From: a bacterium
GTDB taxonomy: Bacteria; Campylobacterota; Campylobacteria; Campylobacterales; Sulfurimonadaceae
Length of the DNA: 64,000 nucleotides
Assembly (NCBI GenBank): GCA_018822665.1
Contig: JAHJJX010000027.1
Coordinates: 1 to 64,000 of the forward strand
Direction of reading: 5' to 3'
Shown here: one piece after another, positions 1 to 64,000 of the stretch
Numbering within the stretch: position 1 is the stretch's first letter
How the letters are laid out: each line of letters starts with the position of its first letter
Translations under genes and position numbers: made by a program
Notes under the pieces: model-generated
Seen by the model: the letters and a program-made list of their open reading frames with translations, nothing else
What the model was told of the DNA's origin: nothing
The model's database searches: none

Positions 1-795
1 ACCTGATGAGACTTTGATATCACCGGATGCAGCTTTTATCTCATCAGGCTTCGGTGCTTTAACAGTAGAAGCATCCGAGTCAGTCGGCACAAATAGAGAA
101 GCCGCCGCTAATGAGAGTCCGGTCGTTGTCAGTTTGTTGTCGCCTAATACACTAAAAGCATTCGATACCCTTTTTGAGATCCCCTCAAAGAAACCTGTCC
201 CTTTTTTAGCAGAATCAGCAGTTTCGGCTTGTACGTTTTTGCCGTTTTTGTTATAATCATTTATCTTTAAAAAAGAGGGGTTTTTCTTATGATGAACACT
301 ATTCTTACTCTTATTCTCGGGGCTGTAGTTGGACTTGCTATTATTGCTGTTGCCGGATTTCTTTGGGGATTGCTCGAAAGAATTGTTGGAAGAAGATTGT
401 GGCGTTGATTTTTCAAACCCTAACGCATCAGCCAATTTATTAAAAGTTGGCTTAACAATCCCATTATTCCATTCGGGACCAAACTTCCTAACCATTCCCT
501 CGGCCGTACCGACACCGGTTACTGTTGCCAAAATAGCGGATCCGGCATTTTCACCAAACATCTGAGACACATAACCTGTTAAACCGACACTCTCACTTCT
601 ACCCCGTTTCGTATTTTCACTTGAGTCTACATTAACAAGAGCCTGACCGCTTGTAACATCCCTGTCTTTTTTTACTTCGCTCTCAATGAAATCATCAGCC
701 GAATCAAACTTGCTTACAGTTTGGATATCCGAAGCTGTTTTAGCTCCGGCCATTGTGCCGGCAAGATCACCTGCGGACGAGGCAATGCCGCTCAT
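1..795 (-). CDS. Hypothetical protein, 3' end beyond the window
   Basis: An uninterrupted minus-strand reading frame of 265 codons starts at an ATG (793-795) and runs off the left edge, so only the N-terminal part is seen. The protein begins MSGIASSAGDLAG, has a Gly/Ala-rich stretch around residues 85-100, and then a very Asn/Ser/Lys-rich, probably disordered region at about residues 135-180. A weakly hydrophobic stretch lies near residues 225-240. I see no recognisable enzymatic motif. An in-frame stop lies just upstream of the ATG (853-855). The plus-strand frames over this interval are shorter and look like shadows. The composition and the broken genes beside it suggest an accessory or mobile-element protein, but the function is unknown. 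Confidence 0.55.
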   Translation of the reverse strand, partial: MSGIASSAGDLAGTMAGAKTASDIQTVSKFDSADDFIESEVKKDRDVTSGQALVNVDSSENTKRGRSESVGLTGYVSQMFGENAGSAILATVTGVGTAEGMVRKFGPEWNNGIVKPTFNKLADALGFEKSTPQSSSNNSFEQSPKKSGNSNNSKSNYSPENKSKNSVHHKKNPSFLKINDYNKNGKNVQAETADSAKKGTGFFEGISKRVSNAFSVLGDNKLTTTGLSLAAASLFVPTDSDASTVKAPKPDEIKAASGDIKVSSG

Positions 796-808
796 ATTGT
801 CAAAAGAC

Positions 809-949
809 AGTGAGTTTGATTTAGAGTTGGAAAAAGTTATCTCTCAGATTCTTCATTATGAGAATATTGTTATAGAAGTTGTAGGGTCTTGGATATGGTT
901 ACAGGGAGATACAAGAGCTATAAAAGAAGTTTGTTTAATACCCCTTTAG
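809..949 (+). pseudogene. Fragment of a plasmid/phage-type small domain protein
   Basis: In the plus frame from 809 the translation contains VGSWIWLQGDTRAIKE. This resembles a small domain of plasmid and phage proteins with a W-x-W-x-x-G-x-T pattern, normally followed by a 'LKxLGF.W' segment. Here the match breaks off after IKE and the frame ends in an unrelated short tail at 949. There is no plausible start or ribosome binding site of its own. I read it as the internal remnant of a mobile-element gene. The family match is from memory and is tentative. Confidence 0.35.
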
Positions 950-1111
950 AGAGCTTTTGTTTTTCGATATATAAAGCAGTAATTCACCGCTTTTTACAAG
1001 ATTTGAGATTTTATCATTAACATTACTTACTGATTTTTCAAGTAGTGCATAAAGCATTTCATGAGAAAATATGGACAATGGCAAAGCGTTTCTTAATTCT
1101 ATTGTTTTCAT
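935..1111 (-). pseudogene. Short winged-helix-like ORF, possible remnant of an AbiEi-type antitoxin
   Basis: A 58-codon minus-strand ORF begins MKTIELRNALPLSIFSHEML and contains a stretch like VNDKISNLVKSGEL, which looks like the recognition-helix and wing part of a small winged helix-turn-helix. Type IV antitoxins of the AbiEi kind have such an N-terminus followed by a 'KGxY' wing and a much longer C-terminal domain, which is absent here. No cognate toxin is visible nearby. It is either a small regulator or, more likely, a truncated antitoxin. Confidence 0.3.
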
Positions 1112-1597
1112 AGAGATTACTCTACCATAAAATCAATAATATTATATAGATAATCCAATAATTTTGGATTTGACAATACTAACTAATGATGTTTTATTTA
1201 CAAACTATGTAATGCTTTACATCAAAATACAACATCATTATGCAATAGGCTACATATTAGTTAAAGATTGCGGTATTCCAATTGCAAAACTGCATAACTT
1301 GCCAAACTGCAAAAGTATCTTTTGTTCAGTAAAAAGATGTTGATATTGCATAGCAAATCGATATTATTTCGATTTATGAAGATAGTACCAATAAAAAATG
1401 TTTGATCTTAAAAATATTAAATTTGAGGTAGTAAAATAATCTTAAATTAATCTAAAATATATACACGTGCCACACAAGAAATTGGCACCTATATTAGTTG
1501 TATTTCAAAATTATACAGAACTCTCTCTCTTTGATTTTGTTTTGAACCCACAATCTTTTAAATGACGCTTTTTTATTTCTCGACTTGTTCTATATTT
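1112..1597. other. AT-rich non-coding stretch
   Basis: No reading frame longer than a few dozen codons looks real here. It contains two short inverted repeats, one with arms 1355-1361 and 1369-1375 and one with arms 1467-1472 and 1483-1488, plus low-complexity A/T runs. No tRNA, repeat array or insertion sequence end could be identified. It may carry the terminator of the SHOCT gene's transcript. Confidence 0.5.
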
Positions 1598-2365
1598 TTA
1601 AAGTCTATTAAGCAATTCTATTTTTTTTGAATTATAATCATCATTCGTAAGCGCTCCGGCATCGCGTAACTTAGACAGCTTGTCTATCAGCTGTATGATT
1701 GCATCGGCTGATTCGTTTTTTATTATGTTCATTTCCGGCACTACGGGAGAAGGGATTGGATTTGAAAAATTATTTTGTGCAGGTTGTGCAAAATTTGTTT
1801 GCGGTGCAGGGGGGATATTTCCTGTTCCAGAAACAATAGGAAGAGTAGAAACTGAAATAGTTCCATACTGGCTGGAAAATGTCAGAGAAGTGTCTCCCCC
1901 TTGCTGTTGACTTACCCCGCCAATATTATTATCGAGTGTATCATAAACAGTTATTTGTCCGTTCATTTCAACAGCAAGCCTATGAGGGAAGATTGCATAA
2001 CGAATGTTGTTTTGAGAGCCACTGCTAAATGGACTGCCAAGGTCAGTTGGCCACCATTGGTTACTCCCTTTTGTCCCCGGTTTTGCAAGAGGAAAAATTT
2101 GGGTACTTGCCAATAAATTAGAAATCTCGGAACAAAGGTTATTTACTGTATTTTTAAGACCATAGTTAAACATATCCCCAACCATAGTCATGCCTCCTTG
2201 CATCCACTGACCAGAGCCGCCAAGTTCCGGGCAATTAAACTGAGCCATAGTGCCTCCGCCATTGCTAACAGCGACAATCATATGTATTACGGCATCCGCA
2301 CTTAAATTATATCTACTTGAGAGATCATTAACTATATTTTGGCCTGATGGTGTGAGTTGTTGCAT
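1598..2365 (-). CDS. SHOCT-domain protein
   Basis: A 255-residue soluble protein. The frame is open further upstream to 2632, but the ATG at 2365 is chosen because an AAGGA-type ribosome binding site precedes it and because similarity to the family (MQQLTPSGQNIVNDLSSRYN) begins there. The N-terminal half has the WMQGGMTMVGDMFN segment typical of this group. The middle is Pro/Asn-rich and low in complexity. The last ~35 residues form a SHOCT domain (ADAIIQLIDKLSKLRDAGALT), a short C-terminal helical domain of unknown but probably oligomerising or membrane-linked role. A possible -10 box (TATAAT on the minus strand) lies at 2507-2512. No biochemical function is known to me. Confidence 0.75.
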   Translation of the reverse strand: MQQLTPSGQNIVNDLSSRYNLSADAVIHMIVAVSNGGGTMAQFNCPELGGSGQWMQGGMTMVGDMFNYGLKNTVNNLCSEISNLLASTQIFPLAKPGTKGSNQWWPTDLGSPFSSGSQNNIRYAIFPHRLAVEMNGQITVYDTLDNNIGGVSQQQGGDTSLTFSSQYGTISVSTLPIVSGTGNIPPAPQTNFAQPAQNNFSNPIPSPVVPEMNIIKNESADAIIQLIDKLSKLRDAGALTNDDYNSKKIELLNRL

Positions 2366-2664
2366 ATTAATTCCTTTTTTGGAGACGAGTATTGTTGATT
2401 GAATACCGAGTTCTAGGGAGAACTTGTTAAATTTATCTGAGGCAAATAGAACAAAGCGCATACACTTGATATACAAACCAAATACGGCAATGTCTAATAC
2501 TTTCGAATTATAACATTTAATAGGTACAATGCAGATTTGGAATCCGCAAAGCTGTAAGTACGCAAGAAAAAATAAGATGTTTTCAACGTAAACTACGCTA
2601 AAGAATACTGAATGTAAAAATATGTTAAGCATAAAAAAAGATGCTATAAGTTATCCTTATAACT

Positions 2665-4173
2665 ATGAAAAATCAAATAGAAATCATCAAAAAACTATCG
2701 GCTGATATGAGTATGTTGTACGTTGAAGACAACTTGGGTCTTCGTGAAAATATGCATAAATTACTGGGTCGGGTAATAAGCAATGTTATAGTCGCTAAAG
2801 ACGGTGAAGACGGACTGAATCAATATATTAAACATAAACCGGATATTTTGATTACAGACATTGATATGCCGAAAATGAATGGTTTTGATATGATAAAAAA
2901 AATCAAAAAGATAGGCTCGGATTCCAAAATTATCGTTTTATCGGCACATGATGAAAAACAACATTTACATATAGCAATCAAACTAGGTGTCTTTCGCTAC
3001 TTGAGCAAGCCTGCAAAAATTCCAGAATTGATTCAAGCTATCTATGATTCGGTCTTATCGATTCATGAAGAGGAAAACCGTCGCCTTTTCCTCAATCAAA
3101 TGAAAAGTATTCTTAATTATCAAAACAATATAGTAGCAATGGTTTATGAAGGCAAATTTATTTTTGCAAACCATCGTTTTTTTGAATTTTTCGGTGTGGA
3201 GAGCTTAGAAAGTTTTTATCAAAAATACACCGATATTGACACATTGCTGCTTGAACATAAAGAATTTTTATTTTCCACTCCTTCAGCTTCCTGGCTCAAT
3301 ATCATTGAAGAAAATCCTGAAACTCTTTTTCATACAAAAATAAAAAATTATAAAGACGAAAATCGCCATCTTATTTTAAAATCAAGAATAGTACCGGAAA
3401 AAAACAATCATACGATTTTTTCTTTTGATGACATCACCGAACTCAATCTCATGCCTTTTTTCGATAGTGAATCCAATTTAAATGATGCAGCACTCCAAGA
3501 TAAAAAATCCATTATAACTTTTATGAAAATTGTTCAAAGCAACTCTGCAAATGTAAAAATCCACAATTTTTATAAAGGGCTTACCATTGTAAATCCTGCA
3601 ACAATAGCCGGAATAAGCGATGATGAAATCATCCTCAAAACAGTCAATGCTCAATTAAAAATTGTAGCGTTAGCAAACTTCATGACCATAAGCTCTGAAA
3701 TATTTCCGCGCAATATAATATGTAAATCTATCAAAGCAACAAATCCTGACAATCAGACTATCGTTATTCATGATATGAGTTATACCTCACGAAGTGCAAC
3801 AGACAGAAAATATACTCGCTTAGAACCTGAGGATACGCATAGCTTCATACTTTTTTATAAAAATATGGAATTTAGCAGTTACATAAAAATAGTGGATATT
3901 TCAGAAGTATCTGTAAAAATAAAAATGAGTGCGCTTCCTGCGGGAATTGCGATAGAAGATAAAGTTAAAATTTCTGTCAATATAGATTATGGTGATAAAC
4001 ATCTTAAGTTTATTACATCGGCTGTTCTTTACAGGATAGAACAATATCCCGAAAGTTATAATGTTGTAATGTTGTTTGAACTTGATAAAAATCATACAGA
4101 TACAGTGAGAGCCTATCTATCTTTTCGACAAATGGCGCTTATCCGAGAATTTAAAAAAATTGATATTTATTAA
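2665..4173 (+). CDS. Response regulator with PilZ-like output domain
   Basis: A 502-residue cytoplasmic protein. Residues ~15-130 are a receiver domain with the phosphorylatable aspartate in LITDIDMPKMNG and the conserved lysine in YLSKPAK. A PAS-like segment follows at ~150-265. The C-terminal ~140 residues look like a PilZ domain (RKYTRLEPE, then DISEVSVKI), the c-di-GMP-binding fold. The glycine usual in the second motif is not present, so ligand binding is uncertain. It opens a co-directional cassette with two sensor kinases and a GGDEF-EAL regulator, so it probably links phosphorelay input to c-di-GMP-controlled behaviour. A short inverted repeat overlaps the region just before the start (around 2649-2665) and no clear Shine-Dalgarno is visible. 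Confidence 0.8.
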   Translation: MKNQIEIIKKLSADMSMLYVEDNLGLRENMHKLLGRVISNVIVAKDGEDGLNQYIKHKPDILITDIDMPKMNGFDMIKKIKKIGSDSKIIVLSAHDEKQHLHIAIKLGVFRYLSKPAKIPELIQAIYDSVLSIHEEENRRLFLNQMKSILNYQNNIVAMVYEGKFIFANHRFFEFFGVESLESFYQKYTDIDTLLLEHKEFLFSTPSASWLNIIEENPETLFHTKIKNYKDENRHLILKSRIVPEKNNHTIFSFDDITELNLMPFFDSESNLNDAALQDKKSIITFMKIVQSNSANVKIHNFYKGLTIVNPATIAGISDDEIILKTVNAQLKIVALANFMTISSEIFPRNIICKSIKATNPDNQTIVIHDMSYTSRSATDRKYTRLEPEDTHSFILFYKNMEFSSYIKIVDISEVSVKIKMSALPAGIAIEDKVKISVNIDYGDKHLKFITSAVLYRIEQYPESYNVVMLFELDKNHTDTVRAYLSFRQMALIREFKKIDIY

Positions 4174-4200
4174 TTTACTGTTTAATAATGGAGACAATGC

Positions 4201-6186
4201 TTGACAATACATTCACTTTCGGTTGCCGTAAAACTTGGATTTGCATTTGCTCTTATCACTCTTATAACAGTCGGTGTGGGAGTTTTTTCCATCATTGAAT
4301 TTAAAAAAGAAACGAAACTCACAGAAAAAATGCACTATTACCCTTATAGTGTCAGCAATGCAATCAAAAGTATACATATAGATATTTTGAGCATTCATTT
4401 GCTTATGCATTCCATGATGGAAGATTATACAAAAGATAATCTTGATGATGTATCCAAAAAAATTAAAGAACACGATATCAGTATCAGTAAAAATTTTGAA
4501 ATCATTTTTGAGAGACATATAGGTTCACGAGATGATGTCAAAAAGGCCTTTGATATATATTTCAGCTCCTATAAACAACGGATGGAACTTATCGAGATTA
4601 TTAAAACTAACGATATGTCAAAGGCTGAAAATTTCATGCGTATCAATGGAAGCCAGTGCGTTCAGGATATGCAGGAGAAAATCAGCTTCTTAAACGAAAT
4701 TGCAGACAATAAAGCCAATGAGCTTTTTAATAAAGCCAAAAAACAAGAAGAAAATGCCATTTTATTTTTAACAGTCATAATTTTTTCTTTTGTTATCTTA
4801 AGTTTAATAATTGCTGTGATGACTATACGGGGCATCGTTACACCACTGCAAAACCTCATTGAAACCACAAAACAGATAAACAGCGGTGAACTTAGTATGT
4901 ATGACAATGAAGTGATTCCTAATCTTGCCAAGAGGGAAGATGAAATTGGTCTCTTGTTTAATTCTTTTCACACACTCATGACGTATCTGCTGCTTCCATA
5001 TAAAGATATTATAAAAAGCAACCGACCTCTGGTAGAAAAAACAGATGAATTAAGAAGGCTTCTCAACTCTTTTGATAAGTACATTATTGCTTCAAAAACA
5101 GATATCAATGGGAAAATCATTTATGTAAGTAAAGCTTATGAAAATATTTCCGGTTACTCAAGAGAGGAGCTTATAGGTCACACACAAAACATTACAAGAC
5201 ACCCCGATATGCCAAAAGAAACGTTCAGAAATTTATGGCAAACAATTAAAAGCGGAAAAACTTGGAGCGGAAACATAAAAAACAAAACAAAAGACGGCGG
5301 GTATTTTTGGATAAATGTCATTGTTTCGCCCGATGTGGACAGCAAGGGTGAAATTGTGGGCTACAATGCTATCAGTGAAAATGTAACAGCGGCCGTAGCC
5401 TACAAAGAACTGTCTCAAACCCTTGAAAATCGTGTAGAAGAAGAGATAAAAAAGAATAACGAAAAAACAACCTACATGCTCCAACAGTCCCGCCTTGCGC
5501 AAATGGGAGAGATGATTAGCATGATAGCACATCAGTGGCGACAGCCTCTGGCTTCCATATCTGCTATTTCTGCAACACTTACACTGGACCTTATGATGAA
5601 AAACTTTAATGAAAAGTTTTTTAAAGAGCGATTAAAATCAATAAGTGAACTTTCACAGTATCTCTCGCAAACTATAGATGATTTTAGAAGTTTTTTCAAA
5701 GAAGATAAAAAAAAGGAATCTTCTTCAATTCAAAAAATAGTCGATGGATGTATGCAAGTTATGGGCTCCGCACTTAAAAGTAAAAATATCCATGTTATCA
5801 TGAAAATCGAAGATGATATTATCATTCATAGTTATCTCAATGAAATTAAACAAGTAATATTAAATATATGTAAAAATGCCGAAGATGCCCTCATGGAAGC
5901 GAACACAGAAGAAGCAACAATATGGGTAAGTGGGTATACAGAAGGCTTCAATGCTTGCATAAGCATTGAAGATAATGCGGGGGGCGTAAACCTTGCATAT
6001 ATTGACAAAATTTTTGACCCCTATTTTAGTACGAAAAAAAATAAAGACGGAACAGGGCTAGGGCTTTATATGTCAAAAACAATCATTGAGGAACATTGTC
6101 AAGGGAAATTAATACTGCACAACACAAAGCAAGGTGCATGTTTTACGATTAAACTACCCCTTGAATATGAAAAAGAGATAGGATGA
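4201..6186 (+). CDS. Membrane sensor histidine kinase (HAMP-PAS-HisKA-HATPase)
   Basis: A 661-residue kinase with a TTG start. GGAGA at 4190-4194 gives good spacing, and no in-frame ATG fits. Transmembrane helix 1 is at ~7-30, a periplasmic four-helix-like sensor at ~31-180, helix 2 at ~184-208, HAMP at ~209-265 and PAS at ~290-400. The H-box IAHQWRQPL, typical of Campylobacterota kinases, puts the phospho-accepting histidine near residue 443. The N box (NICKNAEDAL, ~556) and G boxes (DNAGGVN and DGTGLGLY) are intact, so the kinase should be active. The stop overlaps the next kinase gene by 4 bp. The ligand is unknown. Confidence 0.88.
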   Translation: MTIHSLSVAVKLGFAFALITLITVGVGVFSIIEFKKETKLTEKMHYYPYSVSNAIKSIHIDILSIHLLMHSMMEDYTKDNLDDVSKKIKEHDISISKNFEIIFERHIGSRDDVKKAFDIYFSSYKQRMELIEIIKTNDMSKAENFMRINGSQCVQDMQEKISFLNEIADNKANELFNKAKKQEENAILFLTVIIFSFVILSLIIAVMTIRGIVTPLQNLIETTKQINSGELSMYDNEVIPNLAKREDEIGLLFNSFHTLMTYLLLPYKDIIKSNRPLVEKTDELRRLLNSFDKYIIASKTDINGKIIYVSKAYENISGYSREELIGHTQNITRHPDMPKETFRNLWQTIKSGKTWSGNIKNKTKDGGYFWINVIVSPDVDSKGEIVGYNAISENVTAAVAYKELSQTLENRVEEEIKKNNEKTTYMLQQSRLAQMGEMISMIAHQWRQPLASISAISATLTLDLMMKNFNEKFFKERLKSISELSQYLSQTIDDFRSFFKEDKKKESSSIQKIVDGCMQVMGSALKSKNIHVIMKIEDDIIIHSYLNEIKQVILNICKNAEDALMEANTEEATIWVSGYTEGFNACISIEDNAGGVNLAYIDKIFDPYFSTKKNKDGTGLGLYMSKTIIEEHCQGKLILHNTKQGACFTIKLPLEYEKEIG

Positions 6187-7751
6187 ATGAAAAAAAATTT
6201 GCTCTCAATGCAAAAGAAACTATACTCATTGTTGATGATTCACTCCACCATAGAACCCTTATAACCAACCTTCTTGAGCATCATAAGTTTAATGTAGTTG
6301 AAGCAGCCGATGCCGCCGAAACATTAGAGCTCATACAGTCAAATCAAAACATAAAACTTATCATCGCGGATTATGAATTGCAAAATATGAACGCTTTAGA
6401 ACTTATCAAAAGTGTTCGAAAAAAATTTAAAATGAATGAACTGCCCATAGTGGTCATCTCTTCGCAAAATACCAAGGCTACAGTTGTCAACTGTCTAAAA
6501 AATGGAGCAAATGATTATTTGCATAAACCTTTTAGCCATGAAGAATTTTACAGCCGCATCTATCTCACACTCTCCCATAAAGAAAATCTAGATTTAATTG
6601 CAGAAAAAAAAGAAACTTATGAAACACTTTTTTATAAATCTTCCAATGCAATATTGTTACTTGAGAATGGTATTTTTACAGATTGCAATGATGCTGCCGT
6701 TGCACTCAATAAACTCAAGTCAAAAAATGACATTATCGGCAAGTCTCCCTATGATTTTTCGCCAAAACTTCAACCTGACGGGGAAGAGTCTGTCGTAAAA
6801 AGAGAAAAATTTGTTTTTCAAAATATTACAAAATTTGAATGGCAATATTTTCGAGCAGATGGCATACCTATATGGGTGGATGTATTACGCACTCCTTTAA
6901 TTATTAACGGGCGGGAAGTGACTCATATTGTTTTAAATGACATTACGGCTACGAAAAAACTGGAATTTGAACTCGAAGCGCTTAACAAATCGCTTGAAAG
7001 TCGGGTTGCGCGAGAAATTCAAAAAAATTTAGACCAAACTTCACACATGCTGCAACAATCTAGACTAGCACTCATGGGTGAAATGATTAGCATGATAGCG
7101 CACCAGTGGAGACAGCCGCTCGCATCCATCGCCGCAATCTCGAGTACTCTCACGCTAGACGTGATAATGGATGAATACAACAGCGAATTTTTCCGGGAGA
7201 AATTGGAATCCATCAATGAACTCTCTCAGCATTTATCTTCGACTATTGATGATTTTAGATGTTTTTTCAAAGACAACAAAGAGCCTCAAGAAGTGACTTT
7301 AAAAGAGATAGTCGAGGGGAGCCTTCATGTTATAGGTTCTAGTCTTAAAACAAAATCAATTGCTGTTGAAGTTCAATTTGTCAATGATTTGAAATTTTTT
7401 ACCTATGCCAACGAACTCAAACAAGTAGTTTTAAATATTTTAAAAAATGCAGAAGATGCGTTGCTGGAAAAAAATCCTTCAACGATGAAAATTACGATTA
7501 CCGGATATACCGAAAACACTTATGCTTGTCTCAACATAGAAGATAATGCAGGTGGCGTGAATGCCGAACATATTGATAAAATTTTTGACCCCTATTTTAG
7601 TACGAAAAAAAATAAAGACGGAACAGGTTTGGGACTGTATATGTCAAAAACGATTATTCATGAGCATTGCGTGGGAAAATTAGAAATAGCAAATACAAAA
7701 GATGGGGCAGTTTTTACAATTAAGCTTCCGCTCAAAATGAAGGATAAATAA
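6183..7751 (+). CDS. Soluble receiver-PAS-histidine kinase
   Basis: A 522-residue protein with no membrane segment. An N-terminal receiver domain (~1-125, aspartate in LIIADYEL) is followed by PAS (~135-255), then a HisKA-like region with the same HQWRQPL H-box (histidine ~306) and an intact HATPase with DNAGGVN and DGTGLGLY. The kinase core is very close to that of the preceding gene, including a 50-bp block identical in DNA (6007-6056 and 7578-7627). This points to tandem duplication or recent gene conversion. It starts inside the upstream gene's stop (ATGA overlap), and the next gene starts 1 bp after its own stop, so the three are surely co-transcribed. It may take phosphate from, or form a relay with, the membrane kinase. 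Confidence 0.87.
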   Translation: MNEKKFALNAKETILIVDDSLHHRTLITNLLEHHKFNVVEAADAAETLELIQSNQNIKLIIADYELQNMNALELIKSVRKKFKMNELPIVVISSQNTKATVVNCLKNGANDYLHKPFSHEEFYSRIYLTLSHKENLDLIAEKKETYETLFYKSSNAILLLENGIFTDCNDAAVALNKLKSKNDIIGKSPYDFSPKLQPDGEESVVKREKFVFQNITKFEWQYFRADGIPIWVDVLRTPLIINGREVTHIVLNDITATKKLEFELEALNKSLESRVAREIQKNLDQTSHMLQQSRLALMGEMISMIAHQWRQPLASIAAISSTLTLDVIMDEYNSEFFREKLESINELSQHLSSTIDDFRCFFKDNKEPQEVTLKEIVEGSLHVIGSSLKTKSIAVEVQFVNDLKFFTYANELKQVVLNILKNAEDALLEKNPSTMKITITGYTENTYACLNIEDNAGGVNAEHIDKIFDPYFSTKKNKDGTGLGLYMSKTIIHEHCVGKLEIANTKDGAVFTIKLPLKMKDK

Positions 7752-7752
7752 T

Positions 7753-9486
7753 ATGAACAGTTCAATACAGCAGTGTTTGGTGTATTCCAAAGAACTCAAA
7801 GTATTATATGTTGAAGATAATGCCGATGCAAGAATGTTTACATTGGAAATGCTTAAGCGTTTTTTCAATCATATCACTGTTGCAAAAGACGGTGAGGAAG
7901 GCTTGGAATGTTTTAAAAAAGACACCTTTGACGTAGTTTTAACAGACATCCACATGCCAAAACTCAATGGACTTAAAATGGCAGAGAAGATGAAAAGAAT
8001 CAGCAATTCCATTATAATTCTCGTCTTGTCTGCACACAATGAATCTGAGTTCTTTATCTCAAGCATAAAAATCGGCATCGACGGTTACTTGCTCAAACCG
8101 CTTGAAATACATCAGTTCGTAGATGTGATGAAAAAGGCTATTGAAAAAATCTACTTACAAAATGAAATCAAAAATTATCAAGCAGAATTGGAATCTGCCA
8201 ACCGCACTCTTGAAAAAAAGGTAAAAGAGCGAACATCAGAACTTGAGTACAGGCTCTATCATGATCATTTAACGGACTTAGGCAATCATGAGGCAATGGT
8301 GCGTGAGATAAGCAGTACCCGGTGTAATATATTATTTTTAATAGATATTGACGGATTTCAAAAATTTAATGATATTTATGGGTTGCATGCCGGAAATACA
8401 ATTTTAAAAAAATTTGCTGTTTTTTTAAATGCATTTAATAATGGAAAAAAATATTCGATGTTCCGTGTTTACGGAGATGGATTTGTCCTTTACAGTGCAG
8501 AAAATAATGTTTTACAAACAAGCTTTGAGGAAGAAAAACAAAGACTTCTCACATATTTGGAATCCGTTAAAATTTATCTTACAGAAATTGATGAAGCGGT
8601 AGATATTGATGTTACTATCGGGGTTTGCATTGAGAAAGAAAATCCGTTTATTAAAGCCGACATGGCACTCAAATATGCAAAAAAACAGAATAAAAGACTC
8701 ATATTATACACAGAAGAGATTGACAGTGCTAAACAGTTTTTAGAAGATATGTATTGGAAAGCAGAGATAAAAACAGCTATACAAAATGACAATATTATCC
8801 CTGTATTTCAGGCTATCGTTGATAAAAATGCAAAAATAGTGAAATATGAAACACTTATGCGACTTGTGCAATATGAGAATTCAAACGAAAAGTATATTTC
8901 ACCTGTTTTATTTCTTGAAGCGGCTGTAAAAACACAGCAATACGATAAACTGACAAGAATTATTGTAAAAAAATGCTTTGAAAAAATGAAAGATTATTCG
9001 ATTGATTTTTCTATTAATTTATCATTGGAAGATTTTTCAGATTCAGCACGGGTTCAATTTTTACATGATGAAATACTTAGATACAAGGTTGGAAAAAGAC
9101 TTATAATGGAAATCTTGGAGAGTGAAGTAATAAAAGACTATGAGGTAGTTATCGGTGTGCTTGAAGGGTTTAGAAAGCTTGGAGTGCGCATAGCCATAGA
9201 TGATTTTGGTTCGGGATTTTCAAACTTTGAGCATATTTTAAAGCTGAATCCCGACTATATCAAAATTGACGGCTCCCTTATAAAAAATATTTTAGAAGAT
9301 GAAAAATCTTTTACGCTGGTGAGGGCAATCTCTGAGTTTTCCAAAGAGCTTGGGATAAAAGTTATTGCTGAATTTGTAAGTTCAAAAGAAATTTTTGAAA
9401 CATTAAGTGCTATTTCTATCGATCAGTATCAAGGGTATTATTTTTCAATACCCTCCAAAGATTTAGCCACACAAAGGAACAACTAA
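7753..9486 (+). CDS. Receiver-GGDEF-EAL protein with degenerate cyclase site
   Basis: A 577-residue response regulator. The receiver domain covers ~1-125 (aspartate in LTDIHMPKLNG), followed by a coiled-coil linker (~135-165). In the GGDEF domain (~165-310) the signature is RVYGDGF instead of R-x-GGDEF, so cyclase activity is unlikely. The EAL domain (~325-575) reads ETL in place of EAL but keeps the metal-binding glutamate and the IDDFGSG and DYIKIDG motifs. It is therefore more likely a c-di-GMP phosphodiesterase or sensor than a cyclase. It lies directly after the two kinases and is the obvious output of that phosphorelay. Confidence 0.85.
   Translation: MNSSIQQCLVYSKELKVLYVEDNADARMFTLEMLKRFFNHITVAKDGEEGLECFKKDTFDVVLTDIHMPKLNGLKMAEKMKRISNSIIILVLSAHNESEFFISSIKIGIDGYLLKPLEIHQFVDVMKKAIEKIYLQNEIKNYQAELESANRTLEKKVKERTSELEYRLYHDHLTDLGNHEAMVREISSTRCNILFLIDIDGFQKFNDIYGLHAGNTILKKFAVFLNAFNNGKKYSMFRVYGDGFVLYSAENNVLQTSFEEEKQRLLTYLESVKIYLTEIDEAVDIDVTIGVCIEKENPFIKADMALKYAKKQNKRLILYTEEIDSAKQFLEDMYWKAEIKTAIQNDNIIPVFQAIVDKNAKIVKYETLMRLVQYENSNEKYISPVLFLEAAVKTQQYDKLTRIIVKKCFEKMKDYSIDFSINLSLEDFSDSARVQFLHDEILRYKVGKRLIMEILESEVIKDYEVVIGVLEGFRKLGVRIAIDDFGSGFSNFEHILKLNPDYIKIDGSLIKNILEDEKSFTLVRAISEFSKELGIKVIAEFVSSKEIFETLSAISIDQYQGYYFSIPSKDLATQRNN
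7950..7958 (+). repeat. Copy of the CCACATGCC motif
   Basis: Exact 9-mer preceded by one T, inside the receiver domain of the GGDEF-EAL gene and read as H-M-P of the phosphorylation-site motif. This copy may be explained by protein constraint alone. Confidence 0.6.
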
Positions 9487-9876
9487 ATGATGCATGAAGT
9501 GATACTCAACTATATCGTATTGTTTCTTTTGCTCGAAGCGTATGAAGTGAGTTGGCAAAAAGCACCAAGTCTCATGGGCATGCTCCTTCGGATGAATATA
9601 TATTACAGAAAAAGCATTTTTTTATTTCTCATTATGCAGCCCACATTTTATTTTAGCATCGGTTTTGTGATGCTGACAGATTACAGCGTAAGTGCGATGA
9701 TTTTACTTTTTATTAAAACTGTGGATATTGCAACCAAAATACTTCTTCTTGAGCAGGTATTTGTCAAAAGAGAGCTTTCCCAAGAACTTACCTTAGTTCT
9801 TTTGGCACCAATAAACGGCTTTTTACCTTATGTAGGATTTTTGATTTATCCACCGCTTATTGCTTTTGCTATTTAG
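9487..9876 (+). CDS. Small membrane protein, unknown function
   Basis: A 129-residue protein that is almost entirely hydrophobic, with four likely transmembrane helices (about 5-22, 43-63, 68-88, 100-127). It begins immediately after the stop of the GGDEF-EAL gene with no gap, so it is the last gene of the signalling cassette. Its end overlaps the convergent coiled-coil gene by 4 bp. I do not recognise a family and see no catalytic motif. A role as a membrane partner of the cassette is only inferred from position. Confidence 0.7.
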   Translation: MMHEVILNYIVLFLLLEAYEVSWQKAPSLMGMLLRMNIYYRKSIFLFLIMQPTFYFSIGFVMLTDYSVSAMILLFIKTVDIATKILLLEQVFVKRELSQELTLVLLAPINGFLPYVGFLIYPPLIAFAI

Positions 9877-11111
9877 CTTGTATAACCTTTTTTGCTTTGT
9901 ACTTTTTTTGCCAATATTTGAACACTTTGGGAGATATCTTCTGAAGTGATATGGTAATGTTCATGCAGTTTTTCCAAAGAGCTGTCCACCTTTTGGATTA
10001 AAATCATACTTAAAGACTCTATCTCCTCTTTCATTGCCAAAATACGTTCATCTTCTGAGATTTTCAACTCTTTTGAGATTGCTTTAAGCTGAGATTGCGA
10101 CTTTACATAATCCTCTTTAATGCTTTGCATCTCATGGGTGAGTTCTTTAATCGTTTTATAAAAATTATGCAATCCATTGTTTTGCTCTTCAAGTTCATTC
10201 ATCTTTTTGGATGACAAAACCATCTGTTTCATTATAATTTCACTCTGGACTCGAATGGCATTCAGCCTGCTATCGCTCTCAGAGAGAGAAGTGCCAATGC
10301 CTTCTGCATGAGATTTCAAAGTGCTTACCTGTTTTTCAAATGCTTGCGTAACACCCGAGAGCTGCTGAAGCGTGTGTCTTGTTATAGATTTTGAAATGGA
10401 TTCTGCAATATTTTGCATACTTCCTAATTTTTCTTTTAACGCATCGATATCTTCAGAAATATCGTACTTATTTTCAAGCGCTTTTTCTAAAGCGATTTTT
10501 AAATGATTGTAGTGGTCTTGCTCGGCTATTCTAAGAATATCAATGTGCTTATGGACAACATCATCAAGAGAAGGCATTTGAACAGTTGAAAAATAATCAA
10601 ATGATTTTGAAACTTCCACATGCCAACCCTCAAGGTCATCAAATTTTTCTAAAAACTTTCCTTGATTGAGCTGTATGGCATCAAGAGCTTTGATGTCGTG
10701 TTTAAATTTTTCTCTTATCTCTTCTTGCGCTTTTCTGTCTTCTTGCTGATTTGCACTTATTCTGCTTTCCAACTCAGCAATAAACTCTTTAAGCTGTGTT
10801 ACCTGAGATACCAATGTTCTTGTAAATTCATCTTCTGTTCTTGCATTTTCGGACTGCTGCGTTTGGTGCAGTATATTCATCACTATATAAAGGAGGAGTC
10901 CTACGAGGAGCGGAAAAAAAGACTCTCTAAGAAGCAGTAAAATATTCTCGACTTCAGGATGTACAATAAAATGTACGACGGAACCAATCGCGCCTATACC
11001 TACCATAAGCGGAGCATAGTCTATTTTATTTGGCTGTTTTAAAATATATATCTGACGGACAAACAACAAAGCCATAAACAAAAAAGCTACCAATAAATCG
11101 TTGTCATACAT
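9873..11111 (-). CDS. Membrane-anchored coiled-coil protein
   Basis: A 412-residue protein with about three N-terminal transmembrane segments (roughly 5-22, 33-53, 60-82). A long, mostly helical cytoplasmic region rich in Glu, Lys and Gln (~90-400) has the heptad pattern of coiled coils. The shape recalls chemoreceptor-like or RmuC-like rods, but I see no chemoreceptor tip and no nuclease motif, so I leave the function open. It is the last gene of the minus-strand heme/cytochrome group and may be co-transcribed with the HAD phosphatase 43 bp upstream. Confidence 0.7.
   Translation of the reverse strand: MYDNDLLVAFLFMALLFVRQIYILKQPNKIDYAPLMVGIGAIGSVVHFIVHPEVENILLLLRESFFPLLVGLLLYIVMNILHQTQQSENARTEDEFTRTLVSQVTQLKEFIAELESRISANQQEDRKAQEEIREKFKHDIKALDAIQLNQGKFLEKFDDLEGWHVEVSKSFDYFSTVQMPSLDDVVHKHIDILRIAEQDHYNHLKIALEKALENKYDISEDIDALKEKLGSMQNIAESISKSITRHTLQQLSGVTQAFEKQVSTLKSHAEGIGTSLSESDSRLNAIRVQSEIIMKQMVLSSKKMNELEEQNNGLHNFYKTIKELTHEMQSIKEDYVKSQSQLKAISKELKISEDERILAMKEEIESLSMILIQKVDSSLEKLHEHYHITSEDISQSVQILAKKVQSKKGYTS
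10614..10624 (+). repeat. Copy of TTCCACATGCC
   Basis: Full 11-mer inside the coiled-coil protein gene. On the gene's own strand it is GGCATGTGGAA and is read with its flank as W-H-V-E. Confidence 0.8.
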
Positions 11112-11154
11112 AGCGTGTCCTATGTGTTAAAATTGAACTATTTTAGCATAGATT

Positions 11155-11784
11155 TTACAAAACTATATCTAAAATATCTTTGGGCTCGGAAATGACGATA
11201 TCGTGTATGGCATGTGGAGTAAAACCCCAAGTAGCAAAGATGGAGTTTATTCCTGCATTTTTCGCACTTAAAATATCTTTGGAATTATCTCCGACCATCC
11301 ACGCCTTGTGCGAACTTTTATCAAAATTATAATGCTTTAAAATCTCTTCAAGCATTTGTGGGTCGGGTTTTGATGCTTTGACTTTATCGGCTCCGATTAT
11401 CATGTCAAAAAGGTGACTGACTTCCAAATAGCTTAACATTCTTTGTGCAAATTTAGTCGGTGCGTTTGTGGCAACGGAGATTTTAATTCCACATGCCACA
11501 AGTTCTTGAAGTGTCTCTTGGATTCCATCGTAGAGATAAGGATTTACAATACACTGCTTTTCATAATGCTCTTCAAAAAGGTCTCTGTCACTTGGCATAT
11601 AAATTTGTGTATTATAAAAAAGTTCCGGTAAGTTTCTTACCTCTTTGTTTATTGCTTCAACTATAAAATCTTCTGAAAGAGGAGCAAGATTGTAGTTAGA
11701 TTTTCTTACATAGTTTATGGAAATCGTTATATCTTTTTTTGAATCTAAGAGCGTTCCATCCATGTCAAATATAACTACTTTCAT
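11155..11784 (-). CDS. gph: HAD-family phosphatase, phosphoglycolate phosphatase-like
   Basis: A 209-residue HAD hydrolase. Motif I is DMDGTLLDS at the N-terminus (nucleophile and acid-base aspartates), motif II is the serine/threonine in SVATNA (~104), motif III is the lysine in KASKPDP (~138), and motif IV is GDNSKDI (~165). The small helical cap and the length match phosphoglycolate phosphatase or related PpaX-type enzymes, which remove phosphate from small metabolites. The exact substrate cannot be read from sequence. It lies 9 bp after hemH on the same strand. Confidence 0.75.
   Translation of the reverse strand: MKVVIFDMDGTLLDSKKDITISINYVRKSNYNLAPLSEDFIVEAINKEVRNLPELFYNTQIYMPSDRDLFEEHYEKQCIVNPYLYDGIQETLQELVACGIKISVATNAPTKFAQRMLSYLEVSHLFDMIIGADKVKASKPDPQMLEEILKHYNFDKSSHKAWMVGDNSKDILSAKNAGINSIFATWGFTPHAIHDIVISEPKDILDIVL
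11209..11217 (-). repeat. Copy of the CCACATGCC motif
   Basis: Exact 9-mer in the HAD phosphatase gene, read as P-H-A on the gene's strand. The fuller form is CTCCACATGCC. Confidence 0.7.
11487..11497 (+). repeat. Copy of TTCCACATGCC
   Basis: Full 11-mer, the second copy in the same phosphatase gene. It is read as A-C-G on the gene's strand, a different frame and orientation from the first copy. Confidence 0.8.
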
Positions 11785-11793
11785 ATCTTTTTC

Positions 11794-12744
11794 CTACTTC
11801 ATCTTTGTATATATTTCAACTAAGGCATCTACAAAAAGCTCACTGTCGTTTACGCATCTGCAAACTCTGTAGTCTTTAAAGCCAAGTTCGTGTGCAATTT
11901 CCCTGTACTCAATCTCAAGCTCAAAATCTGTTTCAGAATTATCTATGGTAAAAGCAATCGGGTAGATAATCACACCTCTGTTTCTTACATTTTTTAGTTT
12001 CGTCTCCAAAGATGGCTCAAGCCATTTCATAGGTCCCACTTTTGACTGATACGCCAAGTGCGTCTCATGAAATTCCATTTTTTCTTCTGCTAACATTTTC
12101 TTTAGTATTTCCACATGCCGAGTAACATGTTTCTCATAAACATCTCCCGCGTCTACTATCTTTTGAGGAAGTCCGTGCGCAGAAAAGATGATGTCAAAAT
12201 CTCTGTAATCATCACTTTGCATTTTCTCTTGTATTCTCTGTATGATTGCTTTGTTATAGGTTTCATTTTCAAAATAATGTTTAATCTCCACTAAAATAGC
12301 ATCTCCGCTGCTTGAATGATAATACTCTTCAAAATCTTCCAATGACGATTTTGTCGTTGTTGTTGAAAACTGCGGATACATAGGAATCAGGTAAATTTTA
12401 CTTATCTCTTCTTTATTTAATCTCTCTATAACTTCATTGGCAAAAGGGGGTGTATAACGCATTACAAAATCAACGATAATACCCTTTCCTACTCTTGTTT
12501 GGAGTTTTTTTACCAAGCTTTTTGTATGCTCCACTATAGGTGATTTTCCCCCTAGCTGTCTGTAAATCTCCTGAGATTTTTCGGTTCTTGTAAAAGTAAT
12601 CATCCCGCCGATAAACTTGCGTAACAGATTGCTTTTCATCGTTAATATGTTTTTATCATTAAACATATTTGTCAAAAACATCTCAACCTCTTCAAGGTTG
12701 TTTGGTCCGCCCATGTTGAGTAAAATGATTGCCTCTTTTTTCAA
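11794..12744 (-). CDS. hemH: Ferrochelatase
   Basis: A 316-residue enzyme that inserts ferrous iron into protoporphyrin IX as the last step of protoheme synthesis. The N-terminus MKKEAIILLNMGGPNNLEEV, the segment FRLGGKSPI-like QLGGKSPIVEHT, the active-site FSAHGLPQKIV (histidine ~182) and the late ETDFELEIEYR glutamates are all family hallmarks. It is slightly shorter than the E. coli enzyme and soluble or peripheral in form. It sits 3 bp after the DUF2461 gene and in the same run as the cytochrome c assembly gene ccsBA, so heme supply and cytochrome c maturation appear to be co-expressed. Confidence 0.93.
   Translation of the reverse strand: MKKEAIILLNMGGPNNLEEVEMFLTNMFNDKNILTMKSNLLRKFIGGMITFTRTEKSQEIYRQLGGKSPIVEHTKSLVKKLQTRVGKGIIVDFVMRYTPPFANEVIERLNKEEISKIYLIPMYPQFSTTTTKSSLEDFEEYYHSSSGDAILVEIKHYFENETYNKAIIQRIQEKMQSDDYRDFDIIFSAHGLPQKIVDAGDVYEKHVTRHVEILKKMLAEEKMEFHETHLAYQSKVGPMKWLEPSLETKLKNVRNRGVIIYPIAFTIDNSETDFELEIEYREIAHELGFKDYRVCRCVNDSELFVDALVEIYTKMK
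12109..12119 (+). repeat. Copy of TTCCACATGCC
   Basis: Full 11-mer inside hemH, read as R-H-V-E on the gene's strand. Confidence 0.8.
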
Positions 12745-12747
12745 AAC

Positions 12748-13446
12748 CTAATCCTCTTTCACTTTTAAGCTTATTTCATACATTTTTTGCTGAAGAGGAA
12801 GCATATTTTCATATATCTCATACAGCATAGCTATCAATTTTTCACCCTCTTCAATGCATTGAGGGTCTAAAACCTTGTAGGCGGCCATCCCTTTGTAAAG
12901 ACTCATATCTGCGCTTGGCATGTGGGAATGAAAACCTTTTGGATATCTTTTATATTCATGCGGAAGTATTTGATACCCGTATGACAACATATCTTTTAGA
13001 ATTGCATCGAGTTCTACCCTCTTCTCTTCATCGAGTATATACTCTCTGTACGCTTCAAGAAGCGGCTTTTCAAACCATCGTATGCCAACCGCAACAAAAA
13101 GTTCTTCGGGTGAGAAATGGAGATAAAAACACGAGCTTTGAAGCCTCTTAAGGCCGCCTTGCCAAAAGATGATTCCTATGCGGCTTTTTATAGGCTCTTT
13201 ATTCACTCCCATGCGGCGAATGTCTCTGTAGATTCTAAAAAGCGAACCGTTGATTTTAGGAACCGCATTGATAGCAGGCTCAAGCGCTTGAAGATGCTCA
13301 CCCATCTCTATGACAAAAGCCAGGGAAGGCTCCAAGATAAGTTCTCGATACTCTGATTTGTGAGCTTCAAACCACTCTTTGTTGTTATTTGCTCTAATGG
13401 CACTTAGAAACGGTAATGTTTTTTTACTAAATCCATTAAATTCCAC
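12748..13446 (-). CDS. DUF2461 family protein
   Basis: A 232-residue soluble protein of the DUF2461 (TIGR02453) family. It shows the family pattern near the start (FLSAIRANNNKEWFEAHKSEY) and then LFRIYRDIRRMG and a SSCFYLHFSPEELFVAVG-like core. The start is a GTG (13444-13446) that lies inside a copy of the repeated motif, with AAGGCGG just upstream as ribosome binding site. No nearer in-frame ATG is available. The biochemical role of this family is unknown. Position between ccsBA and hemH suggests a link to heme or cytochrome biogenesis but proves nothing. Confidence 0.85.
   Translation of the reverse strand: MEFNGFSKKTLPFLSAIRANNNKEWFEAHKSEYRELILEPSLAFVIEMGEHLQALEPAINAVPKINGSLFRIYRDIRRMGVNKEPIKSRIGIIFWQGGLKRLQSSCFYLHFSPEELFVAVGIRWFEKPLLEAYREYILDEEKRVELDAILKDMLSYGYQILPHEYKRYPKGFHSHMPSADMSLYKGMAAYKVLDPQCIEEGEKLIAMLYEIYENMLPLQQKMYEISLKVKED
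12917..12925 (-). repeat. Copy of the CCACATGCC motif
   Basis: Exact 9-mer in the DUF2461 gene, with TTCC extended as TTCCCACATGCC (one extra C). It is read as H-M-P. Confidence 0.65.
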
Positions 13447-13451
13447 ATGCC
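13441..13451 (+). repeat. Copy of TTCCACATGCC spanning a start codon
   Basis: Full 11-mer covering the GTG initiation codon of the DUF2461 gene. On that strand GGCATGTGGAA supplies the GTG. This is one of the non-internal copies. Confidence 0.8.
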
Positions 13452-13458
13452 GCCTTCG

Positions 13459-16400
13459 TTATGCCAGTTTTCTGTTTCTATACGCAAGCGCAATAACCAG
13501 AAATATTATCAAATATGTTATCGGCACAAAATCAGGGATAGGAACAGGGTCCCCTTTTGCATAAGAGTGAAGTCCTGCAAGGTAATAATTTACCCCGAAA
13601 TATGTCATGATAACCGATGTAAAGGATAAAAGTGAAATTACACTAAAGTTAAAGTCGCTGTAAATCGGCTTAACAAATCTTAAGTGAAGCACAACTGCAT
13701 ACACCAAAATGGTTACAAGAGCCCAAGTCTCTTTTGGATCCCAGCCCCAGTATCTTCCCCAAGATTCGTTTGCCCAAACGCCTCCCAAAAAGTTTCCAAT
13801 CGTAAGTAAAACCAAACCAACCATTAAACTCATTTCATTAATGGAGTTTAACTCTTTGATTGAGAGGCTAATATGCCTTTCATTCTTTGGTGTTTTAAGT
13901 ATAAAAAGTAAAATTGTTATAAAGCCAAGCAGTGCTCCAAGTCCAAGAAAACCGTAACTTGCGGTAATCATAGAAACATGTATGCTCAACCAGTAGGAGT
14001 TCAAAACAGGAACCAAATTTGTGACCTGCGGGTCCATCCAATTGAGGTGCGCCACAAATAAAATAAGTCCCGTCAAAATTCCGGTAGAAGCCATTGTCAT
14101 TGATGAGCGTTTTGAGAAGATGAAGCCTGCTAAAACCGTTGCCCAGCCGATGTATATCATAGATTCATATCCATCCGACCATGGAGCATGCCCTGAGATG
14201 TACCATCTGTTTGCAAGTCCGAGTGTATGTGCGGTAAAAAATAATATTAAAAGTGCCAAAGTGGATTTTGTATAGATATCTATTTTGAAATTAGGCTTTA
14301 AAATTTTTATGAAACTCAGGATTAAAAGTACAAACCCTACTACCAAATAAAGTGGATAAAGTCTTTCAAAAATTTTAGCTTTATTGTAAAAAACCTCCGC
14401 CAAAATTCTTCCTTGACTAGGATAAACTTCCGCACCGTAAAATTCTTGGTATTGTACAATTTTTTCTAAACTTTTGTCAGAATTGCTCCAATCACTGCTG
14501 TTTAAAGATGTGTCGATAGAGGTAAAATAATCAACAGCCAAGAGTCTTAATTTTTCACCGTTTTCGGGTGTAAAATTTTGAAGCGCTTCGATAGTTGCAA
14601 ACCATTTGTTATTTTTATCACTAGGTTTTGGCCAAATCTTTACAAGAGCTCCCGTATAAACCATGTAAGCAATGTTTACCCTTTCATCAATTTTTAGCAC
14701 TGCTTTGTCAAGTTTATTTCTATGTTTAGGCTCTTTTCTTACCGCCTCTTCCACTTTCTCCGAGAGTTTATAGCCTCTCATATTATCAGGGTCTGCAAAA
14801 AATTGAGCAAATGAAGCATAACTTGCATCGGCTTTGGCACCAATGATTTTATTTATATCTTCCTCTTTTGTACGGATAATTTTAATATCTTTGTACATAT
14901 CGGGACGTGTCATCATTCCAAGAATGACCTGATTCGCATTCAGCTTATAACTGCCTATCTCAAGCAATGAGCCGCCATGCACTTTAGCCAAAATCTCTGT
15001 GGAGAGCGTGTCTAAAGGTTTCATTCTTCCGCCGCTGTCTTGAACAATAAGCTCACCAAACTTTTTTGCATGTGCCTTGTCAAAAGAGACTACCGCTTTG
15101 AGCATCGGGTTTAACTCATCTGCATACGAGGGAGTTAAACTAAAAAGTAATCCCAATCCGATAAGCGCAGGCAACATTTTTTCTTCACTTGCTTTTTTTG
15201 CCTTTTTTGCAAGACTTGCAAATCTATTATTTTTAGAAAACAGTGACCAAAACATACCTAAAGCTAAAAGGAAGTAGCCTATATAAGACGGCAGGGTTCC
15301 TGGGTCATTATTGACGGAAAGGACTGTTCCGGACTCATCTTTGTCATAAGATGCCTGAAAAAATCTATACCCGCGGTGTTCTAAAATATTGTTCATGTAG
15401 ATTCTATAAGGCATTTCAAGATTTTCATCTTTATCTATAAGTACAACCTCACTCGCATAGGATGCCGGTGACATTGAACCCGGATAACGGTCTAACTGAA
15501 AATCTTTTAACATAATTTCAAATGGCAAATTCATCTCTTTTGAACCATAAGACAGATGAACATCCACCCCGTTTATCTCATTGTGGTATTCTTTAGCCAT
15601 AACGCCGCTTTTTCCAAAAATCAAAACTTCTTGTGCTATCTCTTCAACGCTTATTTTAAAGCGAAAGGCATCATAACCGCCGCTTCTTGGCATTGCATTT
15701 GGATTTGAAACTATTTGCGTGCTGGCATGTGGAAAAAATTCACGAAGAACAAAGTTGCTCATTCCGGATGTAAAAAGAGTTCTCGTTACAAAAGGCTCTT
15801 TTTCATTTGAAGCAAGCTCCCCTTTTGAACCATCATCCATTTTTAAAAAGGAAAGCGGCATCTCATGTTTCATAAAAAAAACATCATTTTCTACAAATAA
15901 AGAGACAACCGGTTTTGTAAAACTCTGCTTAGATTCAAAGTCCAACACAAGGTCGTCACTCTCATAAAACTCCCCTCTTTTTAAGGAGACGGGATTGCCC
16001 TGTCCGCTGCCTGTCACCATAAAATTTGCAACCGCCTCGCCATTTTCATCCGGAACGTTTTGCTCAATGGCATCGGGGATATATTCTATCATTTCAACAC
16101 GTACATTTTTTCCCTCAATATTCAAAGAGGAAGAGAGGTCATTTTTCATTCTTTTGGATAAATACACCACTTGTGAATCAGAGACTTTTTTATCACCGAC
16201 CGTAGCATCCACCGTAAAAAATGTATCAGAACTCGTCATTACGGAAGAACTGGCTCCCTCACGAATATGCATAGAACCTTCAAAACCGACATAACGCGTA
16301 ATTGCGGCACCTAGAAGAATAACGATAAATGCAATGTGAAAAATAAAAATAGGAGCTTTTTTGAGAGTAAACATCTTGTAAGAATAAATATTTAAAGTGA

Positions 16401-16581
16401 GATTAAGCGCTAAAAGCCCGAGAAGCACTTCAAACCATCTTGCATTGTATATATCTGCTTTTGCAGTCATCGTTCCATAGTCATTTTCTATAAATGTAGC
16501 GTAGCCGACGGCAAAAGCAAAAACAAGCATCAAAACTGCCATCGTTTTCATAGAACTCACAATAGATAAAAATCGTTTCAT
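13459..16581 (-). CDS. ccsBA: Fused ResB-CcsA cytochrome c synthetase
   Basis: A 1040-residue System II cytochrome c synthetase that exports heme and attaches it to CxxCH cytochromes in the periplasm. The N-terminal ResB-like half has membrane segments near residues 12-30, 50-68 and 78-95, then a large periplasmic region (~100-430). A further membrane segment lies near 430. A periplasmic stretch (~480-730) leads into the CcsA-like half with many helices and the heme-handling WWD motif GRYWGWDPKETWALVT (~945). The fusion is standard in Campylobacterota. It heads the minus-strand run with DUF2461 and hemH, 12 bp upstream of the former. A cytochrome c client gene lies at 57.2 kb. Confidence 0.93.
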   Translation of the reverse strand: MKRFLSIVSSMKTMAVLMLVFAFAVGYATFIENDYGTMTAKADIYNARWFEVLLGLLALNLTLNIYSYKMFTLKKAPIFIFHIAFIVILLGAAITRYVGFEGSMHIREGASSSVMTSSDTFFTVDATVGDKKVSDSQVVYLSKRMKNDLSSSLNIEGKNVRVEMIEYIPDAIEQNVPDENGEAVANFMVTGSGQGNPVSLKRGEFYESDDLVLDFESKQSFTKPVVSLFVENDVFFMKHEMPLSFLKMDDGSKGELASNEKEPFVTRTLFTSGMSNFVLREFFPHASTQIVSNPNAMPRSGGYDAFRFKISVEEIAQEVLIFGKSGVMAKEYHNEINGVDVHLSYGSKEMNLPFEIMLKDFQLDRYPGSMSPASYASEVVLIDKDENLEMPYRIYMNNILEHRGYRFFQASYDKDESGTVLSVNNDPGTLPSYIGYFLLALGMFWSLFSKNNRFASLAKKAKKASEEKMLPALIGLGLLFSLTPSYADELNPMLKAVVSFDKAHAKKFGELIVQDSGGRMKPLDTLSTEILAKVHGGSLLEIGSYKLNANQVILGMMTRPDMYKDIKIIRTKEEDINKIIGAKADASYASFAQFFADPDNMRGYKLSEKVEEAVRKEPKHRNKLDKAVLKIDERVNIAYMVYTGALVKIWPKPSDKNNKWFATIEALQNFTPENGEKLRLLAVDYFTSIDTSLNSSDWSNSDKSLEKIVQYQEFYGAEVYPSQGRILAEVFYNKAKIFERLYPLYLVVGFVLLILSFIKILKPNFKIDIYTKSTLALLILFFTAHTLGLANRWYISGHAPWSDGYESMIYIGWATVLAGFIFSKRSSMTMASTGILTGLILFVAHLNWMDPQVTNLVPVLNSYWLSIHVSMITASYGFLGLGALLGFITILLFILKTPKNERHISLSIKELNSINEMSLMVGLVLLTIGNFLGGVWANESWGRYWGWDPKETWALVTILVYAVVLHLRFVKPIYSDFNFSVISLLSFTSVIMTYFGVNYYLAGLHSYAKGDPVPIPDFVPITYLIIFLVIALAYRNRKLA
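15724..15734 (-). repeat. Copy of TTCCACATGCC
   Basis: Full 11-mer inside ccsBA, read as F-P-H-A-S. Confidence 0.8.
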
Positions 16582-16635
16582 AAATATAGCCTTTATTCAA
16601 AAAAGACATTTTAGTCAAAATAAGCTAATAAAGTA

Positions 16636-18924
16636 TTAAGTGCAACTGCAAGATTCCAAGAGTTTTGTAAAATTCTCTGCACTCATAGGTTTTGCATAAT
16701 AATAACCTTGAAAATATTGACATCCTTTATCATTTAAAAAAGTATACTGCTCATAATTTTCAATGCCTTCGGCAAGCACTTCCAAATCAAAATTATCCGC
16801 AATCGTTAAAATTGTACTAATCAACTCTTTATCATCTGCATCATATTGTATGTCTTGGACAAATGATTTATCAATTTTAAGCGTCGTAAAGGGAAGTTTT
16901 TTTAAATACGATAGCGATGAGTAGCCTGTTCCAAAATCATCAATGGAAATACCCACACCCAAATCCCGCAGTTCTTGCATTTTCGCTCGTACGATATTTA
17001 CATCACTCACTATAATGGACTCTGTCAATTCCAACTCCAGACTATGAGGTTCAATTTCATTTTTTTGGATAGCTTGATTTACCTGCATTAAAAAGTTTGA
17101 ATTATTAAATTGATGCACACTTACGTTAACAGCTATTTTTTTCAATGTGTTTTTTTGGGGAAATTGTTTTTTCCAAGCTGCGAATTGTTCAACGGCATTG
17201 TTTAAAACCCATTCTCCAATACTCAGTATAAGCCCGCTCTCTTCGGCAACGGGGATAAATTCATCAGGAAAAACACTCTCAAAGTCTGGCGTATTCCAAC
17301 GTAGAAGTGCTTCTGCACCGACTAAATTATTCGTTGAGAATTCCACTATCGGCTGGTAATGTATCTCTAGTTCTGATTTTTGTATTGCCAATCGCAATCC
17401 GTTTTCAATTGTAAGACGTCTTCGAATCCATTTATCCATATCTTCTTGATAAAATCGACTCACGCCCCTGCCATCTTTTTTTGCCTGATACATTGCTATA
17501 TCAGCATGTTTTATCAAATCATCCGAACTTTCATTATTATTTATAAGTGCTATGCCTATGCTCGTGGAAACACGTAAATGATGCCCTTTGATATCAAAGG
17601 ATGCTTCAAGAACAGCATGTATTTTTTGTGCCGTCGCCTCCGCTTTGCTTGCTGCGTGCTGCTGTGCTTGTGACAAATCAGGAAGTAAAATAACAAATTC
17701 ATCACCGCCAATGCGTGCTACGGTATCTTCATCTCTAATGACACCTTTAAATCTGAGTGCCGTTTCAACGAGTAATTTGTCCCCTATATCATGCCCTAAA
17801 GAATCATTTATATTTTTAAAATGATCCAAATCCAAAAAAAGAACTCCAAAAATAATCTTATGACGCTTATAACGGATAATCTCTTGTTGTATCCGTTGCA
17901 TCAGCGTGCTTCGGTTGGGTATATCGGTAAGCAAATCATACTTTGCCTGATGTTCGATATCTAACTGAATTTGCATTCTCTGTGTTATATCCGAGAGAAT
18001 TCCGATAGCCCCTATAATCTGTTGTTTTGAATCTTTCAGAGGCGAAGTATTCATCATAATCCAAAGGTCTTTGGATATATATTGTGTGCGGTACTGCCCT
18101 TCATAAAAACCTTGAATATCGTCAAACGGTGCTCTAAGAGAGGGAAGTACCCTTTGATCGGGAATATTCTTTAAATCCAATCCCACTATATAGTCTTTGG
18201 GAACCTCAAGAATATTCATAAACTCCTGATTCACCTCACGGATAATAAGATTGCTATCATAAAAGAAAATTCCGGAGGGTGCGCCATGAAATATCGTTTC
18301 AAAACGCTCTTGCGTTAATAAAAGTTTTTCTTTCTCATTTTCATACATTTGTCTCGAGGTAATAATATTAAGATAATTTTCATTGAATCGCTTCGCAATA
18401 AACAAAAGTGTAATCAAAAATAAGCTGCTTAAAAATGCAATGTAATTATGCAATTGCGTATCTTGCATGAGCAGCGTAAAAATAAGAGGTAAAAGCGTTG
18501 TAAATAAAAACAGCTGTATCGCCCTGAGTATGGACGATAAACTGCTGATTCCTCCTGCGCTTAAACCTGCGATGACTATAATGAGCATAGATTGATAAGC
18601 GATGTTACCCTCAACAAAAAGCATAAATGAAGCCGTACCCCAAAGTGTTCCGGATATGATGACACCCAATAAAAATAATTGTTCCCACCTTTTAGGGCTC
18701 AAAAAATTTTCATTGGCTGTGTAAACTTTTGAAGATATAAAACGCAAAAGGGAAACACTTATCATCAAAAGATACCATACAAGCAGTTGAGTCGTATTGA
18801 CTTCGTCATACAAAACCAAACTTAAAACTGTTGCATTTACAACAACCACCGAAGAGGACAGTGCTAAATAATCATAAGCAATTTTCACCAACTCACTACG
18901 GTATAAACTATCTTTATTCATCAA
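16636..18924 (-). CDS. Membrane PAS-GGDEF-EAL c-di-GMP enzyme
   Basis: A 762-residue protein. The first ~190 residues hold six or so transmembrane helices, resembling a MASE-type membrane sensor. A PAS domain follows (~205-325), then GGDEF (~330-490) with an intact RIGGDEF (~403) and EAL (~510-760) with intact EALLRW (~536), IDDFGTGYSS and the late LAEGIE. Both cyclase and phosphodiesterase sites look competent, so net activity cannot be told from sequence. It stands alone with over 100 bp of intergenic sequence upstream, suggesting its own promoter. Such proteins set c-di-GMP in response to membrane or redox signals. Confidence 0.88.
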   Translation of the reverse strand: MMNKDSLYRSELVKIAYDYLALSSSVVVVNATVLSLVLYDEVNTTQLLVWYLLMISVSLLRFISSKVYTANENFLSPKRWEQLFLLGVIISGTLWGTASFMLFVEGNIAYQSMLIIVIAGLSAGGISSLSSILRAIQLFLFTTLLPLIFTLLMQDTQLHNYIAFLSSLFLITLLFIAKRFNENYLNIITSRQMYENEKEKLLLTQERFETIFHGAPSGIFFYDSNLIIREVNQEFMNILEVPKDYIVGLDLKNIPDQRVLPSLRAPFDDIQGFYEGQYRTQYISKDLWIMMNTSPLKDSKQQIIGAIGILSDITQRMQIQLDIEHQAKYDLLTDIPNRSTLMQRIQQEIIRYKRHKIIFGVLFLDLDHFKNINDSLGHDIGDKLLVETALRFKGVIRDEDTVARIGGDEFVILLPDLSQAQQHAASKAEATAQKIHAVLEASFDIKGHHLRVSTSIGIALINNNESSDDLIKHADIAMYQAKKDGRGVSRFYQEDMDKWIRRRLTIENGLRLAIQKSELEIHYQPIVEFSTNNLVGAEALLRWNTPDFESVFPDEFIPVAEESGLILSIGEWVLNNAVEQFAAWKKQFPQKNTLKKIAVNVSVHQFNNSNFLMQVNQAIQKNEIEPHSLELELTESIIVSDVNIVRAKMQELRDLGVGISIDDFGTGYSSLSYLKKLPFTTLKIDKSFVQDIQYDADDKELISTILTIADNFDLEVLAEGIENYEQYTFLNDKGCQYFQGYYYAKPMSAENFTKLLESCSCT

Positions 18925-19040
18925 AAAACCTAATATAAAACTTTGTAATAGTATCTATTTAATCAAAAAAAACCGCTCTATGCAGTTCATCTTTATAAAA
19001 TTTCTTAGCAAACCTCTTCCTTGATTTTGCTATTTTTTCC

Positions 19041-21164
19041 TTAGGAGTGAACCATATTGTCTAAATGATTAAACAGTTCTGTTGAAGCTGTTTCAGCTTC
19101 TTTGAACAATCTCACTATATTTTCAGAATTTTCATTGCTCTCGCCCCCAATAAGAGAAACTGCTTTGGAAATATTGGAGTGAACCGAACTATGCGGTTTT
19201 ACAATTTCCCTAAATGCGTTGGTGTGTGAAAATTGCGTTTTCCCTTCACTTGCATACCATTTTCCAAGATTACACGTAGTGTGGTCACCCGAAGTTTTTT
19301 CAGATTTGCCTTTAAAAACGCAAGAATATGCATTGTTTTTAAACATCATATGGTCAAGTTTAGCGATATTTGCAAAAAGTTCATGACCGATGACAGCGTT
19401 ATCTTTTTTGATTTGCTCAACATTGCTTACCATCTCAAAAAGTACATTTTTAAATGCATCCAGTTTTTCTTGGGATGAGATGGTGTGCGATTCAATTTTT
19501 TCACTGTTTTCAGCCATGTTTGTAGAGTTTTGCTTCAAGACGCTTATGTTTGCTTCAACCTCGCTTGTCGCTTTTTGCGTTCTCTCTGCAAGTTTTCTTA
19601 CTTCGTCGGCAACAACGGCAAAGCCACGCCCATGTTCTCCTGCACGTGCGGCTTCAATGGCAGCATTGAGGGCAAGCAGGTTTGTTTGGTCCGAGATATC
19701 TTTTATAAGAGAAATAACGCTGAAAATTTCGTTCACATTTGCACTCAGCTGATCAGAGGAGAGTCTCGAATCACTTATCATTTCGGAGATTTCTGCAATA
19801 GTACCGATTATCTCGTCCGTCGATTGGGTGACCTTGGTTATAATTTTTCCGGTAGCTTCATTGAGCTCATTTACTTCGTTAATATTTTCTATATTTTTTC
19901 GCATACTCACATGAAGATTTGTAGCATTGTCTATTGCTCCATGAATCATCAAATCCGAAAGGAAAAGGGTTGTTTTATTTTTTTGTAAACTTAACTGCAC
20001 CTCTTTGGATGACTCTTGAGCCATTAAAGCTTGAGAGCGGGCTTCACTTGCAATTTGCTCCACTTTATCTAAAAAGGTATTGAAACTAGCGCTCGCACGG
20101 CCGAGCTCGTCGGAGGATTCAACCGGCAGACGTTTAGATAAATCTGCATCGCCGTGGGCTAATTCCTGCGCGACTTTGTCAAGATTGACTATGGGGTCAA
20201 CAACCCCTTTTTTGATGACAAAAGCTAAAAACAGCAAGATAAAAATATCTATAAATACCATAATCAACACTTGTCGGATGAGTGAGTCTTGAGATTTTGC
20301 GATAACTTTCTCAACCACAAAAAGTGGAATACCCACAAGTGAATGTCCTATTGTCTGCTTTGAGAAATCTTTGATAGGCTCAGATACAACAAAATATTTC
20401 TCAGTAATATGATACTTTGCAACATCACTAATATCTATATTTTTCATGTCACTCAAAAACTCTTTATTGACAACATCCTCTTTAACGGCCAAGGTAAACT
20501 TGCCGATTTTCGGTGCATCCGACAAGGATTTTGCCGTAGCTAAATAATCATTATCCATCACAATAGCCATCTCGTATCCATAACTTTTTTTAGCATCTTT
20601 GACGATTGAATTTAAACCCTGTATAAATTCAACAGAACCCAAATACACGCCTTCATCTATAATAGGTGCCAAACCGCGCAATACCAAACCTGCAACACCG
20701 AGCTCAATGGCTACTATGGGTTTTTTATTTTTTCTGACATTGACAATGGTTTGTCTGAATGAACTTAAATCATCACCATATTTTTCCGGTTTCCATGTAC
20801 GTAAAAAACTATGCATATCTGCATCATGAATATGAATTTTAATATTATTGTAATTGGTGTATTCTTTAAACTCTTGAGACACAGAATTAAGCCCTGAAAT
20901 GGCCAGCTTTCTGTCATCATCTTTTAAGGATTTAACAACATAATAATTTTTTGACAAATTGATGGCATTTGTTATGCCGATACTCTCTTTGTCCGCTATC
21001 GCCTCTTTATAGAATGAACGAAGCGATACATCTTCAGAGCCGTAAACATCTTCTCTGATAGATGCAATCGAATAATAGTAATTGACGATAATAATAACAA
21101 AACCTAATAAAATGGAAGCAATCACAGGAATGTGAATTTTCTTGCCTATAGATAAATCAAACAT
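19041..21164 (-). CDS. Methyl-accepting chemotaxis protein with double-Cache sensor and CZB domain
   Basis: A 707-residue chemoreceptor. Transmembrane helix 1 is near 14-30, with a large periplasmic double-Cache-like sensor at ~35-300 (RGLAPII and [10 protein letters not shown] segments typical of dCache_3), helix 2 at ~303-325 and HAMP to ~380. The signalling hairpin tip [24 protein letters not shown] is intact at ~490-515. The C-terminus (~610-690) is a CZB zinc-binding domain with LDHMMFKNN, then [11 protein letters not shown] and VKPHSSVH, which supply the His3-Cys ligands. CZB domains are known to respond to zinc and hypochlorous acid. The periplasmic ligand is unknown. Confidence 0.9.
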
Positions 21165-21225
21165 AAAAACACCTTGAAAATATTTTGATTGATTCTAACA
21201 TATTTTTATAAAAATAATCTGCGTT

Positions 21226-22482
21226 TTACACTACAATTTCGGTATATCCGCCATTTTTAAAATCATTTTTTATAATAGCAAAATCGATTCTGTCTTTTGT
21301 TATTTCATACACATTTGCGTATCTGTTTTGAAAGTTTTTTGAACTTTTTTTAATTTTTTCATTTGATTGGACTAAAATATATTTTCTCTTTCCTTTATCT
21401 TCTTTATTTAATTCCATTACGGCATGTGCGGTTGTTCCGCTTCCGGCAAAAAAATCTAAAATTATCGCTTCTTTTTTTTCATGCAATACGGACTTAAGTA
21501 AGGTTTTTATAAATCCCACGGGTTTGGCTTTGCTAAATGCTTCATAACCGAACAAACCGATAATCTGCGCGGAACCGTCTTCATAGGTTTGAATGCCGTA
21601 ACTCTCTTTTGTCAAAAGATTGTGCATCATTTTTTTATTTGAATTGCTTTTCATGTAATTCACTCTAAAAGGTATAGTAGAGACGCTCAACACCGCACCC
21701 TCTTCTATCAGCACGTCAAGATACTCCTGCGTATATCTCCAGCTTGACTTGAGCCGAAAGGGGTTGATATTGACTCCGTTTTGAATAACAACATCATCCA
21801 AAAGAAAACAATCAATACTTGTACTTGACATATCGCACGCTTTGATGAGACCCGCATCCAGCTTGAAGAGGACGCTTTTTTCTTTAAAGCGCAACTCTTT
21901 TATAGGGTTGTTTTTAAAATTAAGCGGATATGCTTTTTGTTTTTTCGTATATTTCAAGCTGAGCATAGGGGCTTTTTTTATATTTTTTGCATAACACAAA
22001 ACATACTCATTCATTCTTGCCACTTTTGCATGCAAAAAGGATGGTTTATTTTTCTTTTGCCAAATAAGCTGAGAGATAAAATTTACTTCACCAAAGACTT
22101 CATCACAAACTATTTTGAGTTGTGCCGCTTCATTATCATCAATACTTATAAATATCATTCCCCCTTCACTTAACATTCCACATGCCAGAACCAATCGCGG
22201 ATACATAAAATTCAGCCAGCCGCTATGTTTATCTGTTTGATTTTTCGTAAAATTGTCTTCATATACAAACTTGTGATTCTTGGTGTTGTAGGGAGGGTCG
22301 ATGTAGATTACATCAATTTTATCTTTGTACTCACGGCGCATTAATTTTAAAACTTCTAAATTCTCACCGTTTATAAGCAGATTCTCTTGTAAAAATTTTA
22401 TATTTTCTTTTGCTTCTACTGCTTTAAAAACTTCTTTTTGAGCTTCATCTTTTCCCGACCAATGTAAAGAATAAAGGCTCAT
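21226..22482 (-). CDS. Solitary N6-adenine DNA methyltransferase, beta class
   Basis: A 418-residue methyltransferase. The catalytic motif DPPYNT (~83) precedes the SAM-binding motif DFFAGSGTTAH (~338), the order of beta-class enzymes such as type III Mod subunits. The central ~200 residues should hold the target recognition domain. There is no Res helicase or restriction nuclease next to it, so it looks like an orphan methyltransferase that could act epigenetically. Type III Mod proteins are usually longer (about 550-650 residues), so it could also be a type II enzyme. The target sequence cannot be predicted. It lies upstream of nothing obvious and follows the 96-residue gene by 11 bp. Confidence 0.85.
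   Translation of the reverse strand: MSLYSLHWSGKDEAQKEVFKAVEAKENIKFLQENLLINGENLEVLKLMRREYKDKIDVIYIDPPYNTKNHKFVYEDNFTKNQTDKHSGWLNFMYPRLVLACGMLSEGGMIFISIDDNEAAQLKIVCDEVFGEVNFISQLIWQKKNKPSFLHAKVARMNEYVLCYAKNIKKAPMLSLKYTKKQKAYPLNFKNNPIKELRFKEKSVLFKLDAGLIKACDMSSTSIDCFLLDDVVIQNGVNINPFRLKSSWRYTQEYLDVLIEEGAVLSVSTIPFRVNYMKSNSNKKMMHNLLTKESYGIQTYEDGSAQIIGLFGYEAFSKAKPVGFIKTLLKSVLHEKKEAIILDFFAGSGTTAHAVMELNKEDKGKRKYILVQSNEKIKKSSKNFQNRYANVYEITKDRIDFAIIKNDFKNGGYTEIVV
22176..22186 (+). repeat. Copy of TTCCACATGCC
   Basis: Full 11-mer inside the methyltransferase gene, read as L-A-C-G-M. A near-match (GGCATGTG, 8 bases) lies at 21421-21428 in the same gene. Confidence 0.8.
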
Positions 22483-22493
22483 CTTGTCTCTTT

Positions 22494-22784
22494 CTAAAAA
22501 TTGCTTTTTTTAAAAACAACTCGAACATCACCGCTTTGAAGCTCTTGGGCTTCGTGTGAAAACATCGAACCGATTTTTTCGTACAAAGGGAGCGGTTCAT
22601 GAAAAAAAATCCCGACAAGCCTGTCATTTTCATTTTTAAGCATTCTTAATCCATTGATAGCATTCACCATCGGCTCCGGCGGAGAGCATTTTGTGGCATC
22701 AAATTCATAAAACACGAGGCCGTCTTCTTCATACTTATAAAACTTTAATGTACTCAAAGCAACTTCCACTAACTCTTTTTGCAT
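22494..22784 (-). CDS. Conserved small protein of unknown function
   Basis: A 96-residue soluble protein (MQKELVEVALSTLKFYKYEE...), with a mixed alpha/beta look and a C-terminus GDVRVVFKKSNF. I recognise no domain. It lies between flgS (14 bp upstream) and the methyltransferase (11 bp downstream) on the same strand, so it is probably co-transcribed with them. A shorter alternative frame over 22445-22633 is a shadow. Confidence 0.7.
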   Translation of the reverse strand: MQKELVEVALSTLKFYKYEEDGLVFYEFDATKCSPPEPMVNAINGLRMLKNENDRLVGIFFHEPLPLYEKIGSMFSHEAQELQSGDVRVVFKKSNF

Positions 22785-22798
22785 TTTAAAATCATCCT

Positions 22799-23782
22799 TT
22801 ATTTAGCGAGTTTTATTTCAAACCCTTTTCTCGCACCGTGCATAAGCTCAACACCTCCGCCGTGCGCCTCGGCAATCTGGCGAGAGAGAACCAAACCTAA
22901 ACCGTTGCCTTTGACTTTTGTGCTTTTAAAGGCTTCAAAAAGCTCTTTTTTATTTTCTATGGCTATGCCGCTGTCATAAATAGAAAATTTATGGCAGCTT
23001 TCTTCTGACGTATACACAATCTCAACAAGTCCTTCTTCATTTTCATCAAGTTCGATGGCATCGATTGCGTTGATTATAAAGTTTGAAAAGAGCATCTCAA
23101 GAAGGTCTTTATCGGCATTGAGTATAAATTTTTGCGTAGGAAAAATAAATGTTATCTCCTTGGAATACGCATAATACCCTATCGCCATGTCAATAGACTC
23201 TTTTAAATCGCTCCACATAAAAGGTGTTATGTTCGCCTCAATACCCTTGCTGAACATTAAAGTGGCTTTAATAATTCTGTCAATTCTGTAAACAGACTTT
23301 TGTATCTCTTCGACTATGGGAATATTTTCGGGTATGACTCTTTTTTTAAGGGTGGAACTGAGCAAAGAGATGGAGCCGATAGGGTTACGTATCTCATGCG
23401 ACAAATGCGCGGCCATCTGCCCCATTGTTGCAAGGTTTTCTTTTCTTTTTTGTTCTGTTATATCTGTCGCGCTTAACATATATTTATCTTGATATGTAGA
23501 GCTTTTAATGAGATAAGAACGTTTTTTAAAGCTCACCTCGTAATCGTCGTTTTTACTCTCTAAAAGCTCTAAAAGTTTTCCTAATGATTTGGCTTGAGAG
23601 TTTTGTAAAAATATTTTCCCCTCTTCATCTAAAATCCAAATAGCGTTTGGCAAAAATTCAACAACTTTTTCAACGGTATTTTGCAGATGGGCGTAAGAAG
23701 CTTTGAGTTCATTAAACTCATTTTCCACCTTATACGTCTGCTCAATTAAAAGATTGAGCTCTTTTGCCGTTATTCCGGACAT
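22799..23782 (-). CDS. flgS: Flagellar sensor histidine kinase FlgS
   Basis: A 327-residue cytoplasmic kinase. The N-terminal coiled coil and PAS-like segment (LPNAIWILDEEGKIFLQNSQAKS) and the H-box MAAHLSHEIRNPIGSISLLSSTL match the Campylobacterota FlgS family. FlgS phosphorylates FlgR to switch on sigma54-dependent rod, ring and hook genes. The N, G1 and G2 boxes (NFIINAIDAI, DSGIAI, GNGLGLVLS) are intact. Its start overlaps the stop of the aminopeptidase gene by one base (TAATG), which implies translational coupling. FlgR is not in the window. Confidence 0.88.
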   Translation of the reverse strand: MSGITAKELNLLIEQTYKVENEFNELKASYAHLQNTVEKVVEFLPNAIWILDEEGKIFLQNSQAKSLGKLLELLESKNDDYEVSFKKRSYLIKSSTYQDKYMLSATDITEQKRKENLATMGQMAAHLSHEIRNPIGSISLLSSTLKKRVIPENIPIVEEIQKSVYRIDRIIKATLMFSKGIEANITPFMWSDLKESIDMAIGYYAYSKEITFIFPTQKFILNADKDLLEMLFSNFIINAIDAIELDENEEGLVEIVYTSEESCHKFSIYDSGIAIENKKELFEAFKSTKVKGNGLGLVLSRQIAEAHGGGVELMHGARKGFEIKLAK

Positions 23783-25041
23783 TATTCACTAAAACCTAAA
23801 AGAATTTTATACAAAGAGTATGCGTCATCGCTCCCGCAAAGCTCCCGAATAGAGTGCATTGCATAGGTTGGAAGACCGATATCCAAAGTATCGATTCCGA
23901 GTCTTGCCGCAGTAATTGGACCTATCGTAGAGCCGCAACCCATGTCGCTTCTTGTGACAAAATTTTGTATCGGTTCATCCAAAGAAGAGGCAATATTCAT
24001 AAATCTTGAGATAGTTTTTGAGTTTGAAGCGTAACGCTGATTGGCATTTACCTTGATGACTACCCCTTTATTGATGTGAGGCGCATGCTCTTTATCGTGC
24101 TTGGAGGGATAATTTGGATGTACGGCATGGGCATTGTCGGCAGAGATTAAAAGCGAGGAGCGAATCATCTGCGTGTACGCTTCATAATCACCAAACATTC
24201 GTCTAAGCGTACTCTCCAAAAAAGAACCCCCCGCACCCGAAGTTGAAGCACTTCCAACCTCTTCATGGTCGCTTGCGATAAAGAGCATAGGTTTCTCTTC
24301 ATCAATGGTGCAAATGCTCAGCATTCCCACATAACAGCTTAAGAGATTATCAAGTCTTGCACTCGCTATAAAATCATTTTCTACTCCGACATAAGAGGCC
24401 TTTTGCGTATCGTACAAACTCAGCTCATTCGCATAAAGTTCAACAACATCTTCAACTCCACATGCCAGGAGTTCATCTTTTAAAAATTTATCAAAGTTAA
24501 ACGAATCTCCACATGCCAAGACAGGAGAGATATCCGTTTGGGCATTGACACTTTTTTTCTCATTTACCTCTCTGTCTAAATGAATCGCCAAAGAGGGAAT
24601 AATTGCAATCGCTTTTTTCACATCTATCAAAGCATCTTGAATAAGATTTTTAGAATCCAGATAACTCACCCGTCCTGCCAGACTCAAATCTCTGTCAAAC
24701 CAAGGGTTAAAAAGCAAACCTCCATAAGGTTCCACACCAAACTTCACAACACCGTCATTTTTTAAAATCGGATTAGGTTTGAGTTTGAGGTTCGGCGAAT
24801 CTGTGTGTGCTCCAACCATCGTGTAGTTGTTGGCATGTGGAAATGTAAAAGCGATGATGGAGGAATCATTACGGGTGACAAAGTATTTTTTGCCATGCTC
24901 AAGCTCCCATTTATGCACTTCATCCAGTTTTATGAATCCGGCATTGGCAAACATCATCGCCATATTTTGCGTCGCATGAAAAGGGGTCGGGGAAGCATCT
25001 AAAAAGCCTAAAAGTCCTTCATTAAAATCTTGTTTGTTCAT
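23782..25041 (-). CDS. apeB: M18 family aminopeptidase
   Basis: A 419-residue cytosolic zinc metallopeptidase that removes N-terminal residues, often acidic ones. The metal-binding segments are visible: VGAHTDSPNLKLKP (first histidine and aspartate), SDHEEVGS (glutamate pair), ISADNAHAVHPN and the late YAMHSIRELCG histidine. Length agrees with bacterial M18 enzymes. It starts 27 bp after the stop of the JetC-like gene, so the defence operon could read through into it, though a housekeeping promoter for it must then lie elsewhere. It carries three copies of the repeated motif, the densest gene in the window. Confidence 0.92.
   Translation of the reverse strand: MNKQDFNEGLLGFLDASPTPFHATQNMAMMFANAGFIKLDEVHKWELEHGKKYFVTRNDSSIIAFTFPHANNYTMVGAHTDSPNLKLKPNPILKNDGVVKFGVEPYGGLLFNPWFDRDLSLAGRVSYLDSKNLIQDALIDVKKAIAIIPSLAIHLDREVNEKKSVNAQTDISPVLACGDSFNFDKFLKDELLACGVEDVVELYANELSLYDTQKASYVGVENDFIASARLDNLLSCYVGMLSICTIDEEKPMLFIASDHEEVGSASTSGAGGSFLESTLRRMFGDYEAYTQMIRSSLLISADNAHAVHPNYPSKHDKEHAPHINKGVVIKVNANQRYASNSKTISRFMNIASSLDEPIQNFVTRSDMGCGSTIGPITAARLGIDTLDIGLPTYAMHSIRELCGSDDAYSLYKILLGFSE
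24457..24466 (+). repeat. Copy of TCCACATGCC
   Basis: Ten of eleven bases (CTCC form), in the M18 aminopeptidase gene, read as L-A-C-G. Confidence 0.7.
24508..24517 (+). repeat. Copy of TCCACATGCC
   Basis: Second CTCC-form copy, 51 bp from the previous one and in the same orientation, again read as L-A-C-G. Confidence 0.7.
24832..24842 (-). repeat. Copy of TTCCACATGCC
   Basis: Full 11-mer in the M18 aminopeptidase gene but in the opposite orientation to the previous two, read as F-P-H-A-N. Confidence 0.8.
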
Positions 25042-25068
25042 TTTTTCTCCTCATAGTTTTATATTTTA

Positions 25069-28000
25069 TCATACATTTAATTCAATCGCTTCAAACTCAT
25101 CATCTGCATTTTTTCTAAATCTGTAGTACTTTATAAACTCCGGTTTTGAGTAGGTGGGTTCGGGAGTTACAAAAACGATGCCAAAACCTTTGGCATTTGC
25201 GAAGGTGCGTAATTTTTCCTGATTGTCGCTGTGAAGTCTTGAAACCTCATCGACTATCAGAAAAAACGGCGTTGTATCTTCTGTAATAAAAAGTTTCAAA
25301 ATAGAAATCGCTATGGCGATTTTAAGTAGCATACTTCCACCCGTGGAACTCTCGTTTTTGAGCTGTGAAACCTCTGAAATCTGCTTGCCGTTTTCGTTAA
25401 ACGAAAGACTCAAATCAATAGTGTCCTGTAAGGATATGGAGTTGCCTTTGAGCTCTGATTTTATCTCTTTAAATTTCATCTCAAGTCTGTTTAATTCTAC
25501 AAGCACTTCTTCTTTTTCATAAAAAAGTGAGCTCTCATTGAGGAGCGAGCTGAGGTTGGAAACATCTACATTAAGCGCATTTAAGAGTTTTGCTATACTT
25601 TTTTTATCGCCGATTTTTGTATCTATCTTGATATTTTTTATCACGCCGAAATCTATCTCTGAGAGGTTTTTATTTATTTTTGCCACTTGTGAAAAAAACT
25701 TATTTTCACTGTCGTTAAAAATTGACATTTTTTGAGGAAGCAGATTCTTCACAAAGTTTGTAAATTTCTTATGTCCGTTTTGTTTAACCATCTCCAGTTT
25801 TTTATTTTTAAAATCTGCTATATCCTCTATTTTATCCAGAATGTCAGGACTTTGCGATATAAAGAGATGGCTGTCGTATTCCTCAAAATTAAAATGAATC
25901 TCTATCTCATTTTGTGTATTTTTAAGGCTGTTTATCTTATCGAGTTTCGATTTGAGGTCTATTTTTTTATTTTTATACTCAAGCAAGATAGTATTATATT
26001 TCTCTACCAACTCAAATAAATATGCATCGCTCTTTTTTGGAGTGAGGCTGTCCGACTCAAAACGGATTCTCTCAAAATCCTCTGCGCCTTTTTTGAGTAA
26101 TTTGTCTGTTTTCATAAGAGCTTTTTTCGCCTCTACGAGTTCATCTATGACATGCTCATAATTTTCGATTTTTAATTCAAGCCGTTTTTTAAACTCTGTG
26201 TTTTTGAGTTTCATATTTTCCAGTTTGCTCGACTTAAGCGCGAGTGAATTTATCTCCTCTTTGGATTTTTCATATTCACTCAAAAACTCTTTGGCTCTTA
26301 TGCTCTGAGACAACTCCTCTTTTTTAAGGGCTATCGCATTTTCAAGCTGTTTTACTCTTTCATCTTTGGTTATTTTATGCTTTTCTTGTTCTTTGCGCTG
26401 TATCGCCTCACTGAGAGTTTTTTGCTCCAAGCGCAGCCATCCGTCGAGTTCTTTAAAAACCTCAATGCGTTCACTTTTATAATCATTCTGCAACTCCTCT
26501 GCAAGCTTAACAACATGCACCCTGTCGGCTCTTATACTTTTATAAATATCATTTATTGCTTCGTTATTATTCTTTATTTCTAAAAGCAGGTTCATTATAT
26601 TTTGATTGCATTTATTTTCTTTTATCTTATATATTTTGCGAGCTTCATCCCTTTTTTGAAAAAGTTCCTCACTAAGAGATTTTATATCTTCTCTTAACAT
26701 CGCTATCTCTTCATCTAATCTCTTTGTATCGTTGCGCTCAAAGGCTCTTTTTTCTTCAACATCCTCTTTAGCATTTTTATATTGAAGTTCCACTCTTAAC
26801 AAAGACTCTTTATAGCTCTCGTTCAAATTCTCTTTTTCTAATTCAAGTGCTTTTATCTTTGTATCTGCCTCATCTTTTGTAAGAATGTGCTTTAAGTTCT
26901 CTTTGTCGAGTTCTATGGAAAAAAGAGAGTCACTTCTGAGGAGTTTAGGTTTTAACTCCTCTATACTTTTATCGAGTAAACACTCATCAAGAATCGGATA
27001 AAGCATACTCTCCCAGCCGTCCACCTCTTCAGAGAGAAACTCTTTGAAGGAGTTTGGCTTTGAAGTTATCATAGTTTGATATTTTTGTATCTGTGAGAAG
27101 AGTCTCTGATGCTCTGTATCGTAACTGCTTTCATTTGTACCAAGTTCTCTTTGCTTGGAGCGTTCTAACTCCTCTAAATCATAAGAGAGATTCTTTATTG
27201 TTCTTTCTTTGGTATCTATGGAACTCTGCTTTTCTCGTATCTCTTTGTTTTTTAAATCTTGTTTTTTTTCATAAGTATCACCCAGTTCACTGAGAATTAT
27301 TTTTTGATTGTGTGTCAAAGTGCTTAAAAGAGCCTCTTGATTCTTCTTGTCTGATTCAAACTGCGCTATCTCCACTTTCATATCATTCACATTCAGCTCT
27401 GAAATATTTTTTCTCGTCTCAAAGTCCAGTTCTTCTTTTTCTATCGCTTCTTGAAGTTTATTTTTTAAAAATTGGTCTTGATTAAACTTTTTACCATCCA
27501 ACTCTCTTAGAAGCTCTGTCTCTTTTTTATACTCAAGAGTTTTTATCTCTTTGTTTATATTGTCAAGTTCATTCTCAAAACCTGACTTGAGTTTGATGTA
27601 GCTTTGGTTTAATTCACTTTGATTTTCCAAAATCTCTTCGTATTTGTCGGCTCTGTCTCTCTGGATTACAATATTTTCCTGTGAATACTTCTCTTTTAGA
27701 GCACGTGATTTTTGTATTTCCAGCTCTAATTTGTTGGAGCGAACTCTAAACTTCTCTTCGCACTTTGCTTTTGAATTTACTTTTATCTTGTGCATCTCTT
27801 TGGACTTGCTAAGTTGCCACTCTATCTCTTTAAATTTTGATTCAGTTTGACTTAAGGTATGAGCCTCTTTTTGTACTCTGTACACTATTTTCTCTTTGAG
27901 CTCGCCTATCTCATCTTCGTACACCAAAAGAGTCTCTTTGAGTTTATAGGCATTTTCTATGTTCTCTTTTTGTTTTTCAAACTCTTTAAAAAATTTGTAT

Positions 28001-28641
28001 TGGGATTGAAATTCATATATTTTTTGCAGATACTCTTCATGATTAAAATCTATCACTTTTTTTTCATAATCAAGTGTTGTTTGTATCGCTTGTTTGATGC
28101 TTTTTGAATCGATTATAGACTTGTCAATGTTAAATATTTCATTAAAAAGCCCTATAAAAGTCTCACTGTTTCGGATGGAAGTAAACTTAAAATCCAAAAG
28201 TTGTTTGTTGTTTCCATAGATGATTTCTCTGTAATCGCTCAGCGACTTTACCGTCTTTTTGAGGTTTGGCTCTTTTGCATATCTTTTAATCACATCTAAC
28301 TCATAAAGATTACTCGACGCATCCACCACCCGCTCAAGCTCAAACTTCTGCTTAGAGAAGAGTTTAACTATCTCACCGCCGGTTTTATACATAAAAATAA
28401 AAAAATCTTCAAAAACATAAATCATATAAGAGTTGGAATATCTAAAATAATACTCTTTAAAACCCTCTTTATCCGTTGGAATACCGAGGTTTCTCACATC
28501 CCCGCTAAAAAGATAATGAATAGCCCTGATAACAGTCGTTTTTCCACTGCCGTTATCACCTAAAAAAAAGAGGTCTTTTTCCAGATTTACATCTAAAAAG
28601 TTAAAATTTGCAGAGTTTATGAGTATTATATTTTTTATCAT
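25069..28641 (-). CDS. jetC: SMC-like condensin ATPase, JetC/MksB-like
   Basis: A 1190-residue ABC-type ATPase of the SMC/MukB kind. Walker A is GDNGSGKTT at residues 28-36. A very long Lys/Glu-rich coiled coil spans ~180-1000. The C-terminal head has the ABC signature STGGSMLLK (~1095) and Walker B FFLIVDEV (~1122). In Wadjet (JetABCD) and MksBEFG systems this motor extrudes DNA loops so that small circular plasmids are recognised and cut by JetD/MksG. It begins 2 bp after the JetB-like stop. It could instead be a plain MksB for chromosome folding, but the kleisin and KITE partners next to it and a Toprim gene in the same run favour the defence reading. Confidence 0.82.
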   Translation of the reverse strand: MIKNIILINSANFNFLDVNLEKDLFFLGDNGSGKTTVIRAIHYLFSGDVRNLGIPTDKEGFKEYYFRYSNSYMIYVFEDFFIFMYKTGGEIVKLFSKQKFELERVVDASSNLYELDVIKRYAKEPNLKKTVKSLSDYREIIYGNNKQLLDFKFTSIRNSETFIGLFNEIFNIDKSIIDSKSIKQAIQTTLDYEKKVIDFNHEEYLQKIYEFQSQYKFFKEFEKQKENIENAYKLKETLLVYEDEIGELKEKIVYRVQKEAHTLSQTESKFKEIEWQLSKSKEMHKIKVNSKAKCEEKFRVRSNKLELEIQKSRALKEKYSQENIVIQRDRADKYEEILENQSELNQSYIKLKSGFENELDNINKEIKTLEYKKETELLRELDGKKFNQDQFLKNKLQEAIEKEELDFETRKNISELNVNDMKVEIAQFESDKKNQEALLSTLTHNQKIILSELGDTYEKKQDLKNKEIREKQSSIDTKERTIKNLSYDLEELERSKQRELGTNESSYDTEHQRLFSQIQKYQTMITSKPNSFKEFLSEEVDGWESMLYPILDECLLDKSIEELKPKLLRSDSLFSIELDKENLKHILTKDEADTKIKALELEKENLNESYKESLLRVELQYKNAKEDVEEKRAFERNDTKRLDEEIAMLREDIKSLSEELFQKRDEARKIYKIKENKCNQNIMNLLLEIKNNNEAINDIYKSIRADRVHVVKLAEELQNDYKSERIEVFKELDGWLRLEQKTLSEAIQRKEQEKHKITKDERVKQLENAIALKKEELSQSIRAKEFLSEYEKSKEEINSLALKSSKLENMKLKNTEFKKRLELKIENYEHVIDELVEAKKALMKTDKLLKKGAEDFERIRFESDSLTPKKSDAYLFELVEKYNTILLEYKNKKIDLKSKLDKINSLKNTQNEIEIHFNFEEYDSHLFISQSPDILDKIEDIADFKNKKLEMVKQNGHKKFTNFVKNLLPQKMSIFNDSENKFFSQVAKINKNLSEIDFGVIKNIKIDTKIGDKKSIAKLLNALNVDVSNLSSLLNESSLFYEKEEVLVELNRLEMKFKEIKSELKGNSISLQDTIDLSLSFNENGKQISEVSQLKNESSTGGSMLLKIAIAISILKLFITEDTTPFFLIVDEVSRLHSDNQEKLRTFANAKGFGIVFVTPEPTYSKPEFIKYYRFRKNADDEFEAIELNV

Positions 28642-28643
28642 TC

Positions 28644-29177
28644 TTACACCACGCTTTGAACTATTTTTGTATAGTATTCTATGGCACTCAGCACCAGATA
28701 CTCGTCTTTGGAATCATTCTCTTTTTTCTCTATAATAGAGTTTTTCTCCAGCAAATCAAAAAATTTCTCAACAACATCCATTAAATCTTTTGTCTTAAAA
28801 ATATACTCAAACTTTTTCTCCAAAAGAGCATCTTCTTTTTGTTTATAATGATGTATAAAATCTGTCTGTTTTAAAATACTGCCTCTGTCCAAGTAGGGAA
28901 AAAGCTGCTTTAAAATGGCAATAGAGATTAAAATATTTTTATGATTATTTAAAAAACTACTAAGCTCCGCTTCGTTCATATTTTCTTTTTTTGAGATGTA
29001 AAAGTAACCGTTTTCACCATTGAGAGTAAAACCCAGCTTTTTTAATAGAGTAAATAACTCATCAAAATTTTCATCAATCATCAAAAAATTTGCAATGTCA
29101 AGATACTTTTGCGAATTGATAGAAATCATCACGCCTTTGCTTAGAACTTTAAAAACTTCATCAATTCCTACCGCCAT
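28644..29177 (-). CDS. jetB: Condensin KITE subunit, JetB/MksE-like
   Basis: A 177-residue protein made of likely winged-helix repeats (MISINSQKYLDIANFLM early, KKLGFTLNGENGYFYISKK in the middle, a charged EYLVLSAIEYY end). Size, composition and place between a kleisin-like gene and an SMC-like ATPase fit MksE/JetB, the subunit that bridges kleisin and ATPase and contacts DNA. It overlaps the upstream gene by 10 bp and is followed after 2 bp by the ATPase, so the three are translationally coupled. Sequence alone gives only weak family support; context carries the call. Confidence 0.7.
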   Translation of the reverse strand: MAVGIDEVFKVLSKGVMISINSQKYLDIANFLMIDENFDELFTLLKKLGFTLNGENGYFYISKKENMNEAELSSFLNNHKNILISIAILKQLFPYLDRGSILKQTDFIHHYKQKEDALLEKKFEYIFKTKDLMDVVEKFFDLLEKNSIIEKKENDSKDEYLVLSAIEYYTKIVQSVV

Positions 29178-30262
29178 TTTGCAACCTTTATTCCGTACGC
29201 ATTAAAATTTTTCTCAAACAGAACTTTTTCATCTGTGATTATCTGTAAATAAAGCTTAAAGGCTTCGTTTATCAGCTCTTTTTCTTTGTACTTCTCTAAA
29301 GCACTATGCGACTTTACAAACACAAAGATATCCTCGCTTTTTTTATCTTCCAAATCTCGAAGAATCCTCTCCATATCTATGATATCGAGCTTCTCTTTTG
29401 CCTGTGGTTTTATGGAGGATTCTTTTGCAGGTTTTTTAATATCCAAATCTGCAAAGATTGCTTTTAACTCTTTTGCAAGTTTTGTTACATCTTTATCATC
29501 GGCAAAAATGTGTATTTTATTTTTTTGACTTTTATTTATGGTGTGGTAAAGTTTTTTGGAATGAAGTCTCAGATGCTCTTCTAGCGCACTGACATCTTCA
29601 TCCATTATTCTATTGGAGAGTTGTAAAATCTGTTTGTTTTGCAAGCGTCTTTTTTTCGTTTGCACGATAAACTGATTTATCTGCTTAATGTAGGTATCGA
29701 TGTTTTGAATATACTTTAAAATATTCACACTGATACTCTGCAATAGCTCGTCTATTGTTGTATCTAAACCTCTCAAACCCTCTCTGAAGAAAGCACCTAT
29801 TTTTTCATTTGCAGTAATGAGTTCATCTACTTTTTCCAAGATGTCCCCTGCGTTTAGTATTAAAATATCTATGTCCAAAGAGGTGTCATTTTCAAGACGA
29901 AGCAAAAGTATCTGTATCTCTCTGTCACGGTTGTAAAATTTAAAATAAAGATTTTCTATAAGGCTGATGATGGTAGATTTGTAAAATTCGTTTGCGCTCT
30001 CTTGGTATCTTTTTTTGTTTTTAACCAACTCTTTGTACTCACGCTCATAATCGCCGAAAATGATACTGTAATCGACTCTTTGCAAGACAGAATCCACAAA
30101 GTTTAAGTAGTTTTTATTGAGTTTATATCGGTCGTTTATTTTGACAAAGAAAGTGGAGTCCACAAGCTCAGGTTCTACATTTTGTATAAACTCTTGTCTG
30201 TACGCTCTGTCAATGAGTTCTCTGTTTTCATGGACGAGTTTTAGAAGTTCAATGTGTTTCAT
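29168..30262 (-). CDS. jetA: Condensin kleisin subunit, JetA/MksF-like
   Basis: A 364-residue mostly helical protein. It starts with a helical region (MKHIELLKLVHENRELIDRAYRQEF), has GLRGLDTTIDELLQSI and a helical bundle around 170-230, and a C-terminal helical domain. This is the layout of MksF/JetA, the kleisin that closes the SMC ring. It is the first gene of the condensin trio, and its ATG overlaps the stop of the methyltransferase gene by 4 bp (30259-30262). This ties condensin and modification genes into one transcription unit. Confidence 0.7.
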   Translation of the reverse strand: MKHIELLKLVHENRELIDRAYRQEFIQNVEPELVDSTFFVKINDRYKLNKNYLNFVDSVLQRVDYSIIFGDYEREYKELVKNKKRYQESANEFYKSTIISLIENLYFKFYNRDREIQILLLRLENDTSLDIDILILNAGDILEKVDELITANEKIGAFFREGLRGLDTTIDELLQSISVNILKYIQNIDTYIKQINQFIVQTKKRRLQNKQILQLSNRIMDEDVSALEEHLRLHSKKLYHTINKSQKNKIHIFADDKDVTKLAKELKAIFADLDIKKPAKESSIKPQAKEKLDIIDMERILRDLEDKKSEDIFVFVKSHSALEKYKEKELINEAFKLYLQIITDEKVLFEKNFNAYGIKVAKWR

Positions 30263-33200
30263 GCGTTCTTTTCTATCACTTTAATCTCATCATTACTTAG
30301 ACCATACAGTGCATAAACCATTTTATCTATTGTATTTTCTAAGTGTTTTGTCTCTTCGCCTTGCTCTTTGAGTTTCATAATTTCGTCTACCAAATCTTCG
30401 TATGGTTTTGTGTCTTGTAAATTATCTATTTTTGGGATAGGGAAATCTGATAGACTATCTTTAGTGTAAGTAAAATACCCACCACTAAAAACTGTTCCAG
30501 TATTTTTAATATAGAACCATAACAACTTAGAATTTAAAAGAGATAAATAATATTTATAGCTCTCATTAATATATGATTTTTTTATAAAACCAAAACATTT
30601 TGTATTTCCATAATATTCGCCATTTTTATCATATGATACTTGGCTACCTAAAGACAAATAAGGTGTGATTAATTTTTCTTTATCAAATAATGTCAGATTC
30701 TTTGGATAAATATATTTATACCAAAAATCATCATTCTTAAGTCTTCCTTTTTCTCTGCCTCTTAAAATATCTTCGCACTCTTTAAGATAGTTATATCCAT
30801 GTGGAAACTTAGCTTTTATTTCACTTTCTGTATATAAAGTAGCTTTATCTTTGCCATTTTCATTTTCTACATAATATGGAAATATCACAACTTTATCTGT
30901 TTGAATTTTTTCATACCTATGGACATCATCACCTTTTAGAAGTGGTTTTACAAATTCTTTTTCAATAGTAATTATTTTATTTAATTCTTTAGAAAAACCT
31001 TCTATAAAATCAATTTTTTCTATACAATCAAATAAAAAATAAACACTATCTTGACTTGTTTGAAGACCCGTAAATATCTTCTCAAAAATGTCTTTTACTC
31101 TAAATGGTTGTGATTTTAATTTTTCTAAAATATCATAAGTTATTTTATTTGTAAATGTCCAGTTTAGAGTTGTTAGTTCACTGTTTTCAATCTTTGTATA
31201 ATCATTTTCATTTAAACCAAACAGATATTGCTCTAGTTCCTGGTTCGTAGTTAAATTTTTATCTAACTCAGTATATTCCAGATACTTAGTGCTTTTTCTG
31301 TTTTGAAACCATACCAAAGAAGTGTAAGTGGATGCATTAAAAACTTGGTAAGCTCCAAAAGAGATAAATTTTGAGACTTTGTCTTTACTTATCTCTCTGA
31401 GCCCTTTGCCAAAACTTGCATTTATCCATTTGTGAGGCATGATATAGTTGAGTATTCCGTTTGGAGACAACAGACTCAAAGCTTTTTCAACAAACAAAAC
31501 ATACAAATCATAACTACCCGTTGCACTGTTAAAAAGTTTTTTATATAGCTCAGATGTTTTGGTATCAATCCCCTGCACTCTTAAATACGGCGGATTACCG
31601 ATTACCAAATCAAAACCGCCGCCTTGCATAACTTCTGCAAAATAGAGTTTATAAAAGAAAAGTTCCGTAGTTGGTCTTTTTAGCACTTTTTCTATCAGGT
31701 TTATTTCATCGTTTAACTTCATAATCAGCTTATGCTGCTTGTTATCAAAATCCATAACGCTAAAGTTGTTTACCTGACTTTTTATCTCGTCATTATGTTT
31801 TTGTAACTTCTTGTCTAAAACTCTATCTATAATCTCTTCTATGCTTTTTTGAAGAGTGTTTTTTTCATCTTTGTCGTTAGCGTTAAAATACTTATGTAAC
31901 TTCTCTTGCATCTCCTCTATAATAAACTCGTTATCATCAAAAAGAGAACCACTGTTTTTAGCCAAAGGGTCAAATCCGTTTATAGTTTCAACTAAACTGT
32001 TTCCCACCATGATTTTATAAAACAAGTTTGGCAACGGAGTCGGTGTCTCTTCATCTACGACTATACTCAGCCAAAACCTAAGCTTTGCAATCTCAACGGC
32101 ACTTTGCTCGATGTCTATACCGTAAATGCTGTTTTCAATTATCTCTCTTTTCATTTTAGCCAGTGGCGTTTTGTCGCCTAAATGAACTCTCGCACTTGTT
32201 ATCTCATGTAAAACGCCCATAGGAAAAGCACCGGAGCCGATGGCAGGGTCTAAGACTTTTATTTTTTTGAGCACTATTATCATCAACTTTTTAAGTTCAT
32301 CTTGGGGCGTATTTGAGTTACTTAATAGTTTGTTTATAAATTTATTATAATAATTCGTGCTCTCAAAAAGTGCTTTTAAGTCTTGGCTTGTTATACTATT
32401 TGCCTTAAAAGAGTTGTAAAACGTGGAAAGTCCTTTTTGGACAACTGCCTGCCGCGGAAGTTCTTCTACCTGAAATAAGGATAGCGGTTCTGTATGGAGG
32501 GGACGGCAGTCCTCCTTCAGCTCTTTTATCTTACTAAAAACTTCACTATTAAACGCAAAATTTTCTTCACTCAGTTCTTCTAAATTTTGACCGATTTTTC
32601 TAATTTTTCTTTTTATCTCTTTTAAGCGAATCGGAAATATAGTAGCTAATTCTAAATCTCCAAATATATTCGGCATAAATGCAAGTACAAAATAACTCTC
32701 TTCTATGAGAATGTACTTTAAAAGAGTTGGGTATTTATATGTGCTTTTCTCTTGTTTGAGCTCTTTGTTTGAGCCAAAATTCACAGCAACTACTCCATAC
32801 TCTCTTCTAATAATTTTATGCCATATTTCACTACTTACTTCTTTATGCCCTTTTTCATTTTGAATTCTCTGTCCATTTTTATCTAACCATAAACCTCTTA
32901 GTTTTGCGACTATGTAAAAATCTATCACTAAGTTTTTATAGGGGTGTAATGTTTGAAAATAATTATCTATCTTTACGAATTTTACAGGGTGGCTTTCGTA
33001 AAATTTTAAAACTTCATCATTAGTCAATAATGTTTTTTCTAAAAACTCTTCAACACTAAAATTATAAGCGTGTTGCGTGGTTTGCGTTTGCAAGTAGTTT
33101 TCTATAGATTTTTTGCTCATGTAGTGAACTATTTCCCGTGGAGTGTAAAAAGCACCTTTATCTTTTCTATCTTCTAGCAAGTCTTCAAAAACACGACCCA

Positions 33201-34203
33201 ACATCTCTGGGTCTATGGCTATCTCACTGTCGTCAGGACTGTCTTCTATGATTGTAAAATTATAGTTATCAAAGCTGGCAAATACCTTTTTGAAAATATC
33301 ATTTTCCATGATAATATCACGTTTATCGAACTCATCTTTGTTAAAAAGTCCGCCATTTAAAAATGGCATTTTACAATTGAGCTTAGCAAAATAATCATTT
33401 TCTCTTTTTTCATTTAATGCTTCAAAAAAGATAGGGTCTAGTACTTCACTGTAAAAGTCGGCATATTCTATATACTCTTTTTCAAAACATTTTGTTAAAA
33501 AATTTTTATCTCCATTTTTCCAGTTCTCATCACTTCTAAGCCAACCTTTTTTCTCTAAAAAGTACAAAAACACTATACGACCTAAAAGTTTTTTAGTAAA
33601 GAGTTTTAAGTTATTTTCATTGTCAAAGAGTGCTAATTGAGGTTTTAAATAATCACAAATATTAAAATAAAGTTTTTTATACTCACTAAAAAATTCTTTT
33701 GAAACTTTTTCAACACTAAAAGCTTCTTCAACATCTTCTAATTTAGGATGTTTTAAATCTTTTAGCTGAGAATATGCTGTATTTGTAGCTATATTTTTAC
33801 CCAATACATAGGTATATCTTTTAAGATTTGTTACTTGCTGTTTGTCATTTTCATCGTAGCTAAATCGTATAAATGAGAGTCGCCATACATCCGGTTTGCT
33901 TGGGTTGTAAAATACAGCGATAGCCCCATCAAGAAGTTCATCATTGACTTTACTTTTTAATATATTATTTAAAGAAACTCTATTGTTTTCTATCTCCGTA
34001 TCAGCTTTTGAGACAAATTCAAAAAAGCCTACATCTTTACTGCCGTCTAATTCCACATGCCCTAAAAATTTATATTTTTCTATCTTCTCATTATCTACAC
34101 TAATATAACCTGCAATATCTGCCGTAAAATTAAATACACTAAAAAGAAATTCTTTATAATTCTCTTGATTATAACTTGATTGTAAAAAGTTTTTGATATT
34201 CAC
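30259..34203 (-). CDS. Eco57I-like adenine methyltransferase / type IIG-like restriction protein
   Basis: A 1314-residue protein. The N-terminal region includes LLGRIVFLYFLEKKGWL (~200), common in large methylases that travel with helicases. Motif X is AFYTPREIVHYM (~350), motif I DPAIGSGAFPMG (~652) and catalytic motif IV GNPPYLRVQG (~867), as in gamma-class N6-adenine enzymes of the Eco57I family. The C-terminal third (LLKGDDVHRY, then FSGGYFTYTKDSLSDFPIP) looks like a TaqI-type target recognition domain. I could not see a clear PD-(D/E)xK nuclease in the N-terminus, so restriction may rest on the neighbouring PLD helicase. It starts 12 bp after that helicase and overlaps the JetA-like gene. 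Confidence 0.82.
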   Translation of the reverse strand: MNIKNFLQSSYNQENYKEFLFSVFNFTADIAGYISVDNEKIEKYKFLGHVELDGSKDVGFFEFVSKADTEIENNRVSLNNILKSKVNDELLDGAIAVFYNPSKPDVWRLSFIRFSYDENDKQQVTNLKRYTYVLGKNIATNTAYSQLKDLKHPKLEDVEEAFSVEKVSKEFFSEYKKLYFNICDYLKPQLALFDNENNLKLFTKKLLGRIVFLYFLEKKGWLRSDENWKNGDKNFLTKCFEKEYIEYADFYSEVLDPIFFEALNEKRENDYFAKLNCKMPFLNGGLFNKDEFDKRDIIMENDIFKKVFASFDNYNFTIIEDSPDDSEIAIDPEMLGRVFEDLLEDRKDKGAFYTPREIVHYMSKKSIENYLQTQTTQHAYNFSVEEFLEKTLLTNDEVLKFYESHPVKFVKIDNYFQTLHPYKNLVIDFYIVAKLRGLWLDKNGQRIQNEKGHKEVSSEIWHKIIRREYGVVAVNFGSNKELKQEKSTYKYPTLLKYILIEESYFVLAFMPNIFGDLELATIFPIRLKEIKRKIRKIGQNLEELSEENFAFNSEVFSKIKELKEDCRPLHTEPLSLFQVEELPRQAVVQKGLSTFYNSFKANSITSQDLKALFESTNYYNKFINKLLSNSNTPQDELKKLMIIVLKKIKVLDPAIGSGAFPMGVLHEITSARVHLGDKTPLAKMKREIIENSIYGIDIEQSAVEIAKLRFWLSIVVDEETPTPLPNLFYKIMVGNSLVETINGFDPLAKNSGSLFDDNEFIIEEMQEKLHKYFNANDKDEKNTLQKSIEEIIDRVLDKKLQKHNDEIKSQVNNFSVMDFDNKQHKLIMKLNDEINLIEKVLKRPTTELFFYKLYFAEVMQGGGFDLVIGNPPYLRVQGIDTKTSELYKKLFNSATGSYDLYVLFVEKALSLLSPNGILNYIMPHKWINASFGKGLREISKDKVSKFISFGAYQVFNASTYTSLVWFQNRKSTKYLEYTELDKNLTTNQELEQYLFGLNENDYTKIENSELTTLNWTFTNKITYDILEKLKSQPFRVKDIFEKIFTGLQTSQDSVYFLFDCIEKIDFIEGFSKELNKIITIEKEFVKPLLKGDDVHRYEKIQTDKVVIFPYYVENENGKDKATLYTESEIKAKFPHGYNYLKECEDILRGREKGRLKNDDFWYKYIYPKNLTLFDKEKLITPYLSLGSQVSYDKNGEYYGNTKCFGFIKKSYINESYKYYLSLLNSKLLWFYIKNTGTVFSGGYFTYTKDSLSDFPIPKIDNLQDTKPYEDLVDEIMKLKEQGEETKHLENTIDKMVYALYGLSNDEIKVIEKNA
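34051..34061 (+). repeat. Only motif copy in the defence island
   Basis: Full TTCCACATGCC 11-mer near the 5' end of the methyltransferase gene, read as G-H-V-E. No other copy lies between 24843 and 41936. Confidence 0.8.
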
Positions 34204-34215
34204 TATTTTCCTTTA

Positions 34216-37200
34216 CTAAACAAATGTTTCACTCAATATAATCTCTATATCATTTTTAATACTTTTACGATTTTCATCCTTTTCAACGAGACTAAACTCA
34301 ACTTGAAGCTTTTGAAGTTCTTTTACTCTTTGGCTTGATGCCGGATGATTTTTAGCTATTTTCACAATCTCTTTACTTAAGTTTTGAAGTCTACCCTCTT
34401 CTATGGTTTTTGTAAATATAAAGAACATCTCTTTGCTTATAAACTGTTTTTCATTCCAAGATTTTAGAAGCGTTATCGCTTGTCTATCGGTTTTATGTGC
34501 TACTTTTATATTTGCAGTTTGATAAACAATAGTACTTAACTCATTTTCATAAAACTCCATAGCTCTTTGTATCTGTGTATAATGATATTCCACTATCGGC
34601 AGCATCGCTTTTTCATTTTTATCTGCTTTTAAGTTTGTTGCCATTTGAACAAAGTTTATGGCTTCACACTCTGCGCCTATTACTTTATAATAATTTTTAC
34701 TTGTGTCATTTTTTATAAACACAAAAGAGGTCTCTTCACTTGCATCTTTATCTCTTTGCACTCTTACCTTTTGCGGTAAATTCTTAAGTGTTTTAAAGTT
34801 CATCGGATACATCTCTTTGTATGCCCGTATCTCTTCTAAAAACTTCAACTCATCATCAGGTTTTTCCAAATCATTATCGTATAAAGATACAGAGCCTACT
34901 TGTTCGTTAGTTGAGTATATCTGGCTGTCTTCTCCGACTGTATGGTGGAATGTTTGGAGTTTTATAAATGCTTTTTTTGACAACTCTATAAGTGCTTCAC
35001 TTTGTGCGGTTGGTTTAAAGTTGTAAATGTAAATTTCATCATGCTTTGTTCCTATGCGATTTATTCTGCCAATTCTCTGCATAAGTCTTGTAGAATTCCA
35101 AGGAATATCATAATTGTATATGATGTTGCTTCGGTGCATGTTGACACCTTCACTAAGAGTATCTGTAGAGATTATGACATTAAAATCATCTTTTTGATTT
35201 GTATAATTTGCATCAAAATTTTCCCTTATAATATCTTTGAGTTTATCTCTATTTTCACCATGAACCGTTAAAACTTTTTTGTACTCTTTGAGTTGTTCTT
35301 CCAAGTAGAGTGCCGTCTGTTTTGACTCGGTAAACACAACTATCTTTTCATCTCTATGAGTATCTAAAATAGTTTTAAATTTTTCTAATTTCGGGTCATA
35401 ATCAATATCTTCCCACAAATGAACCAAGTCTTCTAAAATTATGTAGTCACTTTTTAGCTGCTCTAAATACTTAGCTTCAAAATCACTCATTTGAAACAAT
35501 TTCATCTTTTCGTTTTCTAAATACTCTTCAATTTTATCTGTAAAATTATCTTCATCTTTTTCAATCAACTCATAGAGATTGAAATGTTTTGAGGGAATAT
35601 ATATAACATCATCCTCAAACATGTCAATTAATCGTTTTAAATTTCTCTTCTGTTTTCCTATAGTTGATTTAAAAGCGGTAAATGAGCTCTCAAGCCTTTT
35701 AATGAGCATTGTTTGCATAAGTTTTGCAAGGGCTTCAGAACTTAGTTCTATGAAGCCCTTTTGGACTTTACCGTATTTTTTTTGACCTTCATTGTTTAAG
35801 TTTACCAGTATTTTGTATCTGTGATACTGTAACCCTGTTTTATCATCAGTTAAAAGGCTGATAGTCTTATCAAATATTTTCACTAAATTATCGTCAAGTT
35901 TATATTCAAGTTCTTTTATGGGGGTGATTTTTGGTATCTTAAGACCTTGCTCTTCTATATCTTTTTTATATGTGTCACTTTGAACATCGGTTCTTGTTCT
36001 TCTCACCATCACTTCTCTTAAAATATCATCTCTTACTTTTCTAGATAGTGATTCAAGCTCTTTAAGCTCATCTGCGTTTAAGTCACTTGAATTCTCTTTT
36101 TTACCAATAATATCTTTGTATCTCTTGTCGATTCCTGCAAAAAAATTCTCTAAATTCGGATAGGAATCTATAGTTGATTTTCGTTTATCTTGAAATAGAT
36201 ACAGCTGATTTGCAATATCTTGAGGCTTGTTGTTTAACGGCGTAGCGGAGAGGAGTAATATCTTTTTTTTATATTTTATTTGCTCTTTACATATTCTCTC
36301 TAACTCTTTATATCTTGATGTTAAAAAGTTTTTAAACTTATGTGACTCGTCTATTATTACAATCTCATATTTTTGAGTATCTTTTATCTTTTCTAATGCT
36401 CCAAAAGATTTAAACTCAAATTTTCTGTAGTCACCTATTTGAAATCTTTCAAATGTCTCTATCCACTCTTTTTCTATAGATGGCGGTGCAATGATAAGTA
36501 TTTGCCCTTTAGTTACAGTACATAATTTTTTTACAATCATGGCGCATGTGATAGTTTTTCCTAAGCCAACTACATCTGATAGAAAAAATCCACTATGTTT
36601 CTTTATTTTTGAAATCCCCTCATTCACCGCATCTATCTGATAAGCCAACTTCATAAACCCTTTAGGTAAATCATCTGCTACTGAAGGGTCGAAATTTACC
36701 CTTTCATCGAAATGCTCTATTAAAAACTTTATATATAATTCATAAGGAGTAACCTCTTTTAAATAACTCTTCTGCTTGACATTATCTATATCATCTACCG
36801 TTATTTCAACAGAATCAAGCCATAAACTCTCAAACTCATTTAATGCAAAAGCTACATCATCGCTATCTTTTAACTCTACATTAAATTCATAATTTTTTGA
36901 TAAGCCATTTTCTGTAAGATTTGAGCTTCCTGTTATCACAGAGCCTTTTTGTTCAAGTTTTCCATCATGTTTTATAAACTCTTTTTCTCTAAAAATATAT
37001 ATTTTTGAATGCGTATTTTTTGATTTTGATATTCTTATTTCTAGTTTATTTGTAGCTATAAGGTTTATAAACTGCAAGACTCCCTCATCGGTCTCTTTTG
37101 AGTAATATGCCTGTTTTAGGTTTTCATTTTGGTTGTCTTGAAACTCTTTTATAAATTGTTCTGAATCAAAAAGATTTAACTCCTTGCCTCTATTTTTTGC

Positions 37201-37407
37201 TTCTTGTGTAAGCTTATCAACATTTATACCGACAAGTATTCTTATTTTATCAACACCATCAAGCAAAGAAGCAATTTTTTTAAAACCGCTTATTCTAAAA
37301 TAACCTATAAGAAATTCTAAATTTTTAATATTATAGTGCGTTAAAATATCTTTTAGTCTATTTTCTAAAGTGTTTTCATCTCTATTTGTAAAAAATTTTG
37401 AACTCAT
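34216..37407 (-). CDS. PLD nuclease-SNF2 helicase fusion
   Basis: A 1063-residue protein. The N-terminal domain (~30-215) has the HKD-type half site HSKIYIF (~131) followed by GSSNLTENGL (~160), a phospholipase D-like nuclease fold. The rest is a SNF2/HepA-like superfamily 2 ATPase: Walker A DVVGLGKTIT (~279), Walker B IIDESHKF (~352), motif III LLSATPLNNKP, and C-terminal QRIGRINRIG (~782). Such fusions are found beside large adenine methylases in restriction-like and DISARM-like systems and probably translocate on and cut unmodified DNA. One HKD half implies dimerisation for nuclease activity. It is followed after 12 bp by the methyltransferase and preceded by a deletion scar. Confidence 0.85.
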   Translation of the reverse strand: MSSKFFTNRDENTLENRLKDILTHYNIKNLEFLIGYFRISGFKKIASLLDGVDKIRILVGINVDKLTQEAKNRGKELNLFDSEQFIKEFQDNQNENLKQAYYSKETDEGVLQFINLIATNKLEIRISKSKNTHSKIYIFREKEFIKHDGKLEQKGSVITGSSNLTENGLSKNYEFNVELKDSDDVAFALNEFESLWLDSVEITVDDIDNVKQKSYLKEVTPYELYIKFLIEHFDERVNFDPSVADDLPKGFMKLAYQIDAVNEGISKIKKHSGFFLSDVVGLGKTITCAMIVKKLCTVTKGQILIIAPPSIEKEWIETFERFQIGDYRKFEFKSFGALEKIKDTQKYEIVIIDESHKFKNFLTSRYKELERICKEQIKYKKKILLLSATPLNNKPQDIANQLYLFQDKRKSTIDSYPNLENFFAGIDKRYKDIIGKKENSSDLNADELKELESLSRKVRDDILREVMVRRTRTDVQSDTYKKDIEEQGLKIPKITPIKELEYKLDDNLVKIFDKTISLLTDDKTGLQYHRYKILVNLNNEGQKKYGKVQKGFIELSSEALAKLMQTMLIKRLESSFTAFKSTIGKQKRNLKRLIDMFEDDVIYIPSKHFNLYELIEKDEDNFTDKIEEYLENEKMKLFQMSDFEAKYLEQLKSDYIILEDLVHLWEDIDYDPKLEKFKTILDTHRDEKIVVFTESKQTALYLEEQLKEYKKVLTVHGENRDKLKDIIRENFDANYTNQKDDFNVIISTDTLSEGVNMHRSNIIYNYDIPWNSTRLMQRIGRINRIGTKHDEIYIYNFKPTAQSEALIELSKKAFIKLQTFHHTVGEDSQIYSTNEQVGSVSLYDNDLEKPDDELKFLEEIRAYKEMYPMNFKTLKNLPQKVRVQRDKDASEETSFVFIKNDTSKNYYKVIGAECEAINFVQMATNLKADKNEKAMLPIVEYHYTQIQRAMEFYENELSTIVYQTANIKVAHKTDRQAITLLKSWNEKQFISKEMFFIFTKTIEEGRLQNLSKEIVKIAKNHPASSQRVKELQKLQVEFSLVEKDENRKSIKNDIEIILSETFV

Positions 37408-37444
37408 TTTTATCCTAAATATTCAATTTTATGTGTTTCATATA

Positions 37445-37519
37445 CTATCTCTTGCCAAATTCATTGGTCGATTTACTTTGCCTAGTTTGTTTATTATGTA
37501 CTTCTACTAATTTTGACAT
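37445..37519 (-). pseudogene. N-terminal remnant of a DEAD/DEAH-type helicase gene
   Basis: After an intact ribosome binding site (GGGAG, 8 bases before the ATG) a 24-codon frame reads MSKLVEVHNKQT then STNEFG before stopping. This matches, from memory, the start of a helicase family that continues MREMQ and then a PPASGKS Walker A. Everything after the glycine is gone. The ATG overlaps the stop of the fragment upstream (TAATG), so two genes were once coupled here. It marks a deletion in the defence island. Confidence 0.5.
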
Positions 37520-37584
37520 TATTTCATTCTCCCTAAAATCTCTAAGGCGTTTATCTCAAACTTTGAAAATGCAAACCACTTCAC
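37519..37584 (-). pseudogene. C-terminal tail of a lost gene
   Basis: A second minus-strand frame, offset from the truncated RhuM gene, reads VKWFAFSKFEINALEILGRMK and ends TAA at 37519, overlapping the ATG of the helicase remnant. Only this tail is left. I take it to be the last ~20 codons of a gene whose body was deleted when the RhuM-like gene was fused to this spot. The parent gene is not identified. Confidence 0.4.
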
Positions 37585-38146
37585 TTTTTGCACTTTTTAA
37601 CAAATCATTTACAAAAGCATAGGCATCATAAATCTGTCCGTCGTAAAATATACCTTGTGAGGGTTTAAGAGAACTCTCTTTGATGAGACTTGAGATGTTT
37701 TCTATTTTTGATTTTAAAACCTCTACATCATTTTCAAGTTCTTTAAATCTATCATGTGTGATTTTTTCGGAGTTGATTACATAACCATCTGTTATGTAGC
37801 TTCCTAGTACTGATGTTGCCCACTGTCTAAATTTTGTCGCTTTTTTTGAGTTAACTCTGTAACCAACAGATATAACAACATCGAGATTATAATGTTCAAC
37901 TTCTCTTTTAACTTGCCTTTTCCCCTCTTGTTGAACTATTAAGTATTTCTGAATAGTTCGATTTTCAAAAAGCTCTTCATCTTTATATATCGCCTTAATG
38001 TGCATATTAATATTAGGAACCGATACTTCAAAAAGCTCCGCTATCTGTTTTTGGGTAAGCCAAAGAGTATCTTGTGTAACTGAAACATTAAGCTCTAGCT
38101 CACCGTCGTTGTAAATTACCATATCTGATTTGTTTAGCTTGTTCAT
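37556..38146 (-). pseudogene. rhuM: RhuM-family protein, C-terminally truncated
   Basis: A 196-residue frame starting with the RhuM-family pattern: LWLTQKQIAELFEVSVPNINMHI (a helix-turn-helix near 30-50), EGKRQVKREVEHYNLDVVISVGYRVNSKKATKFRQWAT (~75-115), then SQGIFYDGQIYDAYAFVNDLLKSAKSE. Full RhuM proteins run to about 330 residues and continue after the SAKSE region. Here the frame switches to a short foreign tail (VVCIFKV) and stops. RhuM proteins are common passengers in restriction islands and their role is not settled. The N-terminal DNA-binding part may still be made. Confidence 0.7.
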
Positions 38147-38213
38147 TGTTCAAAGTTCCAAATGTTCATTTTATCCATAATACAAAAAGAATTTATTTTC
38201 ATTGAAAAGTATG

Positions 38214-38474
38214 TCATTTTGTAATATTTTTGTCTTTAATAATTTTCTTTTCATTTAATGAATTCTGTAATTCTGCAAGTTTTTGTGATGTCATAAACTC
38301 TTGGATTCTTAAGTTTTCACTTTGTTTATCAATACCAATTGCACTACTTATATCACTTTGTAATTTTTGATATACCTTTGTTAAATCTTCAAGTGTTTGC
38401 TTTTTTTCAAAATTATTATTTCCCCATCGTTTCTGATAAGCTTCTTCTATCTCTCTTTTTTTCTTATCATCCAT
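38214..38474 (-). CDS. Small charged protein in the defence operon
   Basis: An 86-residue, highly charged, helical protein (MDDKKKREIEEAYQKRWGNNNFEKKQTLEDL...). Its ATG follows the stop of the JetD-like gene with no gap, so it is co-translated with it. I recognise no family. Position and size allow a small subunit or regulator of the Toprim nuclease, but that is a guess from context. Confidence 0.6.
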   Translation of the reverse strand: MDDKKKREIEEAYQKRWGNNNFEKKQTLEDLTKVYQKLQSDISSAIGIDKQSENLRIQEFMTSQKLAELQNSLNEKKIIKDKNITK

Positions 38475-39308
38475 CTATTTACTCTCACTTTTAATCATCT
38501 CTTCATACATCTTAAAGAGGTATTCAGGGCGTTCTTCAGCATACAGTATCTCTTGTTCAACTACGGTATTGTATTCTTTTATAAGCTTTATTATCGGCAT
38601 GACATCTTGTGAATAGTCACTTTTCATTCTTACTCTTTGTTTTTTGTACAATGCAACATTATTATATTTTTTATCTGAAAAATAACTCTGTATGTTTTTA
38701 GGAATATGCAATTTTTTAGCTTTACATGTAAAACTCTCATAAATATTCATCCCCTCGATGTCAAAATCAAGAAAAAAATGTACGTATTTTGTTTTTAAAA
38801 AAGTTCTTGTAAGCGTATTTGCATACCCCGCCAAATATACAAAATACTCTTCATCAAAGTTATCTGCGAATTGTTCAATATTTAAAAAAGTCTCCCCATT
38901 TTCTATGGCCAAAAAACTCTCTATCTTTTCAAGTTCACTCAAATCATCACTTTGGTAAAGTTTAGCAACTTCACCTCTTCTTTTAACAACTACCACATTG
39001 TCAAAAACTTTCACTATATTTGTTTTAGAGTCACCGCTGTAACGAATATTTTCACTTCGTGTTTCGGCATTTAAAATGTTCACTATATCTTCAAAATTTT
39101 TCACATCAATATCTTGCGTTTGCGATATAAATCTAAAAAACTCTTTTTCATTTTTTATAAAAGTTTTTTCTCTTCTTTTGGCTTGTAAAAAATAAATATT
39201 GTTCTCATCCTGATAAACAACTGCCAATTCACACAACTCTTTTACATTTGAATACACGGGAGTCTCATTTTCAAATAAAAGAGCTTGTCTTAAGATTGAT
39301 TTATTCAT
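38475..39308 (-). CDS. jetD: JetD-like Toprim nuclease subunit
   Basis: A 277-residue protein with a C-terminal Toprim-like region of the DUF2220/JetD type. It has the glutamate in IENGETFLN (~135), then YLAGYANTLTRTFL, the DxD-type FFLDFDIEGMNIYESF (~181), and a late VVEQEIL glutamate (~259). In Wadjet, JetD is the topoisomerase VI-like nuclease that cuts plasmid DNA held by JetABC. It is shorter than typical JetD (about 350-400 residues), lacking part of the N-terminal arm. Unusually it is the first gene of the island, about 8 kb upstream of jetABC. An isolated DUF2220-like gene of another system is possible. It lies 93 bp after dnaE. Confidence 0.65.
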   Translation of the reverse strand: MNKSILRQALLFENETPVYSNVKELCELAVVYQDENNIYFLQAKRREKTFIKNEKEFFRFISQTQDIDVKNFEDIVNILNAETRSENIRYSGDSKTNIVKVFDNVVVVKRRGEVAKLYQSDDLSELEKIESFLAIENGETFLNIEQFADNFDEEYFVYLAGYANTLTRTFLKTKYVHFFLDFDIEGMNIYESFTCKAKKLHIPKNIQSYFSDKKYNNVALYKKQRVRMKSDYSQDVMPIIKLIKEYNTVVEQEILYAEERPEYLFKMYEEMIKSESK

Positions 39309-39401
39309 CTGCTTAAACTTATTTTTTTATACAACACAACGCAACCCTTCTTCCCTTTTCTCAAAAAGAAAACATTGTACTCCATTAAGTTTTATAGAGT
39401 A

Positions 39402-42400
39402 TTAAAACTCAGAAACGATGTCCACATGTTCATTATTTTCCAATGCCGCGATAATTTTACCGTCCACTCGGATGGCTGAATCTATTACAACATTATGGAG
39501 TTTGGAAACCACCGTAATCTTTAGGGCTCTGTTCCCGGGATTTTGTCTTATCAGCAAATACAAATCTTCCAAAACTCTCATATCCGTGTCAAGTCGTACA
39601 CTAAGGTTTAGAGGCTCTTGCGGTGTCTCTCTAATCTCTGTTTTTGTTTTTTTACTCTCTTTTTTCGCTTCTTTGAGCGTCATGATTTTTGTCACGCCGA
39701 TACGGGTAAACATCTCTGTATGGGTGATTTTTACTTTAAAAGCGATGGGTTCGTTTAAGTCCATCTCTTTGAGCTCTTCGAGCTTATCTGAAAAAAGCAT
39801 AATCTCTATATTTCCATGAAAGTCCATCAAACTTACGATTCCAAACGCATTTCCTTTTTTAGAGGTTTTTTTCACTATCTCTTCAACTTTTCCTATAAAA
39901 ATTGCACTTGAGCCGTCTTTTATATTTTCTATCTCTGAAGAGAGCGTGTATGTCAGTTCATCTAAAATCGGTCTGTATTCATCAAGCGGATGTCCTGAAA
40001 CATAAAAACCTAAAGTGTCTTTTTCAAATTCCAAAATCTCTTTTAAAGTATATTCATCCGAATTTTTGAGCGAAAGTTTAACGGTTGTTATTTCCGTATC
40101 ATCACCAAAAAGGCTTCCTACTGCATTTTTTCTGGCAGTTGAAGCATCTTTTGCGGTTTCAACAATAAGTTCGAGTTGGTCCAAAAGTGCTTTTCTGGAA
40201 AATCCAAATCTATCAAAACCGCCTGATTTAATGCTTGATTCTATAAATCTTTTATTTACTTTAGAAGGGTCTATGCGGTTTACAAAATCTTCAAAAGATG
40301 TAAACGCACCCCCCTTTTCTCTTGTCTCTATAATGGAAAAAACAGCAGATTCTCCCACCCCTTTTATGGCGCCTAGCCCAAAAAGAATGATATCTTTATC
40401 ATCTTTAGTTATTGCGGAAAATTCCAAGTAGGAGTCATTGACATCGGGAGGGGAGAGTTCTATCCCCATTCTCCTTACCTCATCGATATACTTGACAACT
40501 TTGTCCGTATTGTCTTTTTCGCTTGAGAGAAGTGCCGCCATAAACTCGTTTGGATAATAGCTTTTGAGCCATGCCGTTTGAAAGGTAATCATGGCATACG
40601 CGGCAGAGTGGGATTTGTTAAAACCGTAACCCGCAAATTTTTCTATCAAATCAAAAAGTTTGGAAGCTTTGGCATAATCATACCCCTGCTTTTGCGCTCC
40701 CGTACTAAACTCATCGTTATAAACGCTCATATCTTTTTTCTTACCCATCGCACGGCGGATAATATCGGAATAGCCAAGAGAAAAACCGCCTATGGTTTGA
40801 ACTATCTGCATAACCTGTTCTTGATAAACGATGACCCCGTAAGTGTTTCCAAGGATAGGTTCCATCGTGTCAAAAGTGTACTCGATTGCTTCACGTCCAT
40901 GCTTCCTCTCGATGAAGCTCTCAAGCATTCCCGATTCCATCGGACCTGGGCGGTAGAGTGCAAGAACGGCGATTAAATCCTCAAAGTTATCCGGTTTGAG
41001 TCTTTTGTTGAGGTCCTGCATTCCCGAACTCTCTATCTGGAACATCCCTATCGTATCGCCGCTTCTGATAACATCATACACCTTCGAATCATTCTCATCT
41101 ATGGTGTGCCAGTCTATATCTCTGTCATAAATTCTTTTTACAAGCTTTATGGCGTTGTCGATTACGTCAAGTGTTTTGAGTCCCAAAAAGTCAAATTTAA
41201 TCAAATCCACGTCTTCAAGATAGTTGAGTGAATACTGCGTTACAAAAGTTGTCTCGCCTGAGGGTTTGTAGATGGGTGTTTTATGCCAAAGTTCTTCGTT
41301 GGAGATAACAACACCCGCGGCATGCATCCCTGAGTTTCGTTTTAAGCCTTCGAGTTTTTTTGCAAATTCCCAAACTCTTGAAGCATTTTCATCCCCTTCT
41401 ATAAGTTCGCGGAGTTTTGGCTCTTTTTGAAAAGCTCCGTCTATCAGCTCACCGTTTTTGGTTTTCCCGTTGAGGGTAATACCAAGCTCATCGGGAATAA
41501 GTTTTGCCATTTTGTCGGCTTGAGAGAGGGGCATGTCCAAAACACGGGCAACATCGCGTATAACCCCTTTTGCCAAAAGTGAACCGAAGGTGATAATCTG
41601 CGCCACCTGATTACGCCCGTATTTTTCAACAACATAGTCGATAATCTCTCCGCGGCGCGCCTGCATAAAGTCCATATCGATATCGGGCATGCTCACACGT
41701 TCAGGATTTAAAAACCGCTCAAAAAGCAGGTCGTATTTCATCGGGTCGATGTCGGTGATGTCGAGCGAATACGCAACAAGACTTCCCGCAGCAGAACCGC
41801 GTCCCGGTCCCACAGCGATTCCCATCTCTTTGGCAACTTTCACAAAATCCCAAACAATGAGCATATATCCCGGAAACTTCATATCGTTAATAATTTTCAT
41901 CTCAAACTCAAGTCTTTCTCTGTACGCATCATGCTTGGCATGTGGAACATGTTTGAGTCTGTTTTCAAGCCCGCGTCTGCAACAAAATATAAAATACTCC
42001 GCATCATTTTTATCGATGGCGCTTTTCCAGATTCTTTTTTCATCTTTTGAAGCATCTCCAAGTAAAGGAGCGTCATCTTCATGGTTTATATCAAGCCCGT
42101 CTTTGTTCGCATACTCGGGGGTAAACTTGAAGTTTGGAGGAGTCGGATCGCCTAGTTTTAACTTTAAATTACATTTATCTACAATCTCTTGGGTATGCTG
42201 CAGAGCTTCGGGTATATCGGCAAAAAGTCTCGCCATCTGCTGGGGTGATTTGAGGTAAAACTCATGTACGGAGTGACGCATGCGGTTTGGGTCATCATAG
42301 AGTTTATTCATCCCTATGCACATAAACGCTTCATGGTACTGAGCATCTCCCGGGTACGTGTAGTGCGTGTCGTTTGTTGCGACTACTTTGATGTTTGTCT

Positions 42401-43013
42401 CTCTCGCAATTTTAAGGACTTGGTCATCAATGAAGAGTTGGTCGCCTATTCCGTGGCGCATAAGTTCCAAATAAAAATCATCTCCAAAAATCTCTTTATA
42501 TTCCAAGGCGGCTTTGAGCGCCCCTTCATACCCTAGAGCGCCATTTTTTACATTTCTGTCATTGGATAGATTGAGGTGCCAGTTCACTTCACCCTGCAAA
42601 CATGCAGAGGTACAGATGAGCCCCTCAGAGTGTTCGCGAAGCTCTTGCTTGTTGATGCGCGGAAAATAATAAAAACCGTCGATAAAGGCTTTGGATGAAA
42701 GGTACATCAGGTTCTCATACCCCTTTTGATTTTTAGCATACAAACAGATGTGAAATCTCTGTTTTGTGCTTTTATCGTCCAGAGTGATTCCGTTATGGAT
42801 ATACCCTTCCATCCCGATAATTGGTTTAATTCCGGCATTTGTCATTTGTTGGTAAAAGTCTATCGCTCCAAACATATTTCCATGGTCCGTCATCGCCACG
42901 GAAGTCATGCCAAGTTCTTTCACCCGACTCACAAGATTTGAAATTTTATTGGCGCCGTCGAGAAGTGAATATTCCGTATGAAGATGTAAATGGGTAAAGG
43001 GTTGAATGCTCAT
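39402..43013 (-). CDS. dnaE: DNA polymerase III alpha subunit
   Basis: A 1203-residue replicative polymerase. The PHP domain opens the protein (HLHTEYSLLDG, then TDHGNMFG). The polymerase catalytic aspartates are in MPDIDMDF (~445). The finger region and helix-hairpin-helix (GLGAIKGVGESAV, ~900) and the C-terminal OB fold (~1000-1090) follow. Length and order are those of the standard DnaE1. It is a housekeeping anchor: the defence island begins right after its stop. Confidence 0.97.
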   Translation of the reverse strand: MSIQPFTHLHLHTEYSLLDGANKISNLVSRVKELGMTSVAMTDHGNMFGAIDFYQQMTNAGIKPIIGMEGYIHNGITLDDKSTKQRFHICLYAKNQKGYENLMYLSSKAFIDGFYYFPRINKQELREHSEGLICTSACLQGEVNWHLNLSNDRNVKNGALGYEGALKAALEYKEIFGDDFYLELMRHGIGDQLFIDDQVLKIARETNIKVVATNDTHYTYPGDAQYHEAFMCIGMNKLYDDPNRMRHSVHEFYLKSPQQMARLFADIPEALQHTQEIVDKCNLKLKLGDPTPPNFKFTPEYANKDGLDINHEDDAPLLGDASKDEKRIWKSAIDKNDAEYFIFCCRRGLENRLKHVPHAKHDAYRERLEFEMKIINDMKFPGYMLIVWDFVKVAKEMGIAVGPGRGSAAGSLVAYSLDITDIDPMKYDLLFERFLNPERVSMPDIDMDFMQARRGEIIDYVVEKYGRNQVAQIITFGSLLAKGVIRDVARVLDMPLSQADKMAKLIPDELGITLNGKTKNGELIDGAFQKEPKLRELIEGDENASRVWEFAKKLEGLKRNSGMHAAGVVISNEELWHKTPIYKPSGETTFVTQYSLNYLEDVDLIKFDFLGLKTLDVIDNAIKLVKRIYDRDIDWHTIDENDSKVYDVIRSGDTIGMFQIESSGMQDLNKRLKPDNFEDLIAVLALYRPGPMESGMLESFIERKHGREAIEYTFDTMEPILGNTYGVIVYQEQVMQIVQTIGGFSLGYSDIIRRAMGKKKDMSVYNDEFSTGAQKQGYDYAKASKLFDLIEKFAGYGFNKSHSAAYAMITFQTAWLKSYYPNEFMAALLSSEKDNTDKVVKYIDEVRRMGIELSPPDVNDSYLEFSAITKDDKDIILFGLGAIKGVGESAVFSIIETREKGGAFTSFEDFVNRIDPSKVNKRFIESSIKSGGFDRFGFSRKALLDQLELIVETAKDASTARKNAVGSLFGDDTEITTVKLSLKNSDEYTLKEILEFEKDTLGFYVSGHPLDEYRPILDELTYTLSSEIENIKDGSSAIFIGKVEEIVKKTSKKGNAFGIVSLMDFHGNIEIMLFSDKLEELKEMDLNEPIAFKVKITHTEMFTRIGVTKIMTLKEAKKESKKTKTEIRETPQEPLNLSVRLDTDMRVLEDLYLLIRQNPGNRALKITVVSKLHNVVIDSAIRVDGKIIAALENNEHVDIVSEF
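41937..41947 (-). repeat. Copy of TTCCACATGCC
   Basis: Full 11-mer inside dnaE, read as V-P-H-A-K. Confidence 0.8.
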
Positions 43014-43115
43014 AATGATTGCCTATGGATAATATGGATAAAAAGTTTTTTATTTAAATTGATTTTTGATTATAGTAAAAATCACTTGAGGGGGAGTTTA
43101 TGGAATTTATTTATA

Positions 43116-43145
43116 TTCCACATGCAAAGCTCTCGGCATGTGGAA
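43116..43145. terminator. Inverted pair of the motif forming a hairpin after a GGDEF gene
   Basis: Two copies face each other: TTCCACATGC at 43116-43125 and GCATGTGGAA at 43136-43145 form a perfect 10-bp stem with a 10-base loop. The right arm is a full 11-mer (43135-43145). The hairpin starts 6 bp after the stop of the minus-strand GGDEF gene and before dnaE, where a transcription terminator or attenuator would be expected. The downstream T-run is poor. Confidence 0.65.
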
Positions 43146-43151
43146 ATACAA

Positions 43152-45005
43152 TTACTTTTTAGAAATTACACAATTTCTTCCGGAATTTTTTGCGATATAA
43201 AGCATATCGTCACACTTTTTCGTCAGGCTCTCAAGCGTGTCGTTCTCATGAAATTGCGCAACTCCGAAACTGCATGTAACTTTATTGACGCCGCTGAAAA
43301 TATATTCATGAATTATTTTACGAAGTTTTTCGGCAAAAGCTTCCGTTTGGAGGAGGTCTGTGTGGGAAATAATCATAAACTCTTCCCCTCCCCATCTTGC
43401 AAACACATCCACATCCCGTACATGCACACTTACAAGAGAGCTAAGTTCTTTTAGCACCAAATCTCCTACATCGTGTCCATAATTATCGTTAATATTCTTA
43501 AAATGGTCAATATCAAACATTATGAGAGAAAACACCTCTTTATACCGTGAAGAGCGTTCTATCTCTTTTTTTAAAAAGAAATTAAAACTGCCGCGGTTAT
43601 AAATATGCGTCAGCTCATCATAATTTGCACGTTCGGAAAGTGTTTCCTGCTCTTTTAATTCATCCGTAATATCTCTAAAGATAATAAAGCTGTATCCGTT
43701 GTCTTTAAATTTTTCTATGGAGAGTCCAAAAATTTTTACGCTGTTTTGGGCAGAGTCGAACATTTTCACTTTGTGTTTTTTATCCGGATTTTTTTGCATA
43801 TATACCGCCCAGTTATACCCTTGAACTTCTCTGGAGAGGTATCCCTCTTCTTCAATAAAATAATCACACACACAATCATGTCGGGAAGTAAAATCTTTGA
43901 AGCTTTTATAGCCAAAAAATTTCAGCAAAGCATCATTTGCGTCTTTTATTTTAACTCCATCGGTTACGATAAGCATCTCTCTTTGAATGTTTATCAGTCC
44001 GCGGGCATAAGATTTTTGACGGATTTGTCTAATGGTAAAGATATAAACAAAAAGACTCAAAAGTGAAGCAAGAAAAATTTCTGTAATGAGCTCTTCCCTG
44101 AAATGGCTTATGGGCGTGTTTGTGATATCTGCTAGCAAATAACTGACATGTTTGCCCTCAATGTCATAAACAGGTTTTATAACGACGGCATAACTCTCCC
44201 CTTTATACTGATAATCCAAAACTTTTTCTGCATCCTCCCGCAATGCCCTGCCAAACTCTTGTAGTTTTACAATATATTCTAAACGCCTCTCATCCATACT
44301 GTCGTGTTTCAATGATTTTATATAATAAAAAGGCTGCTTTGCTATTGAAATTTTGCTATAACGTTTTGTTATCACATCCGGTTTTACAACATCTTCGATG
44401 TATTTTGCTTTCAACACCAACATATATTTATTGCCGTAAAACTTTTTCATTTGCTTGATTAAGGCATCAAAACCTATGCTGTACTCATAGCTTCCTACAA
44501 AATCTCCCTCATAAAAAAGAGGATATTGAAAACGAAAAGATTCTTTGTAGGCTCCAATCTCCAAGCCTTTTTGATACAAAAATTCTTCTTTCATTTTTTG
44601 TAAAGAGTAACGAAATTTATAAATAGGGTCATCATGTTTTGAGATTTGATGAAACCTTAAAAGAGAATATCCCTCTTTATCAAAGATATGAAAACCCTCC
44701 AAAGATTCCAGCTTTTTATTATTATAAAAATTTATAAAAGATTCTAATAGGTTTTCTCTAATCTCATCTCTTTTCTCAATACTTGCACCGTTACTTTGCT
44801 TCACAAGTTCTGCAAGTTTGTCCGCATACTGGGCATGAAAATTATCATTTGCCAACTCGTAGGTCTCAAGAGAAGTAAAATAGGAGTTTTGAACTAAAGT
44901 AAGTGTATTTTGATGATAAATATCTACCTTATCCACATGCAGTCCATAAAAATAAAATCCTATGATTACTTCATATATAATAAAAAATATCAGGTAGTAA
45001 CGCAT
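43152..45005 (-). CDS. Membrane diguanylate cyclase with Cache-like sensor
   Basis: A 617-residue protein. It has a transmembrane helix at ~3-22, a large periplasmic sensor (~23-305) of double-Cache type, a second helix at ~306-325, a PAS-like segment (~335-440) and a GGDEF domain (~455-615). The signature RWGGEEF is intact (GGEEF), and a FDIDHFKNINDNYGHDVGD metal-binding segment is present, so it should make c-di-GMP. No EAL domain follows. It is divergent from the PhnD-like gene with 73 bp between them, so the two promoters are close. Confidence 0.87.
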   Translation of the reverse strand: MRYYLIFFIIYEVIIGFYFYGLHVDKVDIYHQNTLTLVQNSYFTSLETYELANDNFHAQYADKLAELVKQSNGASIEKRDEIRENLLESFINFYNNKKLESLEGFHIFDKEGYSLLRFHQISKHDDPIYKFRYSLQKMKEEFLYQKGLEIGAYKESFRFQYPLFYEGDFVGSYEYSIGFDALIKQMKKFYGNKYMLVLKAKYIEDVVKPDVITKRYSKISIAKQPFYYIKSLKHDSMDERRLEYIVKLQEFGRALREDAEKVLDYQYKGESYAVVIKPVYDIEGKHVSYLLADITNTPISHFREELITEIFLASLLSLFVYIFTIRQIRQKSYARGLINIQREMLIVTDGVKIKDANDALLKFFGYKSFKDFTSRHDCVCDYFIEEEGYLSREVQGYNWAVYMQKNPDKKHKVKMFDSAQNSVKIFGLSIEKFKDNGYSFIIFRDITDELKEQETLSERANYDELTHIYNRGSFNFFLKKEIERSSRYKEVFSLIMFDIDHFKNINDNYGHDVGDLVLKELSSLVSVHVRDVDVFARWGGEEFMIISHTDLLQTEAFAEKLRKIIHEYIFSGVNKVTCSFGVAQFHENDTLESLTKKCDDMLYIAKNSGRNCVISKK

Positions 45006-45078
45006 ACTGCTCCTTCTCTGTTAAAGAACTTTACAGATATTTACTTTACTTTAACATAAAACAGTTTATTATTTACAG

Positions 45079-45909
45079 ATGAAAGCAATTATATTAATCC
45101 TTTTTTTACTGTTACAGTTGAGCGCCTCAGAGAAGCTGGTTTTTGGTGTGATTTCTACCGTCCAAAGTAAGATTATGCACAAAAATCTCCAACCGCTTTT
45201 AGTATACCTTGAAAATGTTACGGGAAAAACCATAGAATTTCAAACAGGGTATGACTACAAAGATACTATCAATAAATTTGCAGACGGCACCTTTGATTTT
45301 GGCTACATCGGCCCCTCCCCTTACATACTGGCAAAGGAAATAAATCCACATGCCCTCAAAATTCTTGCAGGGATTAAAAATAAAGAGGGTGAATACTTTC
45401 AAAGTGTTATCGTAAGTAAAAAAGGCTCCTCTCTTGTAAAACTGAGCGATTTAAAAAATCGCAGTTTTGCTTTTGGTTCTCCCAACTCTACCCTTTCTTA
45501 TTATATTCCTATGGATATGCTTCTGCAAAACGGTGTTCTCAAAGAACTCAAACGATACGATTTTCTTGGCAGACATGACAAGGTTGCGCAGTATGTGATT
45601 ATGGGAAAATATGACGCAGGTGCAATCAAACATTCAGTAGCCGACGAATATTCAAGATACCTTCAAGTTATTGAAAAAAGTAAACCCTTTGCAGATTTTA
45701 TGATTGTTGCAAATACAGCCATGGACAAAGACCTGACAAAGAAAATACAAAATGCACTTCTTGAATTAAAAGACCCGGATATTCTTAGAAGCATGAAAAG
45801 TTCAGCCATTGGATTTGAGTTAAGACAAGAGAGTGATTATGATGAATTAAAACGTATCATGCAAAATGTTTCTTCTCATAAATATTATGAAGGCGGTAGT
45901 TTTGAATAA
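45079..45909 (+). CDS. PhnD-like periplasmic binding protein
   Basis: A 276-residue protein with a signal peptide (MKAIILILFLLLQLSAS) and the PhnD/phosphate-type fold: FGVISTVQSKIMHKNLQPLLVYLE, FDFGYIGPSPYILA and SFAFGSPNSTLSYYIPM. The family binds phosphonate, phosphite or other oxyanions in the periplasm. No ABC permease or ATPase is nearby. Instead it overlaps the start of a giant c-di-GMP sensor, so it more likely serves as a solute sensor than as a transporter part. The ligand is unknown. Confidence 0.82.
   Translation: MKAIILILFLLLQLSASEKLVFGVISTVQSKIMHKNLQPLLVYLENVTGKTIEFQTGYDYKDTINKFADGTFDFGYIGPSPYILAKEINPHALKILAGIKNKEGEYFQSVIVSKKGSSLVKLSDLKNRSFAFGSPNSTLSYYIPMDMLLQNGVLKELKRYDFLGRHDKVAQYVIMGKYDAGAIKHSVADEYSRYLQVIEKSKPFADFMIVANTAMDKDLTKKIQNALLELKDPDILRSMKSSAIGFELRQESDYDELKRIMQNVSSHKYYEGGSFE
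45344..45354 (+). repeat. Copy of ATCCACATGCC
   Basis: Ten of eleven bases, in the PhnD-like gene, read as N-P-H-A. Confidence 0.7.
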
Positions 45910-48900
45910 AATTATTAATGCATCCGACATTATGAATACACATATAGTTTGTATAGAGCCGGAAGCTCCTTTGCAAAGGGTTGCGCTTAAGATGCAAAAT
46001 AATAGCATCAGCTCCATTTTAATCTGCCAAGACAATCTTCCCATGGGGATAATTACACAAAGAGATATGCTGAATTTCATTCTTCATCAAGAAGAAGGCA
46101 CTTGCGGTGAAACAGCGCGTGACATTATGAGTTCGCCTCTGCATAGCTTAAACACAAATACAGATTATAAAGATGTCTATGCCTACATGCTAGAGCATAC
46201 GATACGCCATCTTTTGATAGTTGACAAAAACGGCACCGCGGCGGGAGTAATTACGGAGAGTGATTTTTTACAGCACTTATCTCCCGAACAGCTTCTTGCG
46301 ATTAAAGAGATTTCAAATGTGATGACAACGAATGCTTTTACCTGCTCCTCTGAAGAAAGCGTGAAATTTGCTTTTGACATTATGAAAAAAAATCGTATTG
46401 AGAGTCTGATTATAGAAAAAGATTCCAAACCTGTGGGGATTATAAGTGAAAGTGACTCGCTCAAACTGATTCAACAAGGCAGCGACATTCTTCATCAACC
46501 GATAAAAAACTTTATGAGCACACCTGTTATAAGCATTCATTACAGACAAACAGTGATTAATGCACAAACAATCATGGCCGAAAATCAGATAAGAAGAATA
46601 GTCGTAGTGGATAATGAGGGGAAAATCAAAGGGATGGCAACGCGTCATGATTTGATTAAAAATATACCCGATTATTATGTAGAATTATTGCACGATATGC
46701 TTAAACATCAAAAAAAAGTTATCACAAAAACTCAAAAAAAACTTGATGAAAAACTTATCTTTGAAAATGCCGTATTTTCACTTCCACATGCCGTTATTTT
46801 TGTAACCGACAGAGAAGGTATGATTCAGTTTGTAAATATAAAACACAATAATCTCTCCACTCCTTTGGAGCTTCAAGAGGGTGATGACGTCACTTCACTG
46901 ACACATCCTCTTTTTAGCTTGTTTGAAGAGAGCTCTTGGAAAGAAAAGGTTGAGAAGGAGAAAACGCTTACTCAAATCTTAAAACTGCCAAGCACAATCG
47001 GGGAGAATAACTCTTATTTTGAAACAAGTATCTCCGGAATCTATGCCAACAAAGAATTGGCTGATGGCTATATCTTTATTGCCAGAGATATCTCATCGAC
47101 ACAAAAGATGCAGGATGAACTGCGACATATAGGTGAAAAGCTCAACGATGCCTATAAGGCAGCCAATATAGGAAACTGGGAGCTTGATGCCAAGACTCTG
47201 GAAGCTTTTTGGTCGGATGAGGTTTGTGATATTTTTGGTATTGAACGCGAAACATTGGGCAGTCCAAGATTTTTAAGCAATCTGGTGCGTCCGGAGGACT
47301 TTGCGGTGATAGAAAAATCACTCATGTCTGCCATCAAAAAAGGGACAAAGCATCATATGGTGTATGAAATTCATCGTCCAAGTGATAATCAGACCCGTTG
47401 GGTTGAATGCAGGGCAAACAGAGAGCTTGATGAAAACGGCAACCCAAAATCACTCATCGGAACCATCCAAGATGTAAGCACTCGAGAAAAATCGGAAAAA
47501 AATATTATCCATCTTAATGACCTTCTTAAATCTATTCGAAACATTAGTCAGCTCATGATAAAAGAGAGTAAACAAGAGACTCTGCTTCAAAAAATATGTG
47601 ATGAGATAGTTCATGTCAGCCATTTTCATGGAGCTTGGGTATTGCTTCACGGCAATGATACTCAAGAGTTTTACAGTGCAGGTTTTACAGATGCGCAAGT
47701 AAGTGAAGTAAAAAACAATCTTCAAAAAAACATCATTCCGCATTGTTGTCTTTTAGAAGACAATTTCCTAAGCATACATGAAAATCAAAGTGAAGATTGC
47801 CGTAGCTGTCCTTTGGCACTCAACGATGAAAGCAAAATTGCTATCACTTCACCGCTTCTTTATAATAATATACGGTTTGGACATTTTGGGTTGGCTGTTC
47901 CTTCGCAAATCATAGATAACGATGAACACCGGCAGCTTATTAAAGAGCTCGCGAACGACATATCTTTTAGTCTTTTTAACATTTACAAAAATAGCAGCTA
48001 CGAGAAAACCCAAAGGCGTTATCGTTCCCTCATAGAAAATTCAAATGATTGTATCTATATTCATACTCTAGAGGGTATTATAATAGATGTAAATCCAGCC
48101 CTTGAAAAGCTTCACGGCATCTCCAGAGAGCACCTTATCGGTCAAAATATAAAGAATTTTTATAAACCCCAACAGCTTGAAATGGCAAACTTGCATTTTG
48201 CAGAGATACAAAAAACAGGTCACATTAGTTTTGAGATGGAACTTTTAAAAATGGACGGTACTCCGTTTAATGCCGAATTAGTCGCAAACCTTGTTGAACT
48301 TGACGGTGAAAACGTAATTCAAGGCTCTTTGCGAGATGTAACAAAACGGTATGAAGCGGAAAACAAGGCCAGAGAAAGTGAGAATTCAATGGTGATGGCT
48401 TTAGAGGGTGCCGGTCATGGCATGTGGGATTGGAACTATCAAACCGGAAAAACATTCTTTTCACACCAGTATAAGGCTATGCTTGGTTACAAAGATGATG
48501 AATTATCCGATGATTATGATTCTTGGCTGCATTTGCTTCATCCTCAAGACAGGCAAAATACTTTAAATATACTCAGCGAATTTTTAAAAAACAAAGAACA
48601 GACTCTGAGTGTAGTCTTTAGAATGTATTGCAAAAATGGCAGTTATAAGTGGATATTATCCAAAGGAAATATTGTTAGTTATGATAATAACTCTCAACCG
48701 CTTCGCATCATAGGAACCCATACGGATATTACCGAGCAAAAAAAAGTAGAAAATGCTTTACAAGAAAATGAACGCCTGCTGAGGCAATCGGCTACAGTAT
48801 TTGAAAACACTTCAGAAGGGGTGATAATTTCCAATGCGCATAACATTATCATTGACGTGAATGATGCATTTTATACGATTACAGGAAGAACGAAAGAGGA

Positions 48901-50467
48901 AGTTATAGGAAAAAACCCATCCATTCTTCAATCCCAAAGGCATGATAAAACATTTTATCAAGCCATGTGGGAGAGCATCCAGCTTAAGGGGCAATGGAGC
49001 GGCGAAATATGGAATCGCCGCAAAAACGGAGAAATTTATCCTGAATGGCTCAACATCAGCAGCGTAAAAAATAAACTTGGAGAAATTGAGAGTTATATTG
49101 GAGTATTTTCAGACATCACTACACTCAAAGAATCTGAAAATAAACTGGATTTTATGGCACATCACGATTATCTTACAGAGCTTCCCAACCGTGTTTTACT
49201 TAAAGCAAGACTTGAACACACTCTTAATGTAAGCAAACGCAATCATTCATTGACTGCGGTCATGTTTATGGATCTTGATAATTTTAAAAATATCAATGAC
49301 AGCTTCGGGCATACGGTAGGAGATGATTTATTAGTCTGCGTCTCTAAAAGAATCTTGACTATCATCCGTGAGGATGACACTCTTGCCCGCATTGGCGGGG
49401 ATGAATTTGTGATTGTGATGAACAACTTTAAATCGATGGACGATGTCAACAGAATCGTTCAAAAAATAATCTATTTATTCACACAACCCTTCAAGATAAA
49501 CAATAAAGACTTTTGGACCACTGCAAGTATCGGTATCAGCATATCTCCCGATGACGGACAGACACCGGAAATTCTTATCAAAAATGCCGACACTGCCATG
49601 TACGAGGCTAAAGGTGATGGCAAAAATATATTTAAATATTACAATGACAAAATGAGTGCCCAATCGTTTGAGCGTGTATTATTTGAAAATGCATTAAAAA
49701 CTGCCGTTGCAAACAATGAGTTTGAAGTGTATTATCAGCCCCAGGAAAATCTTCAGACAGATGCCCTTGTTGGTTTTGAAGCGCTCGTTCGATGGAAACA
49801 TCCGACTCTTGGTATGATTGCACCGGATAAATTCATACCAATTGCGGAAGAAACAAAAATGATTTTACAAATCGGTGAGTTTGTTCTTGAAAAAGCATGT
49901 CACGACATAGCAAAATGGAATAAAGAGGGATTATGCAAGGGTCGGGTTGCCGTAAATGTTTCAGGTATTCAGATTGAGCATTCTGATTTTGCAGATATCT
50001 TGAAAAGCTGCCTGCATCGCCATAGAATTGATTCTTCTAAGTTAGAAATAGAAGTGACAGAGTCCATCGTTATGAAAACACCTGAGCTTTGGATTAATTT
50101 GCTGCAAGAAATTAAACGCATCGGTGTAGATATCAGCATAGATGATTTTGGAACAGGCTATTCATCTCTTAGCTATTTGCGCCGTTTACCCGTGGATACT
50201 CTAAAAATCGACATCAGTTTTGTGCAAGATTTACCACATGAAAAAGATGCATGCGCCATTGCAAATGCAATTATCGCAATGGCTAAAAGTCTTGGTTTAA
50301 CGACACTTGCCGAGGGTGTTGAAACACAGGAACAACGCGATTATCTAAAAAAAGTAGGTTGTAATCTTGCTCAAGGTTTTTTACTCTCAAGACCTATGCA
50401 CTCCGAGGACACCTACAATTGGCTTGTGCAGTACAAAAAAAAGGGAGCTATGCCTGATGTGGTATGA
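45902..50467 (+). CDS. Giant CBS-PAS-GAF-GGDEF-EAL sensor
   Basis: About 1521 residues, cytoplasmic. I prefer the TTG at 45902, which has GAAGGCGG just upstream and overlaps the PhnD-like stop. ATGs at 45866 and 45887 are in frame but have no ribosome site. Four CBS domains (~1-255) begin with ASDIMNTHIVCIEPEAPL. Then come PAS (~280-375), PAS (~395-500), a GAF-like domain with CxxC pairs (~520-685), and three more PAS domains (~695-1070). GGDEF (intact RIGGDEF, ~1080-1240) and EAL (intact FEALVRW and IDDFGTGYSS, ~1255-1505) follow. CBS domains bind adenine nucleotides, so energy state and a periplasmic solute may both feed c-di-GMP. The permease gene starts inside its 3' end. Confidence 0.88.
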   Translation: MNKIINASDIMNTHIVCIEPEAPLQRVALKMQNNSISSILICQDNLPMGIITQRDMLNFILHQEEGTCGETARDIMSSPLHSLNTNTDYKDVYAYMLEHTIRHLLIVDKNGTAAGVITESDFLQHLSPEQLLAIKEISNVMTTNAFTCSSEESVKFAFDIMKKNRIESLIIEKDSKPVGIISESDSLKLIQQGSDILHQPIKNFMSTPVISIHYRQTVINAQTIMAENQIRRIVVVDNEGKIKGMATRHDLIKNIPDYYVELLHDMLKHQKKVITKTQKKLDEKLIFENAVFSLPHAVIFVTDREGMIQFVNIKHNNLSTPLELQEGDDVTSLTHPLFSLFEESSWKEKVEKEKTLTQILKLPSTIGENNSYFETSISGIYANKELADGYIFIARDISSTQKMQDELRHIGEKLNDAYKAANIGNWELDAKTLEAFWSDEVCDIFGIERETLGSPRFLSNLVRPEDFAVIEKSLMSAIKKGTKHHMVYEIHRPSDNQTRWVECRANRELDENGNPKSLIGTIQDVSTREKSEKNIIHLNDLLKSIRNISQLMIKESKQETLLQKICDEIVHVSHFHGAWVLLHGNDTQEFYSAGFTDAQVSEVKNNLQKNIIPHCCLLEDNFLSIHENQSEDCRSCPLALNDESKIAITSPLLYNNIRFGHFGLAVPSQIIDNDEHRQLIKELANDISFSLFNIYKNSSYEKTQRRYRSLIENSNDCIYIHTLEGIIIDVNPALEKLHGISREHLIGQNIKNFYKPQQLEMANLHFAEIQKTGHISFEMELLKMDGTPFNAELVANLVELDGENVIQGSLRDVTKRYEAENKARESENSMVMALEGAGHGMWDWNYQTGKTFFSHQYKAMLGYKDDELSDDYDSWLHLLHPQDRQNTLNILSEFLKNKEQTLSVVFRMYCKNGSYKWILSKGNIVSYDNNSQPLRIIGTHTDITEQKKVENALQENERLLRQSATVFENTSEGVIISNAHNIIIDVNDAFYTITGRTKEEVIGKNPSILQSQRHDKTFYQAMWESIQLKGQWSGEIWNRRKNGEIYPEWLNISSVKNKLGEIESYIGVFSDITTLKESENKLDFMAHHDYLTELPNRVLLKARLEHTLNVSKRNHSLTAVMFMDLDNFKNINDSFGHTVGDDLLVCVSKRILTIIREDDTLARIGGDEFVIVMNNFKSMDDVNRIVQKIIYLFTQPFKINNKDFWTTASIGISISPDDGQTPEILIKNADTAMYEAKGDGKNIFKYYNDKMSAQSFERVLFENALKTAVANNEFEVYYQPQENLQTDALVGFEALVRWKHPTLGMIAPDKFIPIAEETKMILQIGEFVLEKACHDIAKWNKEGLCKGRVAVNVSGIQIEHSDFADILKSCLHRHRIDSSKLEIEVTESIVMKTPELWINLLQEIKRIGVDISIDDFGTGYSSLSYLRRLPVDTLKIDISFVQDLPHEKDACAIANAIIAMAKSLGLTTLAEGVETQEQRDYLKKVGCNLAQGFLLSRPMHSEDTYNWLVQYKKKGAMPDVV
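46782..46792 (+). repeat. Copy of TTCCACATGCC
   Basis: Full 11-mer in the giant sensor gene, read as L-P-H-A-V. Confidence 0.8.
48419..48427 (-). repeat. Copy of GGCATGTGG
   Basis: Exact 9-mer in the giant sensor gene, read as G-M-W, a common PAS-domain sequence, so protein constraint may explain it. Confidence 0.6.
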
Positions 50468-51401
50468 GTTATCTCAAAAATTTATCTATAACTTTGTTGG
50501 GCTCGAAGGAAAATTGGCAGATGCCGGTCATTTTTTCATCTATGACACGATAAAGATATGGTTTTTACTTATAACAATTATTTTTGCGGTTTCATTCTTG
50601 CGAACATGGGTAAATACCGAGTATGTTCGTGCGCACTTGCAAGGAAAGTCAACGCTGTACGGGCATGTGGCGGCAGCTGGTTTTGGAATTATAACCCCCT
50701 TTTGTTCATGCAGTGCCATCCCTCTTTTTTTAGGATTTATTCAAGCACGCATCCCCATAGGTGTCACTTTTAGCTACCTTATTTCCGCACCCATGAACAA
50801 CGAAATTGCCATTGCAATGCTTTTTGGACTCTTTGGATGGAAAGTCACATCTCTTTACATCGGTTTTGGTCTTACAGTAGCAGTGCTTGGCGGCTGGTTC
50901 ATAGGAAAACTTAAGCTCGAAAAAGAGATTTTAATGGATGTAAAACCTCTTGATACGGAACTTCAGGCTACGCTTGTACACTTAACGTTTCAAGAGAGAG
51001 TCAAAGAAGCATGGTCTTACAGCTTTGATATTTTTAAAAAAATTTATCTTTACGTTCTGCTCGGCGTGGGTATCGGAGCATGGATACACGGCTATATTCC
51101 AACAGATTTTATAGCCCGCTATACCGGAGAGGGAAATCCCTTTGCCGTCATTATCGCAGTGCTTATGGGAATACCAATGTATTCCAATGCTGCGGGAGTT
51201 ATGCCCTTAGTTGAAGTGCTTACGGCCAAGGGCATGCTTTTAGGGACTGCACTCAGTTTTATGATGGCGGTCACGGCGCTTAGTTTGCCCGAAGCCTTGA
51301 TACTTAAAAAAATTATTTCATTGAAGCTCATTGGTATCTTTTTTGCCATTGTAGGCAGTGGGATTATAACAATCGGGTATGTATTTAATTTTATATTATA
51401 G
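50457..51401 (+). CDS. YraQ/ArsP-type permease
   Basis: A 314-residue integral membrane protein with about eight helices. The ATG at 50457 is chosen for its AAGGGAG ribosome site; it overlaps the previous stop by 11 bp, and a longer frame to 50367 lacks support. The conserved segment FGIITPFCSCSAIPLFLGFI and a second IPMYSNAAGVMPL are hallmarks of the DUF318/YraQ family, which includes the organoarsenical exporter ArsP. The CSCS motif may bind a thiophilic substrate. The thioredoxin-like gene 8 bp downstream is its usual partner. Confidence 0.85.
   Translation: MWYELSQKFIYNFVGLEGKLADAGHFFIYDTIKIWFLLITIIFAVSFLRTWVNTEYVRAHLQGKSTLYGHVAAAGFGIITPFCSCSAIPLFLGFIQARIPIGVTFSYLISAPMNNEIAIAMLFGLFGWKVTSLYIGFGLTVAVLGGWFIGKLKLEKEILMDVKPLDTELQATLVHLTFQERVKEAWSYSFDIFKKIYLYVLLGVGIGAWIHGYIPTDFIARYTGEGNPFAVIIAVLMGIPMYSNAAGVMPLVEVLTAKGMLLGTALSFMMAVTALSLPEALILKKIISLKLIGIFFAIVGSGIITIGYVFNFIL
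50662..50670 (-). repeat. Copy of GGCATGTGG
   Basis: Exact 9-mer in the permease gene, read as G-H-V-A. Confidence 0.65.
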
Positions 51402-51409
51402 GAGAGAAA

Positions 51410-51643
51410 ATGAAAATAGAAATTTTAGGCACAGGCTGTGCAAAATGCACAAGCTTAGAAAATGCGGTCAAACAGGCTGTTGCAAAAAGCGGAAAATTTA
51501 TTCAAATTGAAAAAGTGGATGATATTATGAAGATTATGGAGTATCAGGTTGTGAGTACTCCCGGTCTAGTCATAGACTCCAAGGTCGTAAGTACGGGTAA
51601 AGTTCTTAGCGTGGATGAAGTTTTAGCTTTTATAAACGCTTAA
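51410..51643 (+). CDS. Small thioredoxin-like redox-active disulfide protein
   Basis: A 77-residue protein, MKIEILGTGCAKCTSLENAV, with the active CxxC (GCAKC) near the start and the cis-proline segment STPGLVIDSKVV, as in the TIGR00412 redox-active disulfide family. It is much shorter than true thioredoxin (about 105 residues). It often accompanies YraQ-type permeases, and the pair is thought to handle metalloid or thiol-reactive compounds. Here it is the last gene of the PhnD-sensor-permease operon and is followed by a hairpin. Confidence 0.85.
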   Translation: MKIEILGTGCAKCTSLENAVKQAVAKSGKFIQIEKVDDIMKIMEYQVVSTPGLVIDSKVVSTGKVLSVDEVLAFINA

Positions 51644-51656
51644 GAAGCTCTTTAGT

Positions 51657-51692
51657 CAAACTTGTAGATTCTCTATAGAATCCAAAAGTTTG
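51657..51692. terminator. Hairpin between convergent genes
   Basis: An inner 6-bp stem (51667-51672 with 51677-51682, loop CTAT) is nested in an outer 7-bp stem (51657-51663 with 51686-51692). It lies 14 bp after the thioredoxin-like gene and 11 bp from the end of efp on the other strand, so it may serve both transcripts. It is not built from the repeated 9-mer. Confidence 0.55.
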
Positions 51693-51702
51693 CAAGAGAG
51701 GT

Positions 51703-52269
51703 TTACTTCACTTTTTCCAAGTATTCGCAATCTACCGTATTGACTTTAATTGTATCGCCCTCAAGAACGTGGTAAGGCACTTGAACAACTGCTCCGGTTT
51801 CAAGAGTTGCAGGTTTTCTGCTTCCGCTTGAGGTGTCGCCTTTGAAGTTTGGCGGTGTATCCGTAATAACAAGTTCCATAGTCTCAGGAGCACTTACGGA
51901 GATAGCATCGCCCTTGTAAAAAATAATATCTACATTGATTCCGTCTTTAAACCATTTTGAAGCATCATCACATTGCTCATACGAAAGAGCCAGCTGCTCA
52001 TACGATTCATTGTCCATAAACTGGTACATTTCGCCATCATCATAAAGATACTGCATCGTTGTATAAGTAATTTCAGGAACTTCAAATTTATCTCCGGCAT
52101 GAACAGTTTTTTCAACGACTTTTCCATTTAAAAAACTTTTCATCTTCATACGAACGAATGCCGCACCTTTTCCCGGTTTAACATGTTGGAATTCTATTAC
52201 TTTGTATGGTACTTCACCTACAATTAGACGAATATTTTTCTTGATATCACTCATGCCTACAGTTGCCAT
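51703..52269 (-). CDS. efp: Elongation factor P
   Basis: A 188-residue translation factor that rescues ribosomes stalled on polyproline. The KOW-like N-terminus holds the loop VKPGKGAAFVR, whose lysine is the site modified in many bacteria. Two OB folds follow (FYKGDAISVSAPETMELVITDTPP and the late GDTIKVNT). The ATG at 52269 is chosen because AGG lies 8 bases upstream. A GTG two codons earlier is also open. No modification enzyme (EpmA, EarP) is in the window. Confidence 0.95.
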   Translation of the reverse strand: MATVGMSDIKKNIRLIVGEVPYKVIEFQHVKPGKGAAFVRMKMKSFLNGKVVEKTVHAGDKFEVPEITYTTMQYLYDDGEMYQFMDNESYEQLALSYEQCDDASKWFKDGINVDIIFYKGDAISVSAPETMELVITDTPPNFKGDTSSGSRKPATLETGAVVQVPYHVLEGDTIKVNTVDCEYLEKVK

Positions 52270-52328
52270 AAACACACCTTTTTTTTAAATATAATTTCGG
52301 GATTTTACACTAAGTGGACTTAGAATGT

Positions 52329-52334
52329 TATAAT
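52329..52334 (+). promoter_or_regulatory. Probable -10 box for tgt
   Basis: TATAAT lies 36 bp before the tgt ATG in the gap between efp and tgt. No clear -35 is seen, as is usual for sigma70 promoters of this phylum. Confidence 0.45.
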
Positions 52335-52364
52335 GCCGCACAATTTATAAACTCTAGGAAATGA

Positions 52365-53489
<1,125 letters not shown>

Positions 53490-53536
53490 TTAATCATCTT
53501 AAAAGAAAAAAATTTTTATTTTTTTTAGAGAAGAAT

Positions 53537-53554
53537 TATGCTAGCATATATAAT
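53537..53554 (+). promoter_or_regulatory. Promoter with overlapping 12-bp palindrome
   Basis: A perfect palindrome TATGCTAGCATA (53537-53548) abuts a -10-like TATAAT (53549-53554), 41 bp before the GTG start of the GGDEF-EAL gene. A regulator bound there would sit across the promoter. It may equally be chance in an AT-rich gap. Confidence 0.4.
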
Positions 53555-53594
53555 ATAAAATAATATTACAATAGAAAAACTAAAAGGAGATGGG

Positions 53595-55955
53595 GTGAAG
53601 TATCTAAAAAAAACTTTCATTTCAATTGGAATCTTTGCCCTCCTTTTTTTTATTATTAATGAGATTTCATCTTATCTTGTGGGCTATAGCAAAGCAAAAA
53701 TTCAAAGTTACAACAATGACAAACTTATATTTAATAATCTTATTTATTCACAGGAAGAAAATTTAAAGATTTTATCTAATATTTTAATCCTTGATGAAAA
53801 TGTAAAAGAAGCGTACAGAACCAATAATCCTGAAATAATTAAACAACACATAACCCCCTTATGGGAAAAAGTAAGAAACGATAAGCTTACCTACGAGATT
53901 CATTTTTTCAAACCGCCTGCAACCTCTTTTGTAAATTTTTCAAATTTTAAATCCATTCATACAGATGTTTCTGATGTTAGAACAGATATTGTGTGGATTA
54001 CAACATCTTTTCAACCAAGTTTCCACCCCTTTATGTGTAAAACATACGCGGGCTACAGAGCTACTCTTCCCATCATCGACGATGACGGAACTATGCTTGG
54101 AGGAGTTTCTCTTGGAAAAAAGATTGATTGGATTCCCGAAATTATAAAACAAAGTACAAAACACGATTCCTTTTTAGTGTACAACAAAGAATCCACCAAC
54201 TCTCTTATAGACAAATATTTCAAAGAATTTATTCAAGACAAAGAGATAATAGGCGAATATATTCTGGCAAATCAAACAAAAAAAATAGATTCAAATTTAC
54301 TCAAAAGCATAAATTTTTCACTCACAAGCCAAGATATTATCCTCGATAACAAAAAATATTTGCTTCATATCTATCCAATCATTGATTTTAATAAAAAAAC
54401 AATGGCCTATCTCTGTACGGTAGATGATTTAGATAGTTTCTTTAAAGATTATTATGAAAAGCTTTTATACAATTTAATACTTATATTTATCACGGCAATT
54501 ATAATTTTTTTATTGTCTAGAAAAAAGAGCATCGAGCTTCTTCAAGAGATTGATTACATAGCAAAGATAAGTGAAAATATTAAAAAAAGAGATTTTACGA
54601 CCTTGCACAAAATTATAAATCAAAAATCAAAAAAGCAAAGTGATACGAGTCTGTGCATACTCGAAGAAGATATTCTTGATATGGGCTTAGAAATAGAGAA
54701 AAAGTATAAAACGCTAGAACTTGAAAATCAACACAAAACAAAATTGCTTGTGAGTCAGTTATATACGGACAAGCTTACAAAACTACTCAACAGAAGCGCC
54801 TTATTTAGAGATTTGGATATATATGAAAACGCTTATTTAGCCATTTTTAATATTCAGTCATTTAAACGGATAAATGACGTGTTCGGCTTTGATACGGGCA
54901 ATCTTATCTTGCAGCAAGTTGCATATCATCTTAAAAAACTGCATATTGAAGAGGAGTTTTCCATTTATAGAGTTGGAAATGATGAATTTGTAATTATAAA
55001 TCACGACAATATAACCCAAGAAGATTTTGAATCACACGTTCAATTGATTATAAAAACAATCGAGAAAGAAAGCTTTTATTTTAATAACGAAGAATCCAAT
55101 ATCTCCATAAATCTCTATAGCGGCATCTCTTTTTGTAAAGATAAAAAGCTTACAACATCTAATATTGCTCTGAGCATAGCAAAACAAAGAAATAAAGACT
55201 ATATTATTTACAGTGAAGATAAAAATGTAAAAACAAAACAGCTCGATAATATACAAACGATAAAAAAGATAAAAAATGCTCTGCAAAATGATGATATCTT
55301 AGTTTACTTTCAACCAATAGTCAATAACGAAGGTCTTATTATCAAGTATGAAGCATTGGTAAGGATGAGAGACGGCGATACGATTTTAACCCCTTTTCAC
55401 TTCTTGGAAATATCTCAAAGAACAAAATATTATCATGATATCTCAAAACATGTTATTTTAAAAACTTTTGATACTTTTAAAAATAGAGATGAAATGTTTT
55501 CAATCAATCTCATTGCCCAAGATATGATGGATGATGATATAGTGGCACTTATTTACAAAGAATTGCAAAGGACCAAAGATGCCGGCAAGGTTGTATTTGA
55601 AATAGTGGAATCGGAAGATATTTATAATATCAAAGAGGTAAGCGACTTTATTTATAAGGTAAAAAGCATGGGAGGAAAAATAGCCATAGATGATTTTGGA
55701 ACCGGTTTTTCTAATTTTTCATATATTTTGCAAATACGTCCGGACTATATTAAAATAGACGGTTCCATTATTAAAAATATCGACAAAGACCCCTCTGCAA
55801 AAAAAATAACTCAAGCTATCGCTACCTTTGCAAAAGAATTAAATATTAAAACAGTTGCGGAATTTGTGCATTCAGAAGAGGTATACAAACTTTGCAAAGA
55901 ACTCGGCCTTGATGAATATCAAGGTTATTATTTTAGTGAACCGCTTATGCTTTGA
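53595..55955 (+). CDS. Membrane Cache-GGDEF-EAL protein with degenerate cyclase site
   Basis: A 786-residue protein with a GTG start after a strong AGGAG site. A helix at ~7-27, a periplasmic Cache-like sensor (~28-285, with CKTYAGYRATLPIIDDDGTMLGGVSLG) and a second helix (~292-312) precede the GGDEF (~385-540) and EAL (~545-785) domains. The cyclase signature is RVGNDEF, not GGDEF, so it is probably inactive. EAL is intact (YEALVRM, IDDFGTGFSNF, DYIKIDGS). It resembles the REC-GGDEF-EAL protein at 7.8 kb in its EAL half. It is likely a c-di-GMP phosphodiesterase under control of a periplasmic ligand. Confidence 0.86.
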   Translation: MKYLKKTFISIGIFALLFFIINEISSYLVGYSKAKIQSYNNDKLIFNNLIYSQEENLKILSNILILDENVKEAYRTNNPEIIKQHITPLWEKVRNDKLTYEIHFFKPPATSFVNFSNFKSIHTDVSDVRTDIVWITTSFQPSFHPFMCKTYAGYRATLPIIDDDGTMLGGVSLGKKIDWIPEIIKQSTKHDSFLVYNKESTNSLIDKYFKEFIQDKEIIGEYILANQTKKIDSNLLKSINFSLTSQDIILDNKKYLLHIYPIIDFNKKTMAYLCTVDDLDSFFKDYYEKLLYNLILIFITAIIIFLLSRKKSIELLQEIDYIAKISENIKKRDFTTLHKIINQKSKKQSDTSLCILEEDILDMGLEIEKKYKTLELENQHKTKLLVSQLYTDKLTKLLNRSALFRDLDIYENAYLAIFNIQSFKRINDVFGFDTGNLILQQVAYHLKKLHIEEEFSIYRVGNDEFVIINHDNITQEDFESHVQLIIKTIEKESFYFNNEESNISINLYSGISFCKDKKLTTSNIALSIAKQRNKDYIIYSEDKNVKTKQLDNIQTIKKIKNALQNDDILVYFQPIVNNEGLIIKYEALVRMRDGDTILTPFHFLEISQRTKYYHDISKHVILKTFDTFKNRDEMFSINLIAQDMMDDDIVALIYKELQRTKDAGKVVFEIVESEDIYNIKEVSDFIYKVKSMGGKIAIDDFGTGFSNFSYILQIRPDYIKIDGSIIKNIDKDPSAKKITQAIATFAKELNIKTVAEFVHSEEVYKLCKELGLDEYQGYYFSEPLML

Positions 55956-57168
55956 GCGAAAATATTTTTTTAGCATCAAAAGCCATAAGAACTTCTCCGC
56001 TTAATTCTTCTCCCTCATAAAGTGATTGCTTATTATTTACAATTCCTTTGGCATGTGGATTAAACAATAGCGCATTCACTTTTTGCCCTACCTCTATAAT
56101 TCCGGCTTCAAAACCTATACTTTTTGCAGGATTTTTTACGCTAAGTTTTACAAGCTCACTCATGCTGATTAGCCCCGATTTTACAAGCTTTGTATAGTAA
56201 AGAGGCAAGGCATCGCTTAACGCTTCACAGCCGTAATGGGCATCATAAAAAGCTACCTCTTTATTTACGGGAGAGCTCGGCTGATGAAGCGTTGTGAGCA
56301 TATCTATTTGATGATTTTTTAAGGCAAGCTGTAAAAGTTCAACATCTCCTGCGCATGCCAAAGGAGGATTCAGCTTTGCCGTAGTATTAAAGTTTTCACA
56401 TGCCGCATCTGAATGTACAAGGTGATGAAGAGAAACCTCACAGCGAACATCCACCCCCTCTTTTTTTGCTTTGTCTATAAGGTAGATAGAGCGTGGAGAA
56501 GCGATGGATTTAAAAAGGATTTTTATTTTAAAATGTCTTGCTATCTCAATCATACGAGAAACATGAAGCACTTCACTTAAATCAGGGATGCCTGCGAGTC
56601 CAAGTTTTGAGCTGACATCGCTCTCTAACATCACCCCGCTGTTTATTAAAGAGTTGTCCTCCGCTTTACAAAAAAGCGTTACCCCGTACATTTGCACATA
56701 TTGGGCTATTTTTATCGCCAAATTATTTTTTGCTATGGTGCTCATATAAGGTGCAACAGCTCCTTTTTTGAGCAGTATTGCAATATTGCTCAGCGTGGCA
56801 TCCTCTTTGAGAGTATTTAACATCAAATCAACTTTTGCACCGTTTAAATCTGACAAACCGCTTTGAGCAAATTCTAAAACAATTTCATTATCGACAGCCG
56901 GAGTAGAATCGGCATTTAATACCACATGCCCCACCCCGCCTTGAAGTGCTTCTTTTGAAATCACTTTAATATTTTTAGAGTTTAAAATCCCGTCTTGAAG
57001 CCTTATGTTGGTATCTACTAAAAGTGGCATAAAGTATGCGCCGTGCGCTTCTATGATTTGTGTATCTTTTAAGTTTGAACCTATCTCTGTTATAACCCCG
57101 TCTTCAATACGGACATCACCACTCTTTTCACCATGAGCATCGCAAACAATTACATTTGATACTACCAT
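55945..57168 (-). CDS. pyrC: Dihydroorotase-like protein lacking catalytic metal ligands
   Basis: A 407-residue amidohydrolase-fold protein related to class I dihydroorotase. The usual HxH of the DPHVHLREPG segment is replaced by LVDTNIRLQDG (~53), and the late aspartate of the DHAPH segment by LTTLHQPSS (~290). A histidine pair remains in EVSLHHLVHSD. Such proteins (PyrC') are known in other bacteria as non-catalytic partners that stabilise aspartate transcarbamoylase PyrB, while a second true dihydroorotase does the chemistry. pyrB is not in the window, so the partnership is inferred. Its 3' end overlaps the convergent GGDEF-EAL gene by 11 bp. Confidence 0.8.
   Translation of the reverse strand: MVVSNVIVCDAHGEKSGDVRIEDGVITEIGSNLKDTQIIEAHGAYFMPLLVDTNIRLQDGILNSKNIKVISKEALQGGVGHVVLNADSTPAVDNEIVLEFAQSGLSDLNGAKVDLMLNTLKEDATLSNIAILLKKGAVAPYMSTIAKNNLAIKIAQYVQMYGVTLFCKAEDNSLINSGVMLESDVSSKLGLAGIPDLSEVLHVSRMIEIARHFKIKILFKSIASPRSIYLIDKAKKEGVDVRCEVSLHHLVHSDAACENFNTTAKLNPPLACAGDVELLQLALKNHQIDMLTTLHQPSSPVNKEVAFYDAHYGCEALSDALPLYYTKLVKSGLISMSELVKLSVKNPAKSIGFEAGIIEVGQKVNALLFNPHAKGIVNNKQSLYEGEELSGEVLMAFDAKKIFSLKA
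56050..56059 (-). repeat. Copy of TCCACATGCC
   Basis: Ten of eleven bases in the pyrC-like gene, read as N-P-H-A-K. Confidence 0.7.
56394..56404 (+). repeat. Near copy TTTCACATGCC
   Basis: One mismatch to the 11-mer, in the pyrC-like gene. Not counted among the 25 exact 9-mers. Confidence 0.5.
56922..56930 (+). repeat. Copy of CCACATGCC
   Basis: Exact 9-mer in the pyrC-like gene, read as G-H-V-V. Confidence 0.65.
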
Positions 57169-57184
57169 TTCAGACCACCTTAGA

Positions 57185-57204
57185 TATAATGCTGTTATTA
57201 TAAT
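57185..57204 (+). promoter_or_regulatory. Tandem TATAAT boxes upstream of the cytochrome-lpxB operon
   Basis: Two TATAAT hexamers (57185-57190 and 57199-57204) lie in the 52-bp gap between the divergent pyrC-like and cytochrome genes. One or both are probably -10 elements for the rightward operon. Confidence 0.45.
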
Positions 57205-57220
57205 TTATCAAGGCTTAGAG

Positions 57221-57583
57221 TTGCGTTTTTTAATCATTTTTTTATTTTTATTCCCTTTCTTACATGCGGAAAATTCTTATGATTCGGGGAAGCGTCTTTA
57301 CATGCAAAAGGGCTGTTACAGCTGTCACGGAAATAATGCAGAGGGGATGCATACCTATCCAAGACTTGCAAACCGTGCGAGAGGTTTTCTAACGTATAAG
57401 CTTGAGCGCTTTCGAAATAAAATTTCAGACAATCAGCAACAAGAGATGATGATACCCTTTGCAGTCGGTTTAAGTGATAATGATATAAAAGATATAACAC
57501 ACTATTTGTATGAGTTTGTGGAAGAAAAGCATGGTGAAAAATATGATGACAGTTATAAAACGCATGGAGATGGCGGTTCATGA
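57221..57583 (+). CDS. Periplasmic monoheme cytochrome c
   Basis: A 120-residue class I c-type cytochrome. A signal peptide (MRFLIIFLFLFPFLHA) is followed by the heme site CYSCH (~32-36), a GMHTYPRLANRA segment and methionines near QQEMMIPFA that could be the axial ligand. The start is TTG with AAGG upstream. Heme attachment would need CcsBA (13.5 kb). The gene ends in a 4-bp overlap with lpxB, so the two are coupled although unrelated in function. Its redox partner is unknown. Confidence 0.85.
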   Translation: MRFLIIFLFLFPFLHAENSYDSGKRLYMQKGCYSCHGNNAEGMHTYPRLANRARGFLTYKLERFRNKISDNQQQEMMIPFAVGLSDNDIKDITHYLYEFVEEKHGEKYDDSYKTHGDGGS

Positions 57584-58623
57584 AAATTTTAGTTAGCGCC
57601 TTGGAACACTCGGCAAATATACACTTAAAGTCCTTAAAAAAAGAGCTGAGTGATGATGTTGAATTTATAGGAATCTTTGACAGTGAACTTGGAAATTCCA
57701 TCGTAGATTTACGCTCTCTTGCCATTATGGGTTTTGTGGATGCTATAAAAAAATTACGATTTTTCTTCAAACTCAATTCGATTATGGCGAACTTGGCAAA
57801 AGATGCCGATAAGGTTTTGCTTATTGACTCCTCAGGTTTTAACTTGCCTTTGGCTAAAAAAATCAAAAAAAAGTACCCTCAAAAAGAGATAATTTATTAC
57901 ATCCTGCCTCAAGCTTGGGCATGGAAGAAAAAACGCATTTCCGTTTTAGAAAAAACGATTGACCATTTGGCTTCCATCTTGCCTTTTGAAAAAAATTACT
58001 ACTCAAAAAGCGCACCGATTACTTATGTCGGGCACCCGCTTCTTGACATCATTACAAAATTTAAAGAAGAATTAAATCCTCAAGTGAAGCATATAGCCTT
58101 TATGCCGGGAAGTCGCAAAGGTGAGATAAAAAAACTTATGCCTGTTTTTAAAGAGGTGAGAGAAAAACTTGCTCTTGAGGCAACAATTATTATCCCAAAA
58201 CACTTTACTAAAGAAGATATAAATGAACTTTACGGTAACCTTTCAGGTTTTAAAATTGCCCACAATGCATATGAAACTCTCCATGAGGCAGATTTTGCAT
58301 TCATTTGTAGTGGTACAGCAACACTAGAAGCAGCACTCATTGGTATTCCCTTTGTACTGAGCTATATTGCAAAACCATTCGATTATTTTATTGCGAGCAA
58401 ACTTGTCAAACTAAGTCATATTGGACTTAGCAACATCATGTTTACTCAATTTAACAAGAGAGATTTACACCCTGAGTTTATTCAGCAAGATGTAACAGCG
58501 GAGAATCTCATCCAAGCCTATAAAGAGTTAGACAGAAGTACCTTCTTGGATGATTCCAAGAGTCTCAGAGCCTACCTAAAACACGGTAGTTCAAAAAACG
58601 TAGCAAAAATATTACAAAGTTAA
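57580..58623 (+). CDS. lpxB: Lipid A disaccharide synthase
   Basis: A 347-residue GT-B glycosyltransferase that joins UDP-diacyl-glucosamine and lipid X at the inner membrane. Family segments are ILPQAWAWKKKR (~107), YVGHPLLD (~148), FMPGSRKGEIKKL (~170) and CSGTATLEAALIGIPFVLSY (~242). The first motif, usually GExSGD, is ALEHSANIH, a variant usual in Campylobacterota. It opens, after the cytochrome, a run of genes for unusual lipid A sugars. Confidence 0.93.
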   Translation: MKILVSALEHSANIHLKSLKKELSDDVEFIGIFDSELGNSIVDLRSLAIMGFVDAIKKLRFFFKLNSIMANLAKDADKVLLIDSSGFNLPLAKKIKKKYPQKEIIYYILPQAWAWKKKRISVLEKTIDHLASILPFEKNYYSKSAPITYVGHPLLDIITKFKEELNPQVKHIAFMPGSRKGEIKKLMPVFKEVREKLALEATIIIPKHFTKEDINELYGNLSGFKIAHNAYETLHEADFAFICSGTATLEAALIGIPFVLSYIAKPFDYFIASKLVKLSHIGLSNIMFTQFNKRDLHPEFIQQDVTAENLIQAYKELDRSTFLDDSKSLRAYLKHGSSKNVAKILQS

Positions 58624-58636
58624 CTTAGGGGAAAAT

Positions 58637-59743
58637 ATGAAAATAAATTTTATAGACTTACAAGCGCAATACTTGGCATACCAAAGAGAGATAGACAGTG
58701 AAGTTTTAGAAGTTTTCAGTTCGGCACAGTTTATCGGCGGCGAGAAATTAAACAAACTTGAAAATTCACTCTCAACCTATACCGGAGCCAAACATGCCAT
58801 AGGCTGTAGCAGTGGAACCGATGCTCTTTTGCTTGCACTTATGGCTTTAGATATTGGAGCGGGTGATGAGGTTATCACAACTCCTTTTACATTTATTGCA
58901 ACTGCTGAAGTTATAGCTCTTTTAGGTGCCAAATCTGTTTTTGTAGATATCCAAAACGATACGTATAACATAGACCCAAGCAAAATTGAAAATGTTATCA
59001 CGGAAAAAACCAAGGCGATTATTCCTGTTTCTCTTTATGGGCAATGTGCGGACATGGATGCCATCAATGCTATTGCCAAAAAGCACAATCTTCCTGTTAT
59101 TGAAGATGCTTGTCAAAGCTTCGGAGCAACATATAAGGGTAAAAAATCTTGTAATCTTTCAACGATAGGCTGTACAAGCTTTTTCCCATCAAAACCGCTT
59201 GGAGCGTATGGAGACGGTGGAGCTATTTTCACTAACGATGATGACTTGGCAACTAAAATGAGAATGCTCTTAAATCATGGACAAAATGAAAGATATAAAC
59301 ACAAATATATAGGAATAAACGGCCGTCTAGACGCTGTTCAGGCAGCAATTTTAAATGTGAAACTCAAGCATTTTGAAAAAGAAGTTCAAGCAAGAGAAGA
59401 AATAGGCGCAAGATACAGCGATATTCTTGAAGACTCCGGCGTTACTACTCCAAAAATAAGAGAAGAAAATACCAGCGTATATGCCCAATATTCCATCAGG
59501 GTAAAAGACAGAGACGCAATGGTCGCAAAACTAAGTGCAAAAGAGATTCCAACCGCAGTCCATTATCCCGTTCCTTTGCATCTGCAAGAAGCCTTCGCAA
59601 ACTTAGGCTACAAAGCGGGAGATTTTCCTATCAGCGAAGCAGTGGCAACACAGATTATGTCATTGCCGATGAGCCCTTATTTAACTGAAGCCCAACAAGA
59701 TTACATAGCAGATGCTATCAAAGGCAGCGAATGCATAAAATAG
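58637..59743 (+). CDS. gnnB: DegT/DnrJ sugar aminotransferase, GnnB-like
   Basis: A 368-residue PLP enzyme. The phosphate-binding segment is [13 protein letters not shown] (~57), the PLP aspartate is in [11 protein letters not shown] (~157) and the Schiff-base lysine is in [17 protein letters not shown] (~184). With the oxidoreductase right after it (13-bp overlap) it fits the GnnA/GnnB pair, which makes UDP-GlcNAc3N so that lipid A carries amide-linked acyl chains, as known in Campylobacter jejuni. A WbpE-type role in O-antigen sugar synthesis is the alternative. The lpxB gene upstream favours lipid A. Confidence 0.82.
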
Positions 59744-60639
59744 CTATCGTTGGTTTAGGTGCTATGGGGAAAAACCATTACCGTATTTTAAAAAACATCA
59801 AAAATGTAAAGATTGTCGCCCTTTGCGATGTAGTTAAAAACGGTGATTTTGAAGAACCTTTTTATACAGGTCTGGACCTTATGCTCGATGAAGCAAAACC
59901 GGAAGCCGTCATCATCGTGACACCTACCTTCTTGCACAAAAATATTGCTCTGGATTGCGCAAACAGAAATATACATATATTTATAGAAAAACCTGCCGCT
60001 TCAAATGTAAAAGATGCGATAGAGATGAGAGATGTGATAGAAGCCAAAGGGATAAAAAGTTGTGTAGGGCATATCGAGAGGTTTAACCCTGTCGTGAAAG
60101 CACTTATGAAAGAGATTGACACGCATGAAATACTCTCTATCTCTATTACACGAAGCGGAGCATTTCCGGAGCGTATTGCGGATGTTGGAATTTTGACGGA
60201 TTTATCCGTCCATGACAGTGACCTCATCCGATTTATAACTAAAAAAGAGATTTTAAGAAGCGCTGTCTTTAAATCTCAAAAAATCCATAAAACGCATGAG
60301 GACAATGCCATCTTGGCATTTGAACTTGAGGGTGAAATTGTAGGCGATATCACAACCAACTGGTTCACCCCTTACAGAAAAAGAAGTATCGTTATTGCAT
60401 GCAGAGAAAACAAAAATTCTAAAATAAAATACTTTGAAGCAGACCTGATATCGCAAACGCTCAAAGAATATATTGGAATGAGTGCAAATTCATATACAAC
60501 AAGAGAGTGTTTTATACAAAGAAGCGATGCGCTTCATGATGAACTTTCAGCTTTTGTGTCTTACCTTCAGACGAACGACAGAGGTTCATTGGCATCCATC
60601 CAAGATAGCATCATCACCCTAGACATTGCGAGTAAATAA
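59731..60639 (+). CDS. gnnA: Gfo/Idh/MocA oxidoreductase, GnnA-like
   Basis: A 302-residue NAD(P)-dependent sugar dehydrogenase. The Rossmann motif is [17 protein letters not shown] at the N-terminus, the catalytic-region EKPAA lies near residue 90, and [13 protein letters not shown] (~110) is a family signature. In the GnnA/GnnB route it oxidises the 3-hydroxyl of UDP-GlcNAc before transamination. It overlaps the aminotransferase gene and is followed by an LpxA-like gene. Confidence 0.83.
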
Positions 60640-60640
60640 A

Positions 60641-61390
60641 ATGAAACAAGCTATCTCAATGATACATGAATCCGTAGTGGTTGAAGAGGGTGCGGTAATA
60701 GCCGACGATGTTGTTATCGGGCCTTTTTGTTATATCGGCAAAGATGTTGTCTTGGCATGTGGATGCAAACTCGAGTCCAATATCATCCTCAAGGGGAAGC
60801 TTAGAGTAGATGAGAATGTAAAAATATTCAGTTTTACCACCATTGGAAATGAAAATTCCGATATCAGCATAGGCAAAAAAACACATGTTCGGGAATTCGT
60901 GCAGATAGGTTCCCAAGAAGATGACAATGAAATACCTAAAAAAATACGCATCGGTGATAATAATTTCATCATGGGTTATGTTCAAATACTCAGCGGTGTT
61001 GAACTTGGTGAGTTTTGTATACTTACAAATGCTGTCAGACTTTATGAAAACGTCAAGTGCGAAGAGAGAGTTATCGTTGGCGGGATGAGCACGATTGAAG
61101 CCAACAACACTCTTGGAACAGGAGTGATGATAGGCGGAGCTTCGTATGTAAATCATGATATGCCTCCCTTTACTTTAGTTGAAGGCAACAAAGCAAATGT
61201 CAAAGGATTAAATGTTATCGGGCTTCGAAGAAGACTTGAGAACAAAGATGACATTGAAGACATTAAAGCTATATTTAAAAGAATTTTAGGAAACAGCGTC
61301 AATAAAGAGCTAGCCCAAGAGATAGCTCAAACGCATGAAAATGAGTACGTAAAAAGATTTGCTTCTTTCGTTGCTAGCAGCAACATGTAG
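60641..61390 (+). CDS. LpxA-like left-handed beta-helix protein without catalytic histidines
   Basis: A 249-residue hexapeptide-repeat protein (start ATG 60641; a TTG at 60626 is also open). The repeats (VIGPFCYIGKDV and so on) and the C-terminus GLNVIGLRRRLEN are those of LpxA, the UDP-GlcNAc O-acyltransferase. In E. coli LpxA the catalytic histidine sits in AHIAHD; here the aligned segment reads YVQILSGV. The VHQF histidine segment aligns to STIEANN. So the known acyltransferase residues are missing. With gnnB/gnnA before it, it may be a variant acyltransferase, a sugar N-acetyltransferase, or a non-catalytic paralogue. Confidence 0.72.
   Translation: MKQAISMIHESVVVEEGAVIADDVVIGPFCYIGKDVVLACGCKLESNIILKGKLRVDENVKIFSFTTIGNENSDISIGKKTHVREFVQIGSQEDDNEIPKKIRIGDNNFIMGYVQILSGVELGEFCILTNAVRLYENVKCEERVIVGGMSTIEANNTLGTGVMIGGASYVNHDMPPFTLVEGNKANVKGLNVIGLRRRLENKDDIEDIKAIFKRILGNSVNKELAQEIAQTHENEYVKRFASFVASSNM
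60754..60763 (-). repeat. Copy of TCCACATGCC
   Basis: Ten of eleven bases in the LpxA-like gene, read as L-A-C-G-C. Confidence 0.7.
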
Positions 61391-61415
61391 ATTTTAAATC
61401 ACGCATCAACTTTGT

Positions 61416-61448
61416 TTCCACATGCCGGATTATCTCCGGCATGTGGAA
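61416..61448. terminator. Perfect inverted pair of the 11-mer between convergent genes
   Basis: TTCCACATGCCGGA (61416-61429) and its reverse complement (61435-61448) form a perfect 14-bp stem with a 5-base loop, midway between the LpxA-like stop (61390) and the ppaC stop (61462). It contains two full 11-mers. Such paired uptake sequences act as bidirectional terminators in Neisseria; here the T-run is short. Confidence 0.75.
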
Positions 61449-61461
61449 CGTGCAAAATACA

Positions 61462-62379
61462 CTAGAACTGCGGTTGTAAAAAAGGTATAACTTGTTTTTT
61501 ACGGCTTAAAACACCTTCAAGCCAAGCCTGATTGTTTTCAAGCTTTGTCTTAAAGGCAGTTTCAATCTTGCTGACATCATCACTCAAAGTTAAAAGTCTT
61601 GAACCCTCTTTCATAATGTCCGTTAAAAGAATAACAATGGTATGGAGAGAATTCTCATCTTTCATACGCTGCATATCTTCAAAAAGCTCATCAATTCTAC
61701 TCTCTAAAACAGATATATCCACCATCTCAAGCTGTCCGACACCGACTCGTGTTCCATTCATATCAAACTCTTTGTAATCTCTTGTATTGAGGTTACGAGC
61801 CGACGCACCCTCTACTGCCGATTTTGCTATAAACATCTCCATAGCAAGTGCTTTATAATCTTCCACACCGCAAATAGCGGCAAGCTCTTTGACAGCTTTT
61901 GTATCTACTTTCGTACAAGTAGGTGATTTAAAAATTACAGTATCGCTTAAAATGGCACACATCATCATTCCGGCTATATCTTTTGGAATTTCCACTTTAT
62001 GATAATCGTACATCTCTTTGATAACCGTATTGGAACATCCGATTGGTCTTATCCAGCACTCAAGAGGAGTATCGGTCGTCAAGTCACCAAGCTTATGATG
62101 GTCTACAATCCCCAATATAGTTGCTTGTTTTATATCTTTAGGGGCTTGAGCCAAATCAGAAAAATCGACTAAATAAACTTTTTCACCTGCATAAGATGTC
62201 TTAAGTTCAGGAACTTTCCCTCCGAATTTGCTTAAAATAAATTCAGTTTCATTTGAAATCTCGCCTTGACGCGTTGGAATACAATCTTCCCCGAGTTTAT
62301 TTTTCAAATAAGATAAAGAAATAGCTCCAACAATTGAGTCACTATCCGGGCTAGTGTGTCCAAAAACATATATTGACAT
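61462..62379 (-). CDS. ppaC: Manganese-dependent inorganic pyrophosphatase
   Basis: A 305-residue family II pyrophosphatase of the DHH group. Metal ligands lie in FGHTSPDSDSIVGA, VDFSD (~72) and VDHHKLGD (~92). The C-terminal DHHA2 domain ends with the substrate-binding SRKKQV motif. It hydrolyses pyrophosphate in the cytoplasm with Mn2+ or Co2+. The gene is monocistronic, ending at the motif hairpin. Confidence 0.95.
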   Translation of the reverse strand: MSIYVFGHTSPDSDSIVGAISLSYLKNKLGEDCIPTRQGEISNETEFILSKFGGKVPELKTSYAGEKVYLVDFSDLAQAPKDIKQATILGIVDHHKLGDLTTDTPLECWIRPIGCSNTVIKEMYDYHKVEIPKDIAGMMMCAILSDTVIFKSPTCTKVDTKAVKELAAICGVEDYKALAMEMFIAKSAVEGASARNLNTRDYKEFDMNGTRVGVGQLEMVDISVLESRIDELFEDMQRMKDENSLHTIVILLTDIMKEGSRLLTLSDDVSKIETAFKTKLENNQAWLEGVLSRKKQVIPFLQPQF

Positions 62380-62429
62380 TTTAATAACCTTTAATTTTTT
62401 CGTATTATACTAAAGTTTATTTAGAAACT

Positions 62430-62440
62430 TTCCACATGCC
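62430..62440 (+). repeat. Copy of TTCCACATGCC in an intergenic region
   Basis: Full 11-mer in the gap between the divergent ppaC and cardiolipin synthase genes, 40 bp before the -10-like box. Confidence 0.8.
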
Positions 62441-62479
62441 AAACTTGATCGCATTGTAAAACAAAATTTTAAAAGATGA

Positions 62480-62485
62480 TATAAT
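62480..62485 (+). promoter_or_regulatory. Probable -10 box for cls
   Basis: TATAAT 17 bp before the ATG of the cardiolipin synthase gene, which has GAGGG as ribosome site, so the 5' leader would be very short. Confidence 0.4.
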
Positions 62486-62502
62486 TTATTTGAGGGTTAA
62501 AA

Positions 62503-63888
62503 ATGGATACAGATGTAACAAATATCATTTTATACTATAGTTTCATTCTCGTGGGTGAGCTTTTAATTATCTTGGTGGTGGCGCACATGCTTTACAAAAG
62601 ACGTGCGCCCGCAAGCATGACGGCATGGCTTTTGTTTATGATTTTGGTACCTTATATTGCGGTTGTGCTGTATTTTATTTTCGGATTTAGAAAACGAAAA
62701 AACAGATATAAAAAGGAACATATCAAACTGCAAAAGCGCAGACAAAGTTATCAGACACAAAATCCTATAAATGAAGTTTTAAGAAGTTACGGCATTGCAG
62801 ATGCAAGCGCAAACGAGAATTTCGAGCTTTATACAGATGCACCGAGTGCCTATAAAAAGTTTATGCACTACATCGGGGAAGCAAAAAAATCCATCTACAT
62901 AAGCACCTACATTTTCAAATACGATGATGTCACAAAAAAAATCATAGAAGCACTTATACAAAAAGCAAACGAAGGTGTAGATATCAAAATACTGATAGAT
63001 TCTCTCGGTTCTTGGGAACTTTATTTATTTCAGGGCAAGCTAAAAGAGTTACGAGCTTCAGGCGCAAAGCTTGAATTTTTTATGCCTATCTTTGAAATGC
63101 CCTTGAGAAACTACATTAATCTTAGAAATCATCGAAAAATCTATATCTTTGACAACAAAAAAGTTATGAGCGGCGGTATGAATTTATCTCATGAATACTT
63201 GGGAGAAACAAGGGAAAAATCAAGATGGGAAGATATACTTTTTTTCACACAAGGCTCATCTGCGGAGCTCTTTTTTGAGATATTTGCATCGGACTGGTTT
63301 TATGCTTCATCACAAAAACTGAGTTTTGAAAGAGATGAAATCATAATCAGAGGAGATACCTTCATACAAGTCGTGCCATCAGGACCGGACATGGACAAAG
63401 ACACCCTTTATGAAGCAATTTTATGCGGCATTTACGGTGCCAAAAAGCGAATATGGATTGTCACGCCCTATTTTGTGCCTGACGTATCTTTAATCCAAGC
63501 ACTCATCATTGCCAAACATAAAGGAATAGACGTGAAGCTCATCACTCCCAAAGAGGCAAATTTTCTCTCTGATTTAACACGAAGTTCCTACATGAGAGAA
63601 CTTGAGGAGGTTGGTGTCTATGTTGCCCTTCATAACGGCACTATGCTCCATGCAAAAGCCATCCTCTTTGATGACACGAGTGTAATGCTCGGAAGTGTAA
63701 ACATTGACAACAGAAGCCTGTTTTTAAACTATGAAGTTGCTACTTTTGTTTACTCCAAAAAGGTAATCAACGAAATTGAGTTATGGATGAGAGGGCTCTT
63801 GTCAAACTCTTCAACAGGGGTAAAAGAGGTTTCTGCCTTAAGAAGAATCATAGAAAATTTTATGAGAATGATAGCTCCACAATTATAG
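62503..63888 (+). CDS. cls: Cardiolipin synthase
   Basis: A 461-residue membrane enzyme that condenses two phosphatidylglycerols into cardiolipin. Two N-terminal transmembrane helices (~8-28, 38-58) and a basic stretch (FRKRKNRYKKEH) precede two phospholipase D domains. The HKD motifs are NHRKIYIFDNKKVMSGGMNLS (~224) and MLHAKAILFDDTSVMLGSVNID (~385). Both are intact and the length is typical. Confidence 0.92.
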   Translation: MDTDVTNIILYYSFILVGELLIILVVAHMLYKRRAPASMTAWLLFMILVPYIAVVLYFIFGFRKRKNRYKKEHIKLQKRRQSYQTQNPINEVLRSYGIADASANENFELYTDAPSAYKKFMHYIGEAKKSIYISTYIFKYDDVTKKIIEALIQKANEGVDIKILIDSLGSWELYLFQGKLKELRASGAKLEFFMPIFEMPLRNYINLRNHRKIYIFDNKKVMSGGMNLSHEYLGETREKSRWEDILFFTQGSSAELFFEIFASDWFYASSQKLSFERDEIIIRGDTFIQVVPSGPDMDKDTLYEAILCGIYGAKKRIWIVTPYFVPDVSLIQALIIAKHKGIDVKLITPKEANFLSDLTRSSYMRELEEVGVYVALHNGTMLHAKAILFDDTSVMLGSVNIDNRSLFLNYEVATFVYSKKVINEIELWMRGLLSNSSTGVKEVSALRRIIENFMRMIAPQL

Positions 63889-63896
63889 AGAGAAAA

Positions 63897-64000
63897 ATGT
63901 TTGTACCGAAAAAATCTATCAAATCTTTAAAACATCAAGAGCTATTCTGCAAGGACAGCTTTAATGTTTTATGCTGGAATGTAGCAAAATTGACACTCAA
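63897..64000 (+). CDS. Endonuclease/exonuclease/phosphatase family protein, 5' part only
   Basis: The frame starts ATG 8 bp after the cls stop and runs off the right edge (34 codons seen). The translation contains FNVLCWNVAKLT, the first conserved asparagine segment of the EEP (exonuclease/endonuclease/phosphatase) superfamily. Close spacing suggests co-transcription with cls. Substrate cannot be inferred from this fragment. Confidence 0.55.
   Translation, partial: MFVPKKSIKSLKHQELFCKDSFNVLCWNVAKLTL

Follow-up and report, generated by a model that had tools for sequence, protein, structure and literature searches.

A restriction-like gene pair between jetD and jetA of a divergent Wadjet-like operon in Sulfurimonas

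Wadjet systems distinguish plasmids from the chromosome by shape and size, and restriction systems distinguish foreign DNA by its methylation. What does it mean, then, that genes resembling both kinds stand in one tight run on a Sulfurimonas contig? The run lies in a stretch of 64,000 nucleotides (hereafter the window), for which an earlier note, made from the sequence alone, had described an operon of five condensin-type and restriction genes that perhaps act jointly. Here, we present a comparative analysis of the locus, according to which a restriction module has probably become embedded in, and is presumably co-expressed with, a divergent Wadjet-like system.

On the minus strand, all five reading frames are open at the positions given earlier. 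In the direction of reading they encode a PLD-SNF2 helicase-nuclease (1063 aa; 34216..37407), an Eco57I/TaqI-type methyltransferase (MTase) of the N6-adenine class with a C-terminal specificity domain (1314 aa, GTG start; 30259..34203), a jetA/mksF-like kleisin (364 aa; 29168..30262), the KITE protein jetB/mksE (177 aa; 28644..29177) and a jetC/mksB-like SMC ATPase (1190 aa; 25069..28641). The junctions computed from the coordinates, +12, -4, -10 and +2 bp, agree with those reported before, as does the overlap of kleisin start and MTase stop, which share ATGA over 4 bp (the MTase end reads '...AACGCATGAAACACATTG'). The five genes of the earlier list thus stand, but the list was incomplete, since it missed a jetD/mksG-like Toprim nuclease gene that is the first of the operon (277 aa, DUF7281/JetD_C; 38475..39308) and was recognised by Pfam, Foldseek and alignment. 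Between jetD and the SNF2 gene lie an 86-codon ORF whose start adjoins the jetD stop (38214..38474; no Pfam match at E 0.01) and a RhuM-family gene (37556..38146; Virulence_RhuM 93.8 bits), which in DNA alignment is truncated relative to the 295-aa copy in locus L031. The gene order is jetD-[RhuM remnant-SNF2-MTase]-jetABC, which puts jetD about 8 kb from jetABC, and the flanking genes, likewise on the minus strand, are dnaE upstream (DNA polymerase III alpha, Pfam DNA_pol3_alpha; 39402..43013) and an M18 aminopeptidase gene downstream (Pfam/NCBIfam; 23782..25041), with flgS next. The host Jet operon occupies this dnaE-M18 site in several Sulfurimonas. The gaps between the operon genes hold no terminator-like site on the coding strand, and positions 20000-46000 of the window hold no Rfam family at the gathering score.

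The earlier placement of the condensin-like trio with MksBEF/JetABC is supported along a different line for each subunit: Pfam for JetB, Foldseek for JetA and, more tentatively, motifs only for JetC. JetB matches MksE with 62.4 bits (cut-off 27, E 9e-17), which identifies it as the KITE subunit MksE/JetB. Sequence searches of the PDB with profiles of JetA, JetB, JetC and JetD gave no trusted match (casein kinase and apolipoprotein rows were put down to chance or coiled coil), so that folds were needed for JetA and JetD. For the AlphaFold2 model of JetA (pLDDT 76), Foldseek ranks 1-11 are chains from MukBEF, MukEF, MukF or JetABC(D) entries, the subunit identity of each chain being presumed, and this ranking points to a MukF/JetA-type kleisin. 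Just rank 1 lies below E 0.001 (E 2e-4, probability 1.00; the others E 0.013-0.11), TM values are low (0.13-0.27), and in a second comparison with VIA-align unrelated helical proteins or bundles reach an equal Z over residues 61-222. JetC carries a Walker A motif at residue 28, the ABC signature STGGS at 1099 and a Walker B motif at 1127; its Pfam SMC and AAA matches are weak and below cut-off, and a PDB sequence match is absent at E 0.001. The JetD-like protein matches DUF7281 (31 bits, cut-off 27) and, just under the cut-off of 22, JetD_C (21.7). Foldseek ranks 1-9 for its model (pLDDT 87) are topoisomerase VI chains apart from rank 7, where 8b7f, a C. glutamicum nuclease that we take to be MksG, is placed; six of the nine are at E 0.001 or better, and the fold is consistent with a Toprim nuclease of the JetD/MksG kind. 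Residues E136, D181 and D183 are invariant across 13 aligned sequences, the window copy included, and the E and DxD align with those of four known JetDs in hhalign, at a probability of only 9.6%. The genes after jetC in loci L044 and L053 were considered as jetD and removed because they misfit the JetD alignment; by eye they look PrmC-like.

Of the two restriction-like proteins, the SNF2 protein exceeds the Pfam cut-offs for PLDc_2, SNF2-rel_dom and Helicase_C and has the motifs HxK, GSSN, GLGKT, DESH and QRIGR. Its best PADLOC match is HKD+Snf2 (C3a139), with DrmD second, and its helicase part also matches a DrmA model. The MTase exceeds the cut-offs for Eco57I (131 bits) and TaqI_C (36 bits), has DPAIGSG and NPPY, and finds its best PADLOC matches in REase_MTase_IIG, with DrmMI also matched. 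Pfam lists no nuclease domain for the MTase, the PLD domain belonging to the SNF2 protein.

Each known system that resembles part of the locus departs from it elsewhere. As in Wadjet/MksBEFG (JetABCD), genes for a kleisin, a KITE protein (MksE), an SMC-like ATPase and a Toprim JetD/MksG-like nuclease are found at one locus, but here jetD comes first (D-A-B-C), whereas the order described for that system is mksFEBG (PMC10123090). Moreover, the window operon has restriction-like genes inside it, and at E 0.1 no PADLOC Jet model matches any of its four Jet proteins, which leaves it outside Wadjet types I-III as modelled there. BREX-Related type 2, described as HKD-DNase, Swi2/Snf2 helicase and N6-MTase (PMC12839542), shares the HKD-SNF2 effector and N6-MTase; the same source describes BREX-Related systems as centred on a DUF499 ATPase, whereas DUF499 is matched by none of the nine proteins scanned at the window locus. 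The PADLOC matches tie the SNF2 protein and the MTase to DISARM DrmD and DrmMI and to the candidate HKD+Snf2, but neither DrmA nor DrmB is the top match for any of the genes scanned, and the SNF2 protein reaches 157 bits against NCBIfam DrmD, where the cut-off is 610. Type IIG restriction enzymes share an MTase with a TaqI-like specificity domain, but the recognised nuclease domain is here on a separate protein. Hma, described as helicase, methylase and ATPase (PMC8565338), shares the helicase-MTase pair, and seven Jet-free relatives have a third gene, for an SMC_N-type ATPase that is a candidate counterpart of the adjacent ATPase HmaC. In contrast to Hma, whose MTase HmaB is described as m5C (PMC8565338), the window MTase is of the Eco57I/TaqI type with NPPY, the helicase bears a PLD domain, and, the Jet SMC aside, no ATPase gene adjoins the pair. 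In line with the earlier statement that no described system with this exact set was known, none of the titles and abstract starts among the matches listed in literature searches concerned this gene set.

Whether the genes form one fixed system was examined across genomes. JetB matches were found in 18 genomes of the genus, of which five with weak or partial matches were set aside: G042, G059, G132 and G152, which belong to or are more like another Jet family, and G171, whose match is a fragment of 28 residues where a contig ends. This leaves a strong match to the Jet family of the window in 13 of 135 Sulfurimonas genomes. Outside the genus, 16 genomes of the phylum had a match, and three weak ones (G420, G454, G495) were dropped. 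The SNF2-MTase pair is present in two of the 13, both times between jetD and jetA; the second, G026 (contig JALUXP010000043), has 4-bp overlaps at jetD/SNF2 and at MTase/jetA. Because a second genome repeats it, the arrangement is not due to chance, nor is the junction peculiar to one strain. The Jet genes of the remaining 11 lack the pair, and in nine of these genomes jetA follows immediately on jetD; elsewhere the pair occurs without neighbouring Jet genes. The set therefore consists of one module embedded within another and is not a fixed single system. Related Jet operons carry other cargo at other junctions, namely a YhcG-type nuclease gene between jetA and jetB (L033) and an Xre/ParS-type antitoxin gene (L038). 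G415, with an SNF2 gene and jetA at contig ends, was considered as a third Jet-linked case and rejected, as the 124 bases before jetA are by eye the end of JetD and not MTase.

The embedding reading is supported by the gene identities, the separate occurrence of the modules, the cargo at related operons and the lack of terminators, as well as by the insertion borders and substitution rates given below. On this reading, a restriction-modification-like pair, a putative PLD-nuclease/SNF2 translocase and an N6-adenine-class MTase, would have entered a divergent four-gene operon at its jetD/jetA junction, with the tight operon spacing kept at the MTase/jetA end, and a single transcript would coordinate the dosage of all products. 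JetABC would extrude loops on small circular DNA and trigger JetD, the Toprim nuclease; independently of this, the MTase would mark host sites, and the SNF2 protein would track on unmarked DNA and cut it via its PLD domain. Embedding of defence systems as such is already known, Septu embedded in Hma being mentioned in PMC12255303. Even if the modules act separately, the locus is a clear case of defence-module nesting in which empty and filled junctions can be compared.

Such a comparison bears on how often the pair was acquired. By eye against the L031 and L030 junctions, the left border of the inserted pair in the window is a stub like an old jetA start (ATGAAACACATAAAATTGAATATTTAG; 37415..37441, minus strand), preceded by an apparent old jetD end, and ATGAAACACAT stands on both sides of the pair. 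In G026, comparison with its Jet-sister L047, whose junction is empty, shows AGATGA on both sides of the insertion, and the left borders of the two genomes differ. The SNF2 genes of the window and G026 fall in different subclades, a single clade being rejected (p-AU 2e-30; the second and third trees were built without long outgroups and some partial rows), and the Jet sister of each pair-bearing operon lacks the pair. These placements therefore suggest two apparently separate acquisitions, although the MTase tree does not reject a window+G026 grouping (p-AU 0.295) and is compatible with one acquisition, a result that we count against the embedded-passenger account. In all genes compared, dN is well below dS, and dS exceeds 1 in all except jetD.

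Three observations are not accounted for if the pair is taken simply as a passenger. The first is that, of three junctions, both copies occupy the same one. The second is an insert of about 270 residues (32272..33099, minus strand; codons ~369-641), common to both Jet-linked MTases and absent from every other MTase examined. The spacing from YTPREIV to DPAxGSG is 300 residues in both, against 36-96 in 18 of 19 others and 208 in the remaining one; the 19 are those in which both motifs were found (MTases missing one, including G318, G501 and Prevotella 299, were left out), and G043, G131 and G389 among them are cut by contig ends. The third is that neither Jet-linked copy has the ATPase of the free modules: an SMC_N-type ATPase gene follows the MTase in seven Jet-free loci (G159, G023, G381, G076, whose score is just under the cut-off, G209, G460 and Prevotella 299), including each of the five loci of the window's SNF2 subclade in which a third gene can be seen, and searches of the window's genome and of G026 at E 0.001 gave no homologue of the G159 ATPase.

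A less probable but realistic alternative is that these observations reflect one composite machine. The SNF2 and MTase proteins of the free three-gene module would work with the small SMC/Rad50-like ABC ATPase; in the Jet-linked form JetABC would replace that ATPase, the MTase insert would dock JetABC(D), and loop extrusion would bring up DNA, or hold it in place, for cleavage that depends on methylation. One complex would then read both DNA shape and methylation status, and would apparently have arisen twice at the same junction. The insert is better kept between the two MTases (56-57% identity) than residues 1-370 (49%), and the apparently separate origin of the same combination in a second lineage could point to cooperation between the two defences. 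Against this, there are just two instances, the pair is absent from most Jet operons seen, jetD of the window is remote from jetABC, and the family f14 loci and G511 have SNF2-MTase without a recognised ATPase, so that the pair may not need one. Further, the insert could be assigned to no described fold or function: searches of Pfam, PHROGs, PADLOC, the PDB and viral contigs, and blastp against ORFs of the retrieved loci, turned up no relative besides the two Jet-linked MTases. The pointers to joint action, that is, separate acquisitions at one junction, the common insert and the missing ATPase gene, are circumstantial. With its probable common transcript and an MTase domain so far seen in this setting alone, the locus makes it possible to ask directly whether SMC loop extrusion can be steered by, or can steer, sequence-specific self/non-self marking.

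Also less probable is a different history, compatible with separate modules or a composite machine, in which a Jet-linked SNF2-MTase arose once and moved between lineages by recombination, after which G381/G159-like sequence took the place of the SNF2 and N-terminal MTase parts in the lineage of the window. The window MTase is indeed a mosaic, with identities of 71% (G159) and 49% (G026) over residues 1-370 and of 82% (G026) and 64% (G159) over residues 651-700; the insert confined to the two Jet-linked copies and the MTase tree also fit a single origin. The SNF2 tree, the pair-less Jet sisters and the unlike left borders argue the other way, and residues 701-850 are nearer G159 (90, 54, 51%) than G026 (80, 18, 12%). 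A decaying insertion that broke the jetD-jetA coupling, with the Jet system being lost in the strain, is very improbable: RhuM is truncated, jetD is distant from jetA and has a tail unlike that of its homologues, and the Jet operon of another Sulfurimonas (L045/G169) is in pieces, but jetD, SNF2, MTase, jetA, jetB and jetC are all full length, their catalytic motifs are intact where searched, and dN is low relative to dS.

A scan of viral contigs with JetC gave no relative, and a scan of plasmids gave eight records at 12-17% coverage, all Bacteroidota by organism name; the two plasmid contexts inspected, H78 and H81, include no gene annotated as SNF2 helicase or DNA MTase. In the genome G170, a further candidate for a Jet-linked case but with no JetB match, an SNF2 gene directly follows dnaE, and the contig ends inside that gene.

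On the minus strand of the window, in transcription order, dnaE (39402-43013) is followed by a jetD-like gene (38475-39308), an 86-codon ORF, a shortened RhuM gene (37556-38146), a PLD-SNF2 helicase gene (34216-37407), an Eco57I/TaqI-type methyltransferase (MTase) gene (30259-34203), and the genes for a kleisin (jetA, 29168-30262), MksE (jetB, 28644-29177) and an SMC-like ATPase (jetC, 25069-28641), and then by an M18 aminopeptidase gene and a gene with flgS as its best match. Recomputed from the ORF coordinates, the junctions of +12, -4, -10 and +2 bp reported in the earlier note were exact, and the jetA ATG indeed shares ATGA with the MTase stop. The gaps between the locus genes contained no terminator-like sites on the coding strand, in a scan that overall performed close to shuffled expectation (9 found vs a mean of 5.7, sd 2.9). 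Motif searches found intact motifs in SNF2 (HxK, GSSN, GLGKT, DESH, QRIGR), the MTase (DPAIGSG, NPPY), the SMC protein (Walker A, STGGS, Walker B) and JetD (E136, DFD). The RhuM gene is shorter than a 295-aa copy in locus L031 (L031:2793-3680), and its 3' end appears to have lost the reading frame of that copy. Additionally, four c-di-GMP-type proteins (GGDEF and/or EAL) flank the locus (16636-18924, 43152-45005, 45866-50467 and 53595-55955), one of them with 1533 aa and matches to CBS, several PAS, GGDEF and EAL domains.

The proposed Jet-like identity of the trio was borne out for MksE by Pfam (62.4 bits vs a cut-off of 27) and for JetA by structure, while JetC is a putative SMC-type ATPase, an assignment resting on motifs, size and position. 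By sequence, JetA had no match to kleisin families in Pfam or in a PDB profile search. For its AlphaFold2 model (pLDDT 76, from 23 aligned sequences), Foldseek ranks 1-11 were all chains of MukBEF, MukEF, MukF or JetABC(D) entries, the best with E 2.2e-4 and probability 1.00 and the others with E 0.013-0.11; a second structural comparison of the helical part gave no decisive result. The JetD-like model (pLDDT 87) had topoisomerase VI chains and the C. glutamicum nuclease 8b7f, which we take to be MksG, at Foldseek ranks 1-9, and E136, D181 and D183 were invariant across 13 aligned sequences. As PADLOC Jet models listed none of the four Jet proteins, and the gene order is D-A-B-C in contrast to the mksFEBG described for Wadjet/MksBEFG (PMC10123090), we class the Jet genes as a divergent Wadjet-like system and not as a member of types I-III.

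Among 135 Sulfurimonas genomes, a JetB match was found in 18 and was strong in 13. Two of these 13, the window and genome G026, carry the SNF2-MTase pair at the jetD/jetA junction, so the arrangement is not confined to one strain; the Jet genes of the other 11 occur without the pair. The G026 locus likewise follows dnaE, and its M18 gene does not adjoin jetC. jetD directly precedes jetA in nine of the 13 (the G169 operon among them being broken up), a RhuM gene does so in G116 (L031), where jetD was not seen, and an ORF without a match in G146 (L040). Outside the genus, 13 strong Jet loci from a 397-genome phylum sample were without homologues of SNF2 or the MTase (E 1e-3) within the stretch read, which before jetA was short in three (no bases in G502, 49 in G456 and 124 in G415, the latter two resembling by eye the JetD end). 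The pair occurred in one of 28 named loci fetched by SMC profile, that of G026 (L041), in a set from which the window's own genome records were possibly left out. Nested defence systems have been described before (Septu in Hma, mentioned in PMC12255303), as has the helicase-methylase-ATPase set of Hma itself (PMC8565338). The literature matches listed (titles and abstract starts) contained no report of a Jet operon that carries an SNF2-MTase pair inside it, in line with the earlier note.

Related Jet operons hold other cargo. A YhcG-type nuclease and a small ORF lie between jetA and jetB in L033:7877-9131, as do an Xre/ParS-type antitoxin gene and its neighbour, both on the opposite strand, in L038:1362-2509, and in one Sulfurimonas operon (L045:1581-7465) jetD, jetA and jetC are broken up into many short ORFs. 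The M18-flgS site of G042 (L094:4781-16996) holds a different Jet family, JetA-B-C with a DUF7281 JetD, and forms another SNF2-Jet neighbourhood: upstream lie an SNF2 gene of ZorD/DpdE-like type and an ORF of 589 aa without a Pfam family, and downstream a SEC-C protein.

PLD-SNF2 relatives were found in at least 8 of the 135 genus genomes (E 1e-60) and at least 26 of the 397 phylum genomes (E 1e-50), perhaps lower bounds as few candidates were scored in each genome. Among loci in which the next gene is visible, an SMC_N/AAA-type ATPase (549-672 aa) directly follows the MTase in seven Jet-free ones (G159, G023, G381, G076, G209, G460 and Prevotella oral taxon 299), the SMC_N score of G076 being slightly under the cut-off. 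The seven include 5/5 loci of the window's SNF2 subclade with a visible third gene, the contigs of G318, G389 and G043 stopping before it. The ATPase is not universal in the free module, because G511 has a pseudouridine synthase gene in third position and none of 15 family f14 loci, of which G315 and G504 stop soon after SNF2, had an ATPase match by blastp; five scanned f14 third genes included two with pentapeptide repeats and three without a Pfam match. Schlafen AlbA_2 proteins of 558, 464 and 514 aa lie beside free modules (L084:8614-10290, L103:12274-13668 and L102:6439-7983, respectively). In both Jet-linked loci the MTase is followed by jetA, jetB and jetC, the last encoding the SMC-like ATPase, and no homologue of the G159 ATPase was found at E 0.001 in the window's genome or G026.

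In the two Jet-linked MTases, YTPREIV and DPAIGSG are separated by 300 residues, accommodating an insert of about 270 residues (32272-33099 in the window), compared to 36-96 in 18 and 208 in one of the 19 other MTases with both motifs found. The exception, from G384 (L143 ORF 7494-11024, with DPACGSG), showed no similarity to the window insert. The two inserts are 56% identical (dN 0.34 vs dS 1.5) and occur in 2/135 genus genomes, the window's and G026, and in 1/397 phylum-sample genomes, the window's own, G026 being evidently outside that sample and unlisted there for SNF2 too. No trusted relatives were found in Pfam, PHROGs, PADLOC, PDB or viral contigs. Presence in 2/2 Jet-linked and 0/19 other MTases corresponds to 1 in 210 by simple counting of rows related by descent, and the association with Jet is only suggestive.

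By analogy with the described system (PMC10586767), in which JetABC extrudes loops and JetD cuts small circular DNA, the Jet half would do the same here, and from domain content the MTase may mark DNA while SNF2 tracks and PLD cleaves. That the two halves act together as one SMC-guided restriction machine is consistent with the recurrence of the pair at one junction, the missing ATPase of the free module and the shared insert, but with two cases, different cargo in related operons (YhcG-type nuclease, antitoxin gene, RhuM) and both halves also occurring free, we consider it possible but less likely than not.

In the 16-row SNF2 tree, the window groups with G381, G159 and G318 (96/96) and G026 with G460, a long branch, G511 and G501 in another subclade (97/95). 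Constraining window and G026 together was 88 log units worse (p-AU 2e-30; 2e-4 with 9 rows). The JetA+B+C tree places L031 as sister of the window and L047 as sister of G026 (both 100/100), and both sisters lack the pair. The left borders of the pair also differ: in G026 AGATGA lies on either side, compared with the empty AGATGA junction of L047, and in the window SNF2 comes after a stub that resembles the end of a former jetD and the start of a former jetA, with ATGAAACACAT on both sides. The SNF2 tree, the Jet sisters and the borders together suggest two separate acquisitions of the pair. On the same side of dnaE as in the window, the PLD-SNF2 gene of G170 (L085:1-6227) overlaps the dnaE end by 4 bp with no jetD between, and the contig stops inside SNF2. 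Against two acquisitions, the MTase tree (N-terminal part and core) is compatible with window and G026 together (p-AU 0.295), and similarity along the window MTase is mosaic, with residues 1-370 71% identical to G159 vs 49% to G026, residues 651-700 82% identical to G026 vs 64% to G159, and residues 701-850 again nearer G159. Judged from these alignments, exchange between the Jet-linked MTases is likely, whatever the number of insertions.
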